Of a stretch of 64,000 nt of DNA, positions 1 to 64,000 are shown piece after piece (position 1 is the stretch's first letter; each line of letters begins with the position of its first letter). The stretch is taken from NCBI RefSeq assembly GCF_008271465.1, contig NZ_VMDU01000007.1:1-64000 (forward strand). The letters are read 5' to 3'. This stretch comes from Tabrizicola flagellatus. GTDB lineage: Bacteria > Pseudomonadota > Alphaproteobacteria > Rhodobacterales > Rhodobacteraceae. The notes under the pieces are model-generated. The model saw nothing but the letters and a program-made list of their open reading frames with translations. It was not told the origin of the DNA and did not search any database. Made by a program: the position numbers and the translations under genes.

Positions 1-52
1 TCCTCGCAGACCCACCTTGGCACATCGATGCCGTCGGGGGGCGGTCACATCA

Positions 53-1009
53 TCAGGCCGAAAGGCCCGACAAGCCCAGGTTGCGGATAACCGAATCAAC
101 AGTCTCCTGCATCAGCCGCGCCACCTCGGGAGAGGGGGGCGTCGCCGGGTTGCCATCGGCCCGCAGCAGGGCATGGGGCAGGCCGACCGGGCTTTGCTGA
201 TAGAGCACCGCATGGTGGACCAGCGCCACGAGGTAGTTGCCGATGTCGTTGAGATGGATCACGTCCAGCGATCCGTCCTCGGCCCGGGCAAAGAGGTCGG
301 TCCGGTCGCGGACATTGCCCACGCCGCCCTGCGCCTCGACCGCGCGGACGAAGGCGGCCAGCACCTGGCCGGCGGGGATCAGGAAGATCCGCGTGCCTTC
401 CGGCAACCGTTCCAGCGCGGGGCCGAGGACGCGCGACAGCCAGTAGCGGTCGTGATCCAGGTCCAGCCGCTCCAGCCAGCCTTCGGGGTCGTCCAGCTGG
501 TGCCAGGTCTCGTAGAGATAGAGCCGCACATCGGGACGCGCCTTCAGCGCCTCGGCGGCCCAGCGGGCCAGATAGACCGGGCTGTCGTAGTAGCGGATCG
601 AAGCCCGGATCTCGACCATCTCGGTCAGCACGATCGCGTCGTAGTCGCCGCTCTGGACGGCTTCCAGCGCCGGGCGAAAGCGGGGGTGGGCGTTTTCCGC
701 CTCGAACCCGTTGATCGGCGCGTCGCCCCAATGCGCTTGCAGGGTCGTGCCCCAGCCGAGCTGGCTGTCGTAGCTGTGGCCGGCGGGAGCAAGCTGGGCC
801 ACCATCGCGGGCATGTCGCGGTTCACCAGGCTGTGGCCAAGGTGGAATACCGACAGAGGCTGATCCGGTTTCGGCACCGAAAACCCGGTCAGCCGGGTGC
901 GCACCGACTCTGCCGAGGGCGCGCGGGTCAGGTGCCAGTAGAGCCCGCCGGCGCCGATCGCCGAAAGCAGGCTGGACAGGATCGCCGTCCGTCGCGTCAT
1001 CATCGTCAC
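53..1009 (-). CDS. SGNH/GDSL-type hydrolase-like protein, last gene of the PKS/NRPS operon
   Basis: A 318-residue protein, probably an esterase or acyl-transfer enzyme of the SGNH fold, substrate unknown. The N-terminus has twin Arg and a hydrophobic stretch (about residues 6-26), which suggests a membrane anchor or exported protein. Near residue 57 the motif HLGHSLVNRDMP resembles block I of SGNH hydrolases (Gly-x-Ser), and near residue 260 DVIHLNDIGNYL could supply the Asp and His. The start overlaps the end of the phosphopantetheinyl transferase gene by 4 bases, so it is almost certainly co-translated with the biosynthetic genes. It might release, deacylate or transfer the PKS/NRPS product. 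The family call rests on two short motifs. It could be a more distant hypothetical family. Confidence 0.72.
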   Translation of the reverse strand: MTMMTRRTAILSSLLSAIGAGGLYWHLTRAPSAESVRTRLTGFSVPKPDQPLSVFHLGHSLVNRDMPAMVAQLAPAGHSYDSQLGWGTTLQAHWGDAPINGFEAENAHPRFRPALEAVQSGDYDAIVLTEMVEIRASIRYYDSPVYLARWAAEALKARPDVRLYLYETWHQLDDPEGWLERLDLDHDRYWLSRVLGPALERLPEGTRIFLIPAGQVLAAFVRAVEAQGGVGNVRDRTDLFARAEDGSLDVIHLNDIGNYLVALVHHAVLYQQSPVGLPHALLRADGNPATPPSPEVARLMQETVDSVIRNLGLSGLSA

Positions 1010-1662
1010 CGTGTCACCCCTGCCAGAACCAGACCCTCGACCAGAGCCAGCCGGCCCCGCACCCTGTCGCCGGTGCGGAAGGCCCCGGCATCGGTCAGGA
1101 ACTGGGCATCGAAGCCGTCCTCGGCAAGGGTCAGATGCACCGCATCAAAGCCGAACATCGCCCGCGCACCCTGTGCCTGCGCCTTGAACAGCGCCTCCTT
1201 CGCCGCGAAGAGCCGGCGCAGCCAGAGCCCCGGCTCCCCCGCCGGCAGCGCGGCACGTTCGGCGGCCGAGGCGATCTCGGGCCAGATCTCGGGCGCGAGC
1301 GGTTCGTCCGGCTCGACATCGACCCCGATCGGACCCCCGCGCCGGACGACGGCCACGGCCAGACCGGCCGAGTGCGAGATCGAGCCGGAGATGCCCTCGG
1401 GCCACAGCGGGGATCTGTCGGGCAGGCGGGGCAGCACGACCGGCGGCAGGCCGAGCGCAGAGAGCGCCTGGCGCGCCGCCTGGCGTCCGGCGGCGAATTC
1501 GCTGACCCGACGCGGCACCGCCCTGGCGACGGCCGCGCGTTCCTCGGGCCAGAGCGCCCCGGGGTCGGCGGCGGCAAGGTTGCAGACCGCCACCGAAACC
1601 CCGGCCGGGAACAGGTCGGCCAGCGCCTGCCCGACCCGGCCGAGCCGCAGCGGAGCGGTCAT
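1006..1662 (-). CDS. 4'-phosphopantetheinyl transferase (EntD/Sfp type)
   Basis: Transfers the phosphopantetheine arm of CoA to the serine of carrier domains and so activates the ACP and peptidyl-carrier domains of the two megasynthases upstream. Hallmarks of the 218-residue protein are SISHSAG (about residue 95), GVDVEP (about 113, Mg-binding Asp/Glu) and FAAKEALFKA (about 151, WxxKEAxxK-like motif). Length is normal for the EntD class. The start overlaps the NRPS stop (ATGA), and the 3' end overlaps the SGNH gene. A dedicated transferase inside the operon supports the cluster being functional and self-contained. Confidence 0.93.
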   Translation of the reverse strand: MTAPLRLGRVGQALADLFPAGVSVAVCNLAAADPGALWPEERAAVARAVPRRVSEFAAGRQAARQALSALGLPPVVLPRLPDRSPLWPEGISGSISHSAGLAVAVVRRGGPIGVDVEPDEPLAPEIWPEIASAAERAALPAGEPGLWLRRLFAAKEALFKAQAQGARAMFGFDAVHLTLAEDGFDAQFLTDAGAFRTGDRVRGRLALVEGLVLAGVTR

Positions 1663-4600
1663 CCCAGCGCCTTCTCCCGCGCCTCGCGCATGGCCCGGCG
1701 GCGCGCCATGGCATCCATCCGGCTGTCGGCGGCCCCGGTCGCGCCGGGCTGCGGCGCGGGCGCGGCGGCGACGGGCGCGGCAACCTGGGCCGGGATGGCC
1801 GACGCCTGCGGCAGCACCTTGGCGACATGTTCGGCCAGCGTCGAGACGACCGGGAAGCGGAAGATGTCGGTGATCGCGATCCGGTCGGAGTTCAGCGCCA
1901 CCTTCAGCTCGCGGTGCGCCTGCACCGCCAGAAGCGAATGGCCGCCAAGGGTGAAGAAATTGTCCGACCGCCCGACCTGCGGCACGCCGAGGACGCGGGC
2001 GAAGACGGCGGCGATGGTGGCCTCGACCCCGCCTTCCAGCGGCGCGACGGCCTTGGTGGCGGCGGGGGCGGCGGCGGCGTGGGGGGAGGGCAGGGCCTTG
2101 CGGTCCACCTTGCCGTTCGGGGTCAGCGGCATCGCCTCGAGCCGGACGACATGGGCGGGGACCATGACCTCGGGCAGGTGCGCAGACAGATCCCGGCGCA
2201 GCGCCTGCTCGTCCACCGGGCCATCGGCGGTGACATAGGCCACCAGGCGGACATCGCCGGGCTGATCCTCGCGGGCGATGACCACGGCCTGCCGGATCCC
2301 GGCCATCGCTTCCAGCGCGGTCTCGATCTCGCCCAGTTCGATCCGGTGGCCGCGGATCTTGACCTGGAAATCGGCCCGGCCGAGGTAGTCGAGCTTGCCG
2401 TCAGGCCGCCTGCGCACCAGATCGCCGGTGCGATACATCCGCCCCCGACCGGCAAAGGGATCGGGGCGGAAACGGTCGGCGGTCAGGTCGGGGCGCCGGA
2501 AATAGCCCTGCGCCACGCCCTCGCCGCCGATCCAGAGCTCTCCGGCCTCGCCATCGGCGACCGGGGACTGGCTGTCGTCCAGCACATAAAGCGCCGTGTT
2601 CGCAATGGGTTGTCCGATGTTGACCACACCCTCTGCCCCGGTTGTCGCCTCGACCGAGGACCAGATCGTCGTCTCGGTCGGGCCATACATGTTCAGCACC
2701 GGCCCGCCGATCAGCCCCGAGAGATCGCCGGCCAGGCGACCCATCAAGGCCTCGCCTCCGACCAGCATCCGCTTCAGCCGCGACAGCGCCGCACGGGCGC
2801 CGGGATCCTCGGCCAGCATCCGCGCCATCGAGGGCGTGCATTGCAGGTGCGTCACCCCGTGGCGGTGGATGAGACCGGCCATCGAGTCATCGGCCTCGGC
2901 CCCGGAGTTCGTGATCCGCAGGACCTCGGCCACATGTTTCAGCCCCTCCAGCACCACGGGCGTTGCGATGCCATAGTCGATGAGGCAGGCCACCTCGTCG
3001 ATGTCGATGGCCTTCAGTTCCTCGACGCGCTTCACCGCATCCTCGACCGTGCCGAACAGGCCCGAGTCCTCGAAATAGCGTTGGAAGGCGAAATCGAGGA
3101 TCGCCTCCATCTCGTCCGGGGCCAGCGACCGGAGGTCGATATCCATGGGATTGGCCACCCCTTGCGGCTTCTTGAAGGCCGGGAAGGCCCAGGCGTATTG
3201 CTTGATCAGCCCGGCCGCCGAGCGCAGGTAGCTTTTCATCGGCTCGCGCGCGACTTCGCGCGCCGTCTCGCGGTCGCTGGCGAGGAAGGTGTGCAGCATC
3301 AGCGTGACCTTGAAGCGCGACGGGTCGTGACCCGCCTCGGCCAGCGCGGCGCGGTAGAGCTTCACCTTGTCCGCGACCTCGGCAATCGACTGGCCGAGGA
3401 GGTGGGTGAGCACATGCGCACCCGCCTTGCCGGCATCGCGCCAGGTTTCGGGGTTGCCCGCGGTGGTGACCCAGGCCTCCACTTCCCTCGATACGGGGCG
3501 CGGCTGGGTCCTGACGGCAAAGGGCGTGCCATCCTTGCGCGGGAAGTCCACTGCCTCGCCGCGCCAGAGCTTGCGCACGGCGTCAAGCGAGTCGAACAGC
3601 GCCTGGCGGTTGGCGGGTGGAGTGTTCTCGGGCCGCAGCACGAAGTCGTCCGGCTGCCAGCCCGAAGCGAAGGCCAGGCCCGCGCGACCATTGGTCAGAT
3701 TGTCGATGACAGCCCATTCCTCGGCAATCCGGGCGGGATGGTGCAGGGGGGCAACGATGCTGCCGGCGCGCACGCCGATGTTCTTCGTCACGGCGGCCGC
3801 CGCCGCGCCGGTGACCGAAGGGTTCGGGTAGGGGCCGCCGAAGGCATGGAAATGGCGCTCTGGCGTCCAGATGGCGACAAAGCCGTTCTGGTCGGCGAAT
3901 TTTGCGCCTTCCAGCAACAGTTCATACTTCGACGGACCCGGCAGGTCGTCGTTGCCCCAGTAGTAGACGCTGAATTCCATCTTCCGCGGGCTGATCCCGT
4001 TGCCTCCCCCTGATCCGGCCGAGGGACGGACCCGGGCGCTGTCATCGGCCAGGACGACCGTAAAGCCGCGGGTCAGGGTCCAGAACAGCTCCAGCACCGA
4101 GATGTCGAAGCTCAGCGAGGTGACGGCCAGCCAGGTGCCGGGATCGGTGCCCAGCACGTCGTCCATACCGGCGAAGAAATTCATCGCGTTGCGGTGGGTG
4201 ACGACCACTCCCTTGGGCCGGCCGGTGGAGCCGGAGGTGTAGATCACATAGGCAGGGTCCTCTGCGGTCGGACCATCGGCGGGGGGCGCAGCGGGGGCCG
4301 CCGCAAGCCGCGGATCGGTGTCGAGGACCAGACGCGCGGGGCCGTGCGGCAGGGCCTCGGCCACAGCGCTTTCGGTCAGGATGACGGGGCACCCCGAATC
4401 CTCGGCGTAAAGCGCCAGGCGGTCGGCGGGATAGGTCGGGTCCATCGGCACATAGGCCGCGCCGGCCAGCTGGATGCCGAGTGCGCCGGCCACCATGTCG
4501 GTCGTCCGCCGGCAGGCCAGGCCGACCAGCGTGCCGCGCCCGACGCCCAGCCCGCGCAGGGTGTTCGCGATCCGGCCTGCCCGGTCGGCCAGCTGAGAGT

Positions 4601-6245
4601 AGGTCAGCCGCGCCTCGCCCGCGACAACGGCGGTCGCCTCCGGCGTGCGCATGGCCTGCGCAAGGATCGCGCCGGGCAGGGTGGCCTGCCGGTCGTAGTC
4701 GCGCCGCGTGGCAGCAAGAGCCCCGGCATAGACCCTGGTCTCGGCCTCGGACAGCGGGCTGATGCCGGACAGATCGGCCTCGGGTGTGGCGGCCATCCTG
4801 GCAAGGACACGGGCGATGCGCTCGGCCAGCCGGGCGGCCTCGGCGGCGGGCAGGCGGGCGGCGTCGTGCCAGAGCGTCGGCGTGGGGCCGGTGGTGATGG
4901 TGACGGTGCTGCCGGCCAGCGGGGCGGTGCCCTCGCCCAGGGCGAGGCCAGAGGGCGACAGCGCGGTCAGGCCGGGCTCGCGCAGGGCGAGGTCGGCTGC
5001 GATGCCCCCGGCGGCGCGGGCGGCATCGAGCGCGCGGCTCGCGCGGGCCTCGGCCTCGGCCAGGGGGCCGGTTGCGTCGAGCCGGACCGGCACCCAGGGC
5101 AGAAGATAGCCCGGTGCGCGGTCCGCGCCCAGGCCCAGGGCGAGATCGCCCCCACTGCGGCCAAGCGCGCAGAGGGCGGCCAGCGCCAGGCGGGCAGGCT
5201 TTGCTTCGGGACCGTCGAGCTGGATCTGACGCCAGTCCTGCGCGGCCGAATCCGCTGATGCCAGCGCCGGATCGGGGTGCAGGAGCAGACCGCGCAGCCG
5301 TGCCTCGGCCTCGGCCGCGGGGGCTAGGGCTGCGTCAAGCCGGGCGGTTTCGGCGGCATCGGGCGAGGGCAGCAGGGCGCCGGCCCGGGCGGTGTCGATC
5401 GGCAGACCCTTCAGGCAGGTCAGCCGCGACAGGCGCACCGCGCCCGAACCGCAGGCCACCGTCACGCTGTCGGCATCGCGCGCCAGCACCGCGCCCGGCA
5501 CGCCCGAACCCGCGACGACCTCGGCCAGGCCCACGGCCCAGACCTGTCCCGCGGCCTCGACCTTGGGCACGGCAAGCGGGTTGCGGTAGCCGCCATGGTC
5601 GAGCGCCCGCACCCGGCGGGCGACCGCTTCGGCAGGTTGCGCAAAATCCAGCCGTCCGGCGGCAGAGGGCCGGTCCGACCGCATCCAGACCTTGCGCGGG
5701 CCGGGGGCTTGCGGCTGGCGTGGCTGGCCGCCCGCCTCGAGTGCCGCGATGACATCGGTGAAACTGTCCAGCGCCGCGCTGAAGCAGCGGGCGTTCAGGG
5801 TGAAGGCGGTGTCGTCCGGCTCGATCGCGAAGGAGCGGGTGGCCAGCACCTCGCCCTCGTCGATCCCCTCGGTCATCAGATGCCAGGTGACGGCGTGTGC
5901 CGTCTCGCTGTTCAGGATCGCCCAGACTGGCGCGTTCAGACCGGCGTAACCGGGCAGCGGGCCGTCGTGGAAGTTGACCCCACCCTTCCGGGCCAGCGCC
6001 AGGACCGGCGCCGGCACCAGCGACAGGTTGGCGACCGATAGCAGCCAGTCGACCTCCAGGCCCGCCGTGCGCTCGACCAGGCCAGCGCCCGGTGCGATGA
6101 CCCGCAGCCCCGCGCCCGCGGCCCAGGCCGCGACCCTGGGCTCGCGCGTGACCACCGCGGCAAGCCGATGACCCCGCTCCAGCCAGCGCTTGCCGCATTC
6201 GACTGTCAGGCTTTCGTTGCCGATCAGCAGGGCGGTCAGGGTCAT
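1659..6245 (-). CDS. NRPS: formyltransferase - condensation remnant - adenylation domain with inserted luciferase-like monooxygenase - carrier domain
   Basis: A 1528-residue non-ribosomal peptide synthetase module. Residues about 1-290 are a methionyl-tRNA-formyltransferase-like domain with the Asn/His of NFHDGPLPGY and the Asp of EGIDEGE. Residues about 320-510 resemble the C-terminal half of a condensation domain without HHxxxDG. The adenylation domain begins about 535 (YTSGSTGRPKG about 668), is broken at about 735-1110 by a luciferase-like FMN monooxygenase (start MEFSVYYWGNDDLPGPSKYE), and resumes at LIHRHGVTHLQCTPSMARML. A carrier domain (LGGHSLLAV, Ser about 1435) and a basic helical tail follow. 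Such inserted monooxygenases are known as the MupA/Atu3671 type. There is no thioesterase. The chosen ATG has a GGAGA ribosome site 7 bases ahead and lies 13 bases after the PKS stop; an upstream ATG at 6272 would overlap the PKS gene. The substrate amino acid cannot be read by eye. Confidence 0.92.
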   Translation of the reverse strand: MTLTALLIGNESLTVECGKRWLERGHRLAAVVTREPRVAAWAAGAGLRVIAPGAGLVERTAGLEVDWLLSVANLSLVPAPVLALARKGGVNFHDGPLPGYAGLNAPVWAILNSETAHAVTWHLMTEGIDEGEVLATRSFAIEPDDTAFTLNARCFSAALDSFTDVIAALEAGGQPRQPQAPGPRKVWMRSDRPSAAGRLDFAQPAEAVARRVRALDHGGYRNPLAVPKVEAAGQVWAVGLAEVVAGSGVPGAVLARDADSVTVACGSGAVRLSRLTCLKGLPIDTARAGALLPSPDAAETARLDAALAPAAEAEARLRGLLLHPDPALASADSAAQDWRQIQLDGPEAKPARLALAALCALGRSGGDLALGLGADRAPGYLLPWVPVRLDATGPLAEAEARASRALDAARAAGGIAADLALREPGLTALSPSGLALGEGTAPLAGSTVTITTGPTPTLWHDAARLPAAEAARLAERIARVLARMAATPEADLSGISPLSEAETRVYAGALAATRRDYDRQATLPGAILAQAMRTPEATAVVAGEARLTYSQLADRAGRIANTLRGLGVGRGTLVGLACRRTTDMVAGALGIQLAGAAYVPMDPTYPADRLALYAEDSGCPVILTESAVAEALPHGPARLVLDTDPRLAAAPAAPPADGPTAEDPAYVIYTSGSTGRPKGVVVTHRNAMNFFAGMDDVLGTDPGTWLAVTSLSFDISVLELFWTLTRGFTVVLADDSARVRPSAGSGGGNGISPRKMEFSVYYWGNDDLPGPSKYELLLEGAKFADQNGFVAIWTPERHFHAFGGPYPNPSVTGAAAAAVTKNIGVRAGSIVAPLHHPARIAEEWAVIDNLTNGRAGLAFASGWQPDDFVLRPENTPPANRQALFDSLDAVRKLWRGEAVDFPRKDGTPFAVRTQPRPVSREVEAWVTTAGNPETWRDAGKAGAHVLTHLLGQSIAEVADKVKLYRAALAEAGHDPSRFKVTLMLHTFLASDRETAREVAREPMKSYLRSAAGLIKQYAWAFPAFKKPQGVANPMDIDLRSLAPDEMEAILDFAFQRYFEDSGLFGTVEDAVKRVEELKAIDIDEVACLIDYGIATPVVLEGLKHVAEVLRITNSGAEADDSMAGLIHRHGVTHLQCTPSMARMLAEDPGARAALSRLKRMLVGGEALMGRLAGDLSGLIGGPVLNMYGPTETTIWSSVEATTGAEGVVNIGQPIANTALYVLDDSQSPVADGEAGELWIGGEGVAQGYFRRPDLTADRFRPDPFAGRGRMYRTGDLVRRRPDGKLDYLGRADFQVKIRGHRIELGEIETALEAMAGIRQAVVIAREDQPGDVRLVAYVTADGPVDEQALRRDLSAHLPEVMVPAHVVRLEAMPLTPNGKVDRKALPSPHAAAAPAATKAVAPLEGGVEATIAAVFARVLGVPQVGRSDNFFTLGGHSLLAVQAHRELKVALNSDRIAITDIFRFPVVSTLAEHVAKVLPQASAIPAQVAAPVAAAPAPQPGATGAADSRMDAMARRRAMREAREKALG

Positions 6246-6258
6246 GTCGGTCTCCGGG

Positions 6259-9200
6259 TCATTCGGCTGCAAGTCTTTGGGCGGACGGGCGGGTTTCGCC
6301 AGCCTCGGCCGCCTGGATCGCGGCCTTCATCCGTGCGGCAAGAACGCGCACGTTGGGTTCCAGCACCATGGAATCGTGGTCGCCCGGCACCTCGACCACC
6401 TCCAGCCGGGGGGCGAAGGGGGTCCAGAGGTTGTCGTGGAAGACGTATTCCCGCGCCTTGGACACCCAGTTTCCGCCCGTCACCTTGTAGTGGCGGTCCA
6501 AGGGCGGGCGGTAGAGGACCACATTCCCGTCCTCCCACCGCTTCAGCTGGTAAACCCCGATAGCATGGCGGAAGGCGGCCTCGATGGCGGCGTTGTTGTA
6601 GGAGGGCACGGTCGGGTCGGGCTCGTTCGCGGCCTTGGCGCGGCGCGAGCGTTCCCATTCCCAGCGCCGACGCGCCCATTCCGCCAGGAACTTCGGCCCG
6701 CCAGCGCGAAGTTCAGCCAGCTTGATCAGGGCCTTGTCCGGCTTGGTCAGGAAGGGCCGGACGGGCAGGGGCGTGTCGAGCAGGACCATCAGCGCGACCT
6801 CCTCGCCCTCGGCGCGCAACTGCCGGCCGATGTCCCAGGCCGTCAGCCCGCCGCCCGAGAAGCCGCCGAGCAGGTAGGGGCCTTTCGGCTGAACTTGCCG
6901 GATCTCGGCGAGGCAGGAGGCCGCGGCCTCCTCGATGGTCATGTGCGGCTTGTCGTCGCCGAAGAGGCCCTTGGCCTGAAGCCCGTAGAACGGCCGGTCG
7001 GTGCCCAGAAGGCTGGCAAGGTGGCGCAGGTTCAGCACGTTGCCGAACATGCCGGCGACCAGGAAGAACGGAGTCTTGGGCCCCCCCTCGCCCCGGTGCA
7101 TGGCGACGAGGTGGGTGAACTTCGGCCCCGCCGGATCGGCAAGCGCGGTCGGCGCCGGGGCGCTGTCGTCCTGCGGGCCGATGCGGTCGATGATGAGCTG
7201 GGCGCAGCGGGCGATGGTCGGGGCCTCGAACAGGACCGAGATCGGGAAGTCGACCTTCCACTGCCGCCGGATCATCGCGAAGAGGCGCACGGCGATAAGC
7301 GAGTGGCCGCCGAGCGCGAAGAAGTCGTCCTCCACCCCCACTTCGGCGACGCCCAGAAGCTCGGCCCAGAAGCCGGCAAGGGTGCGTTCGACGCTGTTCC
7401 GGGGCGCAACATAGGCGCTTTCCAGTTCGGGTCGTGCAAAGCCGGGGCCTTCGGTCTCTGCCGCAACCGGTGCGTTGGCCTGTTTCACCAGCGCCTCGAG
7501 ATCCAGCGAGGAGACAAGGACCTGCGCACCGTCTGCCGCAAGCGCTCGCAGGAAGGCCTCGGCGCCCTCGGCCGGGCGGATTCCGCCGGCAAGGGCCTGG
7601 GCAAGGCGCTGTTCGGCGGGGGACTGGCCGCGTTGGTCCTCGTCGCGGATCACGTCGCGCGGATTGGGCGGCTGCGGCTTGGCGAGCGCCTCCTCGAAGG
7701 CGACCTTGCGGAAGGTGATGCCCTCGACCTCGACCAGCACCTTGCCCGAGGGATCGGTCAGGGTGACATCGAAGCTGGCGGTATCCTCTGCGGGCGTGCC
7801 CGACAGGCGGACCCAGCTGCGGATTTCGGCGGGAAGCGGGCCATGGACCCGGATCGCGGTGGTCATCACCGGGGCCCAGACGAAGCCCTCGGCCACCTTC
7901 GGCAGAAGCGCGATGCCCCAGCCGGTGCCGATGTCGTAAAGCGCGGGGTGGATGGTGCAGGTGGCGGTGTCCTGCACGGCCTGGGTCGGAAGCGCCAGGG
8001 TTGCCAGCCCTTCCCGGTTGCCAAGCGCAGTCGCTTTCAGCACCTGCCAGCGCGGGCCGAAGGCGATCCGGTCTTCCTGCGCCGATGGCAGGGTCTCGCC
8101 CCCCGGAGCCGTGGCCTTGTCGGGGCAGCGCGCGGCGATGGCGGCGAGGTCGAGCGTTTCCGGTTGCGTCGTCAGGGGGGCCACGCCCATCTCGGCGGTC
8201 AGGGCCCAGCCCTGCGGCTCCAGCGCGCGGGCCTGCAGGCGCTGGCTGCCGTCGCGGGCCCGGGTGAGGCTGACGCGCAGGTCGCGCGGCAGGTCCGCCT
8301 CCAGCCGCAGGGGGCGGAAGACGGTCAGGTCGGTCAGGTGCAGGCCGCCCTTGAGGCCTGTGGCCATCAGCGCCTCGCTGGCGATCTCGGGGTAGGCCGA
8401 GCCGGGCAGGACCGCCGTGCCGTCCAGGAGGCGGTGGTCGTCCATCACCCACTGGTCCTTGGTCAGGGTGGCATGAAACCGGGTTTCATCCTCGCCTTTC
8501 TGCATCCGCTCGAGGACCAGTTGACCGGGCAGCGGCGTGCCCGCGTCCTTGCCCTGGCGTCGGGCGTCGGCGTCGGCGGCCATGCCGATGCCGGACCAGA
8601 TGCCCCAGTTGACCGAGGTGACCTTGGTCAGCCCGCCCGCGCGGGACTTGGCGAAGGCGTTGAGGTATTCGTTCGCCGCGACATAGTCGGCCTGGCCCGC
8701 CGGGGTCAGGACGGTGGAGGTGGAACTGAACAGCACGATCCGGTCCACCGAGCCGTCAGGGAGAAGCGTGTCGAGCAGTTTCGTGCCGTGGACCTTGGGC
8801 GACAGGACCGCGTCGGCGGACCCCGGGTCCTTGCCGAGGAGGGGGGCGTCATCGACGGTGCCTGCGGCATGGACGACGCCATGGATCGGGCCGAACTCGG
8901 CCCGGACGCGGTCGAAGGCGGCGCGCATCTCCTCGGGGTTGCAGACATCGGCGGCGACGGCCATCACGCGACCGAGGCGTTCGAGGCGCGACAGCACCCC
9001 GGCACGGACCGATCCCGGTTCGGGGACGTGGCGGCCGATGAGCGCAACCTTGGCATGACGGTCGCGCATCAGGCGTTCGGCCACGGTGACGCCGATCCCG
9101 CCAAAGCCGCCGGTGATGACCCAGACCGAGCCTTCGGGCACTTCGGCCTGATCGGGCAGTTTCGCCGGCACGAGGCGGGTTTCCAGTCTCCGGCCGCCCC

Positions 9201-12200
9201 GGATCGCGGCGACGGTATTTGCGGGGGTGGCCAGCATCTCTTCGATGACGGCGGAGACGGTTTCCGGCGCGATCTTCCTGTCGAGCGTCACATCCAGAAG
9301 GCTGGCGGTCAGCCCCGGCAGTTCGCGTGGCATCACGCGGACCGGGCCGGCGACGGTGGCTTTCTCGGGGTAGGGCAGCGCCTCGGTCCGCACCTGGGCC
9401 GCGCCCGAGGTGACGACGGTCAGGTGGGGCAGGGGTTTCAGCCCGATCTCGCCCATCGCCTGACCGAGGAAGAAGAGGCTCCAGAAGCCCTGTTCGAGGT
9501 TGCGCTGGAAGAAGGAGGAGCCGGGGCGGAAGGCCTCCTTTTCCGTGACCAGCCAGAAATGGGCGATCCGGGCGGGCGACAGGTCGCGCTGGGCGAGGTC
9601 GGCGAGAAGCGCGTCATAGCCCTCGCGCCCGTGTTCGGGGGCCAGCGTGTAGGTGTCGTCCGAGGTCCGGGCGAAGGCGTCGCCGGCGTGGACGGTGATG
9701 ACGCGGTGGCCGCCCGACCGCAGGCGCTGGACGGCGGCGCGGGCGAGGCCGGTCTCATCGGCGAAGACGAGCCAGGTCAGGGGATCGCCCAGTTCGGTTT
9801 CCACGTCCACCGGGCAGTCGGCGGGCATCACGCGCCAGCCGATCCTGTAGCCGAAGTCGGTCACGCTGTCGTGGCGGGCCGGGGTCAGGTCGGCCTCGGT
9901 CACCACGGCGGGTGTCCCGCGTTCGACGAAATAGCGGCTGCGCTGGAAGGGGTAGGTCGGCAGGGGGACGCGGCGGCGTTTCGCCTCGCCCCAGAGCTGG
10001 GTCAGGTCGGGTTCGGCCCCGCAGGCCCAGAGGCGGCCGAGGGTGGCGATGAAGTGGCGGTCGTCGCTGACGGTGTCGTCGGGGTGCCGCAGGCTGGCCG
10101 GGACCGGCTGGCCGCCCATCGCTCCGTTGGCTTGCGCGAGCGACGCCATGGCCCGGCCGGGTCCGACCTCCAGATACACGCGATCGGCCTTCTGGCGCAG
10201 CGTCGCCATGCCGTCGGCGAAGCGGACGGTGTTGCGCAGATGCGCGACCCAGTAGTCGGGGCTGGTCGCCTCGGCGTCCGTCAGGACCTGGCCGGTGCGG
10301 TTCGAGATGATCGGGATCTGCGGCGGCGAAAGCTGCATCCCCGCGAGGTGGGCACGGAAGGCAGGCAGGATGCCTTCCAGCATCCGCGAATGGGCGGCGA
10401 TGTCGATGGCGATGCGGGTGGTGTCGATGCCATCGGCCTTCAGCCGTTCCGCCAGGTCCTTGAGGCCCGCGTCGGACCCAGAGACCACGGTCAGTTCCGG
10501 CGCGTTGACCGAGGCGATGTCGAGATCGCCAAGGTAGGGTTTCAGCGCGGCCTCGGACAGCGGCACCGACAGCATCCCGCCCGCAGGCACGGTGTCGAAG
10601 AGTTCGCCCCGCTTGCGGACGAGTCCGACGGCGGCCTCAAGCGTCATCACGCCCGCCACGCAGGCGGCGGCGTTTTCGCCCATCGAATGCCCGATCAGGA
10701 CGGCCGGCCGGACGCCCCAGCTTTCCCACAGCTTCGCCAGCGCCACCTCGACGATGAGGATGAGGGGAAGCTGCTTCGAGGGCTGGCGCAGCGCCTCGGC
10801 CGCGGCCTGTTCCTGGCCCGGCGCGGGAAGCCAGAGCGCGCGGGTCTCGGCCTCGGCATCGCCCAGGGCGGCAAGACCCCGGTCCATCCATTCGGCGAAG
10901 ACGGGTTCGGTCTCGTAAAGGTCGCGCGCCATGTTTGGATATTGCGCGCCGCCGCCGGGGAACATGAAGACGACATCCGGGGCATCGCCCAGCCGCCGCT
11001 GGGTGAAGACGCGGCGGGGATCGCCGGCCTCGAGCATCTTCGCGGCTTCCTCGTGGGAGCCAGCGACCAGCACGCGCCGGTGTTCGAAGGCGCGGCGGCC
11101 TTCCTTCAGCGTCCAGGCGACATCGGCCAGGTCCTGTTCGGGATGGGCGCGCAGGTGCGCGGCAAGGCGTTGGGACGCCTCGCCCAAAGCCGACTGGCTG
11201 CGGGCCGAGAGCGTGATGAGTTGGAAGGGCCAGTCCGAGGGTTCGGAGGCCGCCACGGCAGGGGGTTCCTGCACGACGACAAAAGCATTGGTGCCGCCGA
11301 CGCCAAGCGAGTTCACGCCGGCGCGGCGGGGGCCCATGCGGCGGGGCCAGTCCGACAGCCTGTCGTTCACCCGGAAGGGGCTGTTGTCGAAGTCGATGGC
11401 GGGGTTCGGGGCCTCGAAGTTGAGGCTGGGCGGCATCTGGCCGTGGTAAAGTGCGAGAGTGGTCTTGATGAGGCTTGCGACCCCGGCGGCCGTATCGAGA
11501 TGGCCGATGTTGGTCTTGACCGACCCGATCTTCGCAAAGCCCGTGGCGTCCGTCGTGCGGCGGAAGGCCTCGGTCAGGGCGGCGACCTCGATCGGGTCGC
11601 CAAGATAGGTGCCGGTGCCGTGGCATTCGACATAGTCGATGGTTTCGGCAGGTGTCCCCGCGACGGCCAGGGCGGTGGCGACGCAGGCGGATTGGCCTTC
11701 CACGGACGGTGCCAGATACCCGGCCTTCGCGGCCCCGTCGTTGTTGACGGCGGACCCCTTGATGACGGCCCAGATATGGTCGCCATCGGCCAGCGCGTCT
11801 TCCAGCCGCCGCAACAGGACCGTGCCCGCGCCCGACCCGAAGACGGTGCCCTGTGCCCGGTGGTCGAAGGCATGGCAGACGCCATCGGGCGACAGGACCT
11901 CGCCCTCCTTGTAGAGGTAGCCGCGACCCTGGGGCAGGTCGATGGTCACGCCGCCCGCCAGCGCCATGTCGCATTCGCCGTTCAGAAGCGCCTGGATGGC
12001 ATAGTGCACTGCCACCAGCGAGGTGGAACAGGCGGTCTGGATGCCGAGGCTCGGCCCCTTCAGGTCGAAGACATGGCTGACGCGGGTGGACAGGAAATCC
12101 TTGTCGTTGCCGGTATGGCGGAGCAGGAACATGCCGGTGCTTTCCACCAGCGCCGGGTTCGAGCAGAGGTTGAAGTAGAAATAGCTGCCCATTCCGCAGC

Positions 12201-12582
12201 CCGCGAAGACGCCGATGCGGCCCTTGAACCCTTCGGGCGTATGGCCTGCACTCTCCAGCGCTTCCCAGGCGACCTCGAGGAACTGGCGGTGCTGCGGGTC
12301 GAGGATGGCGGCCTCCTTCGGCGAGAAGCCGAAGAATTCCGCGTCGAAGCGGTCGTAACCCTCCAGCAGGGCGGCCGCGGGGACGTAGTTCGGGTTGCGC
12401 AGCACGGCCGGGCTTTCGCCCGAGGCAAGGATTTCCTCTTCGGTCAGCCGGCGCACGGCCGACCGGCCCTGGCGCAGGTTCTCCCAGTAGGCGGCGATAT
12501 CCGCTGCCCCGGGCAGATGCGCGGCCATGCCGACGATGGCGATATCCGTTTCTGCCGGAAGGTCCTGCATCGCGTCCTTCAT
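6259..12582 (-). CDS. Type I polyketide synthase, KS-AT-KR-DH-ACP-TE
   Basis: A 2107-residue single-module polyketide synthase. In order: ketosynthase (TACSTS, Cys about 184; ECHGTGTYLGDP about 322; TNIGHLDTAAG about 359), acyltransferase (GHSMGE, Ser about 632), ketoreductase (TGGFGGIG about 1157; FSSTSTVLTPAGQADY catalytic Ser/Tyr), dehydratase (HRLLDGTAVLPG about 1384 and HPALYDIGTG), carrier domain (LGGHSL, Ser about 1760) and thioesterase (GFSGGG about 1904, C-terminal GDHDSM). The ketoreductase precedes the dehydratase, the reverse of the usual order. There is no enoylreductase, so an alpha,beta-unsaturated product is expected. The start at 12582 has GAGAGG upstream and is followed closely by the KS; longer forms add a non-homologous leader. 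First gene of the operon. Because it ends in a thioesterase, it probably acts last. Confidence 0.94.
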   Translation of the reverse strand: MKDAMQDLPAETDIAIVGMAAHLPGAADIAAYWENLRQGRSAVRRLTEEEILASGESPAVLRNPNYVPAAALLEGYDRFDAEFFGFSPKEAAILDPQHRQFLEVAWEALESAGHTPEGFKGRIGVFAGCGMGSYFYFNLCSNPALVESTGMFLLRHTGNDKDFLSTRVSHVFDLKGPSLGIQTACSTSLVAVHYAIQALLNGECDMALAGGVTIDLPQGRGYLYKEGEVLSPDGVCHAFDHRAQGTVFGSGAGTVLLRRLEDALADGDHIWAVIKGSAVNNDGAAKAGYLAPSVEGQSACVATALAVAGTPAETIDYVECHGTGTYLGDPIEVAALTEAFRRTTDATGFAKIGSVKTNIGHLDTAAGVASLIKTTLALYHGQMPPSLNFEAPNPAIDFDNSPFRVNDRLSDWPRRMGPRRAGVNSLGVGGTNAFVVVQEPPAVAASEPSDWPFQLITLSARSQSALGEASQRLAAHLRAHPEQDLADVAWTLKEGRRAFEHRRVLVAGSHEEAAKMLEAGDPRRVFTQRRLGDAPDVVFMFPGGGAQYPNMARDLYETEPVFAEWMDRGLAALGDAEAETRALWLPAPGQEQAAAEALRQPSKQLPLILIVEVALAKLWESWGVRPAVLIGHSMGENAAACVAGVMTLEAAVGLVRKRGELFDTVPAGGMLSVPLSEAALKPYLGDLDIASVNAPELTVVSGSDAGLKDLAERLKADGIDTTRIAIDIAAHSRMLEGILPAFRAHLAGMQLSPPQIPIISNRTGQVLTDAEATSPDYWVAHLRNTVRFADGMATLRQKADRVYLEVGPGRAMASLAQANGAMGGQPVPASLRHPDDTVSDDRHFIATLGRLWACGAEPDLTQLWGEAKRRRVPLPTYPFQRSRYFVERGTPAVVTEADLTPARHDSVTDFGYRIGWRVMPADCPVDVETELGDPLTWLVFADETGLARAAVQRLRSGGHRVITVHAGDAFARTSDDTYTLAPEHGREGYDALLADLAQRDLSPARIAHFWLVTEKEAFRPGSSFFQRNLEQGFWSLFFLGQAMGEIGLKPLPHLTVVTSGAAQVRTEALPYPEKATVAGPVRVMPRELPGLTASLLDVTLDRKIAPETVSAVIEEMLATPANTVAAIRGGRRLETRLVPAKLPDQAEVPEGSVWVITGGFGGIGVTVAERLMRDRHAKVALIGRHVPEPGSVRAGVLSRLERLGRVMAVAADVCNPEEMRAAFDRVRAEFGPIHGVVHAAGTVDDAPLLGKDPGSADAVLSPKVHGTKLLDTLLPDGSVDRIVLFSSTSTVLTPAGQADYVAANEYLNAFAKSRAGGLTKVTSVNWGIWSGIGMAADADARRQGKDAGTPLPGQLVLERMQKGEDETRFHATLTKDQWVMDDHRLLDGTAVLPGSAYPEIASEALMATGLKGGLHLTDLTVFRPLRLEADLPRDLRVSLTRARDGSQRLQARALEPQGWALTAEMGVAPLTTQPETLDLAAIAARCPDKATAPGGETLPSAQEDRIAFGPRWQVLKATALGNREGLATLALPTQAVQDTATCTIHPALYDIGTGWGIALLPKVAEGFVWAPVMTTAIRVHGPLPAEIRSWVRLSGTPAEDTASFDVTLTDPSGKVLVEVEGITFRKVAFEEALAKPQPPNPRDVIRDEDQRGQSPAEQRLAQALAGGIRPAEGAEAFLRALAADGAQVLVSSLDLEALVKQANAPVAAETEGPGFARPELESAYVAPRNSVERTLAGFWAELLGVAEVGVEDDFFALGGHSLIAVRLFAMIRRQWKVDFPISVLFEAPTIARCAQLIIDRIGPQDDSAPAPTALADPAGPKFTHLVAMHRGEGGPKTPFFLVAGMFGNVLNLRHLASLLGTDRPFYGLQAKGLFGDDKPHMTIEEAAASCLAEIRQVQPKGPYLLGGFSGGGLTAWDIGRQLRAEGEEVALMVLLDTPLPVRPFLTKPDKALIKLAELRAGGPKFLAEWARRRWEWERSRRAKAANEPDPTVPSYNNAAIEAAFRHAIGVYQLKRWEDGNVVLYRPPLDRHYKVTGGNWVSKAREYVFHDNLWTPFAPRLEVVEVPGDHDSMVLEPNVRVLAARMKAAIQAAEAGETRPSAQRLAAE

Positions 12583-12994
12583 GCCATTACCCTCTCGACT
12601 TGCCTTCCGTGGCATCCGCCAACCGGCGCACGGTCTGCCCCAGGGGCCGCTTGCAACAAGCGGTCCCGCGACCCGCACCGGCCCCGGGACAAATCTGCAC
12701 AATCAACACCACTCCACACCTTCCCGAAAACCGGGGACTGACCGGGACCATCAACGATTCGCGCGCCGTCAAAATTTCCTTGAGCTTTCCTACATGACTC
12801 CGGCTAGATACGCACGGACATTGGGAGAGAAAATGGCCATTTCAGGGGGAATCCAGACCCTACAGCGATGATTTCCCTACTTTGTTGCCGTAGCGGCATC
12901 AGTAGAGTGGAAGCCGTCGCCATGCCGTTGAAGTATGATTAAGACAGGGGTGCAAGAGACCGGAGGCCCCGGGAAATTGCTTAAGGGTGAGTGA
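12583..12994. promoter_or_regulatory. Divergent control region between the PKS operon and the exopolysaccharide module
   Basis: 412 bases without a gene. The part nearer the PKS is GC-rich and carries a hairpin/palindrome (12643-12667). The part nearer the plus-strand genes (about 12770-12990) is clearly AT-richer and should hold the promoters for one or both directions. A TATGAT hexamer near 12935 on the plus strand could be a -10 element but has no good -35 partner. I see no convincing small gene. Confidence 0.6.
12643..12667. repeat. 25-bp interrupted palindrome in the PKS leader
   Basis: Two 11-base arms (GGGGCCGCTTG and CAAGCGGTCCC) flank the triplet CAA; one of the 11 pairs is a G-T. 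It lies 60-85 bases upstream of the PKS start. It could be a dimeric-regulator operator or, if transcribed, a leader hairpin. There is no T-run, so it is not a classical terminator. Confidence 0.6.
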
Positions 12995-14089
12995 ATGACG
13001 CGCAGTAGGTCCCGGAAGTTGTTATCGCGCATCCTGTGGTTCGATCCGGATGCCGGAAACGCGCCGGATACGGTGCCGGAAACGGCGGACACTGCCGCAG
13101 ACACTATGCCGGACATCCCGACCTACCAGGATCGGAGCTTGGTCTCGACCCCTCCGCCCTCGTTCGTCGAATCACCCCGTCCCGCGGTGACGCGGGTTCG
13201 TTCGCGGCTCTTGCCGAACGAACCGCCCGTCGTGTCCACGCCGGATCTCTACACCGAACATTTCGGCCTGAAGGTGCGGCCCTTCGCCCTGACGCCGGAT
13301 CCGGATTTCCTGTTCTGGCCCCCCTCGCACCAGCGCGCCTACACGATGCTGGAATACGGCGTGCGCGCCCATGCCCCGATCACGCTGATCACCGGCGAGG
13401 TCGGCGCCGGCAAGACCACGCTCCTGCTGCACCTCGTGCGGTCGCTGGGATCCGAGCTTCGCGTCGGGCTGGTGTCGAACCCGCACGGCTCGCGCGCCGA
13501 GCTTCTGCGCTGGGTGCTGCATGCGCTGGAACAGCCGGCCGAGATCGAGGAAAGCTATGTCGATCTCTTCTCGCGCTTTCAGAACTTCCTTCTGGCCGAA
13601 TATGCCGCCGGCCGCAGCGTGGTGCTGATCTTCGACGAGGCGCAGAACCTGTCGCCCGAGGCGCTGGAAGAGCTGCGGATGTTCATCAATATCAACTCGG
13701 GCAAGGACGAGGTGCTGCAGCTGGTCCTGATCGGCCAGCCCGAGCTGCGAGAGATGGTTTCCCGGCCCGAAATGCGGCAGTTCGCGCAGCGCGTGGCGGC
13801 CAGCTATCACCTCGGCGCGATGGACCTCAAGACGCTGAGGGGCTATATTCCGCACCGGCTCAAGGTGGCAGGCTGCGAGCGTCGCATCTTCACGGCGCCG
13901 GCAATCGCGATGATCTACGAGCAGACCCAGGGCGTGCCCCGCCTGGTCAACCAGCTTTGCGACCTGGCGATGGTCTATGCCTTTACCAAGGGGCGGCAAC
14001 TGGTCACGCCGGCCATCCTGCAGCAGGTGCTGGATGATGGCGTGTTCTTTTCGGCATCTGCCCCACGCGAGACGAGTGAGAAGACCTGA
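12995..14089 (+). CDS. ExeA-like AAA ATPase of an exopolysaccharide module
   Basis: A 364-residue ATPase of the ExeA/general-secretion AAA family, often found beside polysaccharide export genes. Residues 1-85 form a low-complexity, Pro/Thr-rich extension. The core starts at YTEHFGLKVRPFALTPDPDF (about 85), typical of the family, then Walker A GEVGAGKTT (about 133) and Walker B VVLIFDEAQNL (about 207). I see no transmembrane helix and no C-terminal peptidoglycan-binding domain, which longer relatives carry. The start has an AGGGTGAG ribosome site. The stop abuts the next start directly (TGAATG), so the three plus-strand genes are one operon. Its likely role is ATP-driven control of polysaccharide assembly; its partner is unproven. 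Confidence 0.85.
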   Translation: MTRSRSRKLLSRILWFDPDAGNAPDTVPETADTAADTMPDIPTYQDRSLVSTPPPSFVESPRPAVTRVRSRLLPNEPPVVSTPDLYTEHFGLKVRPFALTPDPDFLFWPPSHQRAYTMLEYGVRAHAPITLITGEVGAGKTTLLLHLVRSLGSELRVGLVSNPHGSRAELLRWVLHALEQPAEIEESYVDLFSRFQNFLLAEYAAGRSVVLIFDEAQNLSPEALEELRMFININSGKDEVLQLVLIGQPELREMVSRPEMRQFAQRVAASYHLGAMDLKTLRGYIPHRLKVAGCERRIFTAPAIAMIYEQTQGVPRLVNQLCDLAMVYAFTKGRQLVTPAILQQVLDDGVFFSASAPRETSEKT

Positions 14090-15649
14090 ATGACGCTTGA
14101 TTTGCGTTTCTACCTTTCCCTGATCCTGCGTCGGCTTCCGATCATCGCCGCGATCATCTTCACGGCGACGACGGCGGGGATTCTCTATGCCGTATCGCTG
14201 CCGCCGGTGTTCCGCGCCGAGGCGCGGCTGCTGATCGAGAATGCCCAGATCCCGGACGAACTGGCCGCCTCGACGGTGCGATCGACCGCGGACGAGATCC
14301 TGCTGGCGATCCGGCAGCGGATCATGACCCGCGACAACCTCCTGGCGATCGCCGACCGGCACGACCTGTTCGCCGGTGCCACGAAGATGACGGCCGAACA
14401 GAAGCTGGTCGACATGGTCAGTCGCGTGTCGATCTACATGCCGAACACCCAGGGCAATACCGGGGTCGTGACCGTCTCCTTCGGCGCCTCGGAACCCGAG
14501 CTTTCGGCAAGCGTTACCAACGAGATCGCCGAGCAGATCGTGCAGTGGAGCACCGAGCTGCGCACCGGGGCCTCGGCCAGCACGCTGGATTTCTTCGAGC
14601 AGGAGGTCGAACGGCTGACCGAAGAGCTCGGCCAGCAGAACGCCAGGATCCTGGAGTTCGAGCAGGCCAACCGCGATGCGCTGCCCGAAAGCCTGGAATT
14701 CCGCCGCACCCGGCAGGCCGCCCAGCAGGAACGCCTGTTGCAGCTGGACCGTGATCTTGCCAGTCTGCGTGACCGCCGCCAGCGGCTGACCGAGCTCTAC
14801 GATCGCACGGGACGGGTGGTCACCACCGCCGACGCCCGCACGCCCGAAGAGGAACGCCTGGAACGTGCGCGGCAGGAACTGGCTTCTGCGCTGGTGGTCC
14901 TGTCGCCGACGAACCCGCGGGTCAGGGCCTTGCAGAACGAGGTCACCGCGCTGGAAGAGGCCGTCAAGGAACAGCGGGACGCCATTGGTGGCGGCCGGCT
15001 GACACCCTTCCAGGTGCAGATGCTGGACATCGACGGGCAGATCCAGTTCCTGGCCGAGCAGAAGGCGCAGATCGAGCAGGAGGTGAAGGATCTGGAACGC
15101 AGCATCCAGGCGACCCCCGGCAACTCGATCAAGCTGGCCGAATTGCGCAGCAACTACGAGACCTTGCGCGTCCAGTACGAACAGGCGGTCGCCAGTCTGT
15201 CCGAGGCCCGCATGGGCAACCGGATCGAGGCGACGGATCGCGGCCAGCGCATCACCATGATCGAGAAGGCCGTTCCGCCGGCCTTCCGGGCCGAACCGAA
15301 TCGCAAACGGATTTCGATCGCGGCCTTCGGGGCCGGGGTCATCCTGTCGGGTGCCCTGCTCTTCCTGCTCGAGGTGATGAACCAGACGATCCGGCGGCCG
15401 TCGGAACTGGCCAAGGTGATCGGGGCCCCGGCTTTCGGGACGGTCGGTGTGATCGAGGGCCCCCGCCCGCATCGGCCGGCCTTCTCGGGCAACCTGGCGC
15501 TGCTGGCGGTCTTCCTGATAAACATCCCGATCCTGATGCTGGTCGTGCACATCTACATCAAGCCGATCAACACTCTCTTCGGGCAGGCGACCCAGGGCCC
15601 AGATCCAAGCGAGGTCGCCGCCCCGGCGGCCTCTGGCAAGACCGAGTAG
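14090..15649 (+). CDS. Wzz/GumC-like polysaccharide chain-length determinant
   Basis: A 519-residue inner-membrane protein of the Wzz/GumC family that sets chain length and couples polymerisation to export. It has an N-terminal membrane helix (about residues 17-35), a long periplasmic part rich in coiled coil (about 165-370; many Glu/Gln/Arg heptads), then a second helix near 405-425 (GAGVILSGALLFLLEV). A third hydrophobic stretch (about 467-490) near the C-terminus is more than the two helices expected for a simple Wzz protein. It lacks a fused kinase domain; the kinase is the next gene, 6 bases downstream. No polymerase, flippase or outer-membrane channel is nearby. Confidence 0.88.
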   Translation: MTLDLRFYLSLILRRLPIIAAIIFTATTAGILYAVSLPPVFRAEARLLIENAQIPDELAASTVRSTADEILLAIRQRIMTRDNLLAIADRHDLFAGATKMTAEQKLVDMVSRVSIYMPNTQGNTGVVTVSFGASEPELSASVTNEIAEQIVQWSTELRTGASASTLDFFEQEVERLTEELGQQNARILEFEQANRDALPESLEFRRTRQAAQQERLLQLDRDLASLRDRRQRLTELYDRTGRVVTTADARTPEEERLERARQELASALVVLSPTNPRVRALQNEVTALEEAVKEQRDAIGGGRLTPFQVQMLDIDGQIQFLAEQKAQIEQEVKDLERSIQATPGNSIKLAELRSNYETLRVQYEQAVASLSEARMGNRIEATDRGQRITMIEKAVPPAFRAEPNRKRISIAAFGAGVILSGALLFLLEVMNQTIRRPSELAKVIGAPAFGTVGVIEGPRPHRPAFSGNLALLAVFLINIPILMLVVHIYIKPINTLFGQATQGPDPSEVAAPAASGKTE

Positions 15650-15655
15650 GACGAC

Positions 15656-16459
15656 ATGGAACGGATACAATCGGCACTCGCGAAGGCCCGGGCCGCGCGC
15701 GACCGCAAGATGCAGGGGTCCAAGCCCGGCGCCCCGGCGCAGATCGAAAGCGGACCCTGGCACGACCTTGCGGAAGTGGTGCTTGATCCCAGGCGGCTGG
15801 AACAGAACCGGATCGTGGCAATGCACCCCGGCCAGAGCGCCGCCAGCTTCGACCTGATGCGGACGAACATGATCCGCACGCTGCGGACGAACGGCTGGAC
15901 CAGGGTTGCGATCACCTCGCCCACTCCGGCCTGCGGCAAGTCCACGATCGCGCTGAACCTCGCCTTCAGCCTGTCGCGGATGGCCGACACCCGGGTCCTG
16001 CTGATCGAGCTGGACCTGCGGCATCCCTCGCTGCTGTCGATCATGGGGCTGGAGCCGGGGCCGGAATTCGGCGGCATGCTGGCCTCGGGGGTGCTGGACC
16101 TGCGGCAGATCCGCCGCTGCGCGCCGAACCTGGCCTTCGCGGTCAGCAGCACTCCCATCGCCAGCCCGGCCGAGCTGTTGTCCGCGACGCGGACGGCCGA
16201 CCTGATCGACGAGATCGAGACCCGGCTGCGGCCGGATGTCATCCTGTTCGACATGTCGCCGATGCTGGTGAACGACGACGCGATTTCCTTCCTCGACCAG
16301 GTGGACTGCGCGCTGATGATTGCGGCGGCGGACGAGACGACGGTCGCCGAAGTGGACCGCTGCGGCAAGGACCTGGCCAAGCGCACGCAGGTGCTGGGCG
16401 TGGTGCTGAACAAGTGCCGCTATCCCGAAAAGGAAGGCGCCGTGGCCTATCCCGAATAG
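15656..16459 (+). CDS. CpsD/CapB-like bacterial tyrosine kinase (P-loop) of exopolysaccharide control
   Basis: A 267-residue cytoplasmic P-loop protein of the BY-kinase/ParA-like family that normally pairs with a Wzz/GumC membrane protein. Walker A is PTPACGKST (about residue 85), where most relatives have PGEGKST. Walker A' is LLIELDLRHPS (about 115) and Walker B is VILFDMSPML (about 200). The C-terminus has only two tyrosines (CRY... and AYPE) instead of a dense Tyr cluster, so autophosphorylation capacity may be limited. Last gene of the operon, followed by a good terminator. Confidence 0.87.
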   Translation: MERIQSALAKARAARDRKMQGSKPGAPAQIESGPWHDLAEVVLDPRRLEQNRIVAMHPGQSAASFDLMRTNMIRTLRTNGWTRVAITSPTPACGKSTIALNLAFSLSRMADTRVLLIELDLRHPSLLSIMGLEPGPEFGGMLASGVLDLRQIRRCAPNLAFAVSSTPIASPAELLSATRTADLIDEIETRLRPDVILFDMSPMLVNDDAISFLDQVDCALMIAAADETTVAEVDRCGKDLAKRTQVLGVVLNKCRYPEKEGAVAYPE

Positions 16460-16493
16460 AGCGCGTTCCGCCGGCAGCGCCAGAAACGACAAA

Positions 16494-16520
16494 GGGCCCC
16501 GAGAGGGGCCCTGTCTTTTG
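16494..16520 (+). terminator. Rho-independent terminator after the exopolysaccharide operon
   Basis: A perfect 7-bp stem (GGGCCCC/GGGGCCC) with a GAGA loop is followed by TGTCTTTT. On the minus strand the same hairpin is followed by TTTGTCG, so it may also end tRNA-Gly transcription. Confidence 0.8.
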
Positions 16521-16527
16521 GTCCGGA

Positions 16528-16602
16528 TGGAGCGGGCGATGAGATTCGAACTCACGACCCTAACCTTGGCAAGGTTATGCTCTACCCCTGAGCTACGCCC
16601 GC
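16528..16602 (-). tRNA. tRNA-Gly (GCC anticodon)
   Basis: A 75-base cloverleaf on the minus strand. It has acceptor stem GCGGGCG/CGCCCGC, D-arm with AGCTCAGGGGTAGAGC, anticodon loop TTGCCAA giving GCC, T-arm GTGAGTTCGAATCTCAT, discriminator T and an encoded CCA. Confidence 0.97.
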
Positions 16603-16908
16603 GCCGTCTGGACGAGCGGGGATTTATAAAGACCTGCGGGCGGCTGCAAGGGGAAAGTGAAGCGTCGTGCAAAATTTGTGCGGATGGGCGGTTGCGGCCG
16701 GCGAATCCTGGCGGAAGACGGCGCGCTGCCGCGGATGCATGTGCAGCGCAAGGGGCGTTGCAACGTTGTCAATTTCCCGTGATGGTTGCCTCGACTGCGC
16801 GGAGTCCATCTTGGAAAGCGCAATCAATTGAGTAACTTGCGCGGCGAAGGCAGAGTCGCCTTCTTGCGCGGCCGCCGATGCTGCGTTGCCGCAAACTGGA
16901 GAGTAGAA
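16603..16908. other. Intergenic region between tRNA-Gly and the EF-hand gene
   Basis: 306 bases without a gene. It contains a likely tRNA promoter on the minus strand and, near 16840-16870, a hairpin (GAAGGC/GCCTTC) flanked by two copies of CTTGCGCGGC in the leader of the EF-hand gene. I see nothing else. Confidence 0.5.
16623..16649 (-). promoter_or_regulatory. Candidate tRNA-Gly promoter
   Basis: On the minus strand TTGCAG and TATAAA are separated by 15 bases, with the expected start about 14 bases before the mature tRNA 5' end. The spacing is short, but the position and AT-rich -10 fit. Confidence 0.45.
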
Positions 16909-17157
16909 ATGAAGAAGATCGCACTTGTTCTCGCTGCCACCGCCCTGTCGGCCACGGCTGTTCTGGCCGAAGACGCCGCGGCGCCGGAAGTTGTCGACAC
17001 TGATGCGAACGGCAGCTTCTCGCTGGCCGAAGTCCAGGCCGTCTACAAGGCCGTGACCGAAGAGGCCTTCAAGGCCGCCGACACCGACGCCTCGGGCGAA
17101 CTGTCGGCCGACGAACTGAAGGCCGCGGTCGACTCGGGCGCCTTCAAGGCCGAGTGA
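16909..17157 (+). CDS. Small secreted EF-hand calcium-binding protein
   Basis: An 82-residue precursor with a signal peptide (MKKIALVLAATALSATAVLA, cleavage expected after residue 20), so it should act in the periplasm or outside. Two EF-hand loops are visible: DTDANGSFSLAE (about 31-42) and DTDASGELSADE (about 58-69), both with acidic positions 1, 3, 5 and 12. It may bind calcium as a buffer or sensor. The chosen ATG has GGAGAG at good spacing; an upstream in-frame ATG would destroy the signal peptide. Stand-alone gene with its own terminator. Confidence 0.88.
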   Translation: MKKIALVLAATALSATAVLAEDAAAPEVVDTDANGSFSLAEVQAVYKAVTEEAFKAADTDASGELSADELKAAVDSGAFKAE

Positions 17158-17181
17158 TCGACAGGCTTCAGCCAATGTCGG

Positions 17182-17207
17182 GGGCCGTCCTTCGGGGCGG
17201 CCCTTTC
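17182..17207 (+). terminator. Terminator after the EF-hand gene
   Basis: A 9-bp GC-rich stem (one G-T pair) with a TTCG loop, followed by a short CTTTCC tract, 25 bases after the stop codon. Confidence 0.65.
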
Positions 17208-17320
17208 CGTTTGCGGGTTTCCGCCGGTCCCGTGTCGGGGGCGGAACCAGATCGCGACTTGCCCGTTCTCTCTCCGTGAAGGCTGCCCCGGATGCGCGGC
17301 CAGTCAAGAGGAGAAGACCG

Positions 17321-17518
17321 ATGAACAACGATCAGATCGCCGGCAAGTGGAAGCAGCTGAAAGGCGAGGCCAAGATCATGTGGGGCAAGCTCACCGACGA
17401 CGAGCTGGACATCGCCGAGGGCCACAAGGACAAGCTGGCCGGCAGGATCCAGGAGCGTTACGGCAAGACCAAGGAAGAAGCCCAGCGCGAGGTTGACGAC
17501 TTCTTCTCGCGCTACTGA
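17321..17518 (+). CDS. CsbD family stress-response protein
   Basis: A 65-residue soluble protein with the CsbD signature: MNNDQIAGKWKQLKGEAK at the N-terminus, then WGKLTDDELDIAEGHKDKL and a Lys/Glu-rich helical end. Family members are small, highly expressed general-stress proteins of unknown biochemical role. AGAGGAGA lies at ideal spacing before the ATG. Single-gene unit followed by a GC hairpin. Confidence 0.92.
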   Translation: MNNDQIAGKWKQLKGEAKIMWGKLTDDELDIAEGHKDKLAGRIQERYGKTKEEAQREVDDFFSRY

Positions 17519-17530
17519 TCCGCAATCCCC

Positions 17531-17552
17531 GGGTGGGCGTCAGCGCCCACCC
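17531..17552 (+). terminator. Hairpin after csbD-like gene, possible terminator
   Basis: A perfect 9-bp stem with a TCAG loop starts 13 bases after the stop. It has no T-run, so factor-independent termination is uncertain. Confidence 0.4.
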
Positions 17553-17623
17553 ACCCCGCGGGGGCCAATGGTTGCCGGACGGTTAATATCCGCGGGCAAG
17601 CCATTGACTCCGTTCGGGTGGCA

Positions 17624-17646
17624 GGCCTGTCCACGGTGGACAGGCC
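17624..17646. repeat. Palindrome containing TGTCCACGGTGGACA, copy 1
   Basis: A hairpin with 10-base arms around CGG lies 16 bases beyond the pyc stop codon. Its 15-base core recurs at 23861-23875 just behind uvrD. Confidence 0.75.
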
Positions 17647-17661
17647 GCACGACCGACCCGT

Positions 17662-20600
17662 CTATTCCAGCTCGATCAGCAGGTCCTTGGCCTCGATCTG
17701 GCTGCCCGGATGGACATGGATCGCCTTCACCACCGCCTCGCGGTCGCAGTGCAGTCCAGTCTCCATCTTCATTGCCTCGATGTTGAGAAGCAGGTCGCCC
17801 GCGCGGACTTTCTGCCCCACCGTCACCGCGATCGAGGCCACGGCTCCCGGCATCGGCGCGCCGACATGGGCGGGGTTGCCCTCTTGCGCCTTGGGCTTGG
17901 CCGCCGTCTTGGCCTTCACCGCCCGGTTCGGGACGCGGATCACGCGCGGCTGGCCGTTCAGTTCGAAGAAGACCTTGACCTCGCCGTCCTCGGTCGTCTC
18001 GCCCACCGCCTGCAACCGGATTTCCAGCGTCTTGCCGGGGTCGATCTCGACCGACACCTCGTCGCCGGGCTGCATGCCGTAGAAGAAGACCGGCGTCGGC
18101 AGGGTGCGGACCGGGCCATAGGTCTTGTGGCGGCCCATGTAGTCGAGGAAGACCTTGGGATACATCAGGTAGCCGTTCAGGTCCTCGTCATCGACGGTGA
18201 TCCCGTTCATCTCGGCCGAGATCTTCTTGCGCGTGGCCTCCAGGTCCACAGGAGGCAGGGTCTTGCCGGGGCGCTCGGTCAGCGGCTTTTCCCCCTTCAG
18301 GACCTTCTTCAGGATCCCCTCCGGCCAGCCGCCATGCGGTTGCCCGAGGTTGCCCTTCAGCATGTCCACCACGGACTCGGGGAAGGCAACATCGACGTTC
18401 GGGTCCTCGACCTGCGCGCGGGTCAGACCCTGCGCCACCATCATCAGCGCCATGTCGCCCACGACCTTCGAGGAGGGCGTGACCTTCACGATGTCGCCGA
18501 ACATCTGGTTCGCGTCGGCGTAGGCCTGGGCGACCTCGTGCCAGCGCTCCTCCAGCCCCAGCGACCGCGCCTGGGCCTTGAGGTTGGTGAACTGCCCGCC
18601 CGGCATCTCGTGCAGATAGACCTCCGAGGCCGGGGCCTGGAGGCCGGACTCAAACGCCGCATACTGCTTGCGGACGGCCTCCCAGTAGTCGGAAATCTGC
18701 CGGATCGCCGCGATGTCGAGGCCGGTGTCGCGGTCGGTATGCCGCAGCGCCTCGACGATCGACCCAAGGCAGGGCTGCGAGGTGCCGCCACTGAACGCAT
18801 CCATCGCCGCATCGACCGCATCCACGCCCGCGTCGCACGCCGCGAGGATCGTCGCCGCCCCGGCGCCCGAGGTATCGTGCGTGTGGAAATGGACCGGCAG
18901 GCCGATCTCCTGCTTCAGCGCCTTGATCAGGACCTTGGCCGAAGCGGGCTTCAGAAGGCCCGCCATGTCCTTCAGCCCCAGCACATGCGCGCCGGCCGCT
19001 TTCAGCTCCTTCGCGCGGTCGAGGTAGTATTTCAGGTCATACTTCGACCGGGCCGGGTCCAGAAGGTCGCCGGTATAGCAGATCGTGCCCTCGCAGACCT
19101 TGTTCGCCTCGAGCACCGCGTCCATCGCGACGCGCATGTTCTCCACCCAGTTGAGGCTGTCGAACACCCGGAACACGTCCACCCCGGTTTTCGCGGCCTG
19201 CAACACGAAGCTGCGCACCACATTGTCGGGGTAGTTCGTGTAGCCCACGCCGTTCGAGGCGCGCAGCAGCATCTGCGTCATCAGGTTCGGCATCGCGGCC
19301 CTCAGGTCGCGCAGCCGCTGCCAGGGACATTCCTGCAGGAAGCGGTAGGCCACGTCGAAGGTGGCGCCGCCCCAGCATTCCACGCTGAACAACTGCGGCA
19401 GGTTCGCGGCATAGGCGGGTGCGACCTTGATCATGTCGATCGACCGCATCCGGGTGGCCAGCAGCGACTGGTGCCCGTCGCGCATCGTGGTGTCGGTCAG
19501 AAGGACCTTGGTCTGCGCCTTCATCCAGTCGGCGACCGCCTGCGGGCCTTTCTGCTCCAGCAGGTTCCGGGTCCCCATCGCCGGTTCGGCCTTGGGCAGC
19601 GGCGCCTTCGGCGGCTTGGCCTCGGCCGGGGGCTTCGGCCGGCCGGCCGTCTCGGGATGGCCGTTGACGGTGATGTCGGCGATGTAGAGCAGGATCTTCG
19701 TCGCCCGGTCGCGCCGCTTTTTGAAGGCGAACAGCTCGGGCGTCGTGTCGATGAACTTGGTGGTGTAGGTGTTGTCCAGGAAGGTCGGGTGCTTCAGGAG
19801 GTTGATCACGAACTCGATGTTCGTCGCCACCCCCCGGATGCGGAACTCGCGCAGCGCGCGGTCCATCCGGGCAATCGCCTTTTCGGGCGTCTGGGCGTGG
19901 GCGGTGACCTTGACCAGCAGCGAGTCGTAATAGCGGGTGATCACCGAGCCCGCATAGGCCGTGCCGCCGTCGAGACGGATGCCGTTGCCGGTGGCGCTCC
20001 GATAGGCGGTGAGGCGGCCGTAATCCGGGATGAAGTTGTTCAGCGGATCTTCCGTCGTCACCCGGCATTGCAGCGCGTGGCCGTTCAGCTTCACGTCGGC
20101 CTGGGAGGCGACGCCCGTCGCCTCGGGCAGGGACTTGCCTTCCTCGATCAGGATCTGGGCCTGGACGATATCGATGCCGGTGACTTCCTCGGTCACGGTG
20201 TGCTCGACCTGGACGCGGGGGTTCACCTCGATGAAGTAGAACTTGCCGGTGTCCATATCCATCAGGAATTCTACGGTGCCGGCGCATTCGTAGTTCACAT
20301 GCGAACAGATGCGCTTGGCCATCTCGCAGACTTCCTCGCGCTGGGCCTGCGTGAGGTAGGGGGCGGGGGCGCGTTCGACGACCTTCTGGTTGCGGCGCTG
20401 CACGGTGCAGTCCCGCTCCCACAGGTGCCAGCAGTTGCCCTGCTTGTCGCCCAGGATCTGCACCTCGACGTGGCGGGCGCGCTGGATCATCTTTTCCAGA
20501 TAGCCTTCGCCGTTGCCGAAGGCGGCCTCGGCCTCGCGCCGGCCCTCGCGCACCTTCGATTCCAGTTCGTCCTCGGACAGGATCGGCCGCATGCCCCGGC

Positions 20601-21102
20601 CACCGCCACCCCAGGAGGCCTTCAGCATCAGGGGATAGCCGATCTCGGCGGCCTGCTTCTTGATGAGGGCGATGTCATCGCCCAGGACCTCGGTCGCGGG
20701 GATGACCGGCACGCCGGCCTCGATCGCAACGCGGCGGGCGCTGGCCTTGTCGCCAAGCGCGCGCATCGTCTCGGCGCGCGGGCCGATGAAGGTGATCCCG
20801 GCCTGGTCGCAGGCCTCGACGAAATCCGGGTTCTCGGAGAGAAGGCCATAGCCCGGATGGATCGCATCCGCCCCTGACATCCGCGCCACCCGGATGATTT
20901 CCGGGATCGAGAGGTAGGCGCCCACCGGCGACAGCCCCTCGCCGATCCGGTAGGCTTCGTCGGCCTTGAAGCGGTGGAGGGAAAGCTTGTCCTCCTCGGC
21001 ATAGACCGCGACGGTCTTCTTGCCCATCTCGTTGGCCGCCCGCATGACGCGGATCGCGATCTCGCCGCGGTTGGCAACCAGGATCTTCTTGAATTCGGGC
21101 AT
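17662..21102 (-). CDS. pyc: Pyruvate carboxylase
   Basis: A 1146-residue biotin enzyme that carboxylates pyruvate to oxaloacetate, the main anaplerotic step. Domains in order are biotin carboxylase (FKKILVANRGEIAIRVMRAA at the start; glycine-rich KASWGGGGRGM about 160), carboxyltransferase (LTDTTMRDGHQSLLATR about 540), the PYC tetramerisation domain, and the C-terminal biotin carrier with the biotinyl Lys in EAMKMETG. Full length. The start with GGGGAG upstream is preferred over an ATG 27 bases earlier. A likely promoter lies 37 bases upstream. Monocistronic. Confidence 0.97.
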   Translation of the reverse strand: MPEFKKILVANRGEIAIRVMRAANEMGKKTVAVYAEEDKLSLHRFKADEAYRIGEGLSPVGAYLSIPEIIRVARMSGADAIHPGYGLLSENPDFVEACDQAGITFIGPRAETMRALGDKASARRVAIEAGVPVIPATEVLGDDIALIKKQAAEIGYPLMLKASWGGGGRGMRPILSEDELESKVREGRREAEAAFGNGEGYLEKMIQRARHVEVQILGDKQGNCWHLWERDCTVQRRNQKVVERAPAPYLTQAQREEVCEMAKRICSHVNYECAGTVEFLMDMDTGKFYFIEVNPRVQVEHTVTEEVTGIDIVQAQILIEEGKSLPEATGVASQADVKLNGHALQCRVTTEDPLNNFIPDYGRLTAYRSATGNGIRLDGGTAYAGSVITRYYDSLLVKVTAHAQTPEKAIARMDRALREFRIRGVATNIEFVINLLKHPTFLDNTYTTKFIDTTPELFAFKKRRDRATKILLYIADITVNGHPETAGRPKPPAEAKPPKAPLPKAEPAMGTRNLLEQKGPQAVADWMKAQTKVLLTDTTMRDGHQSLLATRMRSIDMIKVAPAYAANLPQLFSVECWGGATFDVAYRFLQECPWQRLRDLRAAMPNLMTQMLLRASNGVGYTNYPDNVVRSFVLQAAKTGVDVFRVFDSLNWVENMRVAMDAVLEANKVCEGTICYTGDLLDPARSKYDLKYYLDRAKELKAAGAHVLGLKDMAGLLKPASAKVLIKALKQEIGLPVHFHTHDTSGAGAATILAACDAGVDAVDAAMDAFSGGTSQPCLGSIVEALRHTDRDTGLDIAAIRQISDYWEAVRKQYAAFESGLQAPASEVYLHEMPGGQFTNLKAQARSLGLEERWHEVAQAYADANQMFGDIVKVTPSSKVVGDMALMMVAQGLTRAQVEDPNVDVAFPESVVDMLKGNLGQPHGGWPEGILKKVLKGEKPLTERPGKTLPPVDLEATRKKISAEMNGITVDDEDLNGYLMYPKVFLDYMGRHKTYGPVRTLPTPVFFYGMQPGDEVSVEIDPGKTLEIRLQAVGETTEDGEVKVFFELNGQPRVIRVPNRAVKAKTAAKPKAQEGNPAHVGAPMPGAVASIAVTVGQKVRAGDLLLNIEAMKMETGLHCDREAVVKAIHVHPGSQIEAKDLLIELE

Positions 21103-21138
21103 CGGCGACAGCTCCCCAGGGTGCGGCAAGGCCTATGC

Positions 21139-21166
21139 ACCTTAGGGGCGCTGCGGTGCGGCGCAA
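21139..21166 (-). promoter_or_regulatory. Candidate pyc promoter
   Basis: On the minus strand TTGCGC and TAAGGT are separated by 16 bases, which would give a leader of about 30 bases before the pyc start. Confidence 0.45.
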
Positions 21167-21284
21167 GAGGGAATGGCGCCGTTTCCTGACAGAAATGCGA
21201 CGGTATGCCGGGGTATGCCATGGGGTGCCGAAAATCCATGAACAATGCGCGAACGTAGGGCCTTTCCCCGCCCGCCTCAACCGC

Positions 21285-21290
21285 TATACT
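21285..21290 (+). promoter_or_regulatory. -10 element TATACT placed for leaderless uvrD transcription
   Basis: TATACT (5 of 6 consensus) ends 7 bases before the uvrD ATG, and no ribosome-binding site precedes that ATG. Transcription would start at or within a base of the start codon. The -35 is weak (TTTCCC). Confidence 0.5.
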
Positions 21291-21297
21291 GCGGGAC

Positions 21298-23853
21298 ATG
21301 ACAGGATGGGACGAAGACCAGGCCTTCGAGGCCGCCGCCGCGCCCGTGCCCCTTTCGCAACGCGCGATGGCGGCGCGGCCCATGCCCTATCTCGACGACC
21401 TGAACCCGGCGCAACGGGCAGCGGTCGAGGCGCTGGATGGCCCGGTGCTGATGCTGGCCGGGGCAGGGACGGGCAAGACCAAGGCGCTGACGGCGCGGAT
21501 CGTGCATCTTCTGCACCAGCGGCGGGCGCGCCCGAACGAGATCCTGGCCGTGACCTTCACCAACAAGGCCGCGCGCGAGATGAAGGAGAGGGTGGGGCGG
21601 CTTCTGGGCGAGGTGGCCGAGGGGATGCCCTGGATGGGCACCTTCCACTCGCTGTCGGTCAAGATCCTGCGGCGGCATGCCGAACTGGTCGGGCTGAAGC
21701 CGAACTTCACCATCCTTGATACGGACGACCAGTTGCGGCTGTTGAAGCAGCTGGTGCTGGCCGCGAACATCGACGAAAAGCGATGGCCCGCGCGGCTTCT
21801 GGCCAGCCTGATCGATGGCTGGAAGAACCGCGCCTGGCTGCCGGAGAAGGTGCCGTCCTCGGAAGCCGGGGCCTACAACAACCGGGGGACCGAGCTTTAC
21901 GCGGCCTATCAGGACCGGCTGAAGACCCTGAACGCGGTGGATTTCGGTGATCTTCTGCTGCACTGTGTCACGATCTTCCAGACGCATCCGGACGTGCTGG
22001 AGCAATACCAGCGCTGGTTCCGTTATATCCTGGTGGACGAATATCAGGATACGAACGTCGCCCAGTATCTCTGGCTGCGGCTTCTGGCGCAGGGGCACCG
22101 GAACATCTGCTGCGTGGGCGACGACGATCAGTCGATCTATGGCTGGCGCGGGGCCGAGGTCGGCAACATCCTGCGCTTCGAGAAGGATTTCCCCGGCGCG
22201 CAGGTGATCCGGCTGGAGCAGAACTACCGCTCGACCGGGCATATCCTCGGCGCGGCCTCGGGCATCATCGCGAAGAATGCGGGTCGGCTGGGCAAGACCC
22301 TGTGGACGGCGGGGGCGCTGGGCGAGAAGGTTCGCCTCATCGGCCATTGGGACGGCGAGGAAGAGGCGCGCTGGATCGGCGAAGAGATCGAGGCGATCCA
22401 GCGCGGCACGCGGGGGATGGATCCGGTGGACCTGAACCACCAGGCGATCCTGGTGCGCGCCTCCCATCAGATGCGGGCATTCGAGGACCGGTTCCTGACC
22501 ATCGGTCTGCCCTACCGCGTGATCGGCGGGCCGCGGTTCTATGAACGGCAGGAAATCCGCGATGCGATGGCCTATTTCCGGCTGGCGGTCTCGCCCGAGG
22601 ATGACCTTGCTTTCGAGCGCGTGGTGAACCTGCCGAAGCGGGGACTTGGCGACACGGCGCAGGCGAAGATCAACGTGCTGGCGCGGGCTGCCGGCGTATC
22701 GCTGCTGGATGGTGCGCGGGAGGCGCTGGCAAAGGGGGTGATCCCGGGCAAGGGCGCGGCGCAGCTGCGGGCCTTCGTCGAGGGGGTGGACAGGTGGCAC
22801 TACTTTGTAGCGAACAGGGATAATCCGGTCGAGATTGGCCGCCATTCCGAGCAGTTGAATGGTCTGAGGAAGTTAAGAGAACCTCTGATCGAGCAGCTAG
22901 CGGGCCTCGAACCGGGGGGCAGTTCCTACGAAGGAATGGAAGTCCAGATCGCGATGCTCAACTCGCGTATGGCGGTCTGTGAAAGGGCAATCGCCATTCT
23001 TCAGGGAAACCACATCTTTCTGGCTCAAGATATCCTCGAAGAATCTGGTTACTCTGAAATGTGGGTGAAGGATAAGTCCCCTGAGGCAGAAGGTCGCCGA
23101 GAGAACCTAAAGGAGCTGGTGGAGGCCTTGGAAGGTTTCGACAACCTGCAAGGGTTCCTGGAGCACGTCAGCCTCATCATGGACAACGAGACGGAAGGCG
23201 CGGAGGAGAAGGTCACGATCATGACCCTGCACGCCGCGAAGGGGCTGGAGTTTCCGGTCGTGTTCCTGCCGGGCTGGGAGGACGGGCTATTCCCCAGCCA
23301 GCGCAGCATGGACGAGAGCGGGCTGAAGGGGCTGGAGGAGGAGCGGCGGCTGGCTTACGTCGGGATCACCCGGGCCGAGCGGCTGGCGACGATCAGCTTT
23401 GCCTCGAACCGGCGGGTCTATGGCCAGTGGCAGTCGCAGCTGCCCTCGCGGTTCATCGACGAGTTGCCGGGGGAGCATGTCGAGGTGCTGACCGCGCCGG
23501 GTCTCTATGGCGGGGGCTTCGGGGCGGCGGCGTCGGTGGGGTTCGGGTCGAGCCTGGAGGAGCGCGTCTCGAAGGCCGACGTCTACAACTCGCCCGGCTG
23601 GCGGCGGTTGCAGGAGAACCAGTCCTCGCGCCCGATCCGCCAGCCGCAGGAGGCGCGGCATGTGGTGATCGACCTCGAGGCAGCCTCGCCCTATGTGATC
23701 GGCGACCGGGTCTTCCACCAGAAGTTCGGCTATGGCGAGATCATGGGGATCGAGGGCGACAAGCTGGACGTGGAGTTCGATCACGCCGGGTCGAAAAAGG
23801 TCGTCGCGCGCTGGGTGATCCCGGCCGATCAGGTGGACGATGTCCCGTTCTGA
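21298..23853 (+). CDS. uvrD: UvrD/PcrA-type ATP-dependent DNA helicase with an atypical internal segment
   Basis: An 851-residue superfamily 1 helicase acting in excision and mismatch repair and in fork processing. Motif I is AGAGTGKT (about residue 58), motif II VDEYQDTN (about 247), motif III GDDDQSIYGWRGA (about 274), motif IV QNYRST (about 307), motif V TLHAAKGLEFP (about 642) and motif VI YVGITRAER (about 689). The C-terminus has the usual Tudor-like end. Between residues about 499 and 575 there is extra sequence that I do not recognise from UvrD, and the DNA from about 22795 to 23130 is markedly AT-richer with unusual codons (TCT, GGT, CTA, CCT). The frame is intact and all helicase motifs remain, so it should be active. 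Confidence 0.93.
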   Translation: MTGWDEDQAFEAAAAPVPLSQRAMAARPMPYLDDLNPAQRAAVEALDGPVLMLAGAGTGKTKALTARIVHLLHQRRARPNEILAVTFTNKAAREMKERVGRLLGEVAEGMPWMGTFHSLSVKILRRHAELVGLKPNFTILDTDDQLRLLKQLVLAANIDEKRWPARLLASLIDGWKNRAWLPEKVPSSEAGAYNNRGTELYAAYQDRLKTLNAVDFGDLLLHCVTIFQTHPDVLEQYQRWFRYILVDEYQDTNVAQYLWLRLLAQGHRNICCVGDDDQSIYGWRGAEVGNILRFEKDFPGAQVIRLEQNYRSTGHILGAASGIIAKNAGRLGKTLWTAGALGEKVRLIGHWDGEEEARWIGEEIEAIQRGTRGMDPVDLNHQAILVRASHQMRAFEDRFLTIGLPYRVIGGPRFYERQEIRDAMAYFRLAVSPEDDLAFERVVNLPKRGLGDTAQAKINVLARAAGVSLLDGAREALAKGVIPGKGAAQLRAFVEGVDRWHYFVANRDNPVEIGRHSEQLNGLRKLREPLIEQLAGLEPGGSSYEGMEVQIAMLNSRMAVCERAIAILQGNHIFLAQDILEESGYSEMWVKDKSPEAEGRRENLKELVEALEGFDNLQGFLEHVSLIMDNETEGAEEKVTIMTLHAAKGLEFPVVFLPGWEDGLFPSQRSMDESGLKGLEEERRLAYVGITRAERLATISFASNRRVYGQWQSQLPSRFIDELPGEHVEVLTAPGLYGGGFGAAASVGFGSSLEERVSKADVYNSPGWRRLQENQSSRPIRQPQEARHVVIDLEAASPYVIGDRVFHQKFGYGEIMGIEGDKLDVEFDHAGSKKVVARWVIPADQVDDVPF

Positions 23854-23860
23854 GCGGATG

Positions 23861-23875
23861 TGTCCACGGTGGACA
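23861..23875. repeat. Palindrome TGTCCACGGTGGACA, copy 2
   Basis: A 15-base perfect palindrome starts 8 bases after the uvrD stop codon and is identical to the core at 17628-17642 behind pyc. Confidence 0.75.
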
Positions 23876-24023
23876 ATCTCTGATACTGTCGTATTTTCAA
23901 GAACTTGGTCGCGGACGTTAGGGGTTTCTTAACCCCGATCCGAATCGGGCCGGAAGGGGCCATCGGGTCTTGCGTCCGGCCCGCCCGGCGCGGCATGGTG
24001 ACGGGAAGGCGGGGGGAGAGGGC

Positions 24024-24662
24024 ATGGCGGACTCGGTCGAGGTGACACGGATAGCCGATCTGCTTGAGGCGCGGGCGGCGGGCGGGGACCGGGTGATCGC
24101 GGCCTTGGCGGGGGCTCCCGGGTCGGGGAAATCGACGCTGGCCGAGAAGCTGGTGGGCAAGCTGAATGCCCGTCAGCCGGGCCTCGCGGCGGTCCTGCCG
24201 ATGGACGGCTATCATTACGACGATCTTTACCTGGTGCCGGCGGGCCTGCGTCCCCGGAAGGGCGCGCCGATGACCTTCGACGTGGGCGGGCTTTATCACA
24301 CGCTGAAGCGGCTGCGCGCGCGCGACGAAGCCGAGGTCGCCGTCCCCGTCTTCGACCGCAAGATCGAGATCGCCCGCGCCGGTGCCCGGCTGATCCCGAG
24401 GGAGACCGGGGTGATCGTGGTCGAGGGCAACTGGCTGCTTCTGAACCAGGCACCCTGGGACCGGCTGCGGCCGATGTTCGATATCACGGTGATGGTCGAG
24501 GTGCCCGAACATGTCCTGCGTGCCCGGCTGCGGGGCCGGTGGGAGCGGCTGGGCCTGGGCGAGGCCGAGATCGTGGCCAAGCTGGAGGAGAACGACCTGC
24601 CGAACGGGCGCTGGGTGCGCGACGGATCCGTCGCGGCGGATCACGTGATCCGCAACGGCTAG
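24024..24662 (+). CDS. P-loop kinase of the uridine kinase/pantothenate kinase/phosphoribulokinase family
   Basis: A 212-residue small-molecule kinase. Walker A is GAPGSGKSTLAEKL (about residue 30). MDGYHYDD (about 64) is the substrate-binding motif of this family, and IVVEGNWLLL (about 131) follows as expected. Relatives such as YggC and FrcK are annotated as nucleoside or fructose/pantothenate kinases, but the substrate cannot be assigned here. The chosen ATG follows GGGGGAGAGG. It sits alone between uvrD and ftsW on the same strand. Confidence 0.82.
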   Translation: MADSVEVTRIADLLEARAAGGDRVIAALAGAPGSGKSTLAEKLVGKLNARQPGLAAVLPMDGYHYDDLYLVPAGLRPRKGAPMTFDVGGLYHTLKRLRARDEAEVAVPVFDRKIEIARAGARLIPRETGVIVVEGNWLLLNQAPWDRLRPMFDITVMVEVPEHVLRARLRGRWERLGLGEAEIVAKLEENDLPNGRWVRDGSVAADHVIRNG

Positions 24663-24786
24663 AATTCCCGCCTCCGCGGGCCCTATTGGTGCTGGCCTTG
24701 CCCGCCGATTGGCGCTAGTCTGAACGATGACGACCCGGGGGATACATCCGGGCGCAAGCGGCAGAGCAGGCGACAGGCGGTTATCC

Positions 24787-25950
24787 ATGACTGAAATGGT
24801 CTATGGCTCGAATCCCGTGCGGGTGTCCGAGCCGGTCATCCCGAAGTGGTGGCGCACGATCGACAAGTGGACCTTGACCTCGGTCTTCGTCCTGTTCGGG
24901 ATCGGGCTTCTGCTGGGGCTGGCGGCCAGCGTGCCGCTGGCGACGCGCAACGGGCTGGAGCCGTTCTACTATGTGCAGCGGCAGGCCTTCTTCGGCGGGG
25001 TCGCGCTGGTGGTGATGATCCTGGTGTCGATGATGCCGCCCGACATGGTGCGGCGGCTGGGGGTGCTGGGGTTCGCCGTGTCGATGCTGGCCCTGATGCT
25101 CTTGCCGGTCTTCGGTACCGATTTCGGCAAGGGCGCGGTGCGCTGGTTCTCCTTCGGCTTTGCCAGCGTGCAGCCGTCCGAGTTCCTGAAGCCCGGTTTC
25201 GTGGTGGTGGTGGCCTGGCTGATCGCGGCGAGCCAGGACCTGGCGGGGCCGCCGGGCAAGACGATTTCCTTCGCGTTGACGCTGGTGGTTGTCGGCTTCC
25301 TCGCCATGCAGCCCGATTTCGGGCAGTCGGCGCTGGTGCTGTTCGCCTGGGGCGTGGTCTATTTCGTCGGCGGCGCGCCGATGCTGCTGATCGGCGTGGT
25401 GGGCGGCATCGTCGCCTCGGCCGGCCTTGTCTTCTATGAGAGCAGCGAGCATTTCGCGCGCCGGATCGACGGGTTCCTGTCGCCCGACGTGGACCCGCGC
25501 ACCCAGCTTGGCTATGCGGCGAACGCGATCCAGGAGGGCGGCTTCTTCGGCGTGGGCGTGGGCAGCGGGCAGGTGAAATGGTCGCTGCCCGATGCGCATA
25601 CCGATTTCATCATCGCGGTCGCGGCCGAGGAATACGGGCTGATCCTGGTGCTGTTCATCCTGGGCCTCTACGGCCTCATCGTGGTGCGCTCGCTGTGGCG
25701 GCTTCTGCCCGAGCGCGACCCTTTCGCGCGGCTGGCGGGCGCGGGGCTGGCCTGCATCTTCGGCGTGCAGGCGATGATCAACATGGGCGTCGCGGTGCGG
25801 CTTCTGCCGGCCAAGGGGATGACGCTGCCCTTCGTGAGCTACGGCGGGTCCTCGGTGATCGCGGCGGGGATCACCATGGGGATGCTTCTGGCGCTGACCC
25901 GGGAACGCCCGCGCGGGCAGATGAGCGACGTGTTCCGGCGGGGGCGGTGA
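24787..25950 (+). CDS. ftsW: FtsW, peptidoglycan glycosyltransferase of the divisome (SEDS)
   Basis: A 387-residue polytopic inner-membrane protein that polymerises lipid II at the septum. It has about ten hydrophobic helices, the family stretch [20 protein letters not shown] (about 115), and [25 protein letters not shown] near residue 330. MTEMVYG is chosen as start because an AGGCGG ribosome site precedes it. An ATG at 24727 adds 20 polar residues, but a TAGTCT hexamer only 5 bases before it suggests transcription begins near there. First gene of the division cluster, separated from murG by an unusually long GC-rich inverted repeat. Confidence 0.94.
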
Positions 25951-25976
25951 TGGCGGCGACGCGCAGCTCCTACCGG

Positions 25977-26107
25977 CCCCCCACCCCCATCCCCTCCCCA
26001 CCGGGGGGAGGGGCGGCGCCCGATCCTTCGCCGGTGGTCTTCGGCGCGGATGGCGCAGGGTTCGCGCCCCCCTCCCCCCTTCGCGGGGGAGGGATGGGGT
26101 GGGGGGG
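25977..26107. repeat. Long C-rich/G-rich inverted repeat between ftsW and murG
   Basis: A C-rich arm (25977-25999) and a G-rich arm (26085-26107) are near-complementary, about 23 bases each. Inside are two smaller hairpins, about 25990-26013 and 26067-26094. The repeat fills most of the 187-base ftsW-murG gap, while the neighbouring genes overlap or nearly touch. It looks like a dispersed intergenic element and could form strong RNA structure or G-quadruplexes. Confidence 0.75.
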
Positions 26108-26137
26108 CTCGGCCGGCTCCGGCAAGGGGACGGCAGG

Positions 26138-27232
26138 ATGACGGGCAGACTGCTTCTCATCGCGGCGGGGGGCACGGGGGGGCACATGTTCCCGGCCCAG
26201 GCCCTGGCCGAGGCGATGCTGGCGCGGGGCTGGCGCGTCGTCCTGTCCACCGACGAGCGCGGGGCGCGCTATGCGGGCGGGTTCCCGCCCGAGGTCGCGG
26301 TGCAGCGGGTGTCGAGCGCGACCTTTTCGCGCGGGGGCGCGGCGGCGAAGCTGGCGGCGCCCTTCCGCATCGCGGGCGGGGTGCTGGGGGCGCTGTGGTC
26401 GCAGCTCCGCGACCGTCCGGCGGTGGTGGTGGGGTTCGGCGGCTATCCCTCGATCCCGGCGCTGGCGGCGGCCTGGCTGTTGCGGCGGCCGCGGATGATC
26501 CACGAACAGAACGGCGTGCTGGGCCGGGTGAACCGGGTCTTTGCCCGCCGGGTGGACCGGGTCGCCTGCGGCACATGGCCGACCGACCTGCCGGCCGGGG
26601 TGGCGGGCATTCCGGTCGGCAACCCGGTGCGGCAGGCGGTGCTGGACCGGGCGGCGGCGCCCTATATCCCGCCGGGCGACTATCCGATGAGCCTTCTGGT
26701 GATCGGCGGCAGCCAGGGCGCGCGCATCCTGTCCGAGGTGGTGCCGGCGGCGGTGGCGCTGTTGCCCGAGGCGCTGCGCGCCAATCTGCGGGTGGCGCAT
26801 CAGGCCCGCGACGAGGATGCCGCGCGCGCTGTGACGGCCTATGAGGCGGCGGGGGTGCGGGCCGAGGTGGCGCCTTTCTTCCCCGACATCGCGCGGCGCC
26901 TGTCCGAGGCGCAGCTGGTGGTCAGCCGCTCGGGCGCCTCGTCGGTGGCCGACATCAGCGTGATCGGGCGGCCGGCGATCCTGGTGCCCTATGCGGCGGC
27001 GACGGGCGATCACCAGGCGGCGAACGCGAAGGGGCTGGCGGACGCGGCGGCGGCGGTGGTGATCCGGGAAAACGCGCTTGACGCGGCCGGCCTTGCGGGC
27101 CACATCGCCGCGATCCTGGAGGACCCGCACCGCGCCGAGACCATGGCGCGCGCGGCGCTGGGCGAGGGCAAGCCGGACGCGACCGCGCGGCTGGTGGCCC
27201 TGGTGGAAGAACTGGCGGGAGACGCGAGATGA
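26138..27232 (+). CDS. murG: MurG, lipid II synthase
   Basis: A 364-residue peripheral membrane GT-B glycosyltransferase that adds GlcNAc from UDP-GlcNAc to lipid I to make lipid II. N-terminal [14 protein letters not shown] (about residue 10), [13 protein letters not shown] (about 91), [12 protein letters not shown] (about 118), GGSQGA (about 190) and the C-terminal nucleotide-binding region [13 protein letters not shown] (about 268) are all present. The start lies just after the inverted repeat with a weak AGGGGACGGCAGG site, so its translation could be influenced by that structure. The stop overlaps the murC start (ATGA). Confidence 0.95.
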
Positions 27233-28641
27233 ACGCAGCTGCGACGAAACTGCCGCTGGAGCTCGGGCCGATCCATTTCGTCGGCATCGGCGGGATCGGG
27301 ATGAGCGGCATCGCCGAGGTGCTGATGACGCTGGGCTACCGGGTGCAGGGGTCGGATGCGAAGGCCTCGAAGATCACCGACCGGCTGGAGAAGCTGGGCG
27401 CAACCTTCTTCGAGGGGCAGCGGGCCGAGAACATCGGCGATGGTGTCTCGGTCGTGGTGATCTCGTCGGCGATCAAGAAGGGCAACCCGGAACTGGAAGA
27501 GGCGCGCCGGCGCAAGCTGCCGGTGGTGCGCCGGGCCGAGATGCTGGCGGAACTGATGCGGCTGAAGTCGAACATCGCCATTGCCGGGACCCATGGCAAG
27601 ACGACGACGACGACGATGGTCGCGACGCTTCTGGACCGGGGCGGGTTCGACCCGACCGTCATCAACGGCGGTGTGATCCATGCCTATGGCTCGAACGCGC
27701 GGGCCGGGGCGGGGGAGTGGATGGTGGTCGAGGCCGACGAGAGCGACGGCAGCTTCAACCGCCTGCCCGCGACCATCGCCATCGTGACGAACATCGACCC
27801 CGAGCACATGGAGCACTGGGGGACCTTCGACAATCTGCGCAAGGGGTTCCTGGATTTCGTCTCGAACATTCCGTTCTACGGGCTGGCGGTCTGCTGCACG
27901 GATCACCCCGAGGTGCAGGCGCTGGTCGGCCGTGTGACCGACCGTCGGGTCGTGACCTTCGGCTTCAACGCCCAGGCCGATGTGCGGGCGGTGAACCTTG
28001 CCTATGAAAACGGCACGGCGCATTTCGACATCCTGTTGCAGTCCGAAGGCGGCAGCATCGAGGGCTGCACCCTGCCGATGCCGGGCGACCACAACGTCAG
28101 CAATGCGCTGGCGGCGGTGGCAGTCGCGCGGCATCTGGGAATGAAGAAGGACGAGATCCGCGAGGCGCTGGCAGGTTTCGCGGGCGTCAACCGCCGCTTT
28201 ACCAGGGTTGGCGAGGTGAACGGCGTCACCATCATCGACGACTACGGCCACCACCCGGTCGAGATCGCCGCCGTGCTCAAGGCTGCGCGGCAGGCGACGA
28301 AGGGCCGGATCATCGCGATCCACCAGCCGCACCGCTATACCCGCCTGTCGAACCTGTTCGAGGAGTTCTGCACCTGTTTCAACGAGGCCGACGTGGTGGC
28401 GATCGCCGAGGTCTATGCCGCCGGAGAGGATCCGATCCCCGGCGCCAGCCGCGACGATCTGGTGGCGGGCCTGATCGCGCATGGCCACCGCCATGCCCGC
28501 GCGCTTCTGGACGAGGCCGACCTTGCACGCCTGGTCAGGGAACAGGCGCGGCCGGGAGACATGGTGGTCTGCCTTGGCGCGGGCACGATCAGCGCCTGGG
28601 CCAATGCGCTGCCCGCAAAGCTGATGGGAGCGGCGGCATGA
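27229..28641 (+). CDS. murC: MurC, UDP-N-acetylmuramate--L-alanine ligase
   Basis: A 470-residue cytoplasmic ATP-dependent ligase that adds the first residue, L-Ala, to UDP-MurNAc. N-terminal [18 protein letters not shown], the ATP-binding loop [13 protein letters not shown] (about 120), EADESDGSF (about 165) and the middle-domain [12 protein letters not shown] (about 284) fit Mur ligases. Normal length. The start overlaps murG by 4 bases. Confidence 0.96.
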
Positions 28642-28669
28642 CATCGCATCGCGCCGGGGGCATCGCCGC

Positions 28670-28948
28670 ATGATCTGGGGTTATGTCTCGCCCCTGTTCT
28701 TCGGTTGCCTATGGATCCTCTGTGCCGCCATCGTCGCCATGCTGCCGATGAAGCGGCAGATGCTGCCGGGCCTGGCCCTGCTGATCGTGGCGCCGTTCCT
28801 GCTGGGCTGGATCGGCTGGGTCCATGGCTGGGTCTGGGTGCTGGTCGGCACCTTCGCCTTCGTCTCGATGTTCCGCAATCCGCTGATCTATTTCCTGCGC
28901 CGCGCCCTGGGACGGCCGGCGCCCCTGCCGAAGGAGCTGGAGAAGTGA
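28670..28948 (+). CDS. DUF2484 family small membrane protein, copy A
   Basis: A 92-residue protein with about three hydrophobic helices, ending in a positively charged tail (LRRALGRPAPLPKELEK). It belongs to a small family I know only from Rhodobacterales, usually between murC and murB; function unknown. Its placement inside the wall-synthesis cluster suggests a role near lipid II synthesis or the divisome. It shares pattern with the next gene (short N-terminus, WI/VTW..G.V motif, then an RNP/RWP.I..L motif), so the pair is probably a tandem duplication. Confidence 0.8.
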   Translation: MIWGYVSPLFFGCLWILCAAIVAMLPMKRQMLPGLALLIVAPFLLGWIGWVHGWVWVLVGTFAFVSMFRNPLIYFLRRALGRPAPLPKELEK

Positions 28949-28991
28949 GGCCGCACGAGCTGTCATTTCCAAATCCCGGGAGGCTTGGCGC

Positions 28992-29264
28992 ATGATCGGC
29001 AACCTTGGCGCCGATCCCGATTACTGGCCGCTGGTGCTGAGCATGCTGTGGCTGATCCTGGCCAATGTGATCGCCATGTTCCCCTCGCGCGATCACCACT
29101 GGCGCGCGGCCTATGTGCTGATCGCCGTCGGAGTGCCGCTGCTGGGCTGGGTGACCTGGGTCGCCGGGCCGGTGGCCGGGCTTCTGCTTCTGGCCGCAGG
29201 GGCCTCGGTCCTGCGCTGGCCGGTGATCTTCCTCTGGCGCTGGCTGCGCCGGCAACTGGGGTAG
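28992..29264 (+). CDS. DUF2484 family small membrane protein, copy B
   Basis: A 90-residue paralogue of the preceding gene, with about three hydrophobic helices and a basic C-terminus (RWLRRQLG). Shared features are the central LLGWVTWVAG versus LLGWIGWVHG and the late RWPVIFLWRW versus RNPLIYFLRR. It begins 43 bases after copy A ends. Function unknown; probably co-transcribed with the wall genes. Confidence 0.78.
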   Translation: MIGNLGADPDYWPLVLSMLWLILANVIAMFPSRDHHWRAAYVLIAVGVPLLGWVTWVAGPVAGLLLLAAGASVLRWPVIFLWRWLRRQLG

Positions 29265-29268
29265 GGCG

Positions 29269-29535
29269 ATGCACGGATTCCTCTGGGCGGTCGGCGGGGC
29301 TACGGTGCTGTTCGCCGGGGTGCTGTCCTTCTTCTTGACCCGCCGCTATGGCCGGGGCGCGGCGCTGGCGCTGCCGGTGGCGGCGTTGGTCGCGGTGATC
29401 GCGATGAGCTGGCAGGACAGGGGACTGGACTTCCGCGGCGGCATGGCCTTCCTGCGCGAGGCGCTGGTCTTTGCCGCCCCGGTTCTGCTGGGCGCGCTGG
29501 CCGGGATCCTCCTCGCCCGGCGCTGGCGGGGCTGA
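29269..29535 (+). CDS. Small hypothetical membrane protein
   Basis: 88 residues with three hydrophobic segments (about 5-22, 30-48, 64-83) and basic ends. No family recognised. It begins 4 bases after DUF2484 copy B and precedes murB by 39 bases, so it is part of the same transcript. Codon use matches its neighbours and the frame is tightly packed, which supports a real gene. Confidence 0.7.
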   Translation: MHGFLWAVGGATVLFAGVLSFFLTRRYGRGAALALPVAALVAVIAMSWQDRGLDFRGGMAFLREALVFAAPVLLGALAGILLARRWRG

Positions 29536-29574
29536 GGGCTTGCGCCGCGCGCCAAAGCGCCGCAGAAGGCGGAC

Positions 29575-30501
29575 ATGAGCGGACTTCCCGAAACGCGCGG
29601 CGTGCTGACGCCCAACCGGCCGCTGGCCGACCTGACCTGGCTGCGCGTCGGCGGGCCGGCGGACTGGCTGTTCCAGCCCGCGGACGAGGCGGACCTGGCG
29701 CAGTTCCTGGCCGCGCTGGATCCGGCGATCCCGGTCTTTCCGATGGGGGTCGGGTCGAACCTGATCGTGCGCGACGGCGGCATACGGGCGGTGGTGATCC
29801 GGCTGGGGCGCGGGTTCAACGGGATCGAGGTTCACGGCGACCGGGTGATCGCGGGCGCCGCCGCTCTGGATGGCCATGTCGCGCGCCGCGCGGCCGAGGC
29901 GGGGCGGGACCTGACCTTTCTGCGCACCATTCCCGGCAGCATCGGCGGGGCGGTGCGGATGAACGCGGGGTGCTACGGGTCCTATGTCGCGGACGTGCTT
30001 GAGGCCGTGCGGGTCGTCACGCGGTCAGGCGAGGCGGTGACATTGCCTGCGGCGGCGCTGAACCTGCGCTATCGGCAGAGCGACCTGCCCGAGGGCGCGG
30101 TCATCGTCTCGGCGACCTTCCGGGCGGCAGAGGGCGAGCCCGCGGCGCTGGAGGCACGGATGGCCGAGCAGATCGCCCGGCGCGACGCGAGCCAGCCCAC
30201 GAAGGAGCGGAGCGCGGGATCGACCTTCCGCAATCCGGCCGGGTTCAGCTCGACCGGGCGCGCCGACGACACGCACGAGCTGAAGGCCTGGAAGGTGATC
30301 GACGACGCCGGGATGCGGGGCGCGCGCCTTGGTGGGGCGCAGATGTCCACCATGCATTCCAACTTCCTGATCAACGCCGGAGGGGCTACGGCGGCGGATC
30401 TGGAAAATCTCGGCGAAGAGGTCAGGAAAAAGGTTTACCAATCAAGCGGTATCACGCTAGAGTGGGAAATCATGCGGGTCGGAGAATACCCGCGCGAATA
30501 A
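29575..30501 (+). CDS. murB: MurB, UDP-N-acetylenolpyruvoylglucosamine reductase
   Basis: A 308-residue FAD/NADPH enzyme that makes UDP-MurNAc. [11 protein letters not shown] (about 23), [12 protein letters not shown] (about 60), the FAD-loop [17 protein letters not shown] (about 120) and the catalytic region [13 protein letters not shown] (about 207, proton-donor Ser) are clear. C-terminal [20 protein letters not shown] fits type I MurB. Complete and in cluster order. Confidence 0.95.
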
Positions 30502-30540
30502 CGGATCACGGGTCGGCACAAGACCCGGATGAGGCAGTGC

Positions 30541-31461
30541 ATGGCGGGCGCATCGAGCAGGATGGCCCCCGAAGTGGCGGTTCTGATGGGTGGGCTTTCC
30601 GCTGAGCGGGAAGTGTCGCTTGTCTCTGGGCGCGAGTGCGCCAAGGCCCTGCGGGAGGCTGGTTACAGGGTGATCGAGGTCGATTGCGGCCCCGACCTGC
30701 CTGCGCGCCTGGCCGAGCTGAAACCCGAGGTCTGTTTCAATGCCTTGCATGGCCGCTGGGGCGAAGACGGCTGCGTGCAGGGCATTCTGGAATGGCTGAA
30801 GATCCCCTACACCCATTCCGGCGTTCTCGCCTCGGCCCTGGCGATGGACAAGGTCAAGACCAAGGAGGTCTATCTGGCCGCCGGTCTGCCGGTGGTCGAA
30901 AGCGTGCTGGCGACCCGCGACGAGGTCGAGGCGCGGCATGTGCTGCCCGCGCCCTATGTGGTTAAGCCCTACAACGAGGGGTCCTCGGTCGGGGTTTACA
31001 TCGTCCGCGAAGGGTCGAATGCGCCGCGGCTGGCGGCCTCGATGCCGGCGGTGGTGATGGTCGAGGCCTATGTGCCGGGGCGGGAGCTGACGACGACAGT
31101 GATGGGCGACCGGGCGTTGGGCGTCACCGACATCATCACCGACGGCTGGTACGATTACGACGCGAAATACAAGCCAGGCGGCAGCCGGCACGAGTGCCCG
31201 GCGCGGATCCCGGCCGAGATCGAGGCGGCCTGTCTCGACCATGCGCTGCGGGCGCACAAGGCGCTGGGCTGCCGGGGCGTCAGCCGCACCGACTTCCGCT
31301 GGGACGAGGCGCGGGGGCTGGACGGGCTGATCCTCTTGGAGACCAACACCCAGCCGGGGATGACGCCCACCTCGCTCGCCCCCGAACAGGCGGCGATGCG
31401 GGGCATCAGCTTTCCCGAGTTCTGCGCCTGGATGGTGGAGGACGCCTCATGCAATCGCTGA
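30541..31461 (+). CDS. ddl: D-alanine--D-alanine ligase
   Basis: A 306-residue ATP-grasp enzyme that forms D-Ala-D-Ala. [19 protein letters not shown] at the start, [17 protein letters not shown] (about 72), [14 protein letters not shown] (about 138) and [15 protein letters not shown] (about 270) are standard. The ATG at 30541 has GAGG 6 bases ahead; ATGs at 30529 and 30562 are alternatives. The 3' end overlaps ftsQ by 13 bases. Confidence 0.95.
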
Positions 31462-32348
31462 TCGCCCGCCGCCCCGCCGCGCCCCGCGTCCGCAAGGATC
31501 CGGCGCCGTCCAGATGGGCCTACCGCGTCCAGCGCTGGATGCTGACGCCCTATGTGCGAGGCTTCGTCTGGAAGGGCCTGCCGACGCTGGTGCTGCTGGG
31601 TGCGGGGGCGCTGTGGTTCAGCCACGAGCCGAACCGGCAGGCGGTGATCGGCCAGCTGACCCACCTGCGGCAGGAGTTCGAGGCGCGGCCCGAGTTCCGG
31701 GTCTCGCTGGCCCGGATCGAGGGCGCGTCGCCGGATCTGGCCGAGGCGGTGCGCGCGAAGCTGGCGCTGGATTTGCCGATGTCGTCCTTCGACATCGACC
31801 TGGATGCCGCGCGGGAGCGGATCGAGGCGCTGGACGCGGTGCTGCGCGCCGATCTGCGGGTCCGGTCCGGCGGCGTGTTGCAGGTGACGATCACCGAGCG
31901 CGTGCCCGTGGCCGTCTGGCGCACGGAGGAGGGGCTGACCCTGGTGGATGAGACCGGGCATCGTGTCGCGGGCCTTCTGGCGCGGGCCGACCGGGCCGAC
32001 CTGCCGCTGATCGCGGGCGAGGGGGCTGATCTCGCCACGCCCGAGGCGCTGGACCTGATCGCCGCTGCCGGGCCGCTGACCCCGCGCATCCGGGGGCTCG
32101 TCCGCATGGGCGAGCGGCGCTGGGACATCGTGCTGGACCGCGACCAGCGCATCCTTCTGCCCGAGACCAATCCGGTTCAGGCGCTGGAGCGCCTGCTGGC
32201 GCTGGACCATGCCCAGGACCTGATGAACCGCGACATCCTGACCGTGGATCTGCGGTCCGACCACCGACCCACCCTTCGCCTTACCCCGAACGCCCTTGCC
32301 GAGGTCCGCCGCGCGCAAGGACTTGAAACCGTGGAGAACGAACTGTGA
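31449..32348 (+). CDS. ftsQ: FtsQ, cell-division protein
   Basis: A 299-residue bitopic divisome protein. The cytoplasmic N-terminus is basic, followed by one membrane helix (about residues 38-56, [15 protein letters not shown]), a POTRA domain (about 80-150; [13 protein letters not shown]) and the beta domain ending near PTLRLTP. Alphaproteobacterial in length. It starts inside the end of ddl, and its stop overlaps the GTG start of ftsA. Confidence 0.92.
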
Positions 32349-33679
32349 CCGATCTCTATACCTCCCAGCGTGCCATGCGTAACATGCGGCGGGCTGCCAT
32401 GCAGCGCGGCGTGATCGCCATCCTCGACGTGGGCACCTCGAAGATCGCCTGTCTCATCCTGCGCTTCGACGGGCCGGACCGCCTGCGCGAGCAGGACGGT
32501 GTCGGGCCGATGGCGGGGCAGAGCCAGTTCCGGGTGATCGGCGCCGCCACCACCCGCAGCCGCGGGGTGCGCTTCGGCGAGATCGCGGTGATGAACGAGA
32601 CCGAGCGCGCGATCCGCACCGCGGTGCAGGCGGCGCAGAAGATGGCCAACGTGCGGGTCGATCACGTCATCGCCTGCTTCTCGGGCGCCGAACCGCGCAG
32701 CTATGGCCTGGCGGGCGAACTGGACCTGCACGACAGCGTGGTCACCGAACAGGACGTGAGCCGCGTGCTGGCGGCTTGCGAGGTGCCCGACCTCGGCCCC
32801 GGCCGCGAGGTCCTGCACGCCCAGCCGGTGAACTTCGCGCTGGACCATCGGTCCGGCCTGGCGGACCCGCGCGGGCAGATCGGGCACCGGCTGGCGGTGG
32901 ACATGCACCTGCTGTCGGTCGATGGCGACGTGGTGCAGAACCTGCTCTACTGCATCAAGCGCTGCGACCTGGAACTGGCGGGGCTGGCCTCGTCGGCCTA
33001 TGTCTCGGGCATCTCGAGCCTCGTGGAGGACGAGCAGGAGCTGGGCGCGGCCTGCATCGACATGGGCGGCGGCGCGACCGGCATCTCGATCTTCATGAAG
33101 AAGCACATGATCTATGCCGACAGCGTGCGGATGGGCGGCGATCATGTGACCTCGGACATCTCGAAGGGGTTGCAGATCCCGATGTCGGTGGCCGAGCGGA
33201 TCAAGACGCGCCATGGCGGGCTTTATGCGACCGGCATGGACGACCGCGAGATGATCGACATCGGCGGCGACAGCGGCGACTGGGAGAAGGACCGGCGCCG
33301 GATCAGCCGGACCGAACTGATCGGCATCATGCGTCCGCGCGTCGAGGAGATCATCGAGGAGGTGCGTGCGACGCTGGATGCCGCCGGTTTCGACACCTTG
33401 CCCAGCCAGCAGATCGTGCTGACCGGCGGTGGCAGCCAGATCCCGGGCCTCGACGGGATCGCGACGCGGATTCTTGGCCAGCGAGTACGGCTGGGCCGGC
33501 CCCTGCGCGTGCAGGGCCTGCCGCAGGCGGCAACCGGGGCGGCCTTTGCCAGTGCCGTGGGCCTGTGCCTGTTTGCGGCGCACCCGCAGGACGAATGGTG
33601 GGACTTCGAGATTCCGGCCGAACGCTATCCGGCCAGATCGCTGCGGCGGGCCGTCAAATGGTTCAAGGACAACTGGTGA
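32345..33679 (+). CDS. ftsA: FtsA, actin-like divisome tether
   Basis: A 444-residue actin-fold ATPase that anchors FtsZ to the membrane and recruits later divisome proteins. AILDVGTSKIACLI (about 23, phosphate 1), GAACIDMGGGATGISIFM (about 235, phosphate 2) and IVLTGGGSQIPGL (about 357, adenosine) are visible. The C-terminal amphipathic helix LRRAVKWFKDNW is the membrane-targeting sequence. It uses a GTG start overlapping the ftsQ stop. The 198-base gap to ftsZ contains a likely promoter. Confidence 0.95.
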   Translation: MTDLYTSQRAMRNMRRAAMQRGVIAILDVGTSKIACLILRFDGPDRLREQDGVGPMAGQSQFRVIGAATTRSRGVRFGEIAVMNETERAIRTAVQAAQKMANVRVDHVIACFSGAEPRSYGLAGELDLHDSVVTEQDVSRVLAACEVPDLGPGREVLHAQPVNFALDHRSGLADPRGQIGHRLAVDMHLLSVDGDVVQNLLYCIKRCDLELAGLASSAYVSGISSLVEDEQELGAACIDMGGGATGISIFMKKHMIYADSVRMGGDHVTSDISKGLQIPMSVAERIKTRHGGLYATGMDDREMIDIGGDSGDWEKDRRRISRTELIGIMRPRVEEIIEEVRATLDAAGFDTLPSQQIVLTGGGSQIPGLDGIATRILGQRVRLGRPLRVQGLPQAATGAAFASAVGLCLFAAHPQDEWWDFEIPAERYPARSLRRAVKWFKDNW

Positions 33680-33764
33680 CCACAATATCCACACATGAAG
33701 GGCGAAATGCCGCTGATATCGGGTATTTGACCCCCAGATTTCGTGGTTTGGCGCGAGTTTTTGC

Positions 33765-33793
33765 GTGACCTTTGGCGGTCTTGTGGATAGAAT
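33765..33793 (+). promoter_or_regulatory. Candidate ftsZ promoter
   Basis: GTGACC and TAGAAT (5 of 6 to the -10 consensus) are separated by 17 bases, giving a leader of about 80 bases before ftsZ. It would let FtsZ be expressed apart from the upstream wall genes. Confidence 0.5.
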
Positions 33794-33877
33794 CACCAAC
33801 AAGTCGGCCTTCCGCAGGGGAATTGCGCGAGAAAGGCCCGATAAAACAGGCGGCGGACAAACGGACGGGCAAACCCA

Positions 33878-35527
33878 ATGGCACTCAATCTGACGATGAC
33901 TTCGGAGCGTGAAGAGCTGAAGCCGCGCATCACCGTGTTCGGTGTTGGCGGCGCGGGCGGCAACGCGGTGAACAACATGATCGAGAAGGCGCTGGAAGGC
34001 GTCGAATTCGTCGTGGCCAACACCGATGCGCAGGCCTTGCAGCAAAGCCGGGCGGGGTCGCGGATCCAGATGGGGGTCAAGGCGACGGAAGGTCTTGGCG
34101 CGGGGGCGCGGCCCTCTGTCGGGGCCGCTGCGGCGGAAGAGACGATCGAGGAAATCGTCGACCACCTGGCGGGCGCGCACATGTGCTTCATCACCGCCGG
34201 CATGGGCGGTGGCACCGGAACCGGCGCGGCCCCGATCATCGCGCAGGCCGCGCGCGAGCTGGGGGTGCTGACCGTCGGCGTCGTGACCAAGCCCTTCCAG
34301 TTCGAGGGCGCCAAGCGGATGCGGCAGGCCGAAGAGGGCATAGAGGCGCTTCAGAAGGTCGTCGATACGCTGATCATCATCCCGAACCAGAACCTGTTCC
34401 GGCTGGCGAATGAGCGCACCACCTTCACCGAAGCCTTCGCCATGGCCGATGACGTGCTGTATCAGGGCGTGAAGGGCGTGACCGACCTGATGGTGCGGCC
34501 GGGTCTCATCAACCTCGACTTCGCCGACGTGCGTGCGGTGATGGACGAGATGGGCAAGGCGATGATGGGCACCGGCGAGGCCACCGGCGAGGACCGCGCG
34601 GTGCAGGCGGCGGAAAAGGCGATCGCCAACCCGCTTCTCGACGAGATCAGCCTGAATGGCGCCAAGGGCGTGCTGATCAACATCACCGGCGGGCATGACC
34701 TGACCCTGTTCGAGCTGGACGAGGCTGCCAACATCATCCGCGAGAAGGTGGACCCCGAGGCCAACATCATCGTCGGTTCCACGCTGGACACCGCGATGGA
34801 GGGCCGGATCCGTGTCTCGGTGGTGGCGACGGGAATCGACGCTTCGGCAGCGAACAAGGCCGAAACCCCTGTTGCGCGCCGTTCGATGGAGCGGCCCCTG
34901 ACGCTGGCCCCCGCGCCCGAGCCGGAGGCGCCGCGTGCGGCAGCCCCGGTCCAGGCTCCGGTCGCCGCGCCGGCGATGGAAGACCGCAACGTGTTCGATG
35001 ACGATATCACCTCGGTTGCGGATGCCGCCTTCGATGCTGCTGCCTCGAGGGCCGACATGGAGGCTGACGAGATGGCGGTCGAGGACGACCTGCCGCCGCC
35101 GGCCTACCGGCCGCAGGCCCCGGCGCAGCCGACGCTGGTGCGCTCCACCCCGGCCGCGATCGAAGCCGATCCGGGTGCCTTCGTCGCGCCGCGTCCGCGG
35201 GTGGCAGGGCAGCCCTCGCCCGAAGCTCTCGCCCGGTTGCAGGCTGCGGTCAACCGTCCCGGCAGCGCGGCGGGCCGTCCGGGCCGTCCGACCCCGGTCG
35301 CGGCCGCGCCCGCCGCCGCCGCACCTGCCGCCGCCGCCGCAGCGAAGCCGCGCTTTGGCATCGGGTCGCTGATCAACCGGATGGCGGGTCACCTCGAGGC
35401 CGGCAGCGCCGCCTCGCCGGCGGGCCGTACCCAGCCGCCAGTGACTTCCTACGATGACGATCACGACATGGGGTCGGATCAGGACCGGATCGAGATTCCC
35501 GCCTTTCTGCGCCGCCAGGCCAACTGA
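33878..35527 (+). CDS. ftsZ: FtsZ, tubulin-like division GTPase
   Basis: A 549-residue cytoskeletal GTPase that forms the Z-ring. [15 protein letters not shown] (about 20), the tubulin signature [10 protein letters not shown] (about 108) and the synergy region [11 protein letters not shown] (about 210) are intact. After residue about 320 there is a long Ala/Pro-rich variable linker, with C-terminal conserved peptide [14 protein letters not shown] at the very end, where FtsA binds. The long linker is usual for alphaproteobacteria. It has its own promoter candidate and a strong terminator. Confidence 0.97.
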
Positions 35528-35554
35528 GAAGAACGCGGCGATCCTGTGGAGACT

Positions 35555-35585
35555 GGCCCGGGAAACCGGGCCTTTTCTCTTTTTC
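35555..35585 (+). terminator. Rho-independent terminator after ftsZ
   Basis: A perfect 7-bp stem (GGCCCGG/CCGGGCC) with a GAAA loop is followed by TTTTCTCTTTTT, 28 bases after the stop codon. Confidence 0.92.
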
Positions 35586-35670
35586 GGCAAGGAGTTGCCG
35601 AGCATTTCACATCTGACACATACCGTCACAAAGAGTGAGTTGAGATCGCAGACCTTACCGAATAGCTAAC

Positions 35671-36654
35671 GTGAAAGCGCAGGCGGGCGAGCCAACCGCC
35701 GCAGTCGAGGTCAAGCGAGACGTGCAGTATACCCTGAAACACCCTGCGGCCTTTGCCGGCCTTGGTCTGCATTGCGGTGCACCGGTGCGCATGGTGGTGC
35801 ATCCTGCCCCAGCGGATCACGGGATCTGGTTTCGCCGCACCGATGTGTCCTCCGACCGCGACGCGATGGTCCCGGCGCGGTGGGACGCCGTCACGCCCTC
35901 GCGGCTGTGCACGGTGATAGAGAACGCCGACGGCGTTTCGGTTTCGACCATCGAACACCTGATGGCGGCGCTGGCGGGGCTGGCGATCAGCAATGCGCTG
36001 ATCGAGATCGACGCGCCGGAAGTGCCGATCCTTGACGGCTCGGCCGCGCCGTTCATCGCGGGCTTCATGGCCGCCGGACTGGACGAACAGGACCTGCCGG
36101 TCCGCGCTGTGCGGATCCTTGCCCCGGTCGAGGTGCGCGAGGGCGATGCCGTGGCGCGGCTGGAACCGGCAGAGATGCTGGAGATCGACTTCCGCATCGA
36201 CTTCGAGGACCGGGCGATCGGGGTGCAGGAGCGTCGGCTGAACATGGCCAACGGCGCCTTCGTGCGCGAACTGTCCGACAGCCGCACCTTCTGCCGCCAG
36301 TCCGACGTTGACGCGATGCGGGCCCGTGGCCTGGCGCTGGGCGGCACGCTGGAGAATGCCGTCGTGTTCTCGGGCGACCGGGTGCTGTCTCCGGGCGGCT
36401 TGCGTCACGCGGACGAGCCGGTACGCCACAAGATGCTTGATGCGGTCGGTGACCTGTCGCTTGCCGGAGGGCCGATCCTGGGACGCTATGTCGGTGAGCG
36501 GGCCGGCCATGCCCTGACCAACCGCCTGTTGCGGACGCTTTTTGCGAATCCCCTGGCCTACGAGATCGTCGATTGCGGGCCCGGCACGCTGGGCAAACTG
36601 CCGGGCGTGGGCGTGCTTCCGGCCGATTTGCCCGCGCGCAACGCCGTCAACTGA
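35671..36654 (+). CDS. lpxC: LpxC, UDP-3-O-acyl-GlcNAc deacetylase
   Basis: A 327-residue zinc enzyme catalysing the committed step of lipid A synthesis. Zinc ligands are the His of STIEHLMAAL (about 95) and the His and Asp of VRHKMLDAVGD (about 255). The start is uncertain: GTG at 35671 has no ribosome site and gives an N-terminus about 17 residues longer than relatives, while GTG at 35722 gives VQYTLKHPAAFAGLGLHCG, which matches the usual LpxC beginning and has a GAGG 12 bases ahead. Both are given here; I keep the longer frame. Separate transcription unit after the ftsZ terminator. Confidence 0.94.
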   Translation: MKAQAGEPTAAVEVKRDVQYTLKHPAAFAGLGLHCGAPVRMVVHPAPADHGIWFRRTDVSSDRDAMVPARWDAVTPSRLCTVIENADGVSVSTIEHLMAALAGLAISNALIEIDAPEVPILDGSAAPFIAGFMAAGLDEQDLPVRAVRILAPVEVREGDAVARLEPAEMLEIDFRIDFEDRAIGVQERRLNMANGAFVRELSDSRTFCRQSDVDAMRARGLALGGTLENAVVFSGDRVLSPGGLRHADEPVRHKMLDAVGDLSLAGGPILGRYVGERAGHALTNRLLRTLFANPLAYEIVDCGPGTLGKLPGVGVLPADLPARNAVN

Positions 36655-36680
36655 ACCTTCGTCTGGACGACAAAGGCGTT

Positions 36681-36709
36681 TTGCGCGCCGGATTTTTCTG
36701 TGCTAGGAC
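36681..36709 (+). promoter_or_regulatory. Candidate bamD promoter
   Basis: TTGCGC and TAGGAC are separated by 17 bases, about 60 bases before the bamD start, in the AT-richer part of the lpxC-bamD gap. Confidence 0.4.
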
Positions 36710-36771
36710 GAGCCGAACACACGAGCCAAGAACAGGGCAAACTGCCCGGGCTGAGGTTGGATAGGCGAAGA

Positions 36772-37614
36772 ATGTCAGGCAGAAGGCCCGGCGCGGGGTT
36801 CCTAAAGACGGCGCTTCTGGTTGCCCTGCTGAGCGGCTGTGCAGGCGGCGGCAGCAATGAACGCCCGCTGGAAAGCTATACCGCGGAAGAGATCTACAAG
36901 AAGGGCGAGCTGGAACTTGCTACCGGCAAGCGCGCGAAGGATTCGCTGATCTACTTCCAGGAGGTGGAGCGGCTTTATCCCTACACGGAATACGCCAAAC
37001 GTGCCTTGATCATGCAGGCCTACACCCATCACAAGGCAAGGCAGTATCCCGAGGCCCGCGACGCGGCGCAGCGCTTCCTCGACTTCTACCCCGGCGACGA
37101 GGATGCGCCCTATGCGCTCTACCTCATGGCGCTGTCCTATTACGACCAGATCGACGACGTGGGCCGCGACCAGGGCGTGACCTTCCAGGCCCTGAAGGGC
37201 ATGCGCGACGTGATCGAGACCTATCCCGACAGCGAATATGCCCGGTCGGCCATGCTGAAGTTCGAACTGGCCTTCGACCAGCTTGCCGCGAAGGAGATGG
37301 AGGTCGGACGCTATTACCTGAAGCGCCGGCACTATGCCGCGGCAATCAACCGCTTCCGCACCGTGGTCGCCGACTTCCAGACCACCTCGCACACGGCCGA
37401 GGCGCTGCACCGGCTGGTCGAGGCCTATCTGGCACTGGGCCTGACTGACGAGGCGCAGACGGCGGCGGCGATCCTGGGGCACAACTACCAGTCCTCGCCG
37501 TTTTACGAGGACAGCTTCCGCCTGCTGAAGGGCAAGGGACTGTCCCCGGAAGCCAAAGGCGAGGGCTGGCTGCGCACGATCTACCGCCAGATGGTGCGCG
37601 GCGAGTGGCTGTAA
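36772..37614 (+). CDS. bamD: BamD, outer-membrane assembly lipoprotein
   Basis: A 280-residue periplasmic lipoprotein of the BAM complex, which inserts beta-barrel proteins. The signal sequence ends in lipobox LLSGC (Cys about 23). Five tetratricopeptide-like repeats follow (AEEIYKKGELELATGKRAKD, then FDQLAAKEMEVGRYYLKRRH typical of BamD, and the last repeat at LVEAYLALGLTDEA). The start MSGRRPG gives a standard lipoprotein signal with AGGCGAAGA ahead. The earlier ATG at 36700 adds 24 residues and is unlikely. Confidence 0.93.
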   Translation: MSGRRPGAGFLKTALLVALLSGCAGGGSNERPLESYTAEEIYKKGELELATGKRAKDSLIYFQEVERLYPYTEYAKRALIMQAYTHHKARQYPEARDAAQRFLDFYPGDEDAPYALYLMALSYYDQIDDVGRDQGVTFQALKGMRDVIETYPDSEYARSAMLKFELAFDQLAAKEMEVGRYYLKRRHYAAAINRFRTVVADFQTTSHTAEALHRLVEAYLALGLTDEAQTAAAILGHNYQSSPFYEDSFRLLKGKGLSPEAKGEGWLRTIYRQMVRGEWL

Positions 37615-37618
37615 GCAT

Positions 37619-37646
37619 GGTGCGCAATGAATGCGCACCCTACGGG
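37619..37646. repeat. REP-like hairpin GGTGCGCA-N5-TGCGCACC between bamD and recN
   Basis: An 8-bp perfect stem with loop ATGAA is followed by CTACGG. It occupies almost all of the short gap and contains two ATG triplets just before the recN start. I recognise this sequence type as a dispersed short element in many bacterial genomes. It could also act as a weak terminator. Confidence 0.6.
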
Positions 37647-37653
37647 CCATCTC

Positions 37654-39306
37654 ATGCTGCGTAGCCTGGACATCCGCGATGTGCTGATCATCGACCGGCT
37701 GAGCCTCGATCTCGGCCCGGGGCTGAACGTGCTGACCGGCGAGACCGGGGCGGGCAAGTCGATTCTCCTCGACGCGCTGGGATTCGTGCTGGGCTGGCGG
37801 GGCCGGGCGGAACTGGTCCGTCAGGGCGCGGCGCAGGGCGAGGTGACGGCGGCCTTCGACCTGCCCCCCGCCCATCCCGCGCGAGAGGTGCTGGAGGAGG
37901 CGGGGATCGAGGCGGAGGACGAGCTGATCCTGCGCCGGGTCAACAGCGCCGACGGGCGCAAGACTGCCTGGGTCAACGACCGCCGCGTCTCGGGCGAGGT
38001 GCTGCGCGACCTGTCGGACCGGCTGGTGGAACTCCACGGCCAGCACGACGACCGGGGCCTCTTGAACCCGCGCGGGCATCGGGCGCTGCTGGATGCCTAT
38101 GCGGGCCTTGATCTGGCGCCCCTGCGTGCCGCCTGGGCGGCGCAGCGCGCGGCAAGGGCCGCCCTGGCCGAGGCCGAGGGCGCGCTGGCGCGGGCGGCGG
38201 CGGAAGAGGAGTTCCTGCGCCATGCGGTGGCGGAACTGGACAGGCTGCGGCCCGAGCCGGGCGAGGATGCGGCGCTGGATGCCCGGCGCCGGCTGATGCA
38301 GGGGGCGGCGCGGATCCGCGAGGACGTGGCCCGCGCCCTGGCCGCGCTGTCGGAAGAGGGCGCCGAGGGCCGGATGCGCGACGCCCTGCGCTGGCTGGAC
38401 GGGGCGGCGGAGAAGGCCGAGGGTCGGCTCGACGCGCCTCTGGAGGCGCTGAACCGCGCGCTCATCGAACTGGGCGAGGCGCAGTCCGGGGTGGAGCGCG
38501 CGCTGGAGGCGCTGGATTTCGATCCCGGCGAGCTGGAGCGGGTCGAGGAGCGGCTGTTCGCGATCCGGGCGCTGGCGCGCAAGCATGGGGTGCTGCCGGA
38601 CGATCTGGGCGGGTTCGCGGACGGCCTGCGGGCGCGGCTGGCGGCGATCGACGCCGGCGCGGCCGGGCTTGCCAGGCTTGGCAAGGCGGTGGACGAGGCC
38701 GAGGCGGCCTATGCCGCCGAGGCGGCGCGGGTGACGGCGGCGCGGCGCGCGGCGGCGGCGCGGCTCGATGCCGCGATGGCGGCGGAACTCGCGCCCCTGA
38801 AGATGGAACGTGCGGTCTTTGCAACCGAGATCGCGGCGGGCGAGCCGGGCCCCGAGGGCGTGGACGCCGTGACCTTTACCGTCGCCACCAACCCCGGTGC
38901 GCCGGCGGGGCCCTTGAACCGGATCGCCTCGGGCGGTGAACTCAGCCGGTTCCTGCTGGCGCTGAAGGTCTGCCTGACCGGCGACACTCCGGGCGTCACG
39001 CTGATCTTCGACGAGATCGACCGGGGTGTGGGCGGGGCCACGGCGGATGCAGTCGGCCGGCGGCTGAAGGCGCTGGCGGCGGGCGCGCAGGTGCTGGTGG
39101 TGACCCATTCCCCGCAGGTCGCGGCCTTCGGCACGCGGCACTGGCGGGTGGAAAAGCGGGTGGCGGGGGATCAGACCCTGTCCACCGTCAGCGGCCTGGG
39201 CGAGGCGGAGCGGGTCGAGGAAATCGCCCGGATGCTGGCCGGCGACACGGTGACCGAGGCCGCGCGGGCGGCGGCACGGGCCTTGCTTGCCGGACAGGCA
39301 GCCTGA
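37654..39306 (+). CDS. recN: RecN, SMC-like DNA repair ATPase
   Basis: A 550-residue double-strand-break repair protein. Walker A is GETGAGKSILLDAL (about residue 29), followed by the RecN-typical LVELHGQHDDRGLLNP (about 128). Two coiled-coil arms (about 150-360) follow, then signature IASGGELSRFLLALK (about 425) and Walker B VTLIFDEIDRGVGG (about 450). The start MLRSLDIRDVLIID matches family N-termini; ATG 37627 lies inside the preceding hairpin and is unlikely. Confidence 0.95.
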   Translation: MLRSLDIRDVLIIDRLSLDLGPGLNVLTGETGAGKSILLDALGFVLGWRGRAELVRQGAAQGEVTAAFDLPPAHPAREVLEEAGIEAEDELILRRVNSADGRKTAWVNDRRVSGEVLRDLSDRLVELHGQHDDRGLLNPRGHRALLDAYAGLDLAPLRAAWAAQRAARAALAEAEGALARAAAEEEFLRHAVAELDRLRPEPGEDAALDARRRLMQGAARIREDVARALAALSEEGAEGRMRDALRWLDGAAEKAEGRLDAPLEALNRALIELGEAQSGVERALEALDFDPGELERVEERLFAIRALARKHGVLPDDLGGFADGLRARLAAIDAGAAGLARLGKAVDEAEAAYAAEAARVTAARRAAAARLDAAMAAELAPLKMERAVFATEIAAGEPGPEGVDAVTFTVATNPGAPAGPLNRIASGGELSRFLLALKVCLTGDTPGVTLIFDEIDRGVGGATADAVGRRLKALAAGAQVLVVTHSPQVAAFGTRHWRVEKRVAGDQTLSTVSGLGEAERVEEIARMLAGDTVTEAARAAARALLAGQAA

Positions 39307-39426
39307 CGCGAGATACGGCAGTTTTGTAACGGCCTATGCGGCAGGTGCATGGCGGAATTGCCGCCCTGACGCTACAATGCTGCGCTGCGGCGTCCTATCT
39401 TCGGCACAAGAAGAAAGGGCAGCACC

Positions 39427-39588
39427 ATGATCAACCTGTTGAAATCCCTGTTTCCGGCCCAGGCCCCCGGCGCGCTGACCGCGCGCGAGCTCGCCTATCT
39501 GGAAGGCGCGGTCTCGCGGATCGACCTGGAACGCCGCGAGCGCGAAATCGACCGCGGCCTGTTCCGCCAGCCGCATCCCTATTTCTGA
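39427..39588 (+). CDS. Small DUF3563-like protein, 53 residues
   Basis: A 53-residue hydrophilic protein starting MINLLKSLFPAQAPG, with a central amphipathic helix (ARELAYLEGAVSRIDLERRE) and ending RQPHPYF. AAAGGG lies before the ATG. The spacing of acidic and basic residues (AYLEGAVSRIDLERREREID) recalls DUF3563/YjiS-like small proteins, but this is weak. It ends 3 bases before the convergent FAD-oxidase gene. Function unknown. Confidence 0.65.
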   Translation: MINLLKSLFPAQAPGALTARELAYLEGAVSRIDLERREREIDRGLFRQPHPYF

Positions 39589-39591
39589 GCC

Positions 39592-40962
39592 TCACCCCGG
39601 CACCAGCTTGCCGGGGTTCATCAGCCCCAGGGGATCGAGGGCGCGTTTCACATCGCCCATGATCCCCCAGCCTTCTCCGTGTTCGGCCGCCATCAGGGGC
39701 CGTTTGCCGAATCCCACCCCGTGTTCCCCGGTGATCGTGCCCCCGAGCCGCAGCGCCCGGTCGGCCATCCGCTGCGCGAGCGCCTTGGCGGTGGCGATTT
39801 CGGCCTCGGACCCCGGATCGACCATCAGGATCGCGTGGAAATTGCCGTCGCCGACATGGCCGAGGATCGGCCCCGGGATGCCCGAGGCGGCGATGTCGGC
39901 GCGGGTCTCCTCTACCGCCTCGGCCAGCCGCGAGATCGGCACGCAAAGATCGGTCACCACCGCCCGTGCCCCCGGCCGCGACGCGAGGATCGCCCGATAG
40001 GCCGCATGCCGCGCGGCCCAGAGGCGGCTGCGGTCCTCGGCCCGCTCGGCCCAGTCGAGGCCCGCCGCGCCGAACCCGGCGGCGAGGTCGCGGAAGCGGC
40101 TGACGTCCTCGGCCAGGCCCTGCGGGTGGCCGTGGAATTCGACCAGCAGCTGCGGGGCAGGGGGCAGGGAGAGCGCCGAATAGGCGTTGCAGGCGGCGAC
40201 GGTGTCGGTGTCGAGAAACTCGATCCGTGCCGGGGCAAGGCCCATCTGCATCGTGGCCATCACGCAATCTACCGCCGCGCCGACCGAGGGGAAGGCGGCC
40301 ACAGCGGTCATCACCGCCTCGGGCTGGCCGTGGAGGCGCAGGGTCAGCTCGGTGATCAGGCCGAGCGTGCCCTCGGAGCCGACGAAGAGCGCGGTCAGGT
40401 CGTAGCCGGCGGCGGATTTCGGGGCGGCGGTGCCGGTGCGGATTACCCGCCCGTCGGCCAGCACCACCTCAAGCCCCCGCACATTGTCGCGCATCGTGCC
40501 ATAGCGCACCGCGGTCGTCCCGGAGGCGCGGGTCGCGGCCATGCCGCCCAGCGAGGCATTGGCGCCGGGATCGACCGGGAACATCAGGCCGGTGGTGCGC
40601 AGTTCGCGGTTCAGCGCCTCGCGCGAAAGGCCGGGCTGGACGCGGACCAGCCGGTCCTCGGCCCGGACCTCGACAACGGCGGCCATCTCGCGGAAGTCCA
40701 CCACCACCCCGCCTGCGACAGCCAGCGCGTGGCCTTCCAGCGAGGTGCCCGCGCCCCAGCCGATCAAGGGCAGGCGATGCGCCGTGGCCCAGCGGGCCAG
40801 CGCCGAGACTTCTTCGGTTGTGCGGGGAAAGACCACGGCGTCAGGGCGTCCGGCAGAGACGAGGCTTTCGCTTTGCGCATGTTCGGCAAGGACGGCCTCG
40901 GCAACCGAGGCCCGGTCGGCGAAGATCGCGCGCAGGGCAGAGAGGGGGGCGGCATCCAGCAT
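39592..40962 (-). CDS. FAD-binding oxidase of the GlcD/D-lactate dehydrogenase family
   Basis: A 456-residue flavoprotein that oxidises a 2-hydroxy acid (D-lactate or glycolate are the usual substrates) to the keto acid and passes electrons to quinone or cytochrome c. The FAD-binding PCMH domain shows [17 protein letters not shown] (about 63) and [19 protein letters not shown] (about 132). The C-terminal cap has [16 protein letters not shown] (about 365) and [17 protein letters not shown] (about 405). Exact substrate not assignable. It stands alone; a -10 hexamer sits 6 bases before the ATG with no ribosome site, so the message may be leaderless. Confidence 0.9.
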
Positions 40963-40968
40963 GTCGCA

Positions 40969-40996
40969 AGCCTAGCGCCTGCGGTGCGGGGTGCAA
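40969..40996 (-). promoter_or_regulatory. Promoter positioned for leaderless expression of the FAD oxidase
   Basis: On the minus strand TTGCAC and TAGGCT are separated by 16 bases, and the -10 ends 6 bases before the ATG. Confidence 0.5.
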
Positions 40997-41058
40997 GCTC
41001 TGGCCCTTTGCGGCGACCTGCGCTATCAGGCGGCCAGTCCGAACAGGGAGTCGCCCCG

Positions 41059-41727
41059 ATGAAAGCCGCCGTCGTCACCTTCCCCGGGTCGAACTGCGAC
41101 CGCGATCTGGCCGTGGCCTTCGAAGGCGCGGGGTTCGAGGTGGCGCGGGTCTGGCACAAGGACAGCGAATTGCCGGCCGGCGTCGATGTGGTGGGGGTGC
41201 CGGGGGGGTTCAGCTTTGGCGACTATCTGCGCTGCGGCGCGATCGCGGCGCAGTCGCCGATCAGCGGGGCGATCCGCGCCCATGCCGCGCGTGGCGGCTA
41301 TGTGCTGGGCATCTGCAACGGGTTCCAGGTCATCACCGAGATGGGCCTGCTGCCCGGCGTGCTGATGCGCAACGCGACGCTGAAATTCGTCTGCCGCACG
41401 GTGACGCTGCGGGTCGGGACGGTGCAGTCCGACTTCACCAGCGCCTACACGAAGGGGCAGGAGCTCCGCATCCCCGTCGCGCATCACGACGGCAACTACA
41501 CCATCGACGCCGAAGGTCTGGCGCGGCTGAAGGGCGAGGATCGCATCGCCTTTACCTACGCCGAGAACCCCAACGGCAGCATGGCCGACATCGCGGGCGT
41601 CCTGTCGGAGAACCGCCGCGTGCTGGGGATGATGCCACATCCCGAACGCGCGACCGAGGCCGCGCTGGGCAGCGCGGACGGCAAGGGGCTGTTCGCCTCG
41701 CTGATGCGCGGGATGGCGCTGGCCTGA
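41059..41727 (+). CDS. purQ: PurQ, glutaminase subunit of FGAM synthase
   Basis: A 222-residue class I glutamine amidotransferase supplying ammonia to PurL in purine synthesis. The catalytic Cys is in [12 protein letters not shown] (about residue 86), and His/Glu are in MMPHPERA (about 197). CAGGGAG precedes the ATG. The partner subunit gene purS is 13 kb away on the other strand, and purL is not in the window. Here purQ is followed by the dctB-like gene. Confidence 0.95.
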
Positions 41728-41738
41728 GCCCCTTCGGC

Positions 41739-41767
41739 TTGAGACCACCCCGGACGGGGCCTACTCT
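41739..41767 (+). promoter_or_regulatory. Promoter positioned for leaderless expression of the dctB-like gene
   Basis: TTGAGA and TACTCT are separated by 17 bases, and the predicted start falls on the ATG at 41774. No ribosome site is visible. Confidence 0.5.
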
Positions 41768-41773
41768 GTCCCA

Positions 41774-43534
41774 ATGACTGCAACCGATACCAGCACGATC
41801 GCACCCAGCGCGCCGGGCCTGCCTTGGCGCGCAAAGCTGGCCGTGGCCTTCCTGGTCATGCTGGCTATCGTGGTGGTGCTGGTGTCGAACCGGCTGTTGA
41901 CCGACCGCTACACCGCCGACACCCGCAGCCGGGCCGAGGTGCGGCTGGCGCTGTATACCGGGAACCTGATGGCGGAATTGCAGCGGACCTCGGTCGTGCC
42001 GCTTCTCTTGTCGAACGACCCCGACCTGATCTCGGCGCTGAAGGCGGGCAACTTCTCGGGCACGTCGGCCAAGCTGATCGCGCTGCAGACGGAACTCGGG
42101 GTGGCCTCGATCCGGCTGGTCGATGCCTCGGGCCGGGTCGTCGGCGCGACGAACCGGAACGTCCTGGGCACCAACCACCGCAACGCGGCCTATTTCGTGA
42201 CGGCGCAGCGCATCAAGGACACGATCTTCACCCCGGTCAAGCGCGACGCGGGCGGTTTCGACTTTCTGTATTCGAGGGCGATCACCGCCGATTCGCGCGT
42301 CTTGGGTGTCATCATCGTATCCGTCGATCTGATGAAATACGAACGCGCCTGGGCGGGCCTGCAGGACGCGGTGATGGTCACCGACAGCGAGGGCACGGTG
42401 ATGCTCTCGACCGAGCCGCGCTGGCGTGGCCTGCCCATGTCCGAGGCGCTGGCGCTGCGCGATCCGCCCTCGGCCATCGCGCGGGCGCTGCGGGCCACGG
42501 CGGAATGGGCGCAGGAGCCGCCCGACGCCTATGTCCGCGGCGAGGCGGTGATGCGGACCGAGGCGCGGGTGCCGTTCCGCGGCTGGAAGATCGCCACCTT
42601 CACCGCCTATGGATCGGTGCGCGAGCAGGTGAACGGGATCCTGGCGCTGGAGATCATGGGGTTTGCGATCCTGATGGCCTTCACCTTCTACCTCCTGTCG
42701 CGGCGGGCCTGGTCGCGGTCGCTGTCCTATCAGCGGGAATCGGCGGAACTGCGGCTTCTGAATGCGCGGCTGCAACGGGCCATCGCGGAACGCGAGAAGG
42801 TGAAGAAGGACCTGGAGGTCGCCGAGCTGACACTGGCGCAGTCCTCGAAACTGGCCGCGCTCGGCGAGATGTCGGCCGCGGTCAGCCACGAGCTGAACCA
42901 GCCGCTCGCGGCGATGAAGACCTACCTCGCCGGCGCACGGCTGCTGTTGCAGCGCAAGCGGGTGGAAGAGGCCTTGTCCAGCTTTCAGCGGGTCGATGAC
43001 CTGATCGAGCGGATGGGCGCGATCACGCGGCAGCTGAAGTCTTACGCGAGGAAGGGCGGCGAAGCCTTTGAGGAGGTTGATCTTCGCGCCTGTGTCTCTT
43101 CGGCACTGGCGATGATGGAACCGCAGCTGAAGGCGCGCGTCGTCAAGATCAGCCGGGGCCTGCCACGTCAGCCGGTGATGGTGATGGCCGACCGGCTGCG
43201 GCTGGAGCAGGTCATCATCAATCTCTTGCGCAACGCGCTGGATGCCACCAAGGACATCAAGGATCCGCATATCGAGATCATGTTGTCGGCGGGGGAAACC
43301 GCGACGCTGACGGTGCGCGACAACGGGCACGGGATCGCCGATCTCGAGAACCTCTTCGAGCCGTTCTACACGACGAAGAAGCCGGGCGAGGGCGTGGGCC
43401 TTGGCCTGGCGATCTCCAGCGGCATCGTGACCGATCTGGGCGGGCGTCTGACCGCGCGCAACGGCGACGGCGGCGGCGCGGTGTTCGAGATGCAATTGCC
43501 GATCCTCGGCAACAGACAGGAAGCAGCAGAATGA
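41774..43534 (+). CDS. dctB: DctB-like sensor histidine kinase
   Basis: A 586-residue membrane kinase that would sense C4-dicarboxylates or related organic acids. Two membrane helices (about 22-40 and 290-310) flank a periplasmic double-Cache domain. A coiled coil (about 315-360) leads to HisKA with the phospho-His in SHELNQPLAAM (about 375), then HATPase boxes N (IINLLRNALDA), G1 (DNGHGI) and G2 (GVGLGLAISSGIV). Full length for DctB. It lies 10 bases before the regulator gene. No dicarboxylate transporter is nearby, so the ligand is inferred from family only. Confidence 0.9.
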   Translation: MTATDTSTIAPSAPGLPWRAKLAVAFLVMLAIVVVLVSNRLLTDRYTADTRSRAEVRLALYTGNLMAELQRTSVVPLLLSNDPDLISALKAGNFSGTSAKLIALQTELGVASIRLVDASGRVVGATNRNVLGTNHRNAAYFVTAQRIKDTIFTPVKRDAGGFDFLYSRAITADSRVLGVIIVSVDLMKYERAWAGLQDAVMVTDSEGTVMLSTEPRWRGLPMSEALALRDPPSAIARALRATAEWAQEPPDAYVRGEAVMRTEARVPFRGWKIATFTAYGSVREQVNGILALEIMGFAILMAFTFYLLSRRAWSRSLSYQRESAELRLLNARLQRAIAEREKVKKDLEVAELTLAQSSKLAALGEMSAAVSHELNQPLAAMKTYLAGARLLLQRKRVEEALSSFQRVDDLIERMGAITRQLKSYARKGGEAFEEVDLRACVSSALAMMEPQLKARVVKISRGLPRQPVMVMADRLRLEQVIINLLRNALDATKDIKDPHIEIMLSAGETATLTVRDNGHGIADLENLFEPFYTTKKPGEGVGLGLAISSGIVTDLGGRLTARNGDGGGAVFEMQLPILGNRQEAAE

Positions 43535-43544
43535 AGAGGTCCCA

Positions 43545-44873
43545 ATGGCCCGCGCAATGAAGGTGGCGATCGTCGATGACGAGGCGGACATGCGGCAGTC
43601 GATCAGCCAGTGGCTGGCGCTGTCGGGGTTCGACACGGAAACCTACGCCAGCGCCGAGGACGCGCTGAAGGCGATCGGCCCGGATTTCCAGGGCGTCGTG
43701 GTCAGCGACATCAAGATGCCGGGAATGGACGGCATGGCCTTCCTCAAGCGGCTGATGGGCCAGGATTCGGGCCTGCCGGTCATCATGATCACCGGCCATG
43801 GCGATGTGCCGATGGCGGTCGAGGCGATGCGGGTGGGCGCCTTCGACTTCCTGGAAAAGCCGTTCAACCCCGACCGGATGACCGAGCTTGCCAAGAAGGC
43901 GACCCAGGCGCGGCGCATGACGCTGGACAACCGCGCGCTGCGCAAGGAACTCGCCGACGGCTCGACCATCATGAAGAAGCTGATCGGGTCCAGCCCGGCG
44001 ATGGAGCGGCTGCGCGAGGATATCCTCGACCTGGGCCAGGCCGACAGCCACGTCCTGATCGACGGCGAGACGGGGACGGGCAAGACCCTTGTCGCCCACG
44101 CGCTGCATGCGGTGGGGCCGCGGGCCTCGAAGAAGTTCCTCTCGATCTCCTGCGCGGCCTGGTCCGAGGACAAGCTGGCGGCGCGACTCTTCGGTCCGGG
44201 CGAGGACGGGGCGCTGCCACTGGTCGAGGAGGCGCGGGGCGGGACGCTGTTGCTGGAGGACATCGAGGCGATGCCGAGCGCCCTGCAAGCGCGGCTTCTG
44301 ACCTTCATCAACGATCAGGGCACCCCGCCCGAGACGCGGATCATCGCGATCTGCAACAGCCACGCCCCCGACACCACGCTGGAGCAATCGCTGCGGCCGG
44401 ACCTGTTCTACCGGCTGGGGGCGATGACGATCCTCCTGCCGCCCCTGCGGACGCGGGGCGAGGACATCCTGCAACTGTTCACCCGCCTCAGCGAGCAGTT
44501 CGCCGAGGAATACGGCTGCGAGGCGCCGCAGGTGACGGCACAGGAGGCGGCGCAGCTGCTGCAGGCGCCCTGGCCGGGGAACGTGCGGCAGCTCGTGAAC
44601 ATCGCCGAGCGGGCGGTGTTGCAGAACCGGCGGGGATCGGGGTCGATCGCAAGCCTGCTGATGGCCGAGAACGAGGCCTCGGGGCCGGCACTGACCACGG
44701 AAGGCAAGCCCCTGAAGGACTATGTGGAAGCCTTCGAGCGGATGCTGATCGACAACACGATGCGGCGGCACAAGGGGTCGATCGTGGCGGTGATGGAAGA
44801 GCTTTGCCTGCCACGCCGGACCCTGAACGAGAAGATGGCGAAATACGGCCTGAGCCGGGCGGATTACGTCTGA
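43545..44873 (+). CDS. dctD: DctD-like NtrC-family response regulator lacking the GAFTGA loop
   Basis: A 442-residue regulator. Receiver: IVDDEADM with phospho-Asp in VVVSDIKMPGMDG (about 53). The central AAA+ domain has Walker A GETGTGKTL (about 174), but where GAFTGA is expected it reads RLFGPGEDGALPLVEE (about 210). Walker B is LLLEDI rather than LFLDEI. The C-terminal Fis-like helix-turn-helix is present (RRHKGSIVAVMEELCLPRRT). Without GAFTGA it should not activate sigma-54 holoenzyme. Like the NtrC of Rhodobacter capsulatus, it may act with sigma-70. Frame intact, so the changes look real. Confidence 0.9.
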   Translation: MARAMKVAIVDDEADMRQSISQWLALSGFDTETYASAEDALKAIGPDFQGVVVSDIKMPGMDGMAFLKRLMGQDSGLPVIMITGHGDVPMAVEAMRVGAFDFLEKPFNPDRMTELAKKATQARRMTLDNRALRKELADGSTIMKKLIGSSPAMERLREDILDLGQADSHVLIDGETGTGKTLVAHALHAVGPRASKKFLSISCAAWSEDKLAARLFGPGEDGALPLVEEARGGTLLLEDIEAMPSALQARLLTFINDQGTPPETRIIAICNSHAPDTTLEQSLRPDLFYRLGAMTILLPPLRTRGEDILQLFTRLSEQFAEEYGCEAPQVTAQEAAQLLQAPWPGNVRQLVNIAERAVLQNRRGSGSIASLLMAENEASGPALTTEGKPLKDYVEAFERMLIDNTMRRHKGSIVAVMEELCLPRRTLNEKMAKYGLSRADYV

Positions 44874-44875
44874 CG

Positions 44876-45841
44876 ATGACCTCCGACACAGTGAAGGTCG
44901 GCCTGCCCATCGTGGTCTGGGCAAGCGACTTCGACGAAAACAGTGGCGGCTCGATCGTGTTGCACACGCTGGCCCATCGCCTGCGCGAGGCAGGGCAGGA
45001 GGCGTTCCTGTGGAATGAAAGGGCCGAGACATTTGCCGAGCGACGGCGAAAGCTTGGCAAGCTGGGTTTCGCGCTTCAGCAGGCAAACCGTCGGCGCCTG
45101 GCACGGCGGCGCGGGACCGCTCCCTTGCCCTACGCCGACAAGGTCGTCTGTCATCCGAGCATGCCAGTGCCCACCTGGAAACGGAGCAGGGGCGATGGAT
45201 GCATCGCGCTCTATCCCGAGATCATCGACGGCAATCCGCTCGGCGCGCCGCATGTGGTCAGGTGGCTGCTGCACCGTCCGGGGTTTCACGATGCGAAGGC
45301 GAGGTTCGGACCGGACGAGCTGACCTTCCATTATCAGGAGGCCTTTGCCGAGGGCCTGCCCGGATTCTCGCCCGACAATCTGCTGCAGGTCAGGTGGCTG
45401 CGCACCGACATCTATCGGAACGAGGGGCTGCCAGGCCGCAGCGGCCGGTGCCGGATGGTGCGCAAGGGAAGCGCGACCTTCCGCCCCGAGATGGCGAAGG
45501 ATGACGCGGCTCCGCTGCTTGACAACATGTCGCACACGGAGATCGCGGCGATCTTCAACCGCTGCGAGTATTTCTACTGCCATGATCCTCATACGATGTA
45601 CCTGTATTATGCGGCGCTGTGCGGGTGCATCCCGGTCGTCGTGCCGCAGCCCGGGCTCGATGCGGCAAGCTGGCGGGCGGGTTTCGAACTGAAGCGGGGG
45701 GTCGCCTATGGCGAGGCGGAAATTCCCTTTGCGATCGAGACGAGGAAGGGCCTGCTTCAGGACATGGAGGATGCCAGACAGCGCGAGGCGGCGATGGTCG
45801 GCCGTTTCCTGTCGGTCGTGAAGGAAAGGTTCGGGGGCTGA
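44876..45841 (+). CDS. Glycosyltransferase-like protein of unknown family
   Basis: A 321-residue soluble protein. VVWASDFDENSGGSIVLHTLAHRLREAG at the start resembles the N-terminal Rossmann half of GT-B enzymes, and CEYFYCHDPHTMYLYYAALCGCIPVVVPQPG (about 222) resembles the donor-binding half, where an acidic/His patch precedes a Gly-rich loop. No firm family assignment. It starts 2 bases after the regulator stop and ends 2 bases before the acetyltransferase, so it forms a unit with that gene. Likely task: transferring a sugar in surface polysaccharide or glycan synthesis. Confidence 0.68.
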   Translation: MTSDTVKVGLPIVVWASDFDENSGGSIVLHTLAHRLREAGQEAFLWNERAETFAERRRKLGKLGFALQQANRRRLARRRGTAPLPYADKVVCHPSMPVPTWKRSRGDGCIALYPEIIDGNPLGAPHVVRWLLHRPGFHDAKARFGPDELTFHYQEAFAEGLPGFSPDNLLQVRWLRTDIYRNEGLPGRSGRCRMVRKGSATFRPEMAKDDAAPLLDNMSHTEIAAIFNRCEYFYCHDPHTMYLYYAALCGCIPVVVPQPGLDAASWRAGFELKRGVAYGEAEIPFAIETRKGLLQDMEDARQREAAMVGRFLSVVKERFGG

Positions 45842-45843
45842 CG

Positions 45844-46503
45844 ATGCGCGATCTGGTGATCTTCGGTTGCGGAGGCTTCGGCAGGGAAATCCTGCAGATC
45901 GTCCTTGATCAGAATGCGGAACGGCCAGCGTGGCGGATGCGGGGCTTTCTCGTGTCGCCAGAGTATCCGGCGCCCTCAACGGTGCAGGGATTTCCCGTGG
46001 AAACCGGTATCGGCGCCTTCGGAGAGGCCACGACACTTGCCGTCGCTGTGGGGATCGGCAATCCGGCGGCGCGTCGGAAGGTTGTGGTGGAACTCGTGGC
46101 GGCGGGCGTGCGGACCTTTCCGCCGCTGGTTCACCCGCGCGCCTGGCTGGGCAGGAATGTCCGCCTTGCCGATGGCGTGATCATCTGTGCGGGGGCCCTG
46201 CTGACGACCGACATCGAGCTGGGCGAACATTGCCATGTGAACATCGGCGCGACCGTGGGGCATGATGCCGTCTTGGGGAGGTTCTCCACGCTGAGCCCGG
46301 GGGTGCACCTTTCAGGGCGTGTGACTCTGGGTGAAGGCGTCGAGATCGGCACGGGCGCCTGCATCAATCCGGGCATCACCATCGGTGCGGGTGCCATCAT
46401 CGGGGCCGCAGCCGCCGTGGTCAGGGACATCCCTGCAGACTGCACGGCGGTCGGCGTGCCGGCAAGGGTCATCAAGGGACCGGGATTGCCGGTCGGCTCC
46501 TAG
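45844..46503 (+). CDS. NeuD-like sugar O-acyltransferase (left-handed beta-helix)
   Basis: A 219-residue protein of the sialic-acid O-acetyltransferase NeuD/PglD group. The N-terminal nucleotide-sugar-binding part starts LVIFGCGGFGREILQIVLDQ. From about residue 100 there are hexapeptide repeats (HVNIGATVGHDAVLGRFS, then VEIGTGACINPGITIGAGA), ending in GVPARVIKG. The expected catalytic His is that of the NIGATVGHD block. Substrate probably an amino sugar nucleotide; the convergent aminotransferase could make it. Its stop codon overlaps the end of that gene. Confidence 0.88.
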   Translation: MRDLVIFGCGGFGREILQIVLDQNAERPAWRMRGFLVSPEYPAPSTVQGFPVETGIGAFGEATTLAVAVGIGNPAARRKVVVELVAAGVRTFPPLVHPRAWLGRNVRLADGVIICAGALLTTDIELGEHCHVNIGATVGHDAVLGRFSTLSPGVHLSGRVTLGEGVEIGTGACINPGITIGAGAIIGAAAAVVRDIPADCTAVGVPARVIKGPGLPVGS

Positions 46504-47519
46504 AGCAGCGCGGCGATCACGTCGGTCAGTTGCCGGTCGGAGAGGCGGGCCACGTCGGGATGGGTCGGCACGTTCACCAGGTGATCGTAGAGGCGAACGG
46601 TATTGGGCAGCGGCGCCAGGGGCTTGTAGTATTTCCCGAGCACCAGGTCCTTCGATTGCATCACGCGGTCGAGCGGAACCGGCACCGGCGCGACGAAAGC
46701 CCAGCTCATCGCCGGTGCCGCGGGACCGAATGGCCGCAGGGGGCGCAACCCGAGGCCCTTAGCCAGAGCGACCACACGCTCGGCCTGTTCGAGGAAGCCC
46801 GGACGCCAGGCCGCCGACTGTTCGAGCCGGTCGATCAGGAAGGCGCAGGACACATCCGAGATCTTGCCGTTGTTGAGCCAGTGTTCCGGCCGTTCCGGGG
46901 CGGGTCCGTAGTTCAGCAGGGCGTAAAGGGCAGCCGCCTCGGAGGCAGGGGTGACCGCCAGCCCCCCTTCGCCGAAGCCGTAGGGTTTGGTGTGATGCAG
47001 GCTGAACGCCTGCCAGGGCCAGTCGGGTATGACCCGGTCCACGCCGGCGGCATTGTCGAAGATCAGCTGCTTTCCGGTCCGCCTGGCATAGGCAACATAG
47101 GCCGACAGGTCACGGTGAAGCCCGAAAGGGTTCACGACGATGATGCCATCGAAGCTGTCGGGCGACAGGCCGGCCAGCTGGTCGAGGTCCAGCAATCCGT
47201 CGTCCGTGCAATCCACGAAGGTCATGCCGGCGAAATAGCCGCGTCCGAGGTTCTGGAAGCTGAAGGCGGATCCCACCCAGCGCAGGGGCCGCCCGGCGAT
47301 CTGCTCCAGACGCCGGGCCATGGCCTCCAATGCGACACCGGCATTGGCGCAAGGCGTGACGGCGCGGTCCGGAGGCAGCGTGAAATGCGCGGCATAGGCT
47401 TCGGCCAGCATCCCGTAGAGGGGGCCGCAATTGGCCCAGTGGTTCGCGGCCCGGCAACGGTCAAGCAGGGCATCGACGCGCGCCATGTCCGGCTGCTTTT
47501 CCGAAACGAACTTGATCAC
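46500..47519 (-). CDS. DegT/DnrJ/EryC1/StrS-like PLP aminotransferase
   Basis: A 339-residue fold-type I PLP protein related to sugar aminotransferases. The PLP Lys lies in SLHHTKPYGFGEGG (about residue 170), close to the family's HATK...GEGG. The cofactor Asp is in QLIFDNAAGVD (about 150). It is shorter than typical members (about 370-390), and the N-terminal region is divergent. It could make an amino sugar for the neighbouring NeuD-like enzyme. The 3' ends overlap tail to tail, and it is transcribed from its own promoter opposite the rne leader. Confidence 0.83.
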   Translation of the reverse strand: MIKFVSEKQPDMARVDALLDRCRAANHWANCGPLYGMLAEAYAAHFTLPPDRAVTPCANAGVALEAMARRLEQIAGRPLRWVGSAFSFQNLGRGYFAGMTFVDCTDDGLLDLDQLAGLSPDSFDGIIVVNPFGLHRDLSAYVAYARRTGKQLIFDNAAGVDRVIPDWPWQAFSLHHTKPYGFGEGGLAVTPASEAAALYALLNYGPAPERPEHWLNNGKISDVSCAFLIDRLEQSAAWRPGFLEQAERVVALAKGLGLRPLRPFGPAAPAMSWAFVAPVPVPLDRVMQSKDLVLGKYYKPLAPLPNTVRLYDHLVNVPTHPDVARLSDRQLTDVIAALL

Positions 47520-48022
47520 CTTGGCCTCCCCGATTTGCGAAGGTTCTAGGGCAGTCGCCAGCGGGGTGCCACCGCAATTTCGCGACCCGTCCGGCGATCA
47601 GGCCCGTTCCGGTCTTCCCGCAGCACTCCGACGCCCGGGGAGATGAAATTCGCCATTGCCCTTGTCCGGATTTTGCCGCTAGGGTCGCCCGAAGGCAGTC
47701 CGCTGCCCGAAGAATTCTCTCCCCTTGGGCCCTGGCGCGTCGGATCGTGTCGCCCCGGGGGAGCCGGATCGGCCGCAAGGTCGTGCACTTTGCCCGCAAG
47801 TCCCCGGATTTGTTGGCTGACTTAGGTGGAGGGCCCGAAAGGCCCTTCAATTGTAACCGCGATGAGGCGTGTGAGCATTTTGCCAGGCGATCCCTTCGGC
47901 CCACCGGGTCGAGGATCGGCGCATGTGCCCGCTGCCCGCGCTCAGACAAGCCGCCCCGCCCGTTTCAATCATCCCGCTGGTCCGCCAGGGGGCCTGTTGC
48001 GCCCGGGGCGCAATGGACCGAC
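47520..48022 (+). promoter_or_regulatory. Long leader/intergenic region before rne
   Basis: 503 bases between the aminotransferase start and the RNase E start. A weak promoter-like pair (TTGCCC, 18 bases, TAGGGT near 47657-47690) points towards rne. A hairpin with loop CGAAA lies at 47830-47846, followed by TTCAATTGT. E. coli rne is autoregulated through a long structured 5' leader, and a similar arrangement is plausible here. The open frame running through it lacks homology to RNase E. Confidence 0.5.
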
Positions 48023-50656
48023 ATGTCAAAGAAGATGCTTATCGATGCCACCCATCCCGAGGAAACCCGGGTGGTCGTGGTCGATGGAAACAAGGTCGAA
48101 GAGTTCGACTTCGAGACTGTAAACAAACGCCAGATTGCCGGAAACATCTACCTGGCCAAGGTGACGCGGGTCGAGCCGTCGCTTCAGGCGGCCTTCGTCG
48201 AATACGGCGGCAACCGGCATGGATTCCTGGCTTTCGCCGAAATCCATCCCGACTATTACCAGATCCCGGTCGCCGACCGTAAGGCGCTGATCGAGGAAGA
48301 GCGGGCGATGGCCCGCGCCGAGGAGGAAGAGGACAACCGCCGCTCGCGCCGTCGCGGACCGCGTCCCGCGGCCAGGTCGGAAGCGGTCAAGTCTGCCGAT
48401 GCCGTGTCGGATGGCCCCTCGGGCATGGATGTCGTGGACCTTGGCGAGGACGAGACCCAGGACGGACCGCTGGTCGAGGCCGCCATGGCCGAGGCCGCCG
48501 AGCGCCACGACGACCATGATCACGACCACGACCACGACAACGAGTCGGTCGAGAACGGCCCGGAAGCCTATCGCGCGGTCGATCATGCCAGCGAAACCGA
48601 CGAGGAGATCGAATCGATCGCCGAGGAGGACATCGCCGAGGAGATCGCCCAGCCGCGCCGTCCGCGCGCCCGCCGCTACAAGATCCAGGAAGTGATCAAG
48701 GTCCGGCAGATCATGCTGGTCCAGGTCGTCAAGGAAGAGCGCGGCAACAAGGGGGCGGCGCTGACCACCTATCTGTCGCTCGCCGGCCGCTATTGCGTGC
48801 TGATGCCGAACACCGCACGCGGCGGCGGGATTTCCCGCAAGATCACCAACGCGGTGGACCGCAAGAAGCTCAAGGAGATCGCGAACGAGCTGGAGGTGCC
48901 GGAGGGCGCCGGCCTGATCGTGCGCACGGCCGGGGCCAAGCGCACCAAGCCCGAGATCAAGCGCGACTACGAATACCTGATGCGGCTGTGGGAGCAGATC
49001 CGCGAGCTGACGCTGAAGTCGATTGCTCCGGCGAAGATCTACGAGGAGGGCGACCTGATCAAACGGTCGATCCGCGACCTCTACAGCCGCGAGATCGACG
49101 AGGTGCTGGTCGAGGGCGAGGCGGGGTATCGCACCGCCAAGGACTTCATGCGGATGATCATGCCGAGCCACGCCAAGCAGGTCGTGCGCTATCAGGATCC
49201 GACCCCTCTGTTCGCGAAGTACCAGGTCGAGGGTTATCTGGCCGGCATGTTCAACCCGGTGGTGCAGCTGAAATCCGGCGGCTACATCGTGATCGGGGTG
49301 ACCGAGGCATTGGTGGCGATCGACGTGAACTCGGGCCGGGCCACGAAGGAAGGCTCGATCGAGGAGACGGCGCTGAAGACGAACCTCGAGGCCGCCGAGG
49401 AGATCGCGCGCCAGCTGCGCCTGCGCGACCTGGCGGGCCTGATCGTCATCGACTTCATCGACATGGAAGAGCGGAAGAACAACGCCGCTGTCGAGAAGCG
49501 CCTGAAGGACAAGCTGAAGACCGACCGCGCGCGGATCCAGGTCGGGCGGATTTCCGGTTTCGGCCTCCTTGAGATGAGCCGGCAGCGGTTGCGGCCGGGA
49601 ATGCTCGAATCGACCACCCAGCCCTGCCCGCATTGCCATGGCACCGGGCTGATCCGGTCGGACGATTCGATGGCGCTGACGGTGCTGCGGGCGCTGGAGG
49701 AGGAGGGCACGCGCAAGCGGTCGAAGGAGGTGCTGCTGCGGGCGCCCGTGGGGATCGTGAACTACCTGTTCAACCACAAGCGCGAGCATGTGGCGCTGAT
49801 CGAGGCGCGCTATGGCATGGCGGTGCGCATCGAGGCCGATCCGACGATGGTCAGCCCCGACTATTCCATCGAGAAGTTCAAGACCGCGATCCGGGCCGTG
49901 CCGGAGACCCCGGTCGTTTCGGGTCATGCCGGCCTCATGGGCGCCCCGGTCGAGGAGGAGGACGAGGAGATCCTTGACGACCTGGTCGAGGCGGAGGCCG
50001 AGGAGTCGGAAGCGGCTGCCGCGGCGCCGGTGCAGGTGCCTGCGGGCGAGGGAGACGGCCAACCCGCGCGCAAGAAGCGGCGGCGGCGGCGGCGGCGTGG
50101 CGGCCAGCGCGAGAACGGCGTTCAGGTGACCGAAAGTGCCGAGGCCGCGGACGACGGTGACGAGGACGAGTCCTCGGATGCTGTCGTGCCGGCAGAGGAG
50201 GCCGAGGTGGCTCCGGTGGTCGCCGAGGAGGCCCCGGCGGCCAAGCCGAAGCGGACCCGCAAGCCGCGAGGCGCGAAGGCCGAGCCGGCGGGGGAGGAGG
50301 CGGCCCCGGTGGCCGAGGCCGCTGCCGAGGTGGTGGCCGAGCCCGTGGCGGAAGAGGTGACCGAGGAGAAGCCTGCGCCTAGGAAGCGGGCGAGCCGGTC
50401 CAAGGCTGCGGCGGCAGCCGAGGAAGCCCCGGTTCCTGCCGAGGCTGCGAAGCCGAAGTCGCGGTCGCGGGCCAAGGCGCCCGAGCCGGAGGCAGCGGCG
50501 GCCGCCGAGCCGGCCCCTGTGCTGGCGCCCGATCCGGGACTGGAGCCGGTGGCCGAGACGGTTGTCGCCGATCCCGCCGAGGCCGGGGCCCCGGCACCCG
50601 AGCCGGAGGAACCCGCCAAGCCCAAGCGCAAGGGCTGGTGGTCTCTGGGCCGCTGA
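48023..50656 (+). CDS. rne: Ribonuclease E
   Basis: An 877-residue endoribonuclease of the degradosome. The S1 RNA-binding region (about 35-220) contains a long acidic/His insert with repeated His-Asp pairs (about 160-175). The DNase I-like catalytic part has AIDVNSGRATKEGSIEETAL (about 434), with magnesium Asp residues there and in LIVIDFIDM (about 483). The Zn-link motif is CPHCHG (about 536). After residue about 640 comes a charged, low-complexity tail (basic run KKRRRRRRRGG, then Ala/Pro/Glu repeats), the expected scaffold. The start MSKKMLIDATHPEETRV matches the family. Confidence 0.95.
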   Translation: MSKKMLIDATHPEETRVVVVDGNKVEEFDFETVNKRQIAGNIYLAKVTRVEPSLQAAFVEYGGNRHGFLAFAEIHPDYYQIPVADRKALIEEERAMARAEEEEDNRRSRRRGPRPAARSEAVKSADAVSDGPSGMDVVDLGEDETQDGPLVEAAMAEAAERHDDHDHDHDHDNESVENGPEAYRAVDHASETDEEIESIAEEDIAEEIAQPRRPRARRYKIQEVIKVRQIMLVQVVKEERGNKGAALTTYLSLAGRYCVLMPNTARGGGISRKITNAVDRKKLKEIANELEVPEGAGLIVRTAGAKRTKPEIKRDYEYLMRLWEQIRELTLKSIAPAKIYEEGDLIKRSIRDLYSREIDEVLVEGEAGYRTAKDFMRMIMPSHAKQVVRYQDPTPLFAKYQVEGYLAGMFNPVVQLKSGGYIVIGVTEALVAIDVNSGRATKEGSIEETALKTNLEAAEEIARQLRLRDLAGLIVIDFIDMEERKNNAAVEKRLKDKLKTDRARIQVGRISGFGLLEMSRQRLRPGMLESTTQPCPHCHGTGLIRSDDSMALTVLRALEEEGTRKRSKEVLLRAPVGIVNYLFNHKREHVALIEARYGMAVRIEADPTMVSPDYSIEKFKTAIRAVPETPVVSGHAGLMGAPVEEEDEEILDDLVEAEAEESEAAAAAPVQVPAGEGDGQPARKKRRRRRRRGGQRENGVQVTESAEAADDGDEDESSDAVVPAEEAEVAPVVAEEAPAAKPKRTRKPRGAKAEPAGEEAAPVAEAAAEVVAEPVAEEVTEEKPAPRKRASRSKAAAAAEEAPVPAEAAKPKSRSRAKAPEPEAAAAAEPAPVLAPDPGLEPVAETVVADPAEAGAPAPEPEEPAKPKRKGWWSLGR

Positions 50657-50685
50657 GGAACGCTCCTCGTTCGACTGCGTCTCCT

Positions 50686-50707
50686 CGTCGCGGGCCGGCC
50701 CGCGACG
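50686..50707. terminator. Perfect 22-bp GC palindrome between rne and the tusA-like gene
   Basis: Two 11-base arms with no loop spacer (CGTCGCGGGCC and its complement) lie between the convergent rne and tusA-like genes. It may act as a bidirectional terminator or stabiliser; there is no T-run. Confidence 0.45.
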
Positions 50708-50715
50708 GGGGCGCG

Positions 50716-50946
50716 TCAGCCGCGGCGGATCAGGTGCAGCGTGACAGGTCCCTCGCGGCTGTTGCCGAGATAGTCGTGGCCGGCCTCGGCGCAGAAATGC
50801 GGCAGGTCGATCTCGGCCATGGCATCGGTCGCCCGGACGCAGAGCACCCGGCCCGGCGCCAGCGACATCAGCCGCTTGCGCGCGCGCAGCACCGGAAGGA
50901 GGCACAGAAGCCCCTCGCAATCCACCATCTCGTCCCAGTCGGCCAT
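50716..50946 (-). CDS. TusA/SirA-like sulfurtransferase
   Basis: A 76-residue protein of the TusA/SirA/YeeD family, which carries sulfur as a persulfide. The N-terminal motif is CEGLLCLLPVLRARKRL; the second Cys is in the catalytic position, but the usual CPxP reads CLLP. The C-terminal part (FCAEAGHDYL, then VTLHLIRR) is standard. It lies beside ccdA, a redox-transfer gene, on the opposite strand. Redox or tRNA-thiolation roles are possible. Confidence 0.85.
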   Translation of the reverse strand: MADWDEMVDCEGLLCLLPVLRARKRLMSLAPGRVLCVRATDAMAEIDLPHFCAEAGHDYLGNSREGPVTLHLIRRG

Positions 50947-51058
50947 AGGGGCGGTGTAACCGTGCCGCCGGGGGCGGGCAAGGTTACAGGCCGGCCACGC
51001 GCATGTGACGGGCTGACCCGGTGACGGGACAAGGGAAAGCCGCTATCTGGGGAAGGAC

Positions 51059-51814
51059 ATGTTCGGAATCGAGATCATCGACGCTGCCCTTCTGCCCGCG
51101 ATGCTGGTCGCGTTGGTGGCGGGCGTGCTGTCGTTCCTGTCGCCTTGTGTACTGCCCATCGTGCCGCCCTATCTGGCCTACATGGGCGGGATCTCGGTCG
51201 GCGAGATGCGCGACGGGGTGGACCGGCACCGGGTGATCCTGCCGGCGCTGTTCTTCGTGATGGGGCTGTCCACGATCTTCCTGCTCCTCGGCTTCACCGC
51301 CTCGGCCTTCGGCAGTTTCGTCTTGCAGAATCAGCTGCTTCTGGCGCGGATTTCAGGTGTCCTCATCATAGTCTTCGGCCTGCATTTCCTGGGCCTGTTC
51401 CGCATTCCGATCCTCGACCGCGAGATGCGCATGGACGCGGGCGACCGGGGCGGTTCGGCGCTTGGCGCCTATGTGCTGGGCCTGGCCTTCGCCTTCGGCT
51501 GGACGCCCTGCATCGGCCCGCAGCTGGGCGCGATCCTGTCGCTGGCGGCACAGGAGGGCAGCATGGAGCGCGGGACGCTTCTGTTGGGCGTCTATGCGTT
51601 GGGGCTGGGCCTGCCCTTCCTGCTGGCGGCGGTTTTCATAGAGAAGTCAATGGCCTTGATGACAAGGCTCAAGCGTCACATGAAGCTGATCGAGCGGCTG
51701 ATGGGCGGGCTTCTGGTCGTGGTCGGGCTGGCGCTTCTGACCGGGGCCTTCACCGATTTCAGCTACTGGATGCTGGAGACCTACGAGGTGCTGGGCCTGC
51801 CCTTGCCGGGCTGA
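51059..51814 (+). CDS. ccdA: CcdA, thiol-disulfide membrane transporter for cytochrome c biogenesis
   Basis: A 251-residue integral membrane protein with about six helices that moves reducing power from cytoplasmic thioredoxin to the periplasm for cytochrome c maturation. The two redox Cys lie in FLSPCVLPIVPPY (about residue 30) and FGWTPCIGPQLGA (about 152), the family hallmarks. Full length. It is followed after 64 bases by the hydrolase/P450 pair on the same strand. Confidence 0.93.
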   Translation: MFGIEIIDAALLPAMLVALVAGVLSFLSPCVLPIVPPYLAYMGGISVGEMRDGVDRHRVILPALFFVMGLSTIFLLLGFTASAFGSFVLQNQLLLARISGVLIIVFGLHFLGLFRIPILDREMRMDAGDRGGSALGAYVLGLAFAFGWTPCIGPQLGAILSLAAQEGSMERGTLLLGVYALGLGLPFLLAAVFIEKSMALMTRLKRHMKLIERLMGGLLVVVGLALLTGAFTDFSYWMLETYEVLGLPLPG

Positions 51815-51878
51815 TCCGGCCGCGCATGCCTTCCCTCTGCCTTGCGAGGCGTTAAGGTGGCGCGGACAGACTTGCAGG

Positions 51879-53129
51879 ATGGTCGTGGCGGCACAGGACA
51901 ACAGCGCAGGGGAGGCGGGCGTTTTCCGGCGCCATGTCCTTTACATCCCCGGCTACGACCCGTTTCCGCCCCGGCGCTACCGCGAGCTTTACCGGAGCGA
52001 GGGCGCCGCACAGGCCGCGATCTCGGGCTATCGGCTGGAAATCCAGCCCCGCGCGGGCGAGACCTACGGCTGGCGGGTCGCCGCACGGATCGAGGGGCGG
52101 GAGGTCGAGGCCGAGGTCGAGGTGCTGGTCTGGTCGGACCTCGTGCAGCAATCCATGGCGCAGGGCATCGCCGAGACCTATCTGCAACTGGTGCGGACGG
52201 CCCGGGCCTATATCGGCCATGGCGCCCTCTTCCGGCTGATGCGGCTGCGCAAGGGGCCGATGATCGCGGCGCTGTATCCGATTGCTGTCCTCATCCTGCA
52301 GGCCGTGATTGCCCTCCTGGTCCTTTTCCTCGCGGCGAAGGCAGTTGCCTGGGCCTGGCTGGTGCTGGTCGGGCCCGGATCTCCGGGTCACTGGGTCGCA
52401 ATCCTGTTCGGGCTTTTGGCCGGGTGGCTGACGCTGCGCGGTTTCCGTGCGCTGGATCACCGGATCTATGCCTATTACCTGATGCATGACTATGCCTTCA
52501 CCGCCGGGCTGGAGGGGGAGAACCCGCCGGCACTGGAGCGCCGGATGGCCGAGTTCCGGTCCCGCATCCGCGCGGCGCTGGAGCGTGACCTGGACGAGGT
52601 GCTGGTGGTCGGACATTCCTCGGGCGTGCATCTGGCGGTGTCGATCCTGGCCGACCTGATCCGCGAGGGCCTGCCGGCGCGGCGTCCGGCCCTGGGGTTC
52701 CTGAGCCTTGGGCAGGTGGTGCCGATGGTGTCGTTCCTGCCGAGGGCGGGCCGGCTGCGCGGGGATCTGGCCTATCTTTCGACAAGGGCTGAGCTGACCT
52801 GGGTGGATGTGTCCGCCCCCGGCGACGGGTGCAGCTTTGCGCTCTGCGATCCGGTGGCGGTCACAGGTGTCGCGCCCGAGGGACAGCGCTGGCCGCTGGT
52901 GCTCTCGGCCGCCTTCAGCCAGACGTTGCGCCCCGAGACATGGCAGGCTCTGCGGCGGCGCTATTTCCGGCTGCATTTCCAGTATCTTTGCGCCTTCGAT
53001 CGGCCGGGCGACTACGACTATTTCCGCATCACGGCCGGGCCGATGACGCTGGCCGAGCGGTTTCGGGGGCGCAAGCCCTCTGCCAGCCGGATCACCCGGC
53101 CGCTGAGCCCGCACCGGAGCGTCGCATGA
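51879..53129 (+). CDS. Membrane protein with alpha/beta-hydrolase-like motif
   Basis: A 416-residue protein of unknown function. The N-terminal part (RRHVLYIPGYDPFPPRRYRE) is followed by two hydrophobic helices (about 132-155 and 165-185) and then VLVVGHSSGVHLAVSIL (about 245), a lipase-like GxSxG nucleophile elbow. The C-terminal half is soluble. I see the nucleophile but not a firm Asp/His partner. It overlaps the P450 by 4 bases (ATGA), so the two proteins are probably made in step and may act on the same lipid-like substrate. Confidence 0.75.
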   Translation: MVVAAQDNSAGEAGVFRRHVLYIPGYDPFPPRRYRELYRSEGAAQAAISGYRLEIQPRAGETYGWRVAARIEGREVEAEVEVLVWSDLVQQSMAQGIAETYLQLVRTARAYIGHGALFRLMRLRKGPMIAALYPIAVLILQAVIALLVLFLAAKAVAWAWLVLVGPGSPGHWVAILFGLLAGWLTLRGFRALDHRIYAYYLMHDYAFTAGLEGENPPALERRMAEFRSRIRAALERDLDEVLVVGHSSGVHLAVSILADLIREGLPARRPALGFLSLGQVVPMVSFLPRAGRLRGDLAYLSTRAELTWVDVSAPGDGCSFALCDPVAVTGVAPEGQRWPLVLSAAFSQTLRPETWQALRRRYFRLHFQYLCAFDRPGDYDYFRITAGPMTLAERFRGRKPSASRITRPLSPHRSVA

Positions 53130-54460
53130 CCCCGCCCCTGCCTCCGAAACCGGTGCCCAGGGCGGACCGGGTTTCGCTCTGGGGCCATCTGCGGGCCTTC
53201 CGGCGCGACATCCTGTCGGCACAGCCGGTGCGGCTCTATCGCGCCTGGATGGCCGAGTTCCGCACGCCCTTCTTCGAAAGCTACCTCTGCAACGATCCGG
53301 CGCTGGTCCGCCGGGTGCTGGACGAGAGGCCGCAGGATTTCCCCAAGTCGAACCGGGTGACGGAAGGGCTGCGGCCGCTGCTCGGCCGGTCGGTCTTTGT
53401 CACCAACGGCGAGGAGTGGCTGCGCCAGCGGCGGATCATCGACCCGGCCTTCGAGGGTGGCCGGCTGCGCGAGGCCTTTCCGGCGATATGGGCGGCGTCG
53501 GAGGCGGCGGTGGCGCGGATGGGCGAGGGCGAGGTGGAGGTGGAGCTTGCGGCCAGTCACGCGGCGGCGGACGTGATCTTCCGCACGCTGTTTTCGATCC
53601 CGATCGAGGACCGGGTGGCGCAGGCGGTGTTCCACGAATTCCGCGCCTATCAGCGCTCGGCGCCGATCCTGAACCTCGGCGCCTTCCTGCGACTGCCACA
53701 CTGGGTGCCGCGGCTGCACCGGGGGGCGACGCGGCGGTCGGCGCGGGAGATCCGGGGGCTGATCGCGGGGCTGACGGCGGAAAGGGCGGCAGCCATCGCG
53801 GCGGGGACGGCGCCGGCGGACCTGGCGACCAAGATCATGACGACGCCCGACCCGGTGACGGGCGCGCGGTTCGAAACCGACGAGATGGTCGATCAGGTGG
53901 CGATCTTCTTTCTGGCCGGGCACGAGACCAGCGCCTCGGCCCTGGCCTGGTCACTCTATTTGCTGGCCACGCACCCCGAGGTGCAGGAGCGGGTCACGGC
54001 CGAGGCCGAAAGCTTGCGGCCCGAGTTCGGCACGCTTGGGGCCCTGCGCCTGACCCGCGATGTCTTCCGCGAGGCGCTGCGGCTCTATCCCCCGGTGCCG
54101 ATGCTGGTGCGCGAGACGCTGCGGCCGGACGAGTTCCGGGGCCGCAGGGTCCGGCGCGGGGCGCAGGTGGTCATCAGCCCCTGGCACCTGCACCGGCACG
54201 AAAGGCTGTGGGAACGGCCGGATGCCTTCGATCCCGACCGCTGGGCGGGCGAGGTGCCGCAGGGCGGCTATCTGCCCTTCTCGCGGGGCCCCCGGGTCTG
54301 CCCCGGCGCGGGGTTCGCGATGCTGGAGGGCACGCTGATGCTGGCGCATCTGGTGCGTGCCTTCCGGTTCGAGGCGCTGCCCGACCGGGTGCCGGTGCCG
54401 GTGGCGCATCTGACGGTCAGGGCGCGGGACGGGATCTGGCTGCGGGTGTCGCGGCGGTAG
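53126..54460 (+). CDS. Cytochrome P450
   Basis: A 444-residue heme monooxygenase. I-helix FLAGHETSASALA (about residue 260), ExxR in FREALRLYPP (about 315) and the heme-binding loop FSRGPRVCPGAGFAMLE (about 390, Cys thiolate) are complete. It has no N-terminal membrane anchor. Substrate unknown. The start overlaps the upstream hydrolase gene. No dedicated ferredoxin or reductase is nearby, so it must borrow electron carriers. Confidence 0.95.
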   Translation: MTPPLPPKPVPRADRVSLWGHLRAFRRDILSAQPVRLYRAWMAEFRTPFFESYLCNDPALVRRVLDERPQDFPKSNRVTEGLRPLLGRSVFVTNGEEWLRQRRIIDPAFEGGRLREAFPAIWAASEAAVARMGEGEVEVELAASHAAADVIFRTLFSIPIEDRVAQAVFHEFRAYQRSAPILNLGAFLRLPHWVPRLHRGATRRSAREIRGLIAGLTAERAAAIAAGTAPADLATKIMTTPDPVTGARFETDEMVDQVAIFFLAGHETSASALAWSLYLLATHPEVQERVTAEAESLRPEFGTLGALRLTRDVFREALRLYPPVPMLVRETLRPDEFRGRRVRRGAQVVISPWHLHRHERLWERPDAFDPDRWAGEVPQGGYLPFSRGPRVCPGAGFAMLEGTLMLAHLVRAFRFEALPDRVPVPVAHLTVRARDGIWLRVSRR

Positions 54461-54505
54461 AGGAATGGCGCGCGGTCGGGCGGCGGCGGTCTTCGGGGAA
54501 ACCGC

Positions 54506-54542
54506 GGTGCCTCCGGCGGGAGTATTTGGGCAAGGGCAAAAG
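54506..54542. repeat. Rhodobacteraceae-type short intergenic repeat (CCTCCGGCGGGAGTATTTGG)
   Basis: The sequence reading GGTGCCTCCGGCGGGAGTAT and on through TTTGGGCAAGG lies between the P450 and purS. I recognise this motif from many Rhodobacteraceae intergenic regions. Only one copy is seen in this window. Confidence 0.6.
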
Positions 54543-54561
54543 CCGAGGGGGCGGCGCCCGG

Positions 54562-54801
54562 TCAGAGAAGCTCGACCCGGTAGCTTTCGATCACGGTGTT
54601 GGCGAGAAGCTTTTCGCACATCGCCTTGACCGCGGTTTCGGCCCTGGCGGCATCGGTTTCGGCGAGGTCAAGCTCGATCACCTTGCCCTGCCGCACGCCG
54701 TTGACCCCGGAAAAGCCGAGCGAGCCGAGCGCGTGGCGGATCGCCTCGCCCTGGGGGTCGAGGACGCCGGATTTCAGCATGACGGTGACGCGGGCTTTCA
54801 T
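54562..54801 (-). CDS. purS: PurS, small subunit of FGAM synthase
   Basis: A 79-residue cytoplasmic protein that joins PurQ and PurL in the FGAM synthase complex. ARVTVMLKSGVLDPQGEAIRHAL at the start and KVIELDLAE in the middle are family hallmarks. Complete and of normal length. It lies 64 bases downstream of the MFS gene, which separates it from purC. Confidence 0.93.
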   Translation of the reverse strand: MKARVTVMLKSGVLDPQGEAIRHALGSLGFSGVNGVRQGKVIELDLAETDAARAETAVKAMCEKLLANTVIESYRVELL

Positions 54802-54865
54802 CGGGGCCTCCCGGGGTTGGTCTGGCCCGTCCTTAGCGAAGGGGCGGGCAGGGGGCAAGGGGGGC

Positions 54866-56122
54866 TCAGCCCGGGCCGGGCTCCGGGGCAAGCGCGGAGG
54901 CAGGGGCGGGCAGGGCGCGGCGGGCGGCGAGGGCTCCGGCCCCGGCGAGGGCGGCGGCCAGAAGGAAGTAGCCGGCGATCCAGACCGATTGCACGGTCAT
55001 GTCGTAGCCGCGGTCGATCAGGGCGCCGGTGACGCCGGGGCCGATGGCGCTGCCGAGCACCATGACCGCACCGGTCATCGCCCGGATCCGGCCCAGGTGC
55101 GCGGTGCCGTAGAATTCCGCCCAGAGCGCCGCGGACAGCGTGGCATTGGCCCCGACCGACAGCCCCATCAGCACCATGGCCAGCGCCCCCGCCGCCGGGG
55201 TTGCGGCTTGGGAGAGGACCAGGTAGCCCGCCGCGAGCGGCAGGAGATAGACCGGCACCAGCCGCGCCGCGCCGAAGCGGTCCACCGCCCAGCCGGTGGC
55301 CAGCATGCTGGCGATGCCGGTCAGGGTGAAGACGGGGAACAGGGCGACCAGCGTGACATGCGCCCAGCCCTTCACCTCGGCCAGGTGGACCTGATGGAAG
55401 AAGAAGGCGGTGTTCCAGGCGGCCGGCCCCAGAACGGCGGGCAGGAGGAGCCAGAAGAGCCAGTGCCGCAGGACCTCGGCCCGGGTCCACTGGCGGCCCC
55501 GCATACCGGCCGACCGGTTTTCGGCGGTGAAGGATTGCGGTGTGCGTTCCTGGCACAGGAGCGCATTCAGCACTGGGACCAGTGCAACCAGCACGAGGCC
55601 CGCGCCGAGCCAGAGGCTGCGCCAGTCGAGGACCAGAAGCAGGCTGGCCGCCAGGATCGGCAGAAGCGCCTCGCCCGCCGCGACGCCAAGTCCTGCGAAG
55701 GCCACCGCCCGGCCGCGCTGCGCCGCGAACCAGCGCGACATGGCGACCATGGCGCTGTGGCTCATCATGCCCTGGCCCATCAAACGCATCAGGAACACCG
55801 CCACGGCCAGCGCCCAGACAGCCGAGGCCTTGGCCATCAGGAAGGTGGCCAGCGCCAGGCCGAACAGGATCACCGGCCCGATCCGGCGCACCCGGAAACG
55901 GTCGGTCAGCCCGCCGGCATAGACCATGACCGCCGCCGAGGCCATGGTCGCCCCGGCGTAGAGCCCGCCCCATTCCCCGTGCGACAGGCCGAAGGCGGCG
56001 CGGATCTCGCCCGCGAAGACCGAGATGAAGAAGGTCTGCCCGAAGCTTGAAGCCCAGGTCAGCAGGAACCCCGCGATAAGCCAGCGGAGGTTCCGGCGCA
56101 GGAAAGCGAGATAGTCCGTCAT
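54866..56122 (-). CDS. MFS transporter
   Basis: A 418-residue transporter with 12 predicted helices. MFS loop motif GGLTDRFRVRRIG (about residue 70, D-R) is present between helices 2 and 3, followed by a less clear second copy WAVDRFGAARLV (about 275). Substrate unknown; overall it resembles monocarboxylate/oxalate-type members. It sits between purC and purS in the same direction, 65 and 64 bases from each, so a role with nucleobases or purine intermediates is possible but unproven. Confidence 0.88.
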   Translation of the reverse strand: MTDYLAFLRRNLRWLIAGFLLTWASSFGQTFFISVFAGEIRAAFGLSHGEWGGLYAGATMASAAVMVYAGGLTDRFRVRRIGPVILFGLALATFLMAKASAVWALAVAVFLMRLMGQGMMSHSAMVAMSRWFAAQRGRAVAFAGLGVAAGEALLPILAASLLLVLDWRSLWLGAGLVLVALVPVLNALLCQERTPQSFTAENRSAGMRGRQWTRAEVLRHWLFWLLLPAVLGPAAWNTAFFFHQVHLAEVKGWAHVTLVALFPVFTLTGIASMLATGWAVDRFGAARLVPVYLLPLAAGYLVLSQAATPAAGALAMVLMGLSVGANATLSAALWAEFYGTAHLGRIRAMTGAVMVLGSAIGPGVTGALIDRGYDMTVQSVWIAGYFLLAAALAGAGALAARRALPAPASALAPEPGPG

Positions 56123-56187
56123 GCCGGGTCCTTGCGCGACCTGCCCGCGGACCGGCACCGCGCGGTCGGGCGCTGCGGTGGGTATGC

Positions 56188-56940
56188 TCAGTTGATGAGC
56201 GTGGGCTTCATCGTGTGCGTGACGTTCGAGGGCAGGACGCCGAGGCGCCGCGCGAGTTCCGTATAGACATCGCCCAGGGGCTGGGGATCGGGGATCGTGC
56301 CGTCCGGGCGCTCCGGCTGGCGCATGTCCCAGAGACGGCAGCTGTCGGGGCTGATCTCGTCGGCGACGATCAGGCGCATGAAGTCGCCTTCCCAGATGCG
56401 GCCGACCTCGATCTTGAAATCCGCCAGCCGGATGCCCACGCCCATCATCACGCCCGACAGGAAGTCGTTGACCCGCAGGGCCAGCGCCACGATGTCGTCG
56501 AGGTCCTGCTGGTTGGCCCAGCCGAAGGCGACGATGTGTTCCTCGGCCACGAGGGGCGAGTTCAGCTTTTCGTCCTTGTAGTAGTATTCCACGATCGGCC
56601 GCGGCAGCTGCGCGCCTTCGGGGATGCCGAGCCGCGCCGACAGCGGACCCGCGGCGAAGTTGCGCACCACGACTTCCAGCGGGATGATCTCGGCCATCCG
56701 CACCAGCTGTTCGCGCATGTTCAACCGGCGGATGAAATGCGTCGGCACCCCGATCTGGTTCAGCCCGGACATGAAGAATTCCGACAGCCGGTTGTTCAGC
56801 ACGCCCTTGCCTTCCAGCGTCGAGGGGGCGGCCACCGACGGACTGCTGTCGTCCTTGAAATACTGCACCAGGGTCCCGGGCTCGGGGCCTTCGTAAAGGA
56901 TCTTGGCCTTGCCTTCGTAGACCTTCTTGCGCCGTGCCAT
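56188..56940 (-). CDS. purC: PurC, SAICAR synthetase
   Basis: A 250-residue ATP-dependent ligase adding aspartate to CAIR in purine synthesis. [14 protein letters not shown] at the start, [15 protein letters not shown] (about 65), [15 protein letters not shown] (about 92) and the second half with [22 protein letters not shown] are typical. First gene of the purC-MFS-purS unit, with a good promoter about 60 bases upstream. Confidence 0.96.
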
Positions 56941-56999
56941 GGTTCACTCTTTCCGGGGGGCGCGGCGGAAGGATCGCGCCTTCACGCCGCTTTCCCTGG

Positions 57000-57028
57000 C
57001 CTATAGTCCAAGGGGCCGATACCCGCAA
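57000..57028 (-). promoter_or_regulatory. Candidate purC promoter
   Basis: On the minus strand TTGCGG and TATAGG are separated by 17 bases, giving a leader of about 53 bases. Confidence 0.55.
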
Positions 57029-57073
57029 GGCGCGAGCCGTGGCCAGGCCCTGCGCTGGCCCGGCCGAAGGGGC

Positions 57074-57102
57074 TTGCGGCGACCGGGCCGGATGGGCATA
57101 TG
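57074..57102 (+). promoter_or_regulatory. Candidate promoter for the DUF1476 gene
   Basis: TTGCGG and CATATG are separated by 17 bases, about 30 bases before the ATG, divergent from the purC promoter with only about 45 bases between the two -35 elements. Confidence 0.5.
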
Positions 57103-57132
57103 GGAAGAAACGCCAGACAGTCGGGGGATCCC

Positions 57133-57447
57133 ATGACCACGTTCGACGACCGCGAAAACGCCTTCGAGGCCAAGTTCGCCCATGACAGCGAGATGCAGTT
57201 CCGGGCCGAGGCGCGGCGCAACAAGCTTCTGGGGCTCTGGGCGGCCGAGCTCATGGGCAAGACCGGCGACGAGGCCGCGGCCTATGCGGCCGAGGTGGTC
57301 AGCTCGGACTTCGAGGAGGCGGGCTCGGAGGACGTGGTGCGCAAGGTCGTGGCCGATCTGGCCGGCAAGGCCAGCGCGGACGAGATCCGCGCCAAGCTGG
57401 CCGAACTGATGCCGGTCGCCAAGGCGCAGCTGATGGACGAATTCTGA
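57133..57447 (+). CDS. DUF1476 protein, likely F1-ATPase inhibitor subunit zeta
   Basis: A 104-residue protein. The N-terminus MTTFDDRENAFEAKFAHDSE followed by RAEARRNKLLGLWAAELMGK closely follows the zeta inhibitor of Paracoccus denitrificans F1FO-ATPase, where the N-terminal segment blocks rotation in hydrolysis. The rest is the DUF1476 helical body. Start chosen for the conserved N-terminus. Monocistronic, with its own promoter and terminator; divergent from purC. Confidence 0.9.
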   Translation: MTTFDDRENAFEAKFAHDSEMQFRAEARRNKLLGLWAAELMGKTGDEAAAYAAEVVSSDFEEAGSEDVVRKVVADLAGKASADEIRAKLAELMPVAKAQLMDEF

Positions 57448-57469
57448 ACCCTGTCGCAGGACAGGGCCG

Positions 57470-57499
57470 GGCGCGGACCTCCGGGGGCCGCGCCTTTTT
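57470..57499 (+). terminator. Rho-independent terminator after the DUF1476 gene
   Basis: A 7-bp stem (GGCGCGG/CCGCGCC) with an 11-base loop is followed by TTTTT, 23 bases after the stop. Confidence 0.82.
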
Positions 57500-57652
57500 G
57501 CTGGATGGATGCGGAGGGTCGGGTCCGGGCAGGGGGCAGGCCAGGCCAAGGCCGAGTTGAGACGGACCGCAAGACTCCATGCGGAATATGAAATTGCCTC
57601 GGCCCGCGACCCGTGGCAGAGGGGAAGCCAGCGAGCCTTGAAGGAATCTGAC

Positions 57653-58666
57653 ATGACCGACGCCCTGACCCGGATGCTTGCCTCGCGTGACTGGCTGATG
57701 GCCGACGGGGCCACGGGGACCAACCTGTTCAACATGGGGCTGTCCTCGGGCGAGCCGCCGGAAATATGGAACGTCGAGAAGCCCCAGAACATCCGCAAGC
57801 TTTACGGCGATGCGGTGGCGGCGGGGTCGGATCTGTTCCTGACCAACACCTTCGGCGGCAATGCGGCGCGGCTGAAGCTGCACAATGCGCAGGGCCGCGT
57901 GCGCGAGCTGAACCGGGTGGGCGCCGAGATCGGCCGCGAGATTGCCGACAAGGCCGGGCGGACGGTGATCGTCGCGGGGTCGATGGGCCCGACGGGCGAG
58001 ATATTCGAGCCGATGGGCACGCTGACGCACGAACTGGCGGTGGAAATCTTCCACGAACAGGCCGAGGCGCTGAAGGAAGGCGGGGTGGACGTGCTGTGGG
58101 TCGAGACGATCTCGTCCCCCGAGGAATATCGTGCGGCAGCGGATGCGGCGTTGCGCGCCGACATGCCGTGGTGCGGCACCATGAGCTTCGACACCGCAGG
58201 GCGGACGATGATGGGCGTGACCTCGGCAGCACTGGCCGAGATGGTCGAACGCCTGATCAACCCGCCGATCGCCTTCGGGGCGAACTGCGGGGTGGGTGCC
58301 TCCGACCTGCTGCGGACCGTTCTGGGGTTTGCCGCGACAGGGACGGAACGGCCGATCATCGCCAAGGGCAATGCCGGCATCCCGAAGTATCACGACGGGC
58401 ATATCCATTATGACGGCACGCCGGAACTGATGGCGGAATATGCAGTTATGGCCCGCGACGCGGGGGTGCGGATCATCGGCGGCTGCTGCGGCACCATGCC
58501 CGAGCACCTGCGCGCGATGCGCGTGGCGCTGGAAAGCCGGCCCAGGGGCAACCGCCCGACGCTGGAAGCGATCCAGGCGAAGCTGGGCCCCTTCTCTTCG
58601 GCCTCGGACGGGACCGGCGACGATGCGGGTGCCGGCCGGCGCGAGCGGCGCGGCCGGAGGGGCTGA
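57653..58666 (+). CDS. bmt: Homocysteine S-methyltransferase (BHMT/BmtB type)
   Basis: A 337-residue zinc-dependent homocysteine methyltransferase of the betaine-homocysteine methyltransferase fold. WLMADGATGTNLFNMG at the start, GANCGVG (about 210) and GGCCGT (about 285) provide the zinc Cys residues. The C-terminus is short and Arg-rich (RRERRGRRG). A corrinoid protein and a DUF1638 gene lie nearby, so it may take methyl groups from a corrinoid protein as a part of a split methionine synthase rather than from betaine. Confidence 0.9.
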   Translation: MTDALTRMLASRDWLMADGATGTNLFNMGLSSGEPPEIWNVEKPQNIRKLYGDAVAAGSDLFLTNTFGGNAARLKLHNAQGRVRELNRVGAEIGREIADKAGRTVIVAGSMGPTGEIFEPMGTLTHELAVEIFHEQAEALKEGGVDVLWVETISSPEEYRAAADAALRADMPWCGTMSFDTAGRTMMGVTSAALAEMVERLINPPIAFGANCGVGASDLLRTVLGFAATGTERPIIAKGNAGIPKYHDGHIHYDGTPELMAEYAVMARDAGVRIIGGCCGTMPEHLRAMRVALESRPRGNRPTLEAIQAKLGPFSSASDGTGDDAGAGRRERRGRRG

Positions 58667-58723
58667 GACAGGCAGGCCGGGGCGCGAGTCTTATCGAAAA
58701 GATTCGTGCCGCGGCCGAAACGG

Positions 58724-59809
58724 TCAGAACAGCGTCAACTGGTCGCCCGTCCGTGCCGGCGGCTGGAACAGGTCGCAGCGCAGGGCGGGTAACCCCTCGT
58801 CCAGGCCCAGGCGCCTGCGCGCGAGCTCGGCGCGGCGGTGGATCAGATCGGCCCAGAGCCCCTGGCCGCGCATGCGGGTGCCGAATTCCGGGTCGTAGTC
58901 GCGCCCGCCGTGCAGTTCCCGCACCCGGCCCATGACGCGGGCGGCGCGGTCTGGGAAGGTTGCTTCCAGCCAGTCGCGGAAGAGGCCCGCCACCTCCAGC
59001 GGCAGGCGCAGGGGGATGGAATTGGCGAGACGCGCGCCCGCGTCGCGGCCGGCCTGCATCACCGATTCCAGTTCGTGATCTGTCAGCGCCGGGATCAGTG
59101 GCGAAACCTGGATACGCACCGGCACCCCGGCCTCGGCGAGGCGGCGGATGATCTGCAAGCGGCGCCGGGGGGAGGGGGCGCGGGGCTCCATCCGCCGGGC
59201 GAGGTCCGCGTCCAGCGTGGTGACCGAGATCGAGACCGCGGCCAGCCCCTGAGCTGCCATCGGCGCGATCAGGTCGATGTCGCGTTCGATGGTGGTGCCG
59301 CGGGTGGTGATCCAGACCGGGTGGCGGAAGGCGGACAGGACCCGGAGCACCTCGCGCATGATGCCGAGATCGCGTTCGACGGGCTGATAGGGGTCGGTGT
59401 TGGTGCCGATGGCGATGGGCGCGACCTTGTAGCCGGCACGGCGGAGTTCGCGGTCCAGAACCTCGGCAATGCCGGGGCGGGCGATCAGACGGGTTTCGAA
59501 GTCCAGGCCGGGCGAAAGGTTCAGGAAGGCGTGGCTGGGCCGGGCATAGCAGTAGATGCAGCCATGTTCGCAACCCCGGTAGGGGTTGATCGAACGGTCG
59601 AAGGGCAGATCCGGCGAGCGGTTGAAGGTCAGCGCCGAGCGGGGGCGCTCGTGCCGGATCTCGGTCTCGACCAGGCGCGCCTCCTCGGCCAGGTCCCAGC
59701 CGTCGTCGAAGGCCTCACGGTTGGTGGCCTCGAACCGACCGGCGCGGTTGGACTCTGCGCCCCGTCCACGCAGGCGATGGCCGGGCAGGATGGAGGAAGA
59801 CTTGCTCAT
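58724..59809 (-). CDS. PA0069-type radical SAM protein
   Basis: A 361-residue radical SAM enzyme. The cluster-binding motif CEHGCIYCYARPSHAFL (about residue 79) has CxxxCxxC, followed by SAM-fold repeats (VAPIAIGTNTDPYQPVERD about 120). Function of the PA0069 family is unknown; it is related to spore-photoproduct-lyase-like repair proteins. Placed between the homocysteine methyltransferase and the corrinoid protein but on the opposite strand, so linkage to them is only positional. Confidence 0.9.
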   Translation of the reverse strand: MSKSSSILPGHRLRGRGAESNRAGRFEATNREAFDDGWDLAEEARLVETEIRHERPRSALTFNRSPDLPFDRSINPYRGCEHGCIYCYARPSHAFLNLSPGLDFETRLIARPGIAEVLDRELRRAGYKVAPIAIGTNTDPYQPVERDLGIMREVLRVLSAFRHPVWITTRGTTIERDIDLIAPMAAQGLAAVSISVTTLDADLARRMEPRAPSPRRRLQIIRRLAEAGVPVRIQVSPLIPALTDHELESVMQAGRDAGARLANSIPLRLPLEVAGLFRDWLEATFPDRAARVMGRVRELHGGRDYDPEFGTRMRGQGLWADLIHRRAELARRRLGLDEGLPALRCDLFQPPARTGDQLTLF

Positions 59810-59965
59810 GCCATCAGGCTAGAACAAATAACGAACTGGCGCCACAACTTTCCGTTCCGCGACGGCTTTCTGTCGGCTTTCATCCGGTGTATGTCGCTTG
59901 TCGCATAGTGGGGGCGCCGGTTTGCGACCATCACCATGCCAAACCCTTCCGCCTGGAGAGCTGTC

Positions 59966-60664
59966 ATGGCCGACGACGACGAGATCATCCTGTCCGAACT
60001 GTCGGACGACGAGCTTGTGCTGCAGATGCACGACGACCTCTACGACGGTCTGAAGGAAGAGATCGAGGAAGGTGTCCGCATCCTGATCGAACGCGGCTGG
60101 GCGCCCTATGACGTGCTGACCAAGGCGCTGGTCGCGGGCATGACCATCGTCGGTGCCGACTTCCGCGACGGTATCCTGTTCGTGCCCGAGGTCCTCCTGG
60201 CCGCCAACGCGATGAAGGCCGGCATGGCGATCCTCAAGCCGCTCCTGGCCGAAACCGGCGCGCCGCGCATGGGCAAGATGGTGATCGGCACCGTGAAGGG
60301 CGACATCCACGACATCGGCAAGAACCTTGTCGCGATGATGATGGAGGGCGCGGGCTTCGAGGTGGTGGACCTCGGTATCAACAACGCGGTCGAGAAGTAC
60401 ATCGAGGCGCTGGAGACCGAGAAGCCCGATATCCTCGGCATGTCGGCGCTGCTGACCACGACCATGCCCTACATGAAGGTCGTCATCGACACGATGAAGG
60501 AAAAGGGCCTGCGCGACGACTACATCGTGCTGGTCGGCGGCGCTCCGCTGAACGAGGAATTCGGCAAGGCGATCGGCGCCGACGCCTATTGCCGCGATGC
60601 CGCCGTGGCGGTGGAAACCGCCAAGCAGTTCGTCTCGCGCAAGCACAACCAGCTGAACGGCTGA
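59966..60664 (+). CDS. Corrinoid (B12-binding) protein of the MtbC/MetH type
   Basis: A 232-residue methyl carrier. The helical cap (about 1-95) is followed by the B12-binding domain with GTVKGDIHDIGKNLV (about 109; lower-ligand His in DxHxxG), then GMSALLTTTMPYM (about 160) and GGAPLNEEFGKAIGADAY near the C-terminus. It is the cobalamin partner of methyltransferases. GGAGAG precedes the ATG. With bmt and DUF1638 around it, it is likely the middle part of a split methionine synthase or a methylamine/betaine methyl-transfer set. Confidence 0.94.
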   Translation: MADDDEIILSELSDDELVLQMHDDLYDGLKEEIEEGVRILIERGWAPYDVLTKALVAGMTIVGADFRDGILFVPEVLLAANAMKAGMAILKPLLAETGAPRMGKMVIGTVKGDIHDIGKNLVAMMMEGAGFEVVDLGINNAVEKYIEALETEKPDILGMSALLTTTMPYMKVVIDTMKEKGLRDDYIVLVGGAPLNEEFGKAIGADAYCRDAAVAVETAKQFVSRKHNQLNG

Positions 60665-60673
60665 CCTCTGCGC

Positions 60674-60701
60674 CACAGGCCCGTGACGACACGGGCCTGT
60701 G
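60674..60701 (+). terminator. Hairpin after the corrinoid gene, possible terminator
   Basis: A perfect 11-bp stem with loop GACGAC starts 10 bases after the stop. It has no T-run. Confidence 0.5.
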
Positions 60702-60763
60702 ACGAGCGAGGGCCTTGCAAGCGGGCCGGCGCGGGCGCAGATTGAGGGTCAGGGAGACGGACC

Positions 60764-60922
60764 ATGCCCTTGACGCATTTCCTTGGACTGATCGCGCTGG
60801 TGATCCTGGCCGCCGGGCTGACGCTGTGGCTGGCGGTCTGGTCGGGCATCCCTCTCGCGGCCCTTCTGTTCGCCACGCTGTCCGCCAGCCTGATCCTGAC
60901 CTGGACCCGGGTCGGGCGCTGA
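60764..60922 (+). CDS. Small membrane protein, 52 residues
   Basis: 52 residues with two hydrophobic helices (about 5-26 and 30-46) and a basic end (TRVGR). AGGGAG lies at ideal distance before the ATG. It ends 9 bases before the DUF1638 start, so they are probably co-transcribed. No family recognised. Confidence 0.6.
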   Translation: MPLTHFLGLIALVILAAGLTLWLAVWSGIPLAALLFATLSASLILTWTRVGR

Positions 60923-60931
60923 GCGCCGGCG

Positions 60932-61564
60932 ATGGATGACACCACCCTGTCCGAAACCGGTCTTGCCCCCGCGCGTCAGGGCAGCATCCTCTTGATCGCC
61001 TGCGGCGCGCTGGCGCACGAGATCCTGGCCCTGAAGGCGGCGAACCGCTGGTCGCACATGGACCTGCACTGCCTGCCGGCCAAGCTGCATCTCTGGCCCG
61101 ACCGGATCGTCCCGGCGGTCGAGGCGGCGGTCGAGAAGGCGCGCGGGGATTACGAGACGATCTTCGTCGTCTATGCCGATTGCGGCACCGGGGGGCTTCT
61201 GAAGGCCGCCTGTGACAGGCTGGGGGTCGAGATGGTGGAAGGTCCGCATTGCTATGCCTTCTTCGAGGGCAACGCCGCCTTCGCCGCCCGAGGCGAGGAA
61301 GAGTTCGACGCCTTCTACCTGACCGATTTCCTGGTGCGGCAGTTCGATGCCTTCGTCTGGAAGCCGATGGGCCTGGATCGCCACCCCGAGCTGCGCGACA
61401 TGTATTTCGGCAACTACCGCAAGCTGGTCTATCAGGCGCAACTGGACGATCCCGCGCTGGACGCGAAGGCTGCGGACTGCGCACGGCGGCTGGGGCTGGA
61501 CTACGAACGCCGCTTCACCGGCTATGGCGATCTTGCGACGACGCTTGCGCGGGTGGCCGGCTAA
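60932..61564 (+). CDS. DUF1638 protein linked to corrinoid methyl transfer
   Basis: A 210-residue protein. The N-terminal ILLIACGALAHEILAL and central IFVVYADCGTGGLL (conserved Cys), plus HCYAFFEGNAAF, mark DUF1638. This family is typically adjacent to corrinoid methyltransferase genes. From memory, it was tied to split methionine synthase in Phaeobacter inhibens by genetics. Its 3' end overlaps the convergent hypothetical gene. Exact biochemical role unknown. Confidence 0.88.
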   Translation: MDDTTLSETGLAPARQGSILLIACGALAHEILALKAANRWSHMDLHCLPAKLHLWPDRIVPAVEAAVEKARGDYETIFVVYADCGTGGLLKAACDRLGVEMVEGPHCYAFFEGNAAFAARGEEEFDAFYLTDFLVRQFDAFVWKPMGLDRHPELRDMYFGNYRKLVYQAQLDDPALDAKAADCARRLGLDYERRFTGYGDLATTLARVAG

Positions 61565-61947
61565 AGCTCGATCTCGCCGTTCGGTCCGGGCTGGGGGTCA
61601 AGGGGAGGCAGTTTCGGCACCAGGGGCACGTTGCGGCGGATCAGGATGTCGCCGTTCGGCAGCATCACCGGCGCGTCGTAGTTCTTGATGTCGTCGATCA
61701 GCGCGATCAGCTGGCGCAGCTTCGGCCCCAGTTCGGCGCCAAGACCCTGAAGCGCCGGGCCCGCCTCTTCCAGCGCCTTGCCCATCTCGTCCAGGGCGGG
61801 CTGCATCTCGGTCATCATGCCGCGCAGGACCAGCTTCATGCCCTCTTCCATCAGGCTGAAGCCCTCCTCCGTCGCCTTGGGCGCGGCGGGCGGCTCCTCG
61901 GCCAGGACCGGGGCGGCGGCAAGACAAAGGGCAAGCGCGAGTCTCAT
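61561..61947 (-). CDS. Secreted hypothetical protein
   Basis: 128 residues with a signal peptide (MRLALALCLAAAPVLA), then a helical region (about 30-80) with Met/Glu heptads (LMEEGMKLVLRGMMTEMQPA), and a C-terminal Pro-rich end. Likely periplasmic. Similar small proteins of Rhodobacteraceae are often misannotated as AAA ATPases; there is no P-loop here. The chosen start fits the signal peptide; an earlier ATG at 61977 adds 10 polar residues. Confidence 0.75.
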   Translation of the reverse strand: MRLALALCLAAAPVLAEEPPAAPKATEEGFSLMEEGMKLVLRGMMTEMQPALDEMGKALEEAGPALQGLGAELGPKLRQLIALIDDIKNYDAPVMLPNGDILIRRNVPLVPKLPPLDPQPGPNGEIEL

Positions 61948-61983
61948 GTCGCGAATATGGGCATCGCGCGGCCGCATTTCAAA

Positions 61984-63033
61984 TCACAACTGGGGAAAGT
62001 CGATCGTCACCGGGAAATGGTCGGAGGCTTGCAGCAAGGCCTCGCGCAGTTCGGGGATCTCCATGATCCGGGGGTCGTTGAACGGGTGCCAGATGCGCCA
62101 TTCGGGGCCCTTCGCGGCGAGGTCGGGCGAGACCATGATGAAATCGAGGAGCGCCTCGAAGTAACGCTTCTGCGGCGCGAGGTAGAAGCGCGCCGTGGTG
62201 GGGGCGAAGCCGACGCGGCTTTGCAGCGCCATGGCGGCATGGGGATCGGTCAGGGTCAGCGCCGGGTCGGACGAGGTGCCGAGCACGATTTCGACCCCGG
62301 AATGGCCGAAGAGTTTCTCGAACTCGTCGATGCCAGGACCGTCGTTGAAATCGCCAAGCACGATCAGGCTGTCGCCGGCCTTGAGGTGGCCATCCACCCG
62401 CTGCCGGATCCAGAGGCATTGCGCCAGCTGCTTGCGGCGGTTCTCGATCGACAGCCGCAGCTGCGCCTCGCGCCCGACCGCCCCGTGCGAATTCTTCGAC
62501 TTGGCATGCACCCCGATCAGCCGCAGCTTCGTGCCGCTCGCGGTGGTGACGGCCAGTTCCAGCGGCGGTTTGGAAAAGCGGATCGCCTCGGTCACGTTGT
62601 CGGTGTCGAGGTCGTAGCGGAAGGTGGTGTCGAAGCGGGGCGCTTCCTGCGAGCCGTAGGTGGTGGAGGGCTCGCCCACGGGATCATGTCGCGCGGTCAG
62701 CCGGTCGGGGTCGTAGAGGAAGGCGATTTCCTGTTCTGTGTCCGAGGGAAAGCCGATCATCGCCTTGCGCGCGCGCAGGCCCGCGGCGCGGGCGAAGGTC
62801 TCAAGCGCGCGCACGGTCGAGCGCCGGCCGTTGGTGTCGGGCGCTTCGATGATGACGATCCCGTCGGCGTCGAGCGCGGTGAACACGATTCCCAGCGCGC
62901 CCAGCTGTTCGGCCCGGGTGACATGGTAGCGCGCCGAGGGTTCGCGGTCCTCCAGCATCCGGCCCGCGTCGTCGAACAGCGCGTTGAACCATTCGACATT
63001 GTAGGTCGCAAGGCGCAGGGGACGGGCGGTCAT
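61984..63033 (-). CDS. Endonuclease/exonuclease/phosphatase (EEP) family protein
   Basis: 349 residues of the metal-dependent EEP fold. RLATYNVEWFNALFDDAG at the start (metal Asn), GVHAKSKNSHG (about 175), VLGDFNDGPGIDEF (about 230; catalytic Asp/Asn) and SDHFPVTIDFPQL at the very end (Asp-His) are complete. No signal peptide. Substrate could be nucleic acid or a phosphoester. It overlaps the next minus-strand gene by 4 bases (ATGA), so the two are one operon. Confidence 0.9.
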   Translation of the reverse strand: MTARPLRLATYNVEWFNALFDDAGRMLEDREPSARYHVTRAEQLGALGIVFTALDADGIVIIEAPDTNGRRSTVRALETFARAAGLRARKAMIGFPSDTEQEIAFLYDPDRLTARHDPVGEPSTTYGSQEAPRFDTTFRYDLDTDNVTEAIRFSKPPLELAVTTASGTKLRLIGVHAKSKNSHGAVGREAQLRLSIENRRKQLAQCLWIRQRVDGHLKAGDSLIVLGDFNDGPGIDEFEKLFGHSGVEIVLGTSSDPALTLTDPHAAMALQSRVGFAPTTARFYLAPQKRYFEALLDFIMVSPDLAAKGPEWRIWHPFNDPRIMEIPELREALLQASDHFPVTIDFPQL

Positions 63034-63743
63034 GCCGCCTCTTTGGCCGAGATCTCGCGCCAGGCCTCGTTGATGAGCTGAAGCCGGCGTTCGGCCAGCT
63101 TCATCGCCTCGGGCGGAACGCCCCGGGATTGCAGGACATCGGGGTGGGTATCGCGGACCAGCTCGCGCCAGGCCTTGCGAGCCTGCTCCTTCGAGGCATC
63201 GCGCGGCAGGCCCAGCACGTCATAGGGATCGCGCGGCGCGCCTTCCACCAGCCGCGAGCGGACGATGCGGAAGCAGCGCTCGTCCAGGCCGAACTCCTCG
63301 GCGACATGGGTCAGGAAGGCGTCCTCGCCGGGGTGGTAGCTGCCGTCGGCGATGGCGATCTGGAACAGGGCTTCCAGGATGTCCACCAGCACATGATGGT
63401 CGTCGGCGCAGATACGGTGGCCGTCCGGATTGAACAGGCGGGCGATCTTGCGGGCATAGGCATCGAAGCCCGCCACGTCCTGCCGGGCCAGGTTGAACAC
63501 GCGGGCGGCGTGTTCCTCTTCGCCTTCGGGGAAGGTGAAAATGCGGCGGAAGGCCGTGACCTCGTCGCGGGTCACGGTGCCGTCGGCCTTGGCCATCTTG
63601 GCGCCAAGCGCGAGGACGGCGATGGTGAAGCCGACGGACTGTTCCGGCGCCGGCGCGTTGCGCAGGCGGTCAAAGACCACGGAGAGCGGCTCGCCCTGGG
63701 CCAGGGCGGCGAGGGCTTCGGTGATGCGGGTCCAGATCGACAT
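63030..63743 (-). CDS. TerB/J-domain protein (DjlA-like co-chaperone)
   Basis: 237 residues. A TerB-like helical domain (about 25-150; ALGAKMAKADGTVTRDEV) is followed by a C-terminal J domain (about 170-235; DPYDVLGLPRDASKEQARKA and the HPD of RDTHPDV), which stimulates DnaK. It lacks the N-terminal membrane helix of E. coli DjlA, so it is probably soluble. It is the first gene of a two-gene operon with the EEP protein. Confidence 0.88.
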   Translation of the reverse strand: MSIWTRITEALAALAQGEPLSVVFDRLRNAPAPEQSVGFTIAVLALGAKMAKADGTVTRDEVTAFRRIFTFPEGEEEHAARVFNLARQDVAGFDAYARKIARLFNPDGHRICADDHHVLVDILEALFQIAIADGSYHPGEDAFLTHVAEEFGLDERCFRIVRSRLVEGAPRDPYDVLGLPRDASKEQARKAWRELVRDTHPDVLQSRGVPPEAMKLAERRLQLINEAWREISAKEAA

Positions 63744-63774
63744 GAGCCGACCATATCCCGCGCACAGGCCTTTG

Positions 63775-64000
63775 TCAGAGGAATTTCTGCATCAGCACAA
63801 GGTCGAGGAAGCGGCCGAACTTGTGGCCCGCCTCGGGAACGGTGGCGATCACGCGATAGCCCATCCGCGCGTGGAAGGCCTGGCCCTCCGGGTTCTCGCC
63901 CGAGACGCCGGCGATCATCTGGTGCGCACCGCGCGTGCGGGCGTGATCCTCGATTGCCGTCAGCAGCGCGCGGCCCGTGCCCTTGCCGCGGCAGTCCGGT
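63775..64000 (-). CDS. GNAT-family N-acetyltransferase, 5' part outside the window
   Basis: Only the C-terminal 74 codons are present; the gene continues past the right edge. The acetyl-CoA-binding loop CRGKGTGRALL and later EGQAFHARMGYRVIATV, then FGRFLDLVLMQKFL, place it in the phosphinothricin-acetyltransferase-like GNAT group. Substrate unknown. Confidence 0.8.
   Translation of the reverse strand, partial: PDCRGKGTGRALLTAIEDHARTRGAHQMIAGVSGENPEGQAFHARMGYRVIATVPEAGHKFGRFLDLVLMQKFL

Follow-up and report, generated by a model that had tools for sequence, protein, structure and literature searches.

A formyltransferase-primed NRPS-PKS pair with an oxygenase-interrupted adenylation domain in exopolysaccharide loci of Rhodobacterales, and its possible role in polysaccharide decoration

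The window analysed here, a stretch of 64,000 nucleotides that forms the first 64 kb of contig C7 of Tabrizicola flagellatus, encodes a nonribosomal peptide synthetase (NRPS) laid out as formyltransferase, condensation (C) remnant, oxygenase-interrupted adenylation (A) domain and thiolation (T) domain, placed after a KS-AT-KR-DH-ACP-TE polyketide synthase (PKS) and before a 4'-phosphopantetheinyl transferase (PPTase) and an SGNH-like protein (Table 1). We read this system as a short NRPS-PKS line that may make an N-formyl-alpha-hydroxyglycyl-primed short acyl group as a decoration of exopolysaccharide (EPS), a reading whose chemistry and acceptor are deduced from the genes and which, in our judgment, falls just short of an even chance. 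A formyltransferase-primed pair in EPS loci appears to be undescribed as far as the literature searched extends; that literature, represented mostly by titles and abstract openings and by few subscription journals, gave no description of an EPS locus with a dedicated NRPS-PKS pair. The inserted oxygenase itself is a further example of the known A4/A5 glycine-monooxygenase kind and is, taken alone, ordinary. What sets the system apart is the formyltransferase at the N-terminus of the NRPS, the coupling to a PKS and the EPS setting, all of which the first-pass annotation of this DNA overlooked.

That annotation had recognized an FMN-dependent luciferase-like monooxygenase inside the A domain, and the profiles bear this out. 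The NCBIfam model TIGR04020 matches residues 767-1117 over model positions 1-340 of 341 with 474.1 bits against a curated cut-off of 244.45 (E 2.4e-142), and Pfam Bac_luciferase matches residues 782-1089 with 157 bits. The surrounding A domain is found by Pfam AMP-binding in two stretches (290 bits in all, the best at residues 538-747), by TIGR01733 with its best stretch at residues 1117-1331, and by AMP-binding_C at 1315-1388. The extent proposed for the insert, 2900-4070, encloses the oxygenase at 2922-3974, and the claim that no frame is lost agrees with the NRPS reading frame at 1659-6272, which is open throughout and 1,537 residues long when counted from its first TTG (an in-frame ATG at 6245 is, on sequence, the more likely start). 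This open frame and 123 homologous frames rule out a frameshift, a pseudogene or a chimera. The insertion site has to be moved, since the annotation had placed it between A3 and the A4-A5 region. FDIS, which we take to be the A4-type motif, precedes the insert and YGPTE, presumably A5, comes after it, so that the insert lies between A4 and A5; an insertion between A3 and A4 is ruled out by the same A4 motif, and the a8/a9 site of the solanimycin type was rejected for this A domain. The distance from FDxS to the insert is 33-49 residues and that from the insert to YGPTE is 77-92 residues in 120 of 123 frames, the other three being unreadable. The T domain forms the C-terminal end of the protein, and no TE was found on the NRPS by Pfam. 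As for the remark that most known A-domain insertions are methyltransferases, these are the commonest described kind according to a published account (PMC8949500).

Pocket residues DIL and M-I-W are present in all 109 readable distinct sequences (of 112, window included) and Q in 108; three of the 123 frames (L049, L139, and L151) give no pocket code. In alignment, the covered positions agree in type with the solved A domains 5u89 and 4zxh, which we take to be glycine-specific, and with the code read as we presume it should be, the predicted pocket is glycine-type in all 109 readable distinct sequences. The insert almost certainly belongs to the A4/A5 glycine-oxygenase type. An oxygenase frame is kept in 123 of 127 homologous loci (window included), each time with a formyltransferase in the same frame, which argues that the arrangement is neither chance nor decay; the loci were selected by the N-terminal part of the NRPS, and the informative point is the presence of the oxygenase. 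The records of the remaining four loci (L091, L099, L114, and L156) end 71-601 bases past the matched N-terminal part. Over 43 homologues the oxygenase has a mean identity to the window of 76%, the highest among the NRPS domains; the C remnant has 37%, and the remaining domains range over 54-66%. In the PKS, KS and ACP reach 79 and 77%, respectively.

Two of the systems compared are the myxothiazol and melithiazol proteins, whose names we take to be MtaG and MelG. In these pathways, as reported, a monooxygenase lies between a4 and a5 of a glycine A domain and the alpha carbon is hydroxylated (PMC10204066), and the alpha-hydroxy intermediate is then cleaved (PMC10204066; PMC11342130). The window shares with them the A4/A5 oxygenase in a glycine-type A domain (PMC10204066). 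They cleave the oxidized glycine and release glyoxylate through a TE, whereas the window has the module in first position, behind a formyltransferase, and carries its TE on the partner PKS. Module 4 of SolF likewise pairs a flavin monooxygenase with an A domain predicted to take glycine, and the product solanimycin contains alpha-hydroxyglycine (PMC10204066), but the insertion there is at a8/a9 and the module is an elongation module of a larger line, so the window differs on both. Since two papers report hydroxylation of the glycine alpha carbon in the myxothiazol, melithiazol, and solanimycin pathways (PMC10204066; PMC11342130), the earlier description of the chemistry as mostly uncharacterized was too strong. 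The report on corallorazine counts 38 related clusters that carry the domain in glycine A domains (PMC11342130). The closest solved domain by sequence is the PuwE oxygenase (6ket, 348 bits), which sits between PKS and NRPS modules and not, as in the window, within an A domain; it is reported to act together with an aminotransferase in building a 3-amino-2-hydroxy acyl chain (PMC4219810).

The reading of 16 named plasmid loci with TIGR04020-like domains placed the oxygenase within an A domain in seven (Nostoc, two Streptomyces, Deinococcus, Burkholderia glumae, Methylobacterium, and Neorhizobium), the other nine having it stand-alone or in PKS or other frames. The outer code positions are DIL and M(I/V)W in six of the seven and DMV...MVW in one Streptomyces, with the middle positions not read reliably. 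In one Streptomyces plasmid locus a flavin reductase gene adjoins the oxygenase gene.

The formyltransferase domain matches Pfam Formyl_trans_N at residues 67-166 and Formyl_trans_C at 205-285, and N100-x-H102 and D138, which we take to be the places of the formyltransferase catalytic residues, are invariant in alignments of 17 and 42 rows. By profile it is a formyltransferase closest not to LgrA (51 bits) but to Fmt (124 bits) and ArnA (112 bits). Residues 300-525 have no significant Pfam match and no HHxxxDG motif in the translation as read, and profile positions 449-524 match the residues that lead into the A domain in McyB (8hlk, E 2.1e-7); we regard this region, judging by its residues, as a C remnant that is probably non-catalytic. 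With an N-terminal formyltransferase bearing N-x-H...D and no HHxxxDG C domain before the A domain, the arrangement is of the F-A-T type, as in the initiation module of LgrA (linear gramicidin), where an N-terminal formyltransferase is followed by A and T. The window differs from LgrA in its formyltransferase being nearer Fmt and ArnA, in the C remnant lying between, and in the interruption of its A domain.

The partner PKS has the KR preceding the DH, and an alignment of 41 PKSs, that of the window among them (fragments of 1,900 residues or less were excluded), shows conservation of the motif residues of KS, AT, KR, DH, ACP, and TE. A gap of 13 nt separates its stop from the ATG of the NRPS, and together with the 4-nt overlaps of NRPS with PPTase and of PPTase with the SGNH-like gene this suggests a single four-gene operon. 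The contig ends shortly after the SGNH-like gene and so truncates the operon; no flavin reductase is found among the four genes before that end, and four flavin-reductase-family matches occur elsewhere in the same genome. For the 318-residue SGNH-like protein of the window no Pfam or NCBIfam family was returned. Among 26 rows of its alignment, weak DUF4886 matches (E up to 1) occur in 14, the best at 3.2e-4, and Lipase_GDSL_2 in two; GHSL and D-x-IHLND motifs were seen by eye, its profile gave two chance-level matches only against solved structures, and hydropathy did not single out an N-terminal segment (1.41 vs. 1.88 elsewhere). The SGNH assignment is thus offered as a weak one.

Table 1. 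Features of the window discussed in the text (residue numbers refer to the NRPS protein).
Feature	Coordinates	Strand	Basis
SGNH-like protein, 318 aa	53..1009	-	First start codon overlaps PPTase stop by 4 nt
4'-phosphopantetheinyl transferase	1006..1662	-	Pfam 4PPT_N, ACPS; start overlaps NRPS stop by 4 nt
NRPS, whole gene	1659..6272	-	ORF; likely start ATG at 6245
Thiolation (carrier) domain, residues 1419-1483	1824..2018	-	Pfam PP-binding
Adenylation domain, post-insert part and C-terminal subdomain, residues 1118-1390, with YGPTETTIW	2103..2921	-	TIGR01733, AMP-binding_C
TIGR04020 FMN-dependent luciferase-like monooxygenase domain, residues 767-1117	2922..3974	-	NCBIfam, 474 bits
Adenylation domain, pre-insert part, residues 538-747, with TSGSTG and FDIS	4032..4661	-	Pfam AMP-binding; motifs in translation
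Condensation-domain remnant (probable), residues 300-525	4698..5375	-	Partial profile match; rest by eye
Formyltransferase domain, residues 12-290	5403..6239	-	Pfam; alignments
PKS KS-AT-KR-DH-ACP-TE, upstream gene	6259..12702	-	Pfam; motif residues in alignment
XrtA-type ATPase	12995-14089	+	TIGR03015, below curated cut-off
Chain-length determinant	14090-15649	+	TIGR03007, below curated cut-off
Tyrosine autokinase	15656-16459	+	TIGR03018, below curated cut-off

Divergent from this operon run three genes of an EPS system. Contig C4 of the same genome opens with the genes that come next in the relative G205 (15 of 17 ORFs matched, in order), for which the homologies point to polysaccharide export, an outer-membrane protein, glycosyltransferases, and WecG. 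The setting was counted over homologous loci of at least 19 kb (127 reduced to 108, of which 97 are distinct by oxygenase sequence), mostly with about 10 kb per side and in six cases with 20 kb. A PKS is present in all 97, a PPTase in 88, and an operon-type glycosyltransferase in 85, most members carrying the glycosyltransferase gene inside the operon. With a set of 14 EPS probe proteins, 95 of the 97 loci match one or more and 92 match two or more, three loci showing one probe only; when the operon glycosyltransferase is excluded, the figures are 95 and 73. Both loci at which the probes are absent (L065 and L087) fall in a divergent second clade of the oxygenase tree. One of 20 control stretches, chosen by hand in genomes of the sample, gave a match to one EPS probe. 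The probes were derived from the counted loci, and public annotation serves as the independent check. In five annotated plasmid loci, two from Ruegeria and one each from Paracoccus, Shinella, and Aminobacter, the pair lies amid polysaccharide genes, in sets that differ from plasmid to plasmid and draw on glycosyltransferases, sugar transferases, flippases, and export genes. The Shinella plasmid also has type I secretion genes near the pair, and that of Aminobacter a TolC-family gene.

The surroundings resemble XrtA-associated EPS loci in having glycosyltransferases, export genes, and a kinase around the pair, with flippase genes in several relatives. Among Wzx/Wzy-type parts, glycosyltransferases, a sugar transferase, and export genes are present, and the polymerase is only weakly identified (Wzy_C at 24.1 bits, below the 31.7 cut-off, in one member of the polymerase-like family A5, and no family in another). 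No Wzx flippase was identified in Tabrizicola, where an ABC transporter is found; flippases are named in other relatives. In Phaeobacter inhibens, Inhi_1972 (PKS) and Inhi_1974 (NRPS) are listed without a product in a genome paper (PMC4062626); from their gene numbering we infer that they are the same pair.

The same parts lie inside a capsule or polysaccharide region on one plasmid of Deinococcus actinosclerus, among a CapK-named gene, PGA_cap, Wzy_C, UDP-glucose 6-dehydrogenase, and sugar transferases. Here the formyltransferase is a stand-alone protein, 47% identical to that of the window over residues 75-242, and the A(oxygenase)-T protein shows 46% identity across some 950 residues. The PKS (38% identity) has the order KS-AT-KR-DH-ACP and, where the window has a TE, a terminal Condensation domain. 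That the formyltransferase occurs here unfused supports its belonging to the pathway. Since C domains at the end of a line normally link the chain to an amine or hydroxyl, that of Deinococcus fits transfer to an acceptor.

The distribution of the NRPS was followed with its N-terminal half, the oxygenase being checked in the 127 homologous loci. Residues 1-525 are strongly matched (E under 1e-30) in 71 of 198 family genomes representing 197 genera, by which a one-off occurrence is rejected, and in 64 of 149 genomes of an order sample that overlaps the family set. A class sample gave seven matches in 289 genomes, four of them being the genome of the window and family members and two of the other three covering the formyltransferase part only. 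A search of contigs matched at least 580 relatives, of which 80 were kept. Across the 198 family genomes the polymerase-like protein A5 occurs in 75 and the SGNH-like protein in 42. NRPS and A5 are both present in 66 genomes, NRPS only in five, A5 only in nine, and neither in 118 (Fisher p 3.5e-36); one of the nine (G028) holds an NRPS fragment short of the E-value threshold, and raising the A5 threshold to about 475 bits changes the counts to 62, 9, 1, and 126. The corresponding counts for NRPS and the SGNH-like protein are 40, 31, 2, and 125 (p 5e-20). The genomes are related and the Fisher values overstate their independence. An unrelated trait of similarly patchy distribution, the reaction centre of photosynthesis, is present in 84 of the 198 genomes and gave 31, 40, 53, and 74 against the NRPS (p 0.88) and p 0.88 against A5; nothing in this single control points to common descent by itself as a source of such associations. 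The distance between NRPS and A5 is within 30 kb in 52 of the 66 genomes; in three the genes share a contig at 55, 178, and 420 kb, and in 11 they are on different contigs. Some of these 11, the genome of the window among them, are probably assembly breaks; in G062 and G186 the contigs put the two genes at least about 34 and 72 kb apart.

The architecture, its conservation, the placement in EPS loci and the co-occurrence with a polymerase-like gene are direct observations, from which the following pathway is suggested. Glycine would be loaded on the carrier domain by the A domain, as its pocket indicates, and its nitrogen would be formylated by the formyltransferase; we read this as an initiation module because the A domain lacks a preceding C domain with an HHxxxDG motif. 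While on the carrier, the glycine would be hydroxylated at its alpha carbon by the inserted oxygenase, with FMNH2 from a separate flavin reductase, as may be expected from relatives that share the insertion site and the substrate. Malonate-derived carbon would then be added by the PKS, whose intact motifs are consistent with ketoreduction and dehydration, and the TE (in Deinococcus the terminal C domain) might transfer the resulting short acyl group, derived from N-formyl-(hydroxy)glycine, to an amine or hydroxyl of a sugar, this being the weakest step. The polymer would be exported by the machinery encoded alongside. A TE is also able simply to hydrolyse its product, which counts against transfer to EPS. 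By analogy with the characterized enzymes, alpha-carbon hydroxylation of the carrier-bound glycine seems likely, and we hold formylation of the same glycine to be equally likely. That the line is dedicated to EPS is to our minds also likely, an estimate lowered slightly from quite likely because assembly breaks may account for most of the different-contig pairs; for covalent attachment to a sugar we see an even chance. It is more tentatively, at somewhat less than an even chance, that we propose the whole as a new route of cell-surface decoration, in which a dedicated line, spread through Rhodobacterales, found in some Hyphomicrobiales and with a related form in Deinococcus, would install an N-formyl-hydroxyglycyl-derived acyl group, or a reactive carbinolamide, on EPS.

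A PKS that terminates in a TE would also suit a free secreted small molecule, such as a siderophore, a signal, or an antibiotic, with the EPS location an accident of synteny or shared regulation. So would the wide occurrence of TIGR04020-like domains in ordinary natural-product clusters, whether stand-alone, in PKSs, or in A domains (the palmerolide PKS is one natural-product example; PMC8739492), a divergent Aliiroseovarius relative in which a large NRPS/PKS comes next and no EPS probe matches, and the secretion-type genes in two of the five annotated EPS-type loci. We nevertheless consider a secreted product unlikely. The polymerase-like family accompanies the NRPS in 66 of 71 genomes, including the three with the genes 55-420 kb apart; to these the 11 different-contig pairs add G062 and G186 with their minimum distances, although some of the 11 are probably breaks. 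A second phylum holds the same parts in a capsule locus, and no product named as a siderophore receptor lies near the pair in the five annotated loci, whose gene tables are incomplete.

The line may instead serve EPS with a different oxygenase chemistry, which we judge improbable. The reported cleavage of the alpha-hydroxy intermediate in myxothiazol and melithiazol (PMC10204066; PMC11342130) would suggest cleavage to a glyoxylyl thioester as PKS starter, along the lines proposed for the myxothiazol module, but this would waste the formyl group, and solanimycin B retains its alpha-hydroxyglycine (PMC10204066). The other such possibility is N-hydroxylation to a hadacidin-like N-formyl-N-hydroxyglycyl group. 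A formyl group, glycine, and a flavin oxygenase would together fit N-formyl-N-hydroxyglycine, a known compound, but we know of no N-hydroxylation by this flavin class, which counts against it. Finally, the lack of a flavin reductase among the four operon genes before the contig end might be taken to mean that the oxygenase is vestigial and that the enzyme just loads formylglycine. This is very improbable given that the oxygenase is kept in all 123 loci reaching that part of the gene as the most conserved NRPS domain, and that flavin-reductase-family proteins are matched elsewhere in the genome.

If the proposed decoration of EPS is correct, natural-product assembly lines would tailor structural polysaccharides, beyond their role in secreted metabolites, in about a third of the sampled family genomes (71/198). 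This could account for roseobacter PKS and NRPS genes that genome papers give without a product, and it predicts unusual EPS substituents that are directly searchable. The pair would further provide a simple two-enzyme system for studying the A4/A5 glycine oxygenase.

Among the matches listed, the NRPS-PKS cluster is present in metagenome bins labelled Hydrogenophaga (two bins) and uncultured Burkholderiales (L150, L160, and L164), with oxygenases that are 76-77% identical. This occurrence reflects either transfer beyond Alphaproteobacteria or mis-binning. The cluster's parts are also present on a Deinococcus plasmid (L212, CP029777.1), inside a capsule locus where a GNAT/FemAB-like gene adjoins them; in contrast to the window, the formyltransferase is unfused in this locus and the PKS terminates with a Condensation domain. 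The formyltransferase-A(oxygenase) genes of L087 (NZ_CP081154.1), L065, L196, and L078 make up a divergent second clade; in its Aliiroseovarius member a 9.2-kb NRPS/PKS comes after the gene, which has nos genes as neighbours.

Within the window, a tRNA-Gly gene lies at the outer edge of the EPS-type genes, ahead of a pyruvate carboxylase-like gene, and possibly marks the locus boundary.

Coordinates of features in the window and in related loci
Feature	Sequence	Position
tRNA-Gly gene	window	16528-16602
Deinococcus plasmid locus (L212)	CP029777.1	265000-314000
Large protein near SGNH-like gene (cluster 10)	L072	754-3267

Large proteins of 576-965 aa (cluster 10, the L072 protein and relatives) are encoded close to the SGNH-like gene, and several 800-1000 aa frames match the SGNH-like profile a second time, more weakly; a Pfam search with one member found no family.

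A second, short TIGR04020 protein scores above the cut-off in five of the 32 genus genomes (G202, G210, G211, G212, and G213), in open frames of 375-419 aa that are not within any NRPS frame. In one Streptomyces locus (L199, NZ_CP108363.1), a gene with an A-inserted oxygenase is immediately followed by a flavin reductase gene, whose product may supply FMNH2.
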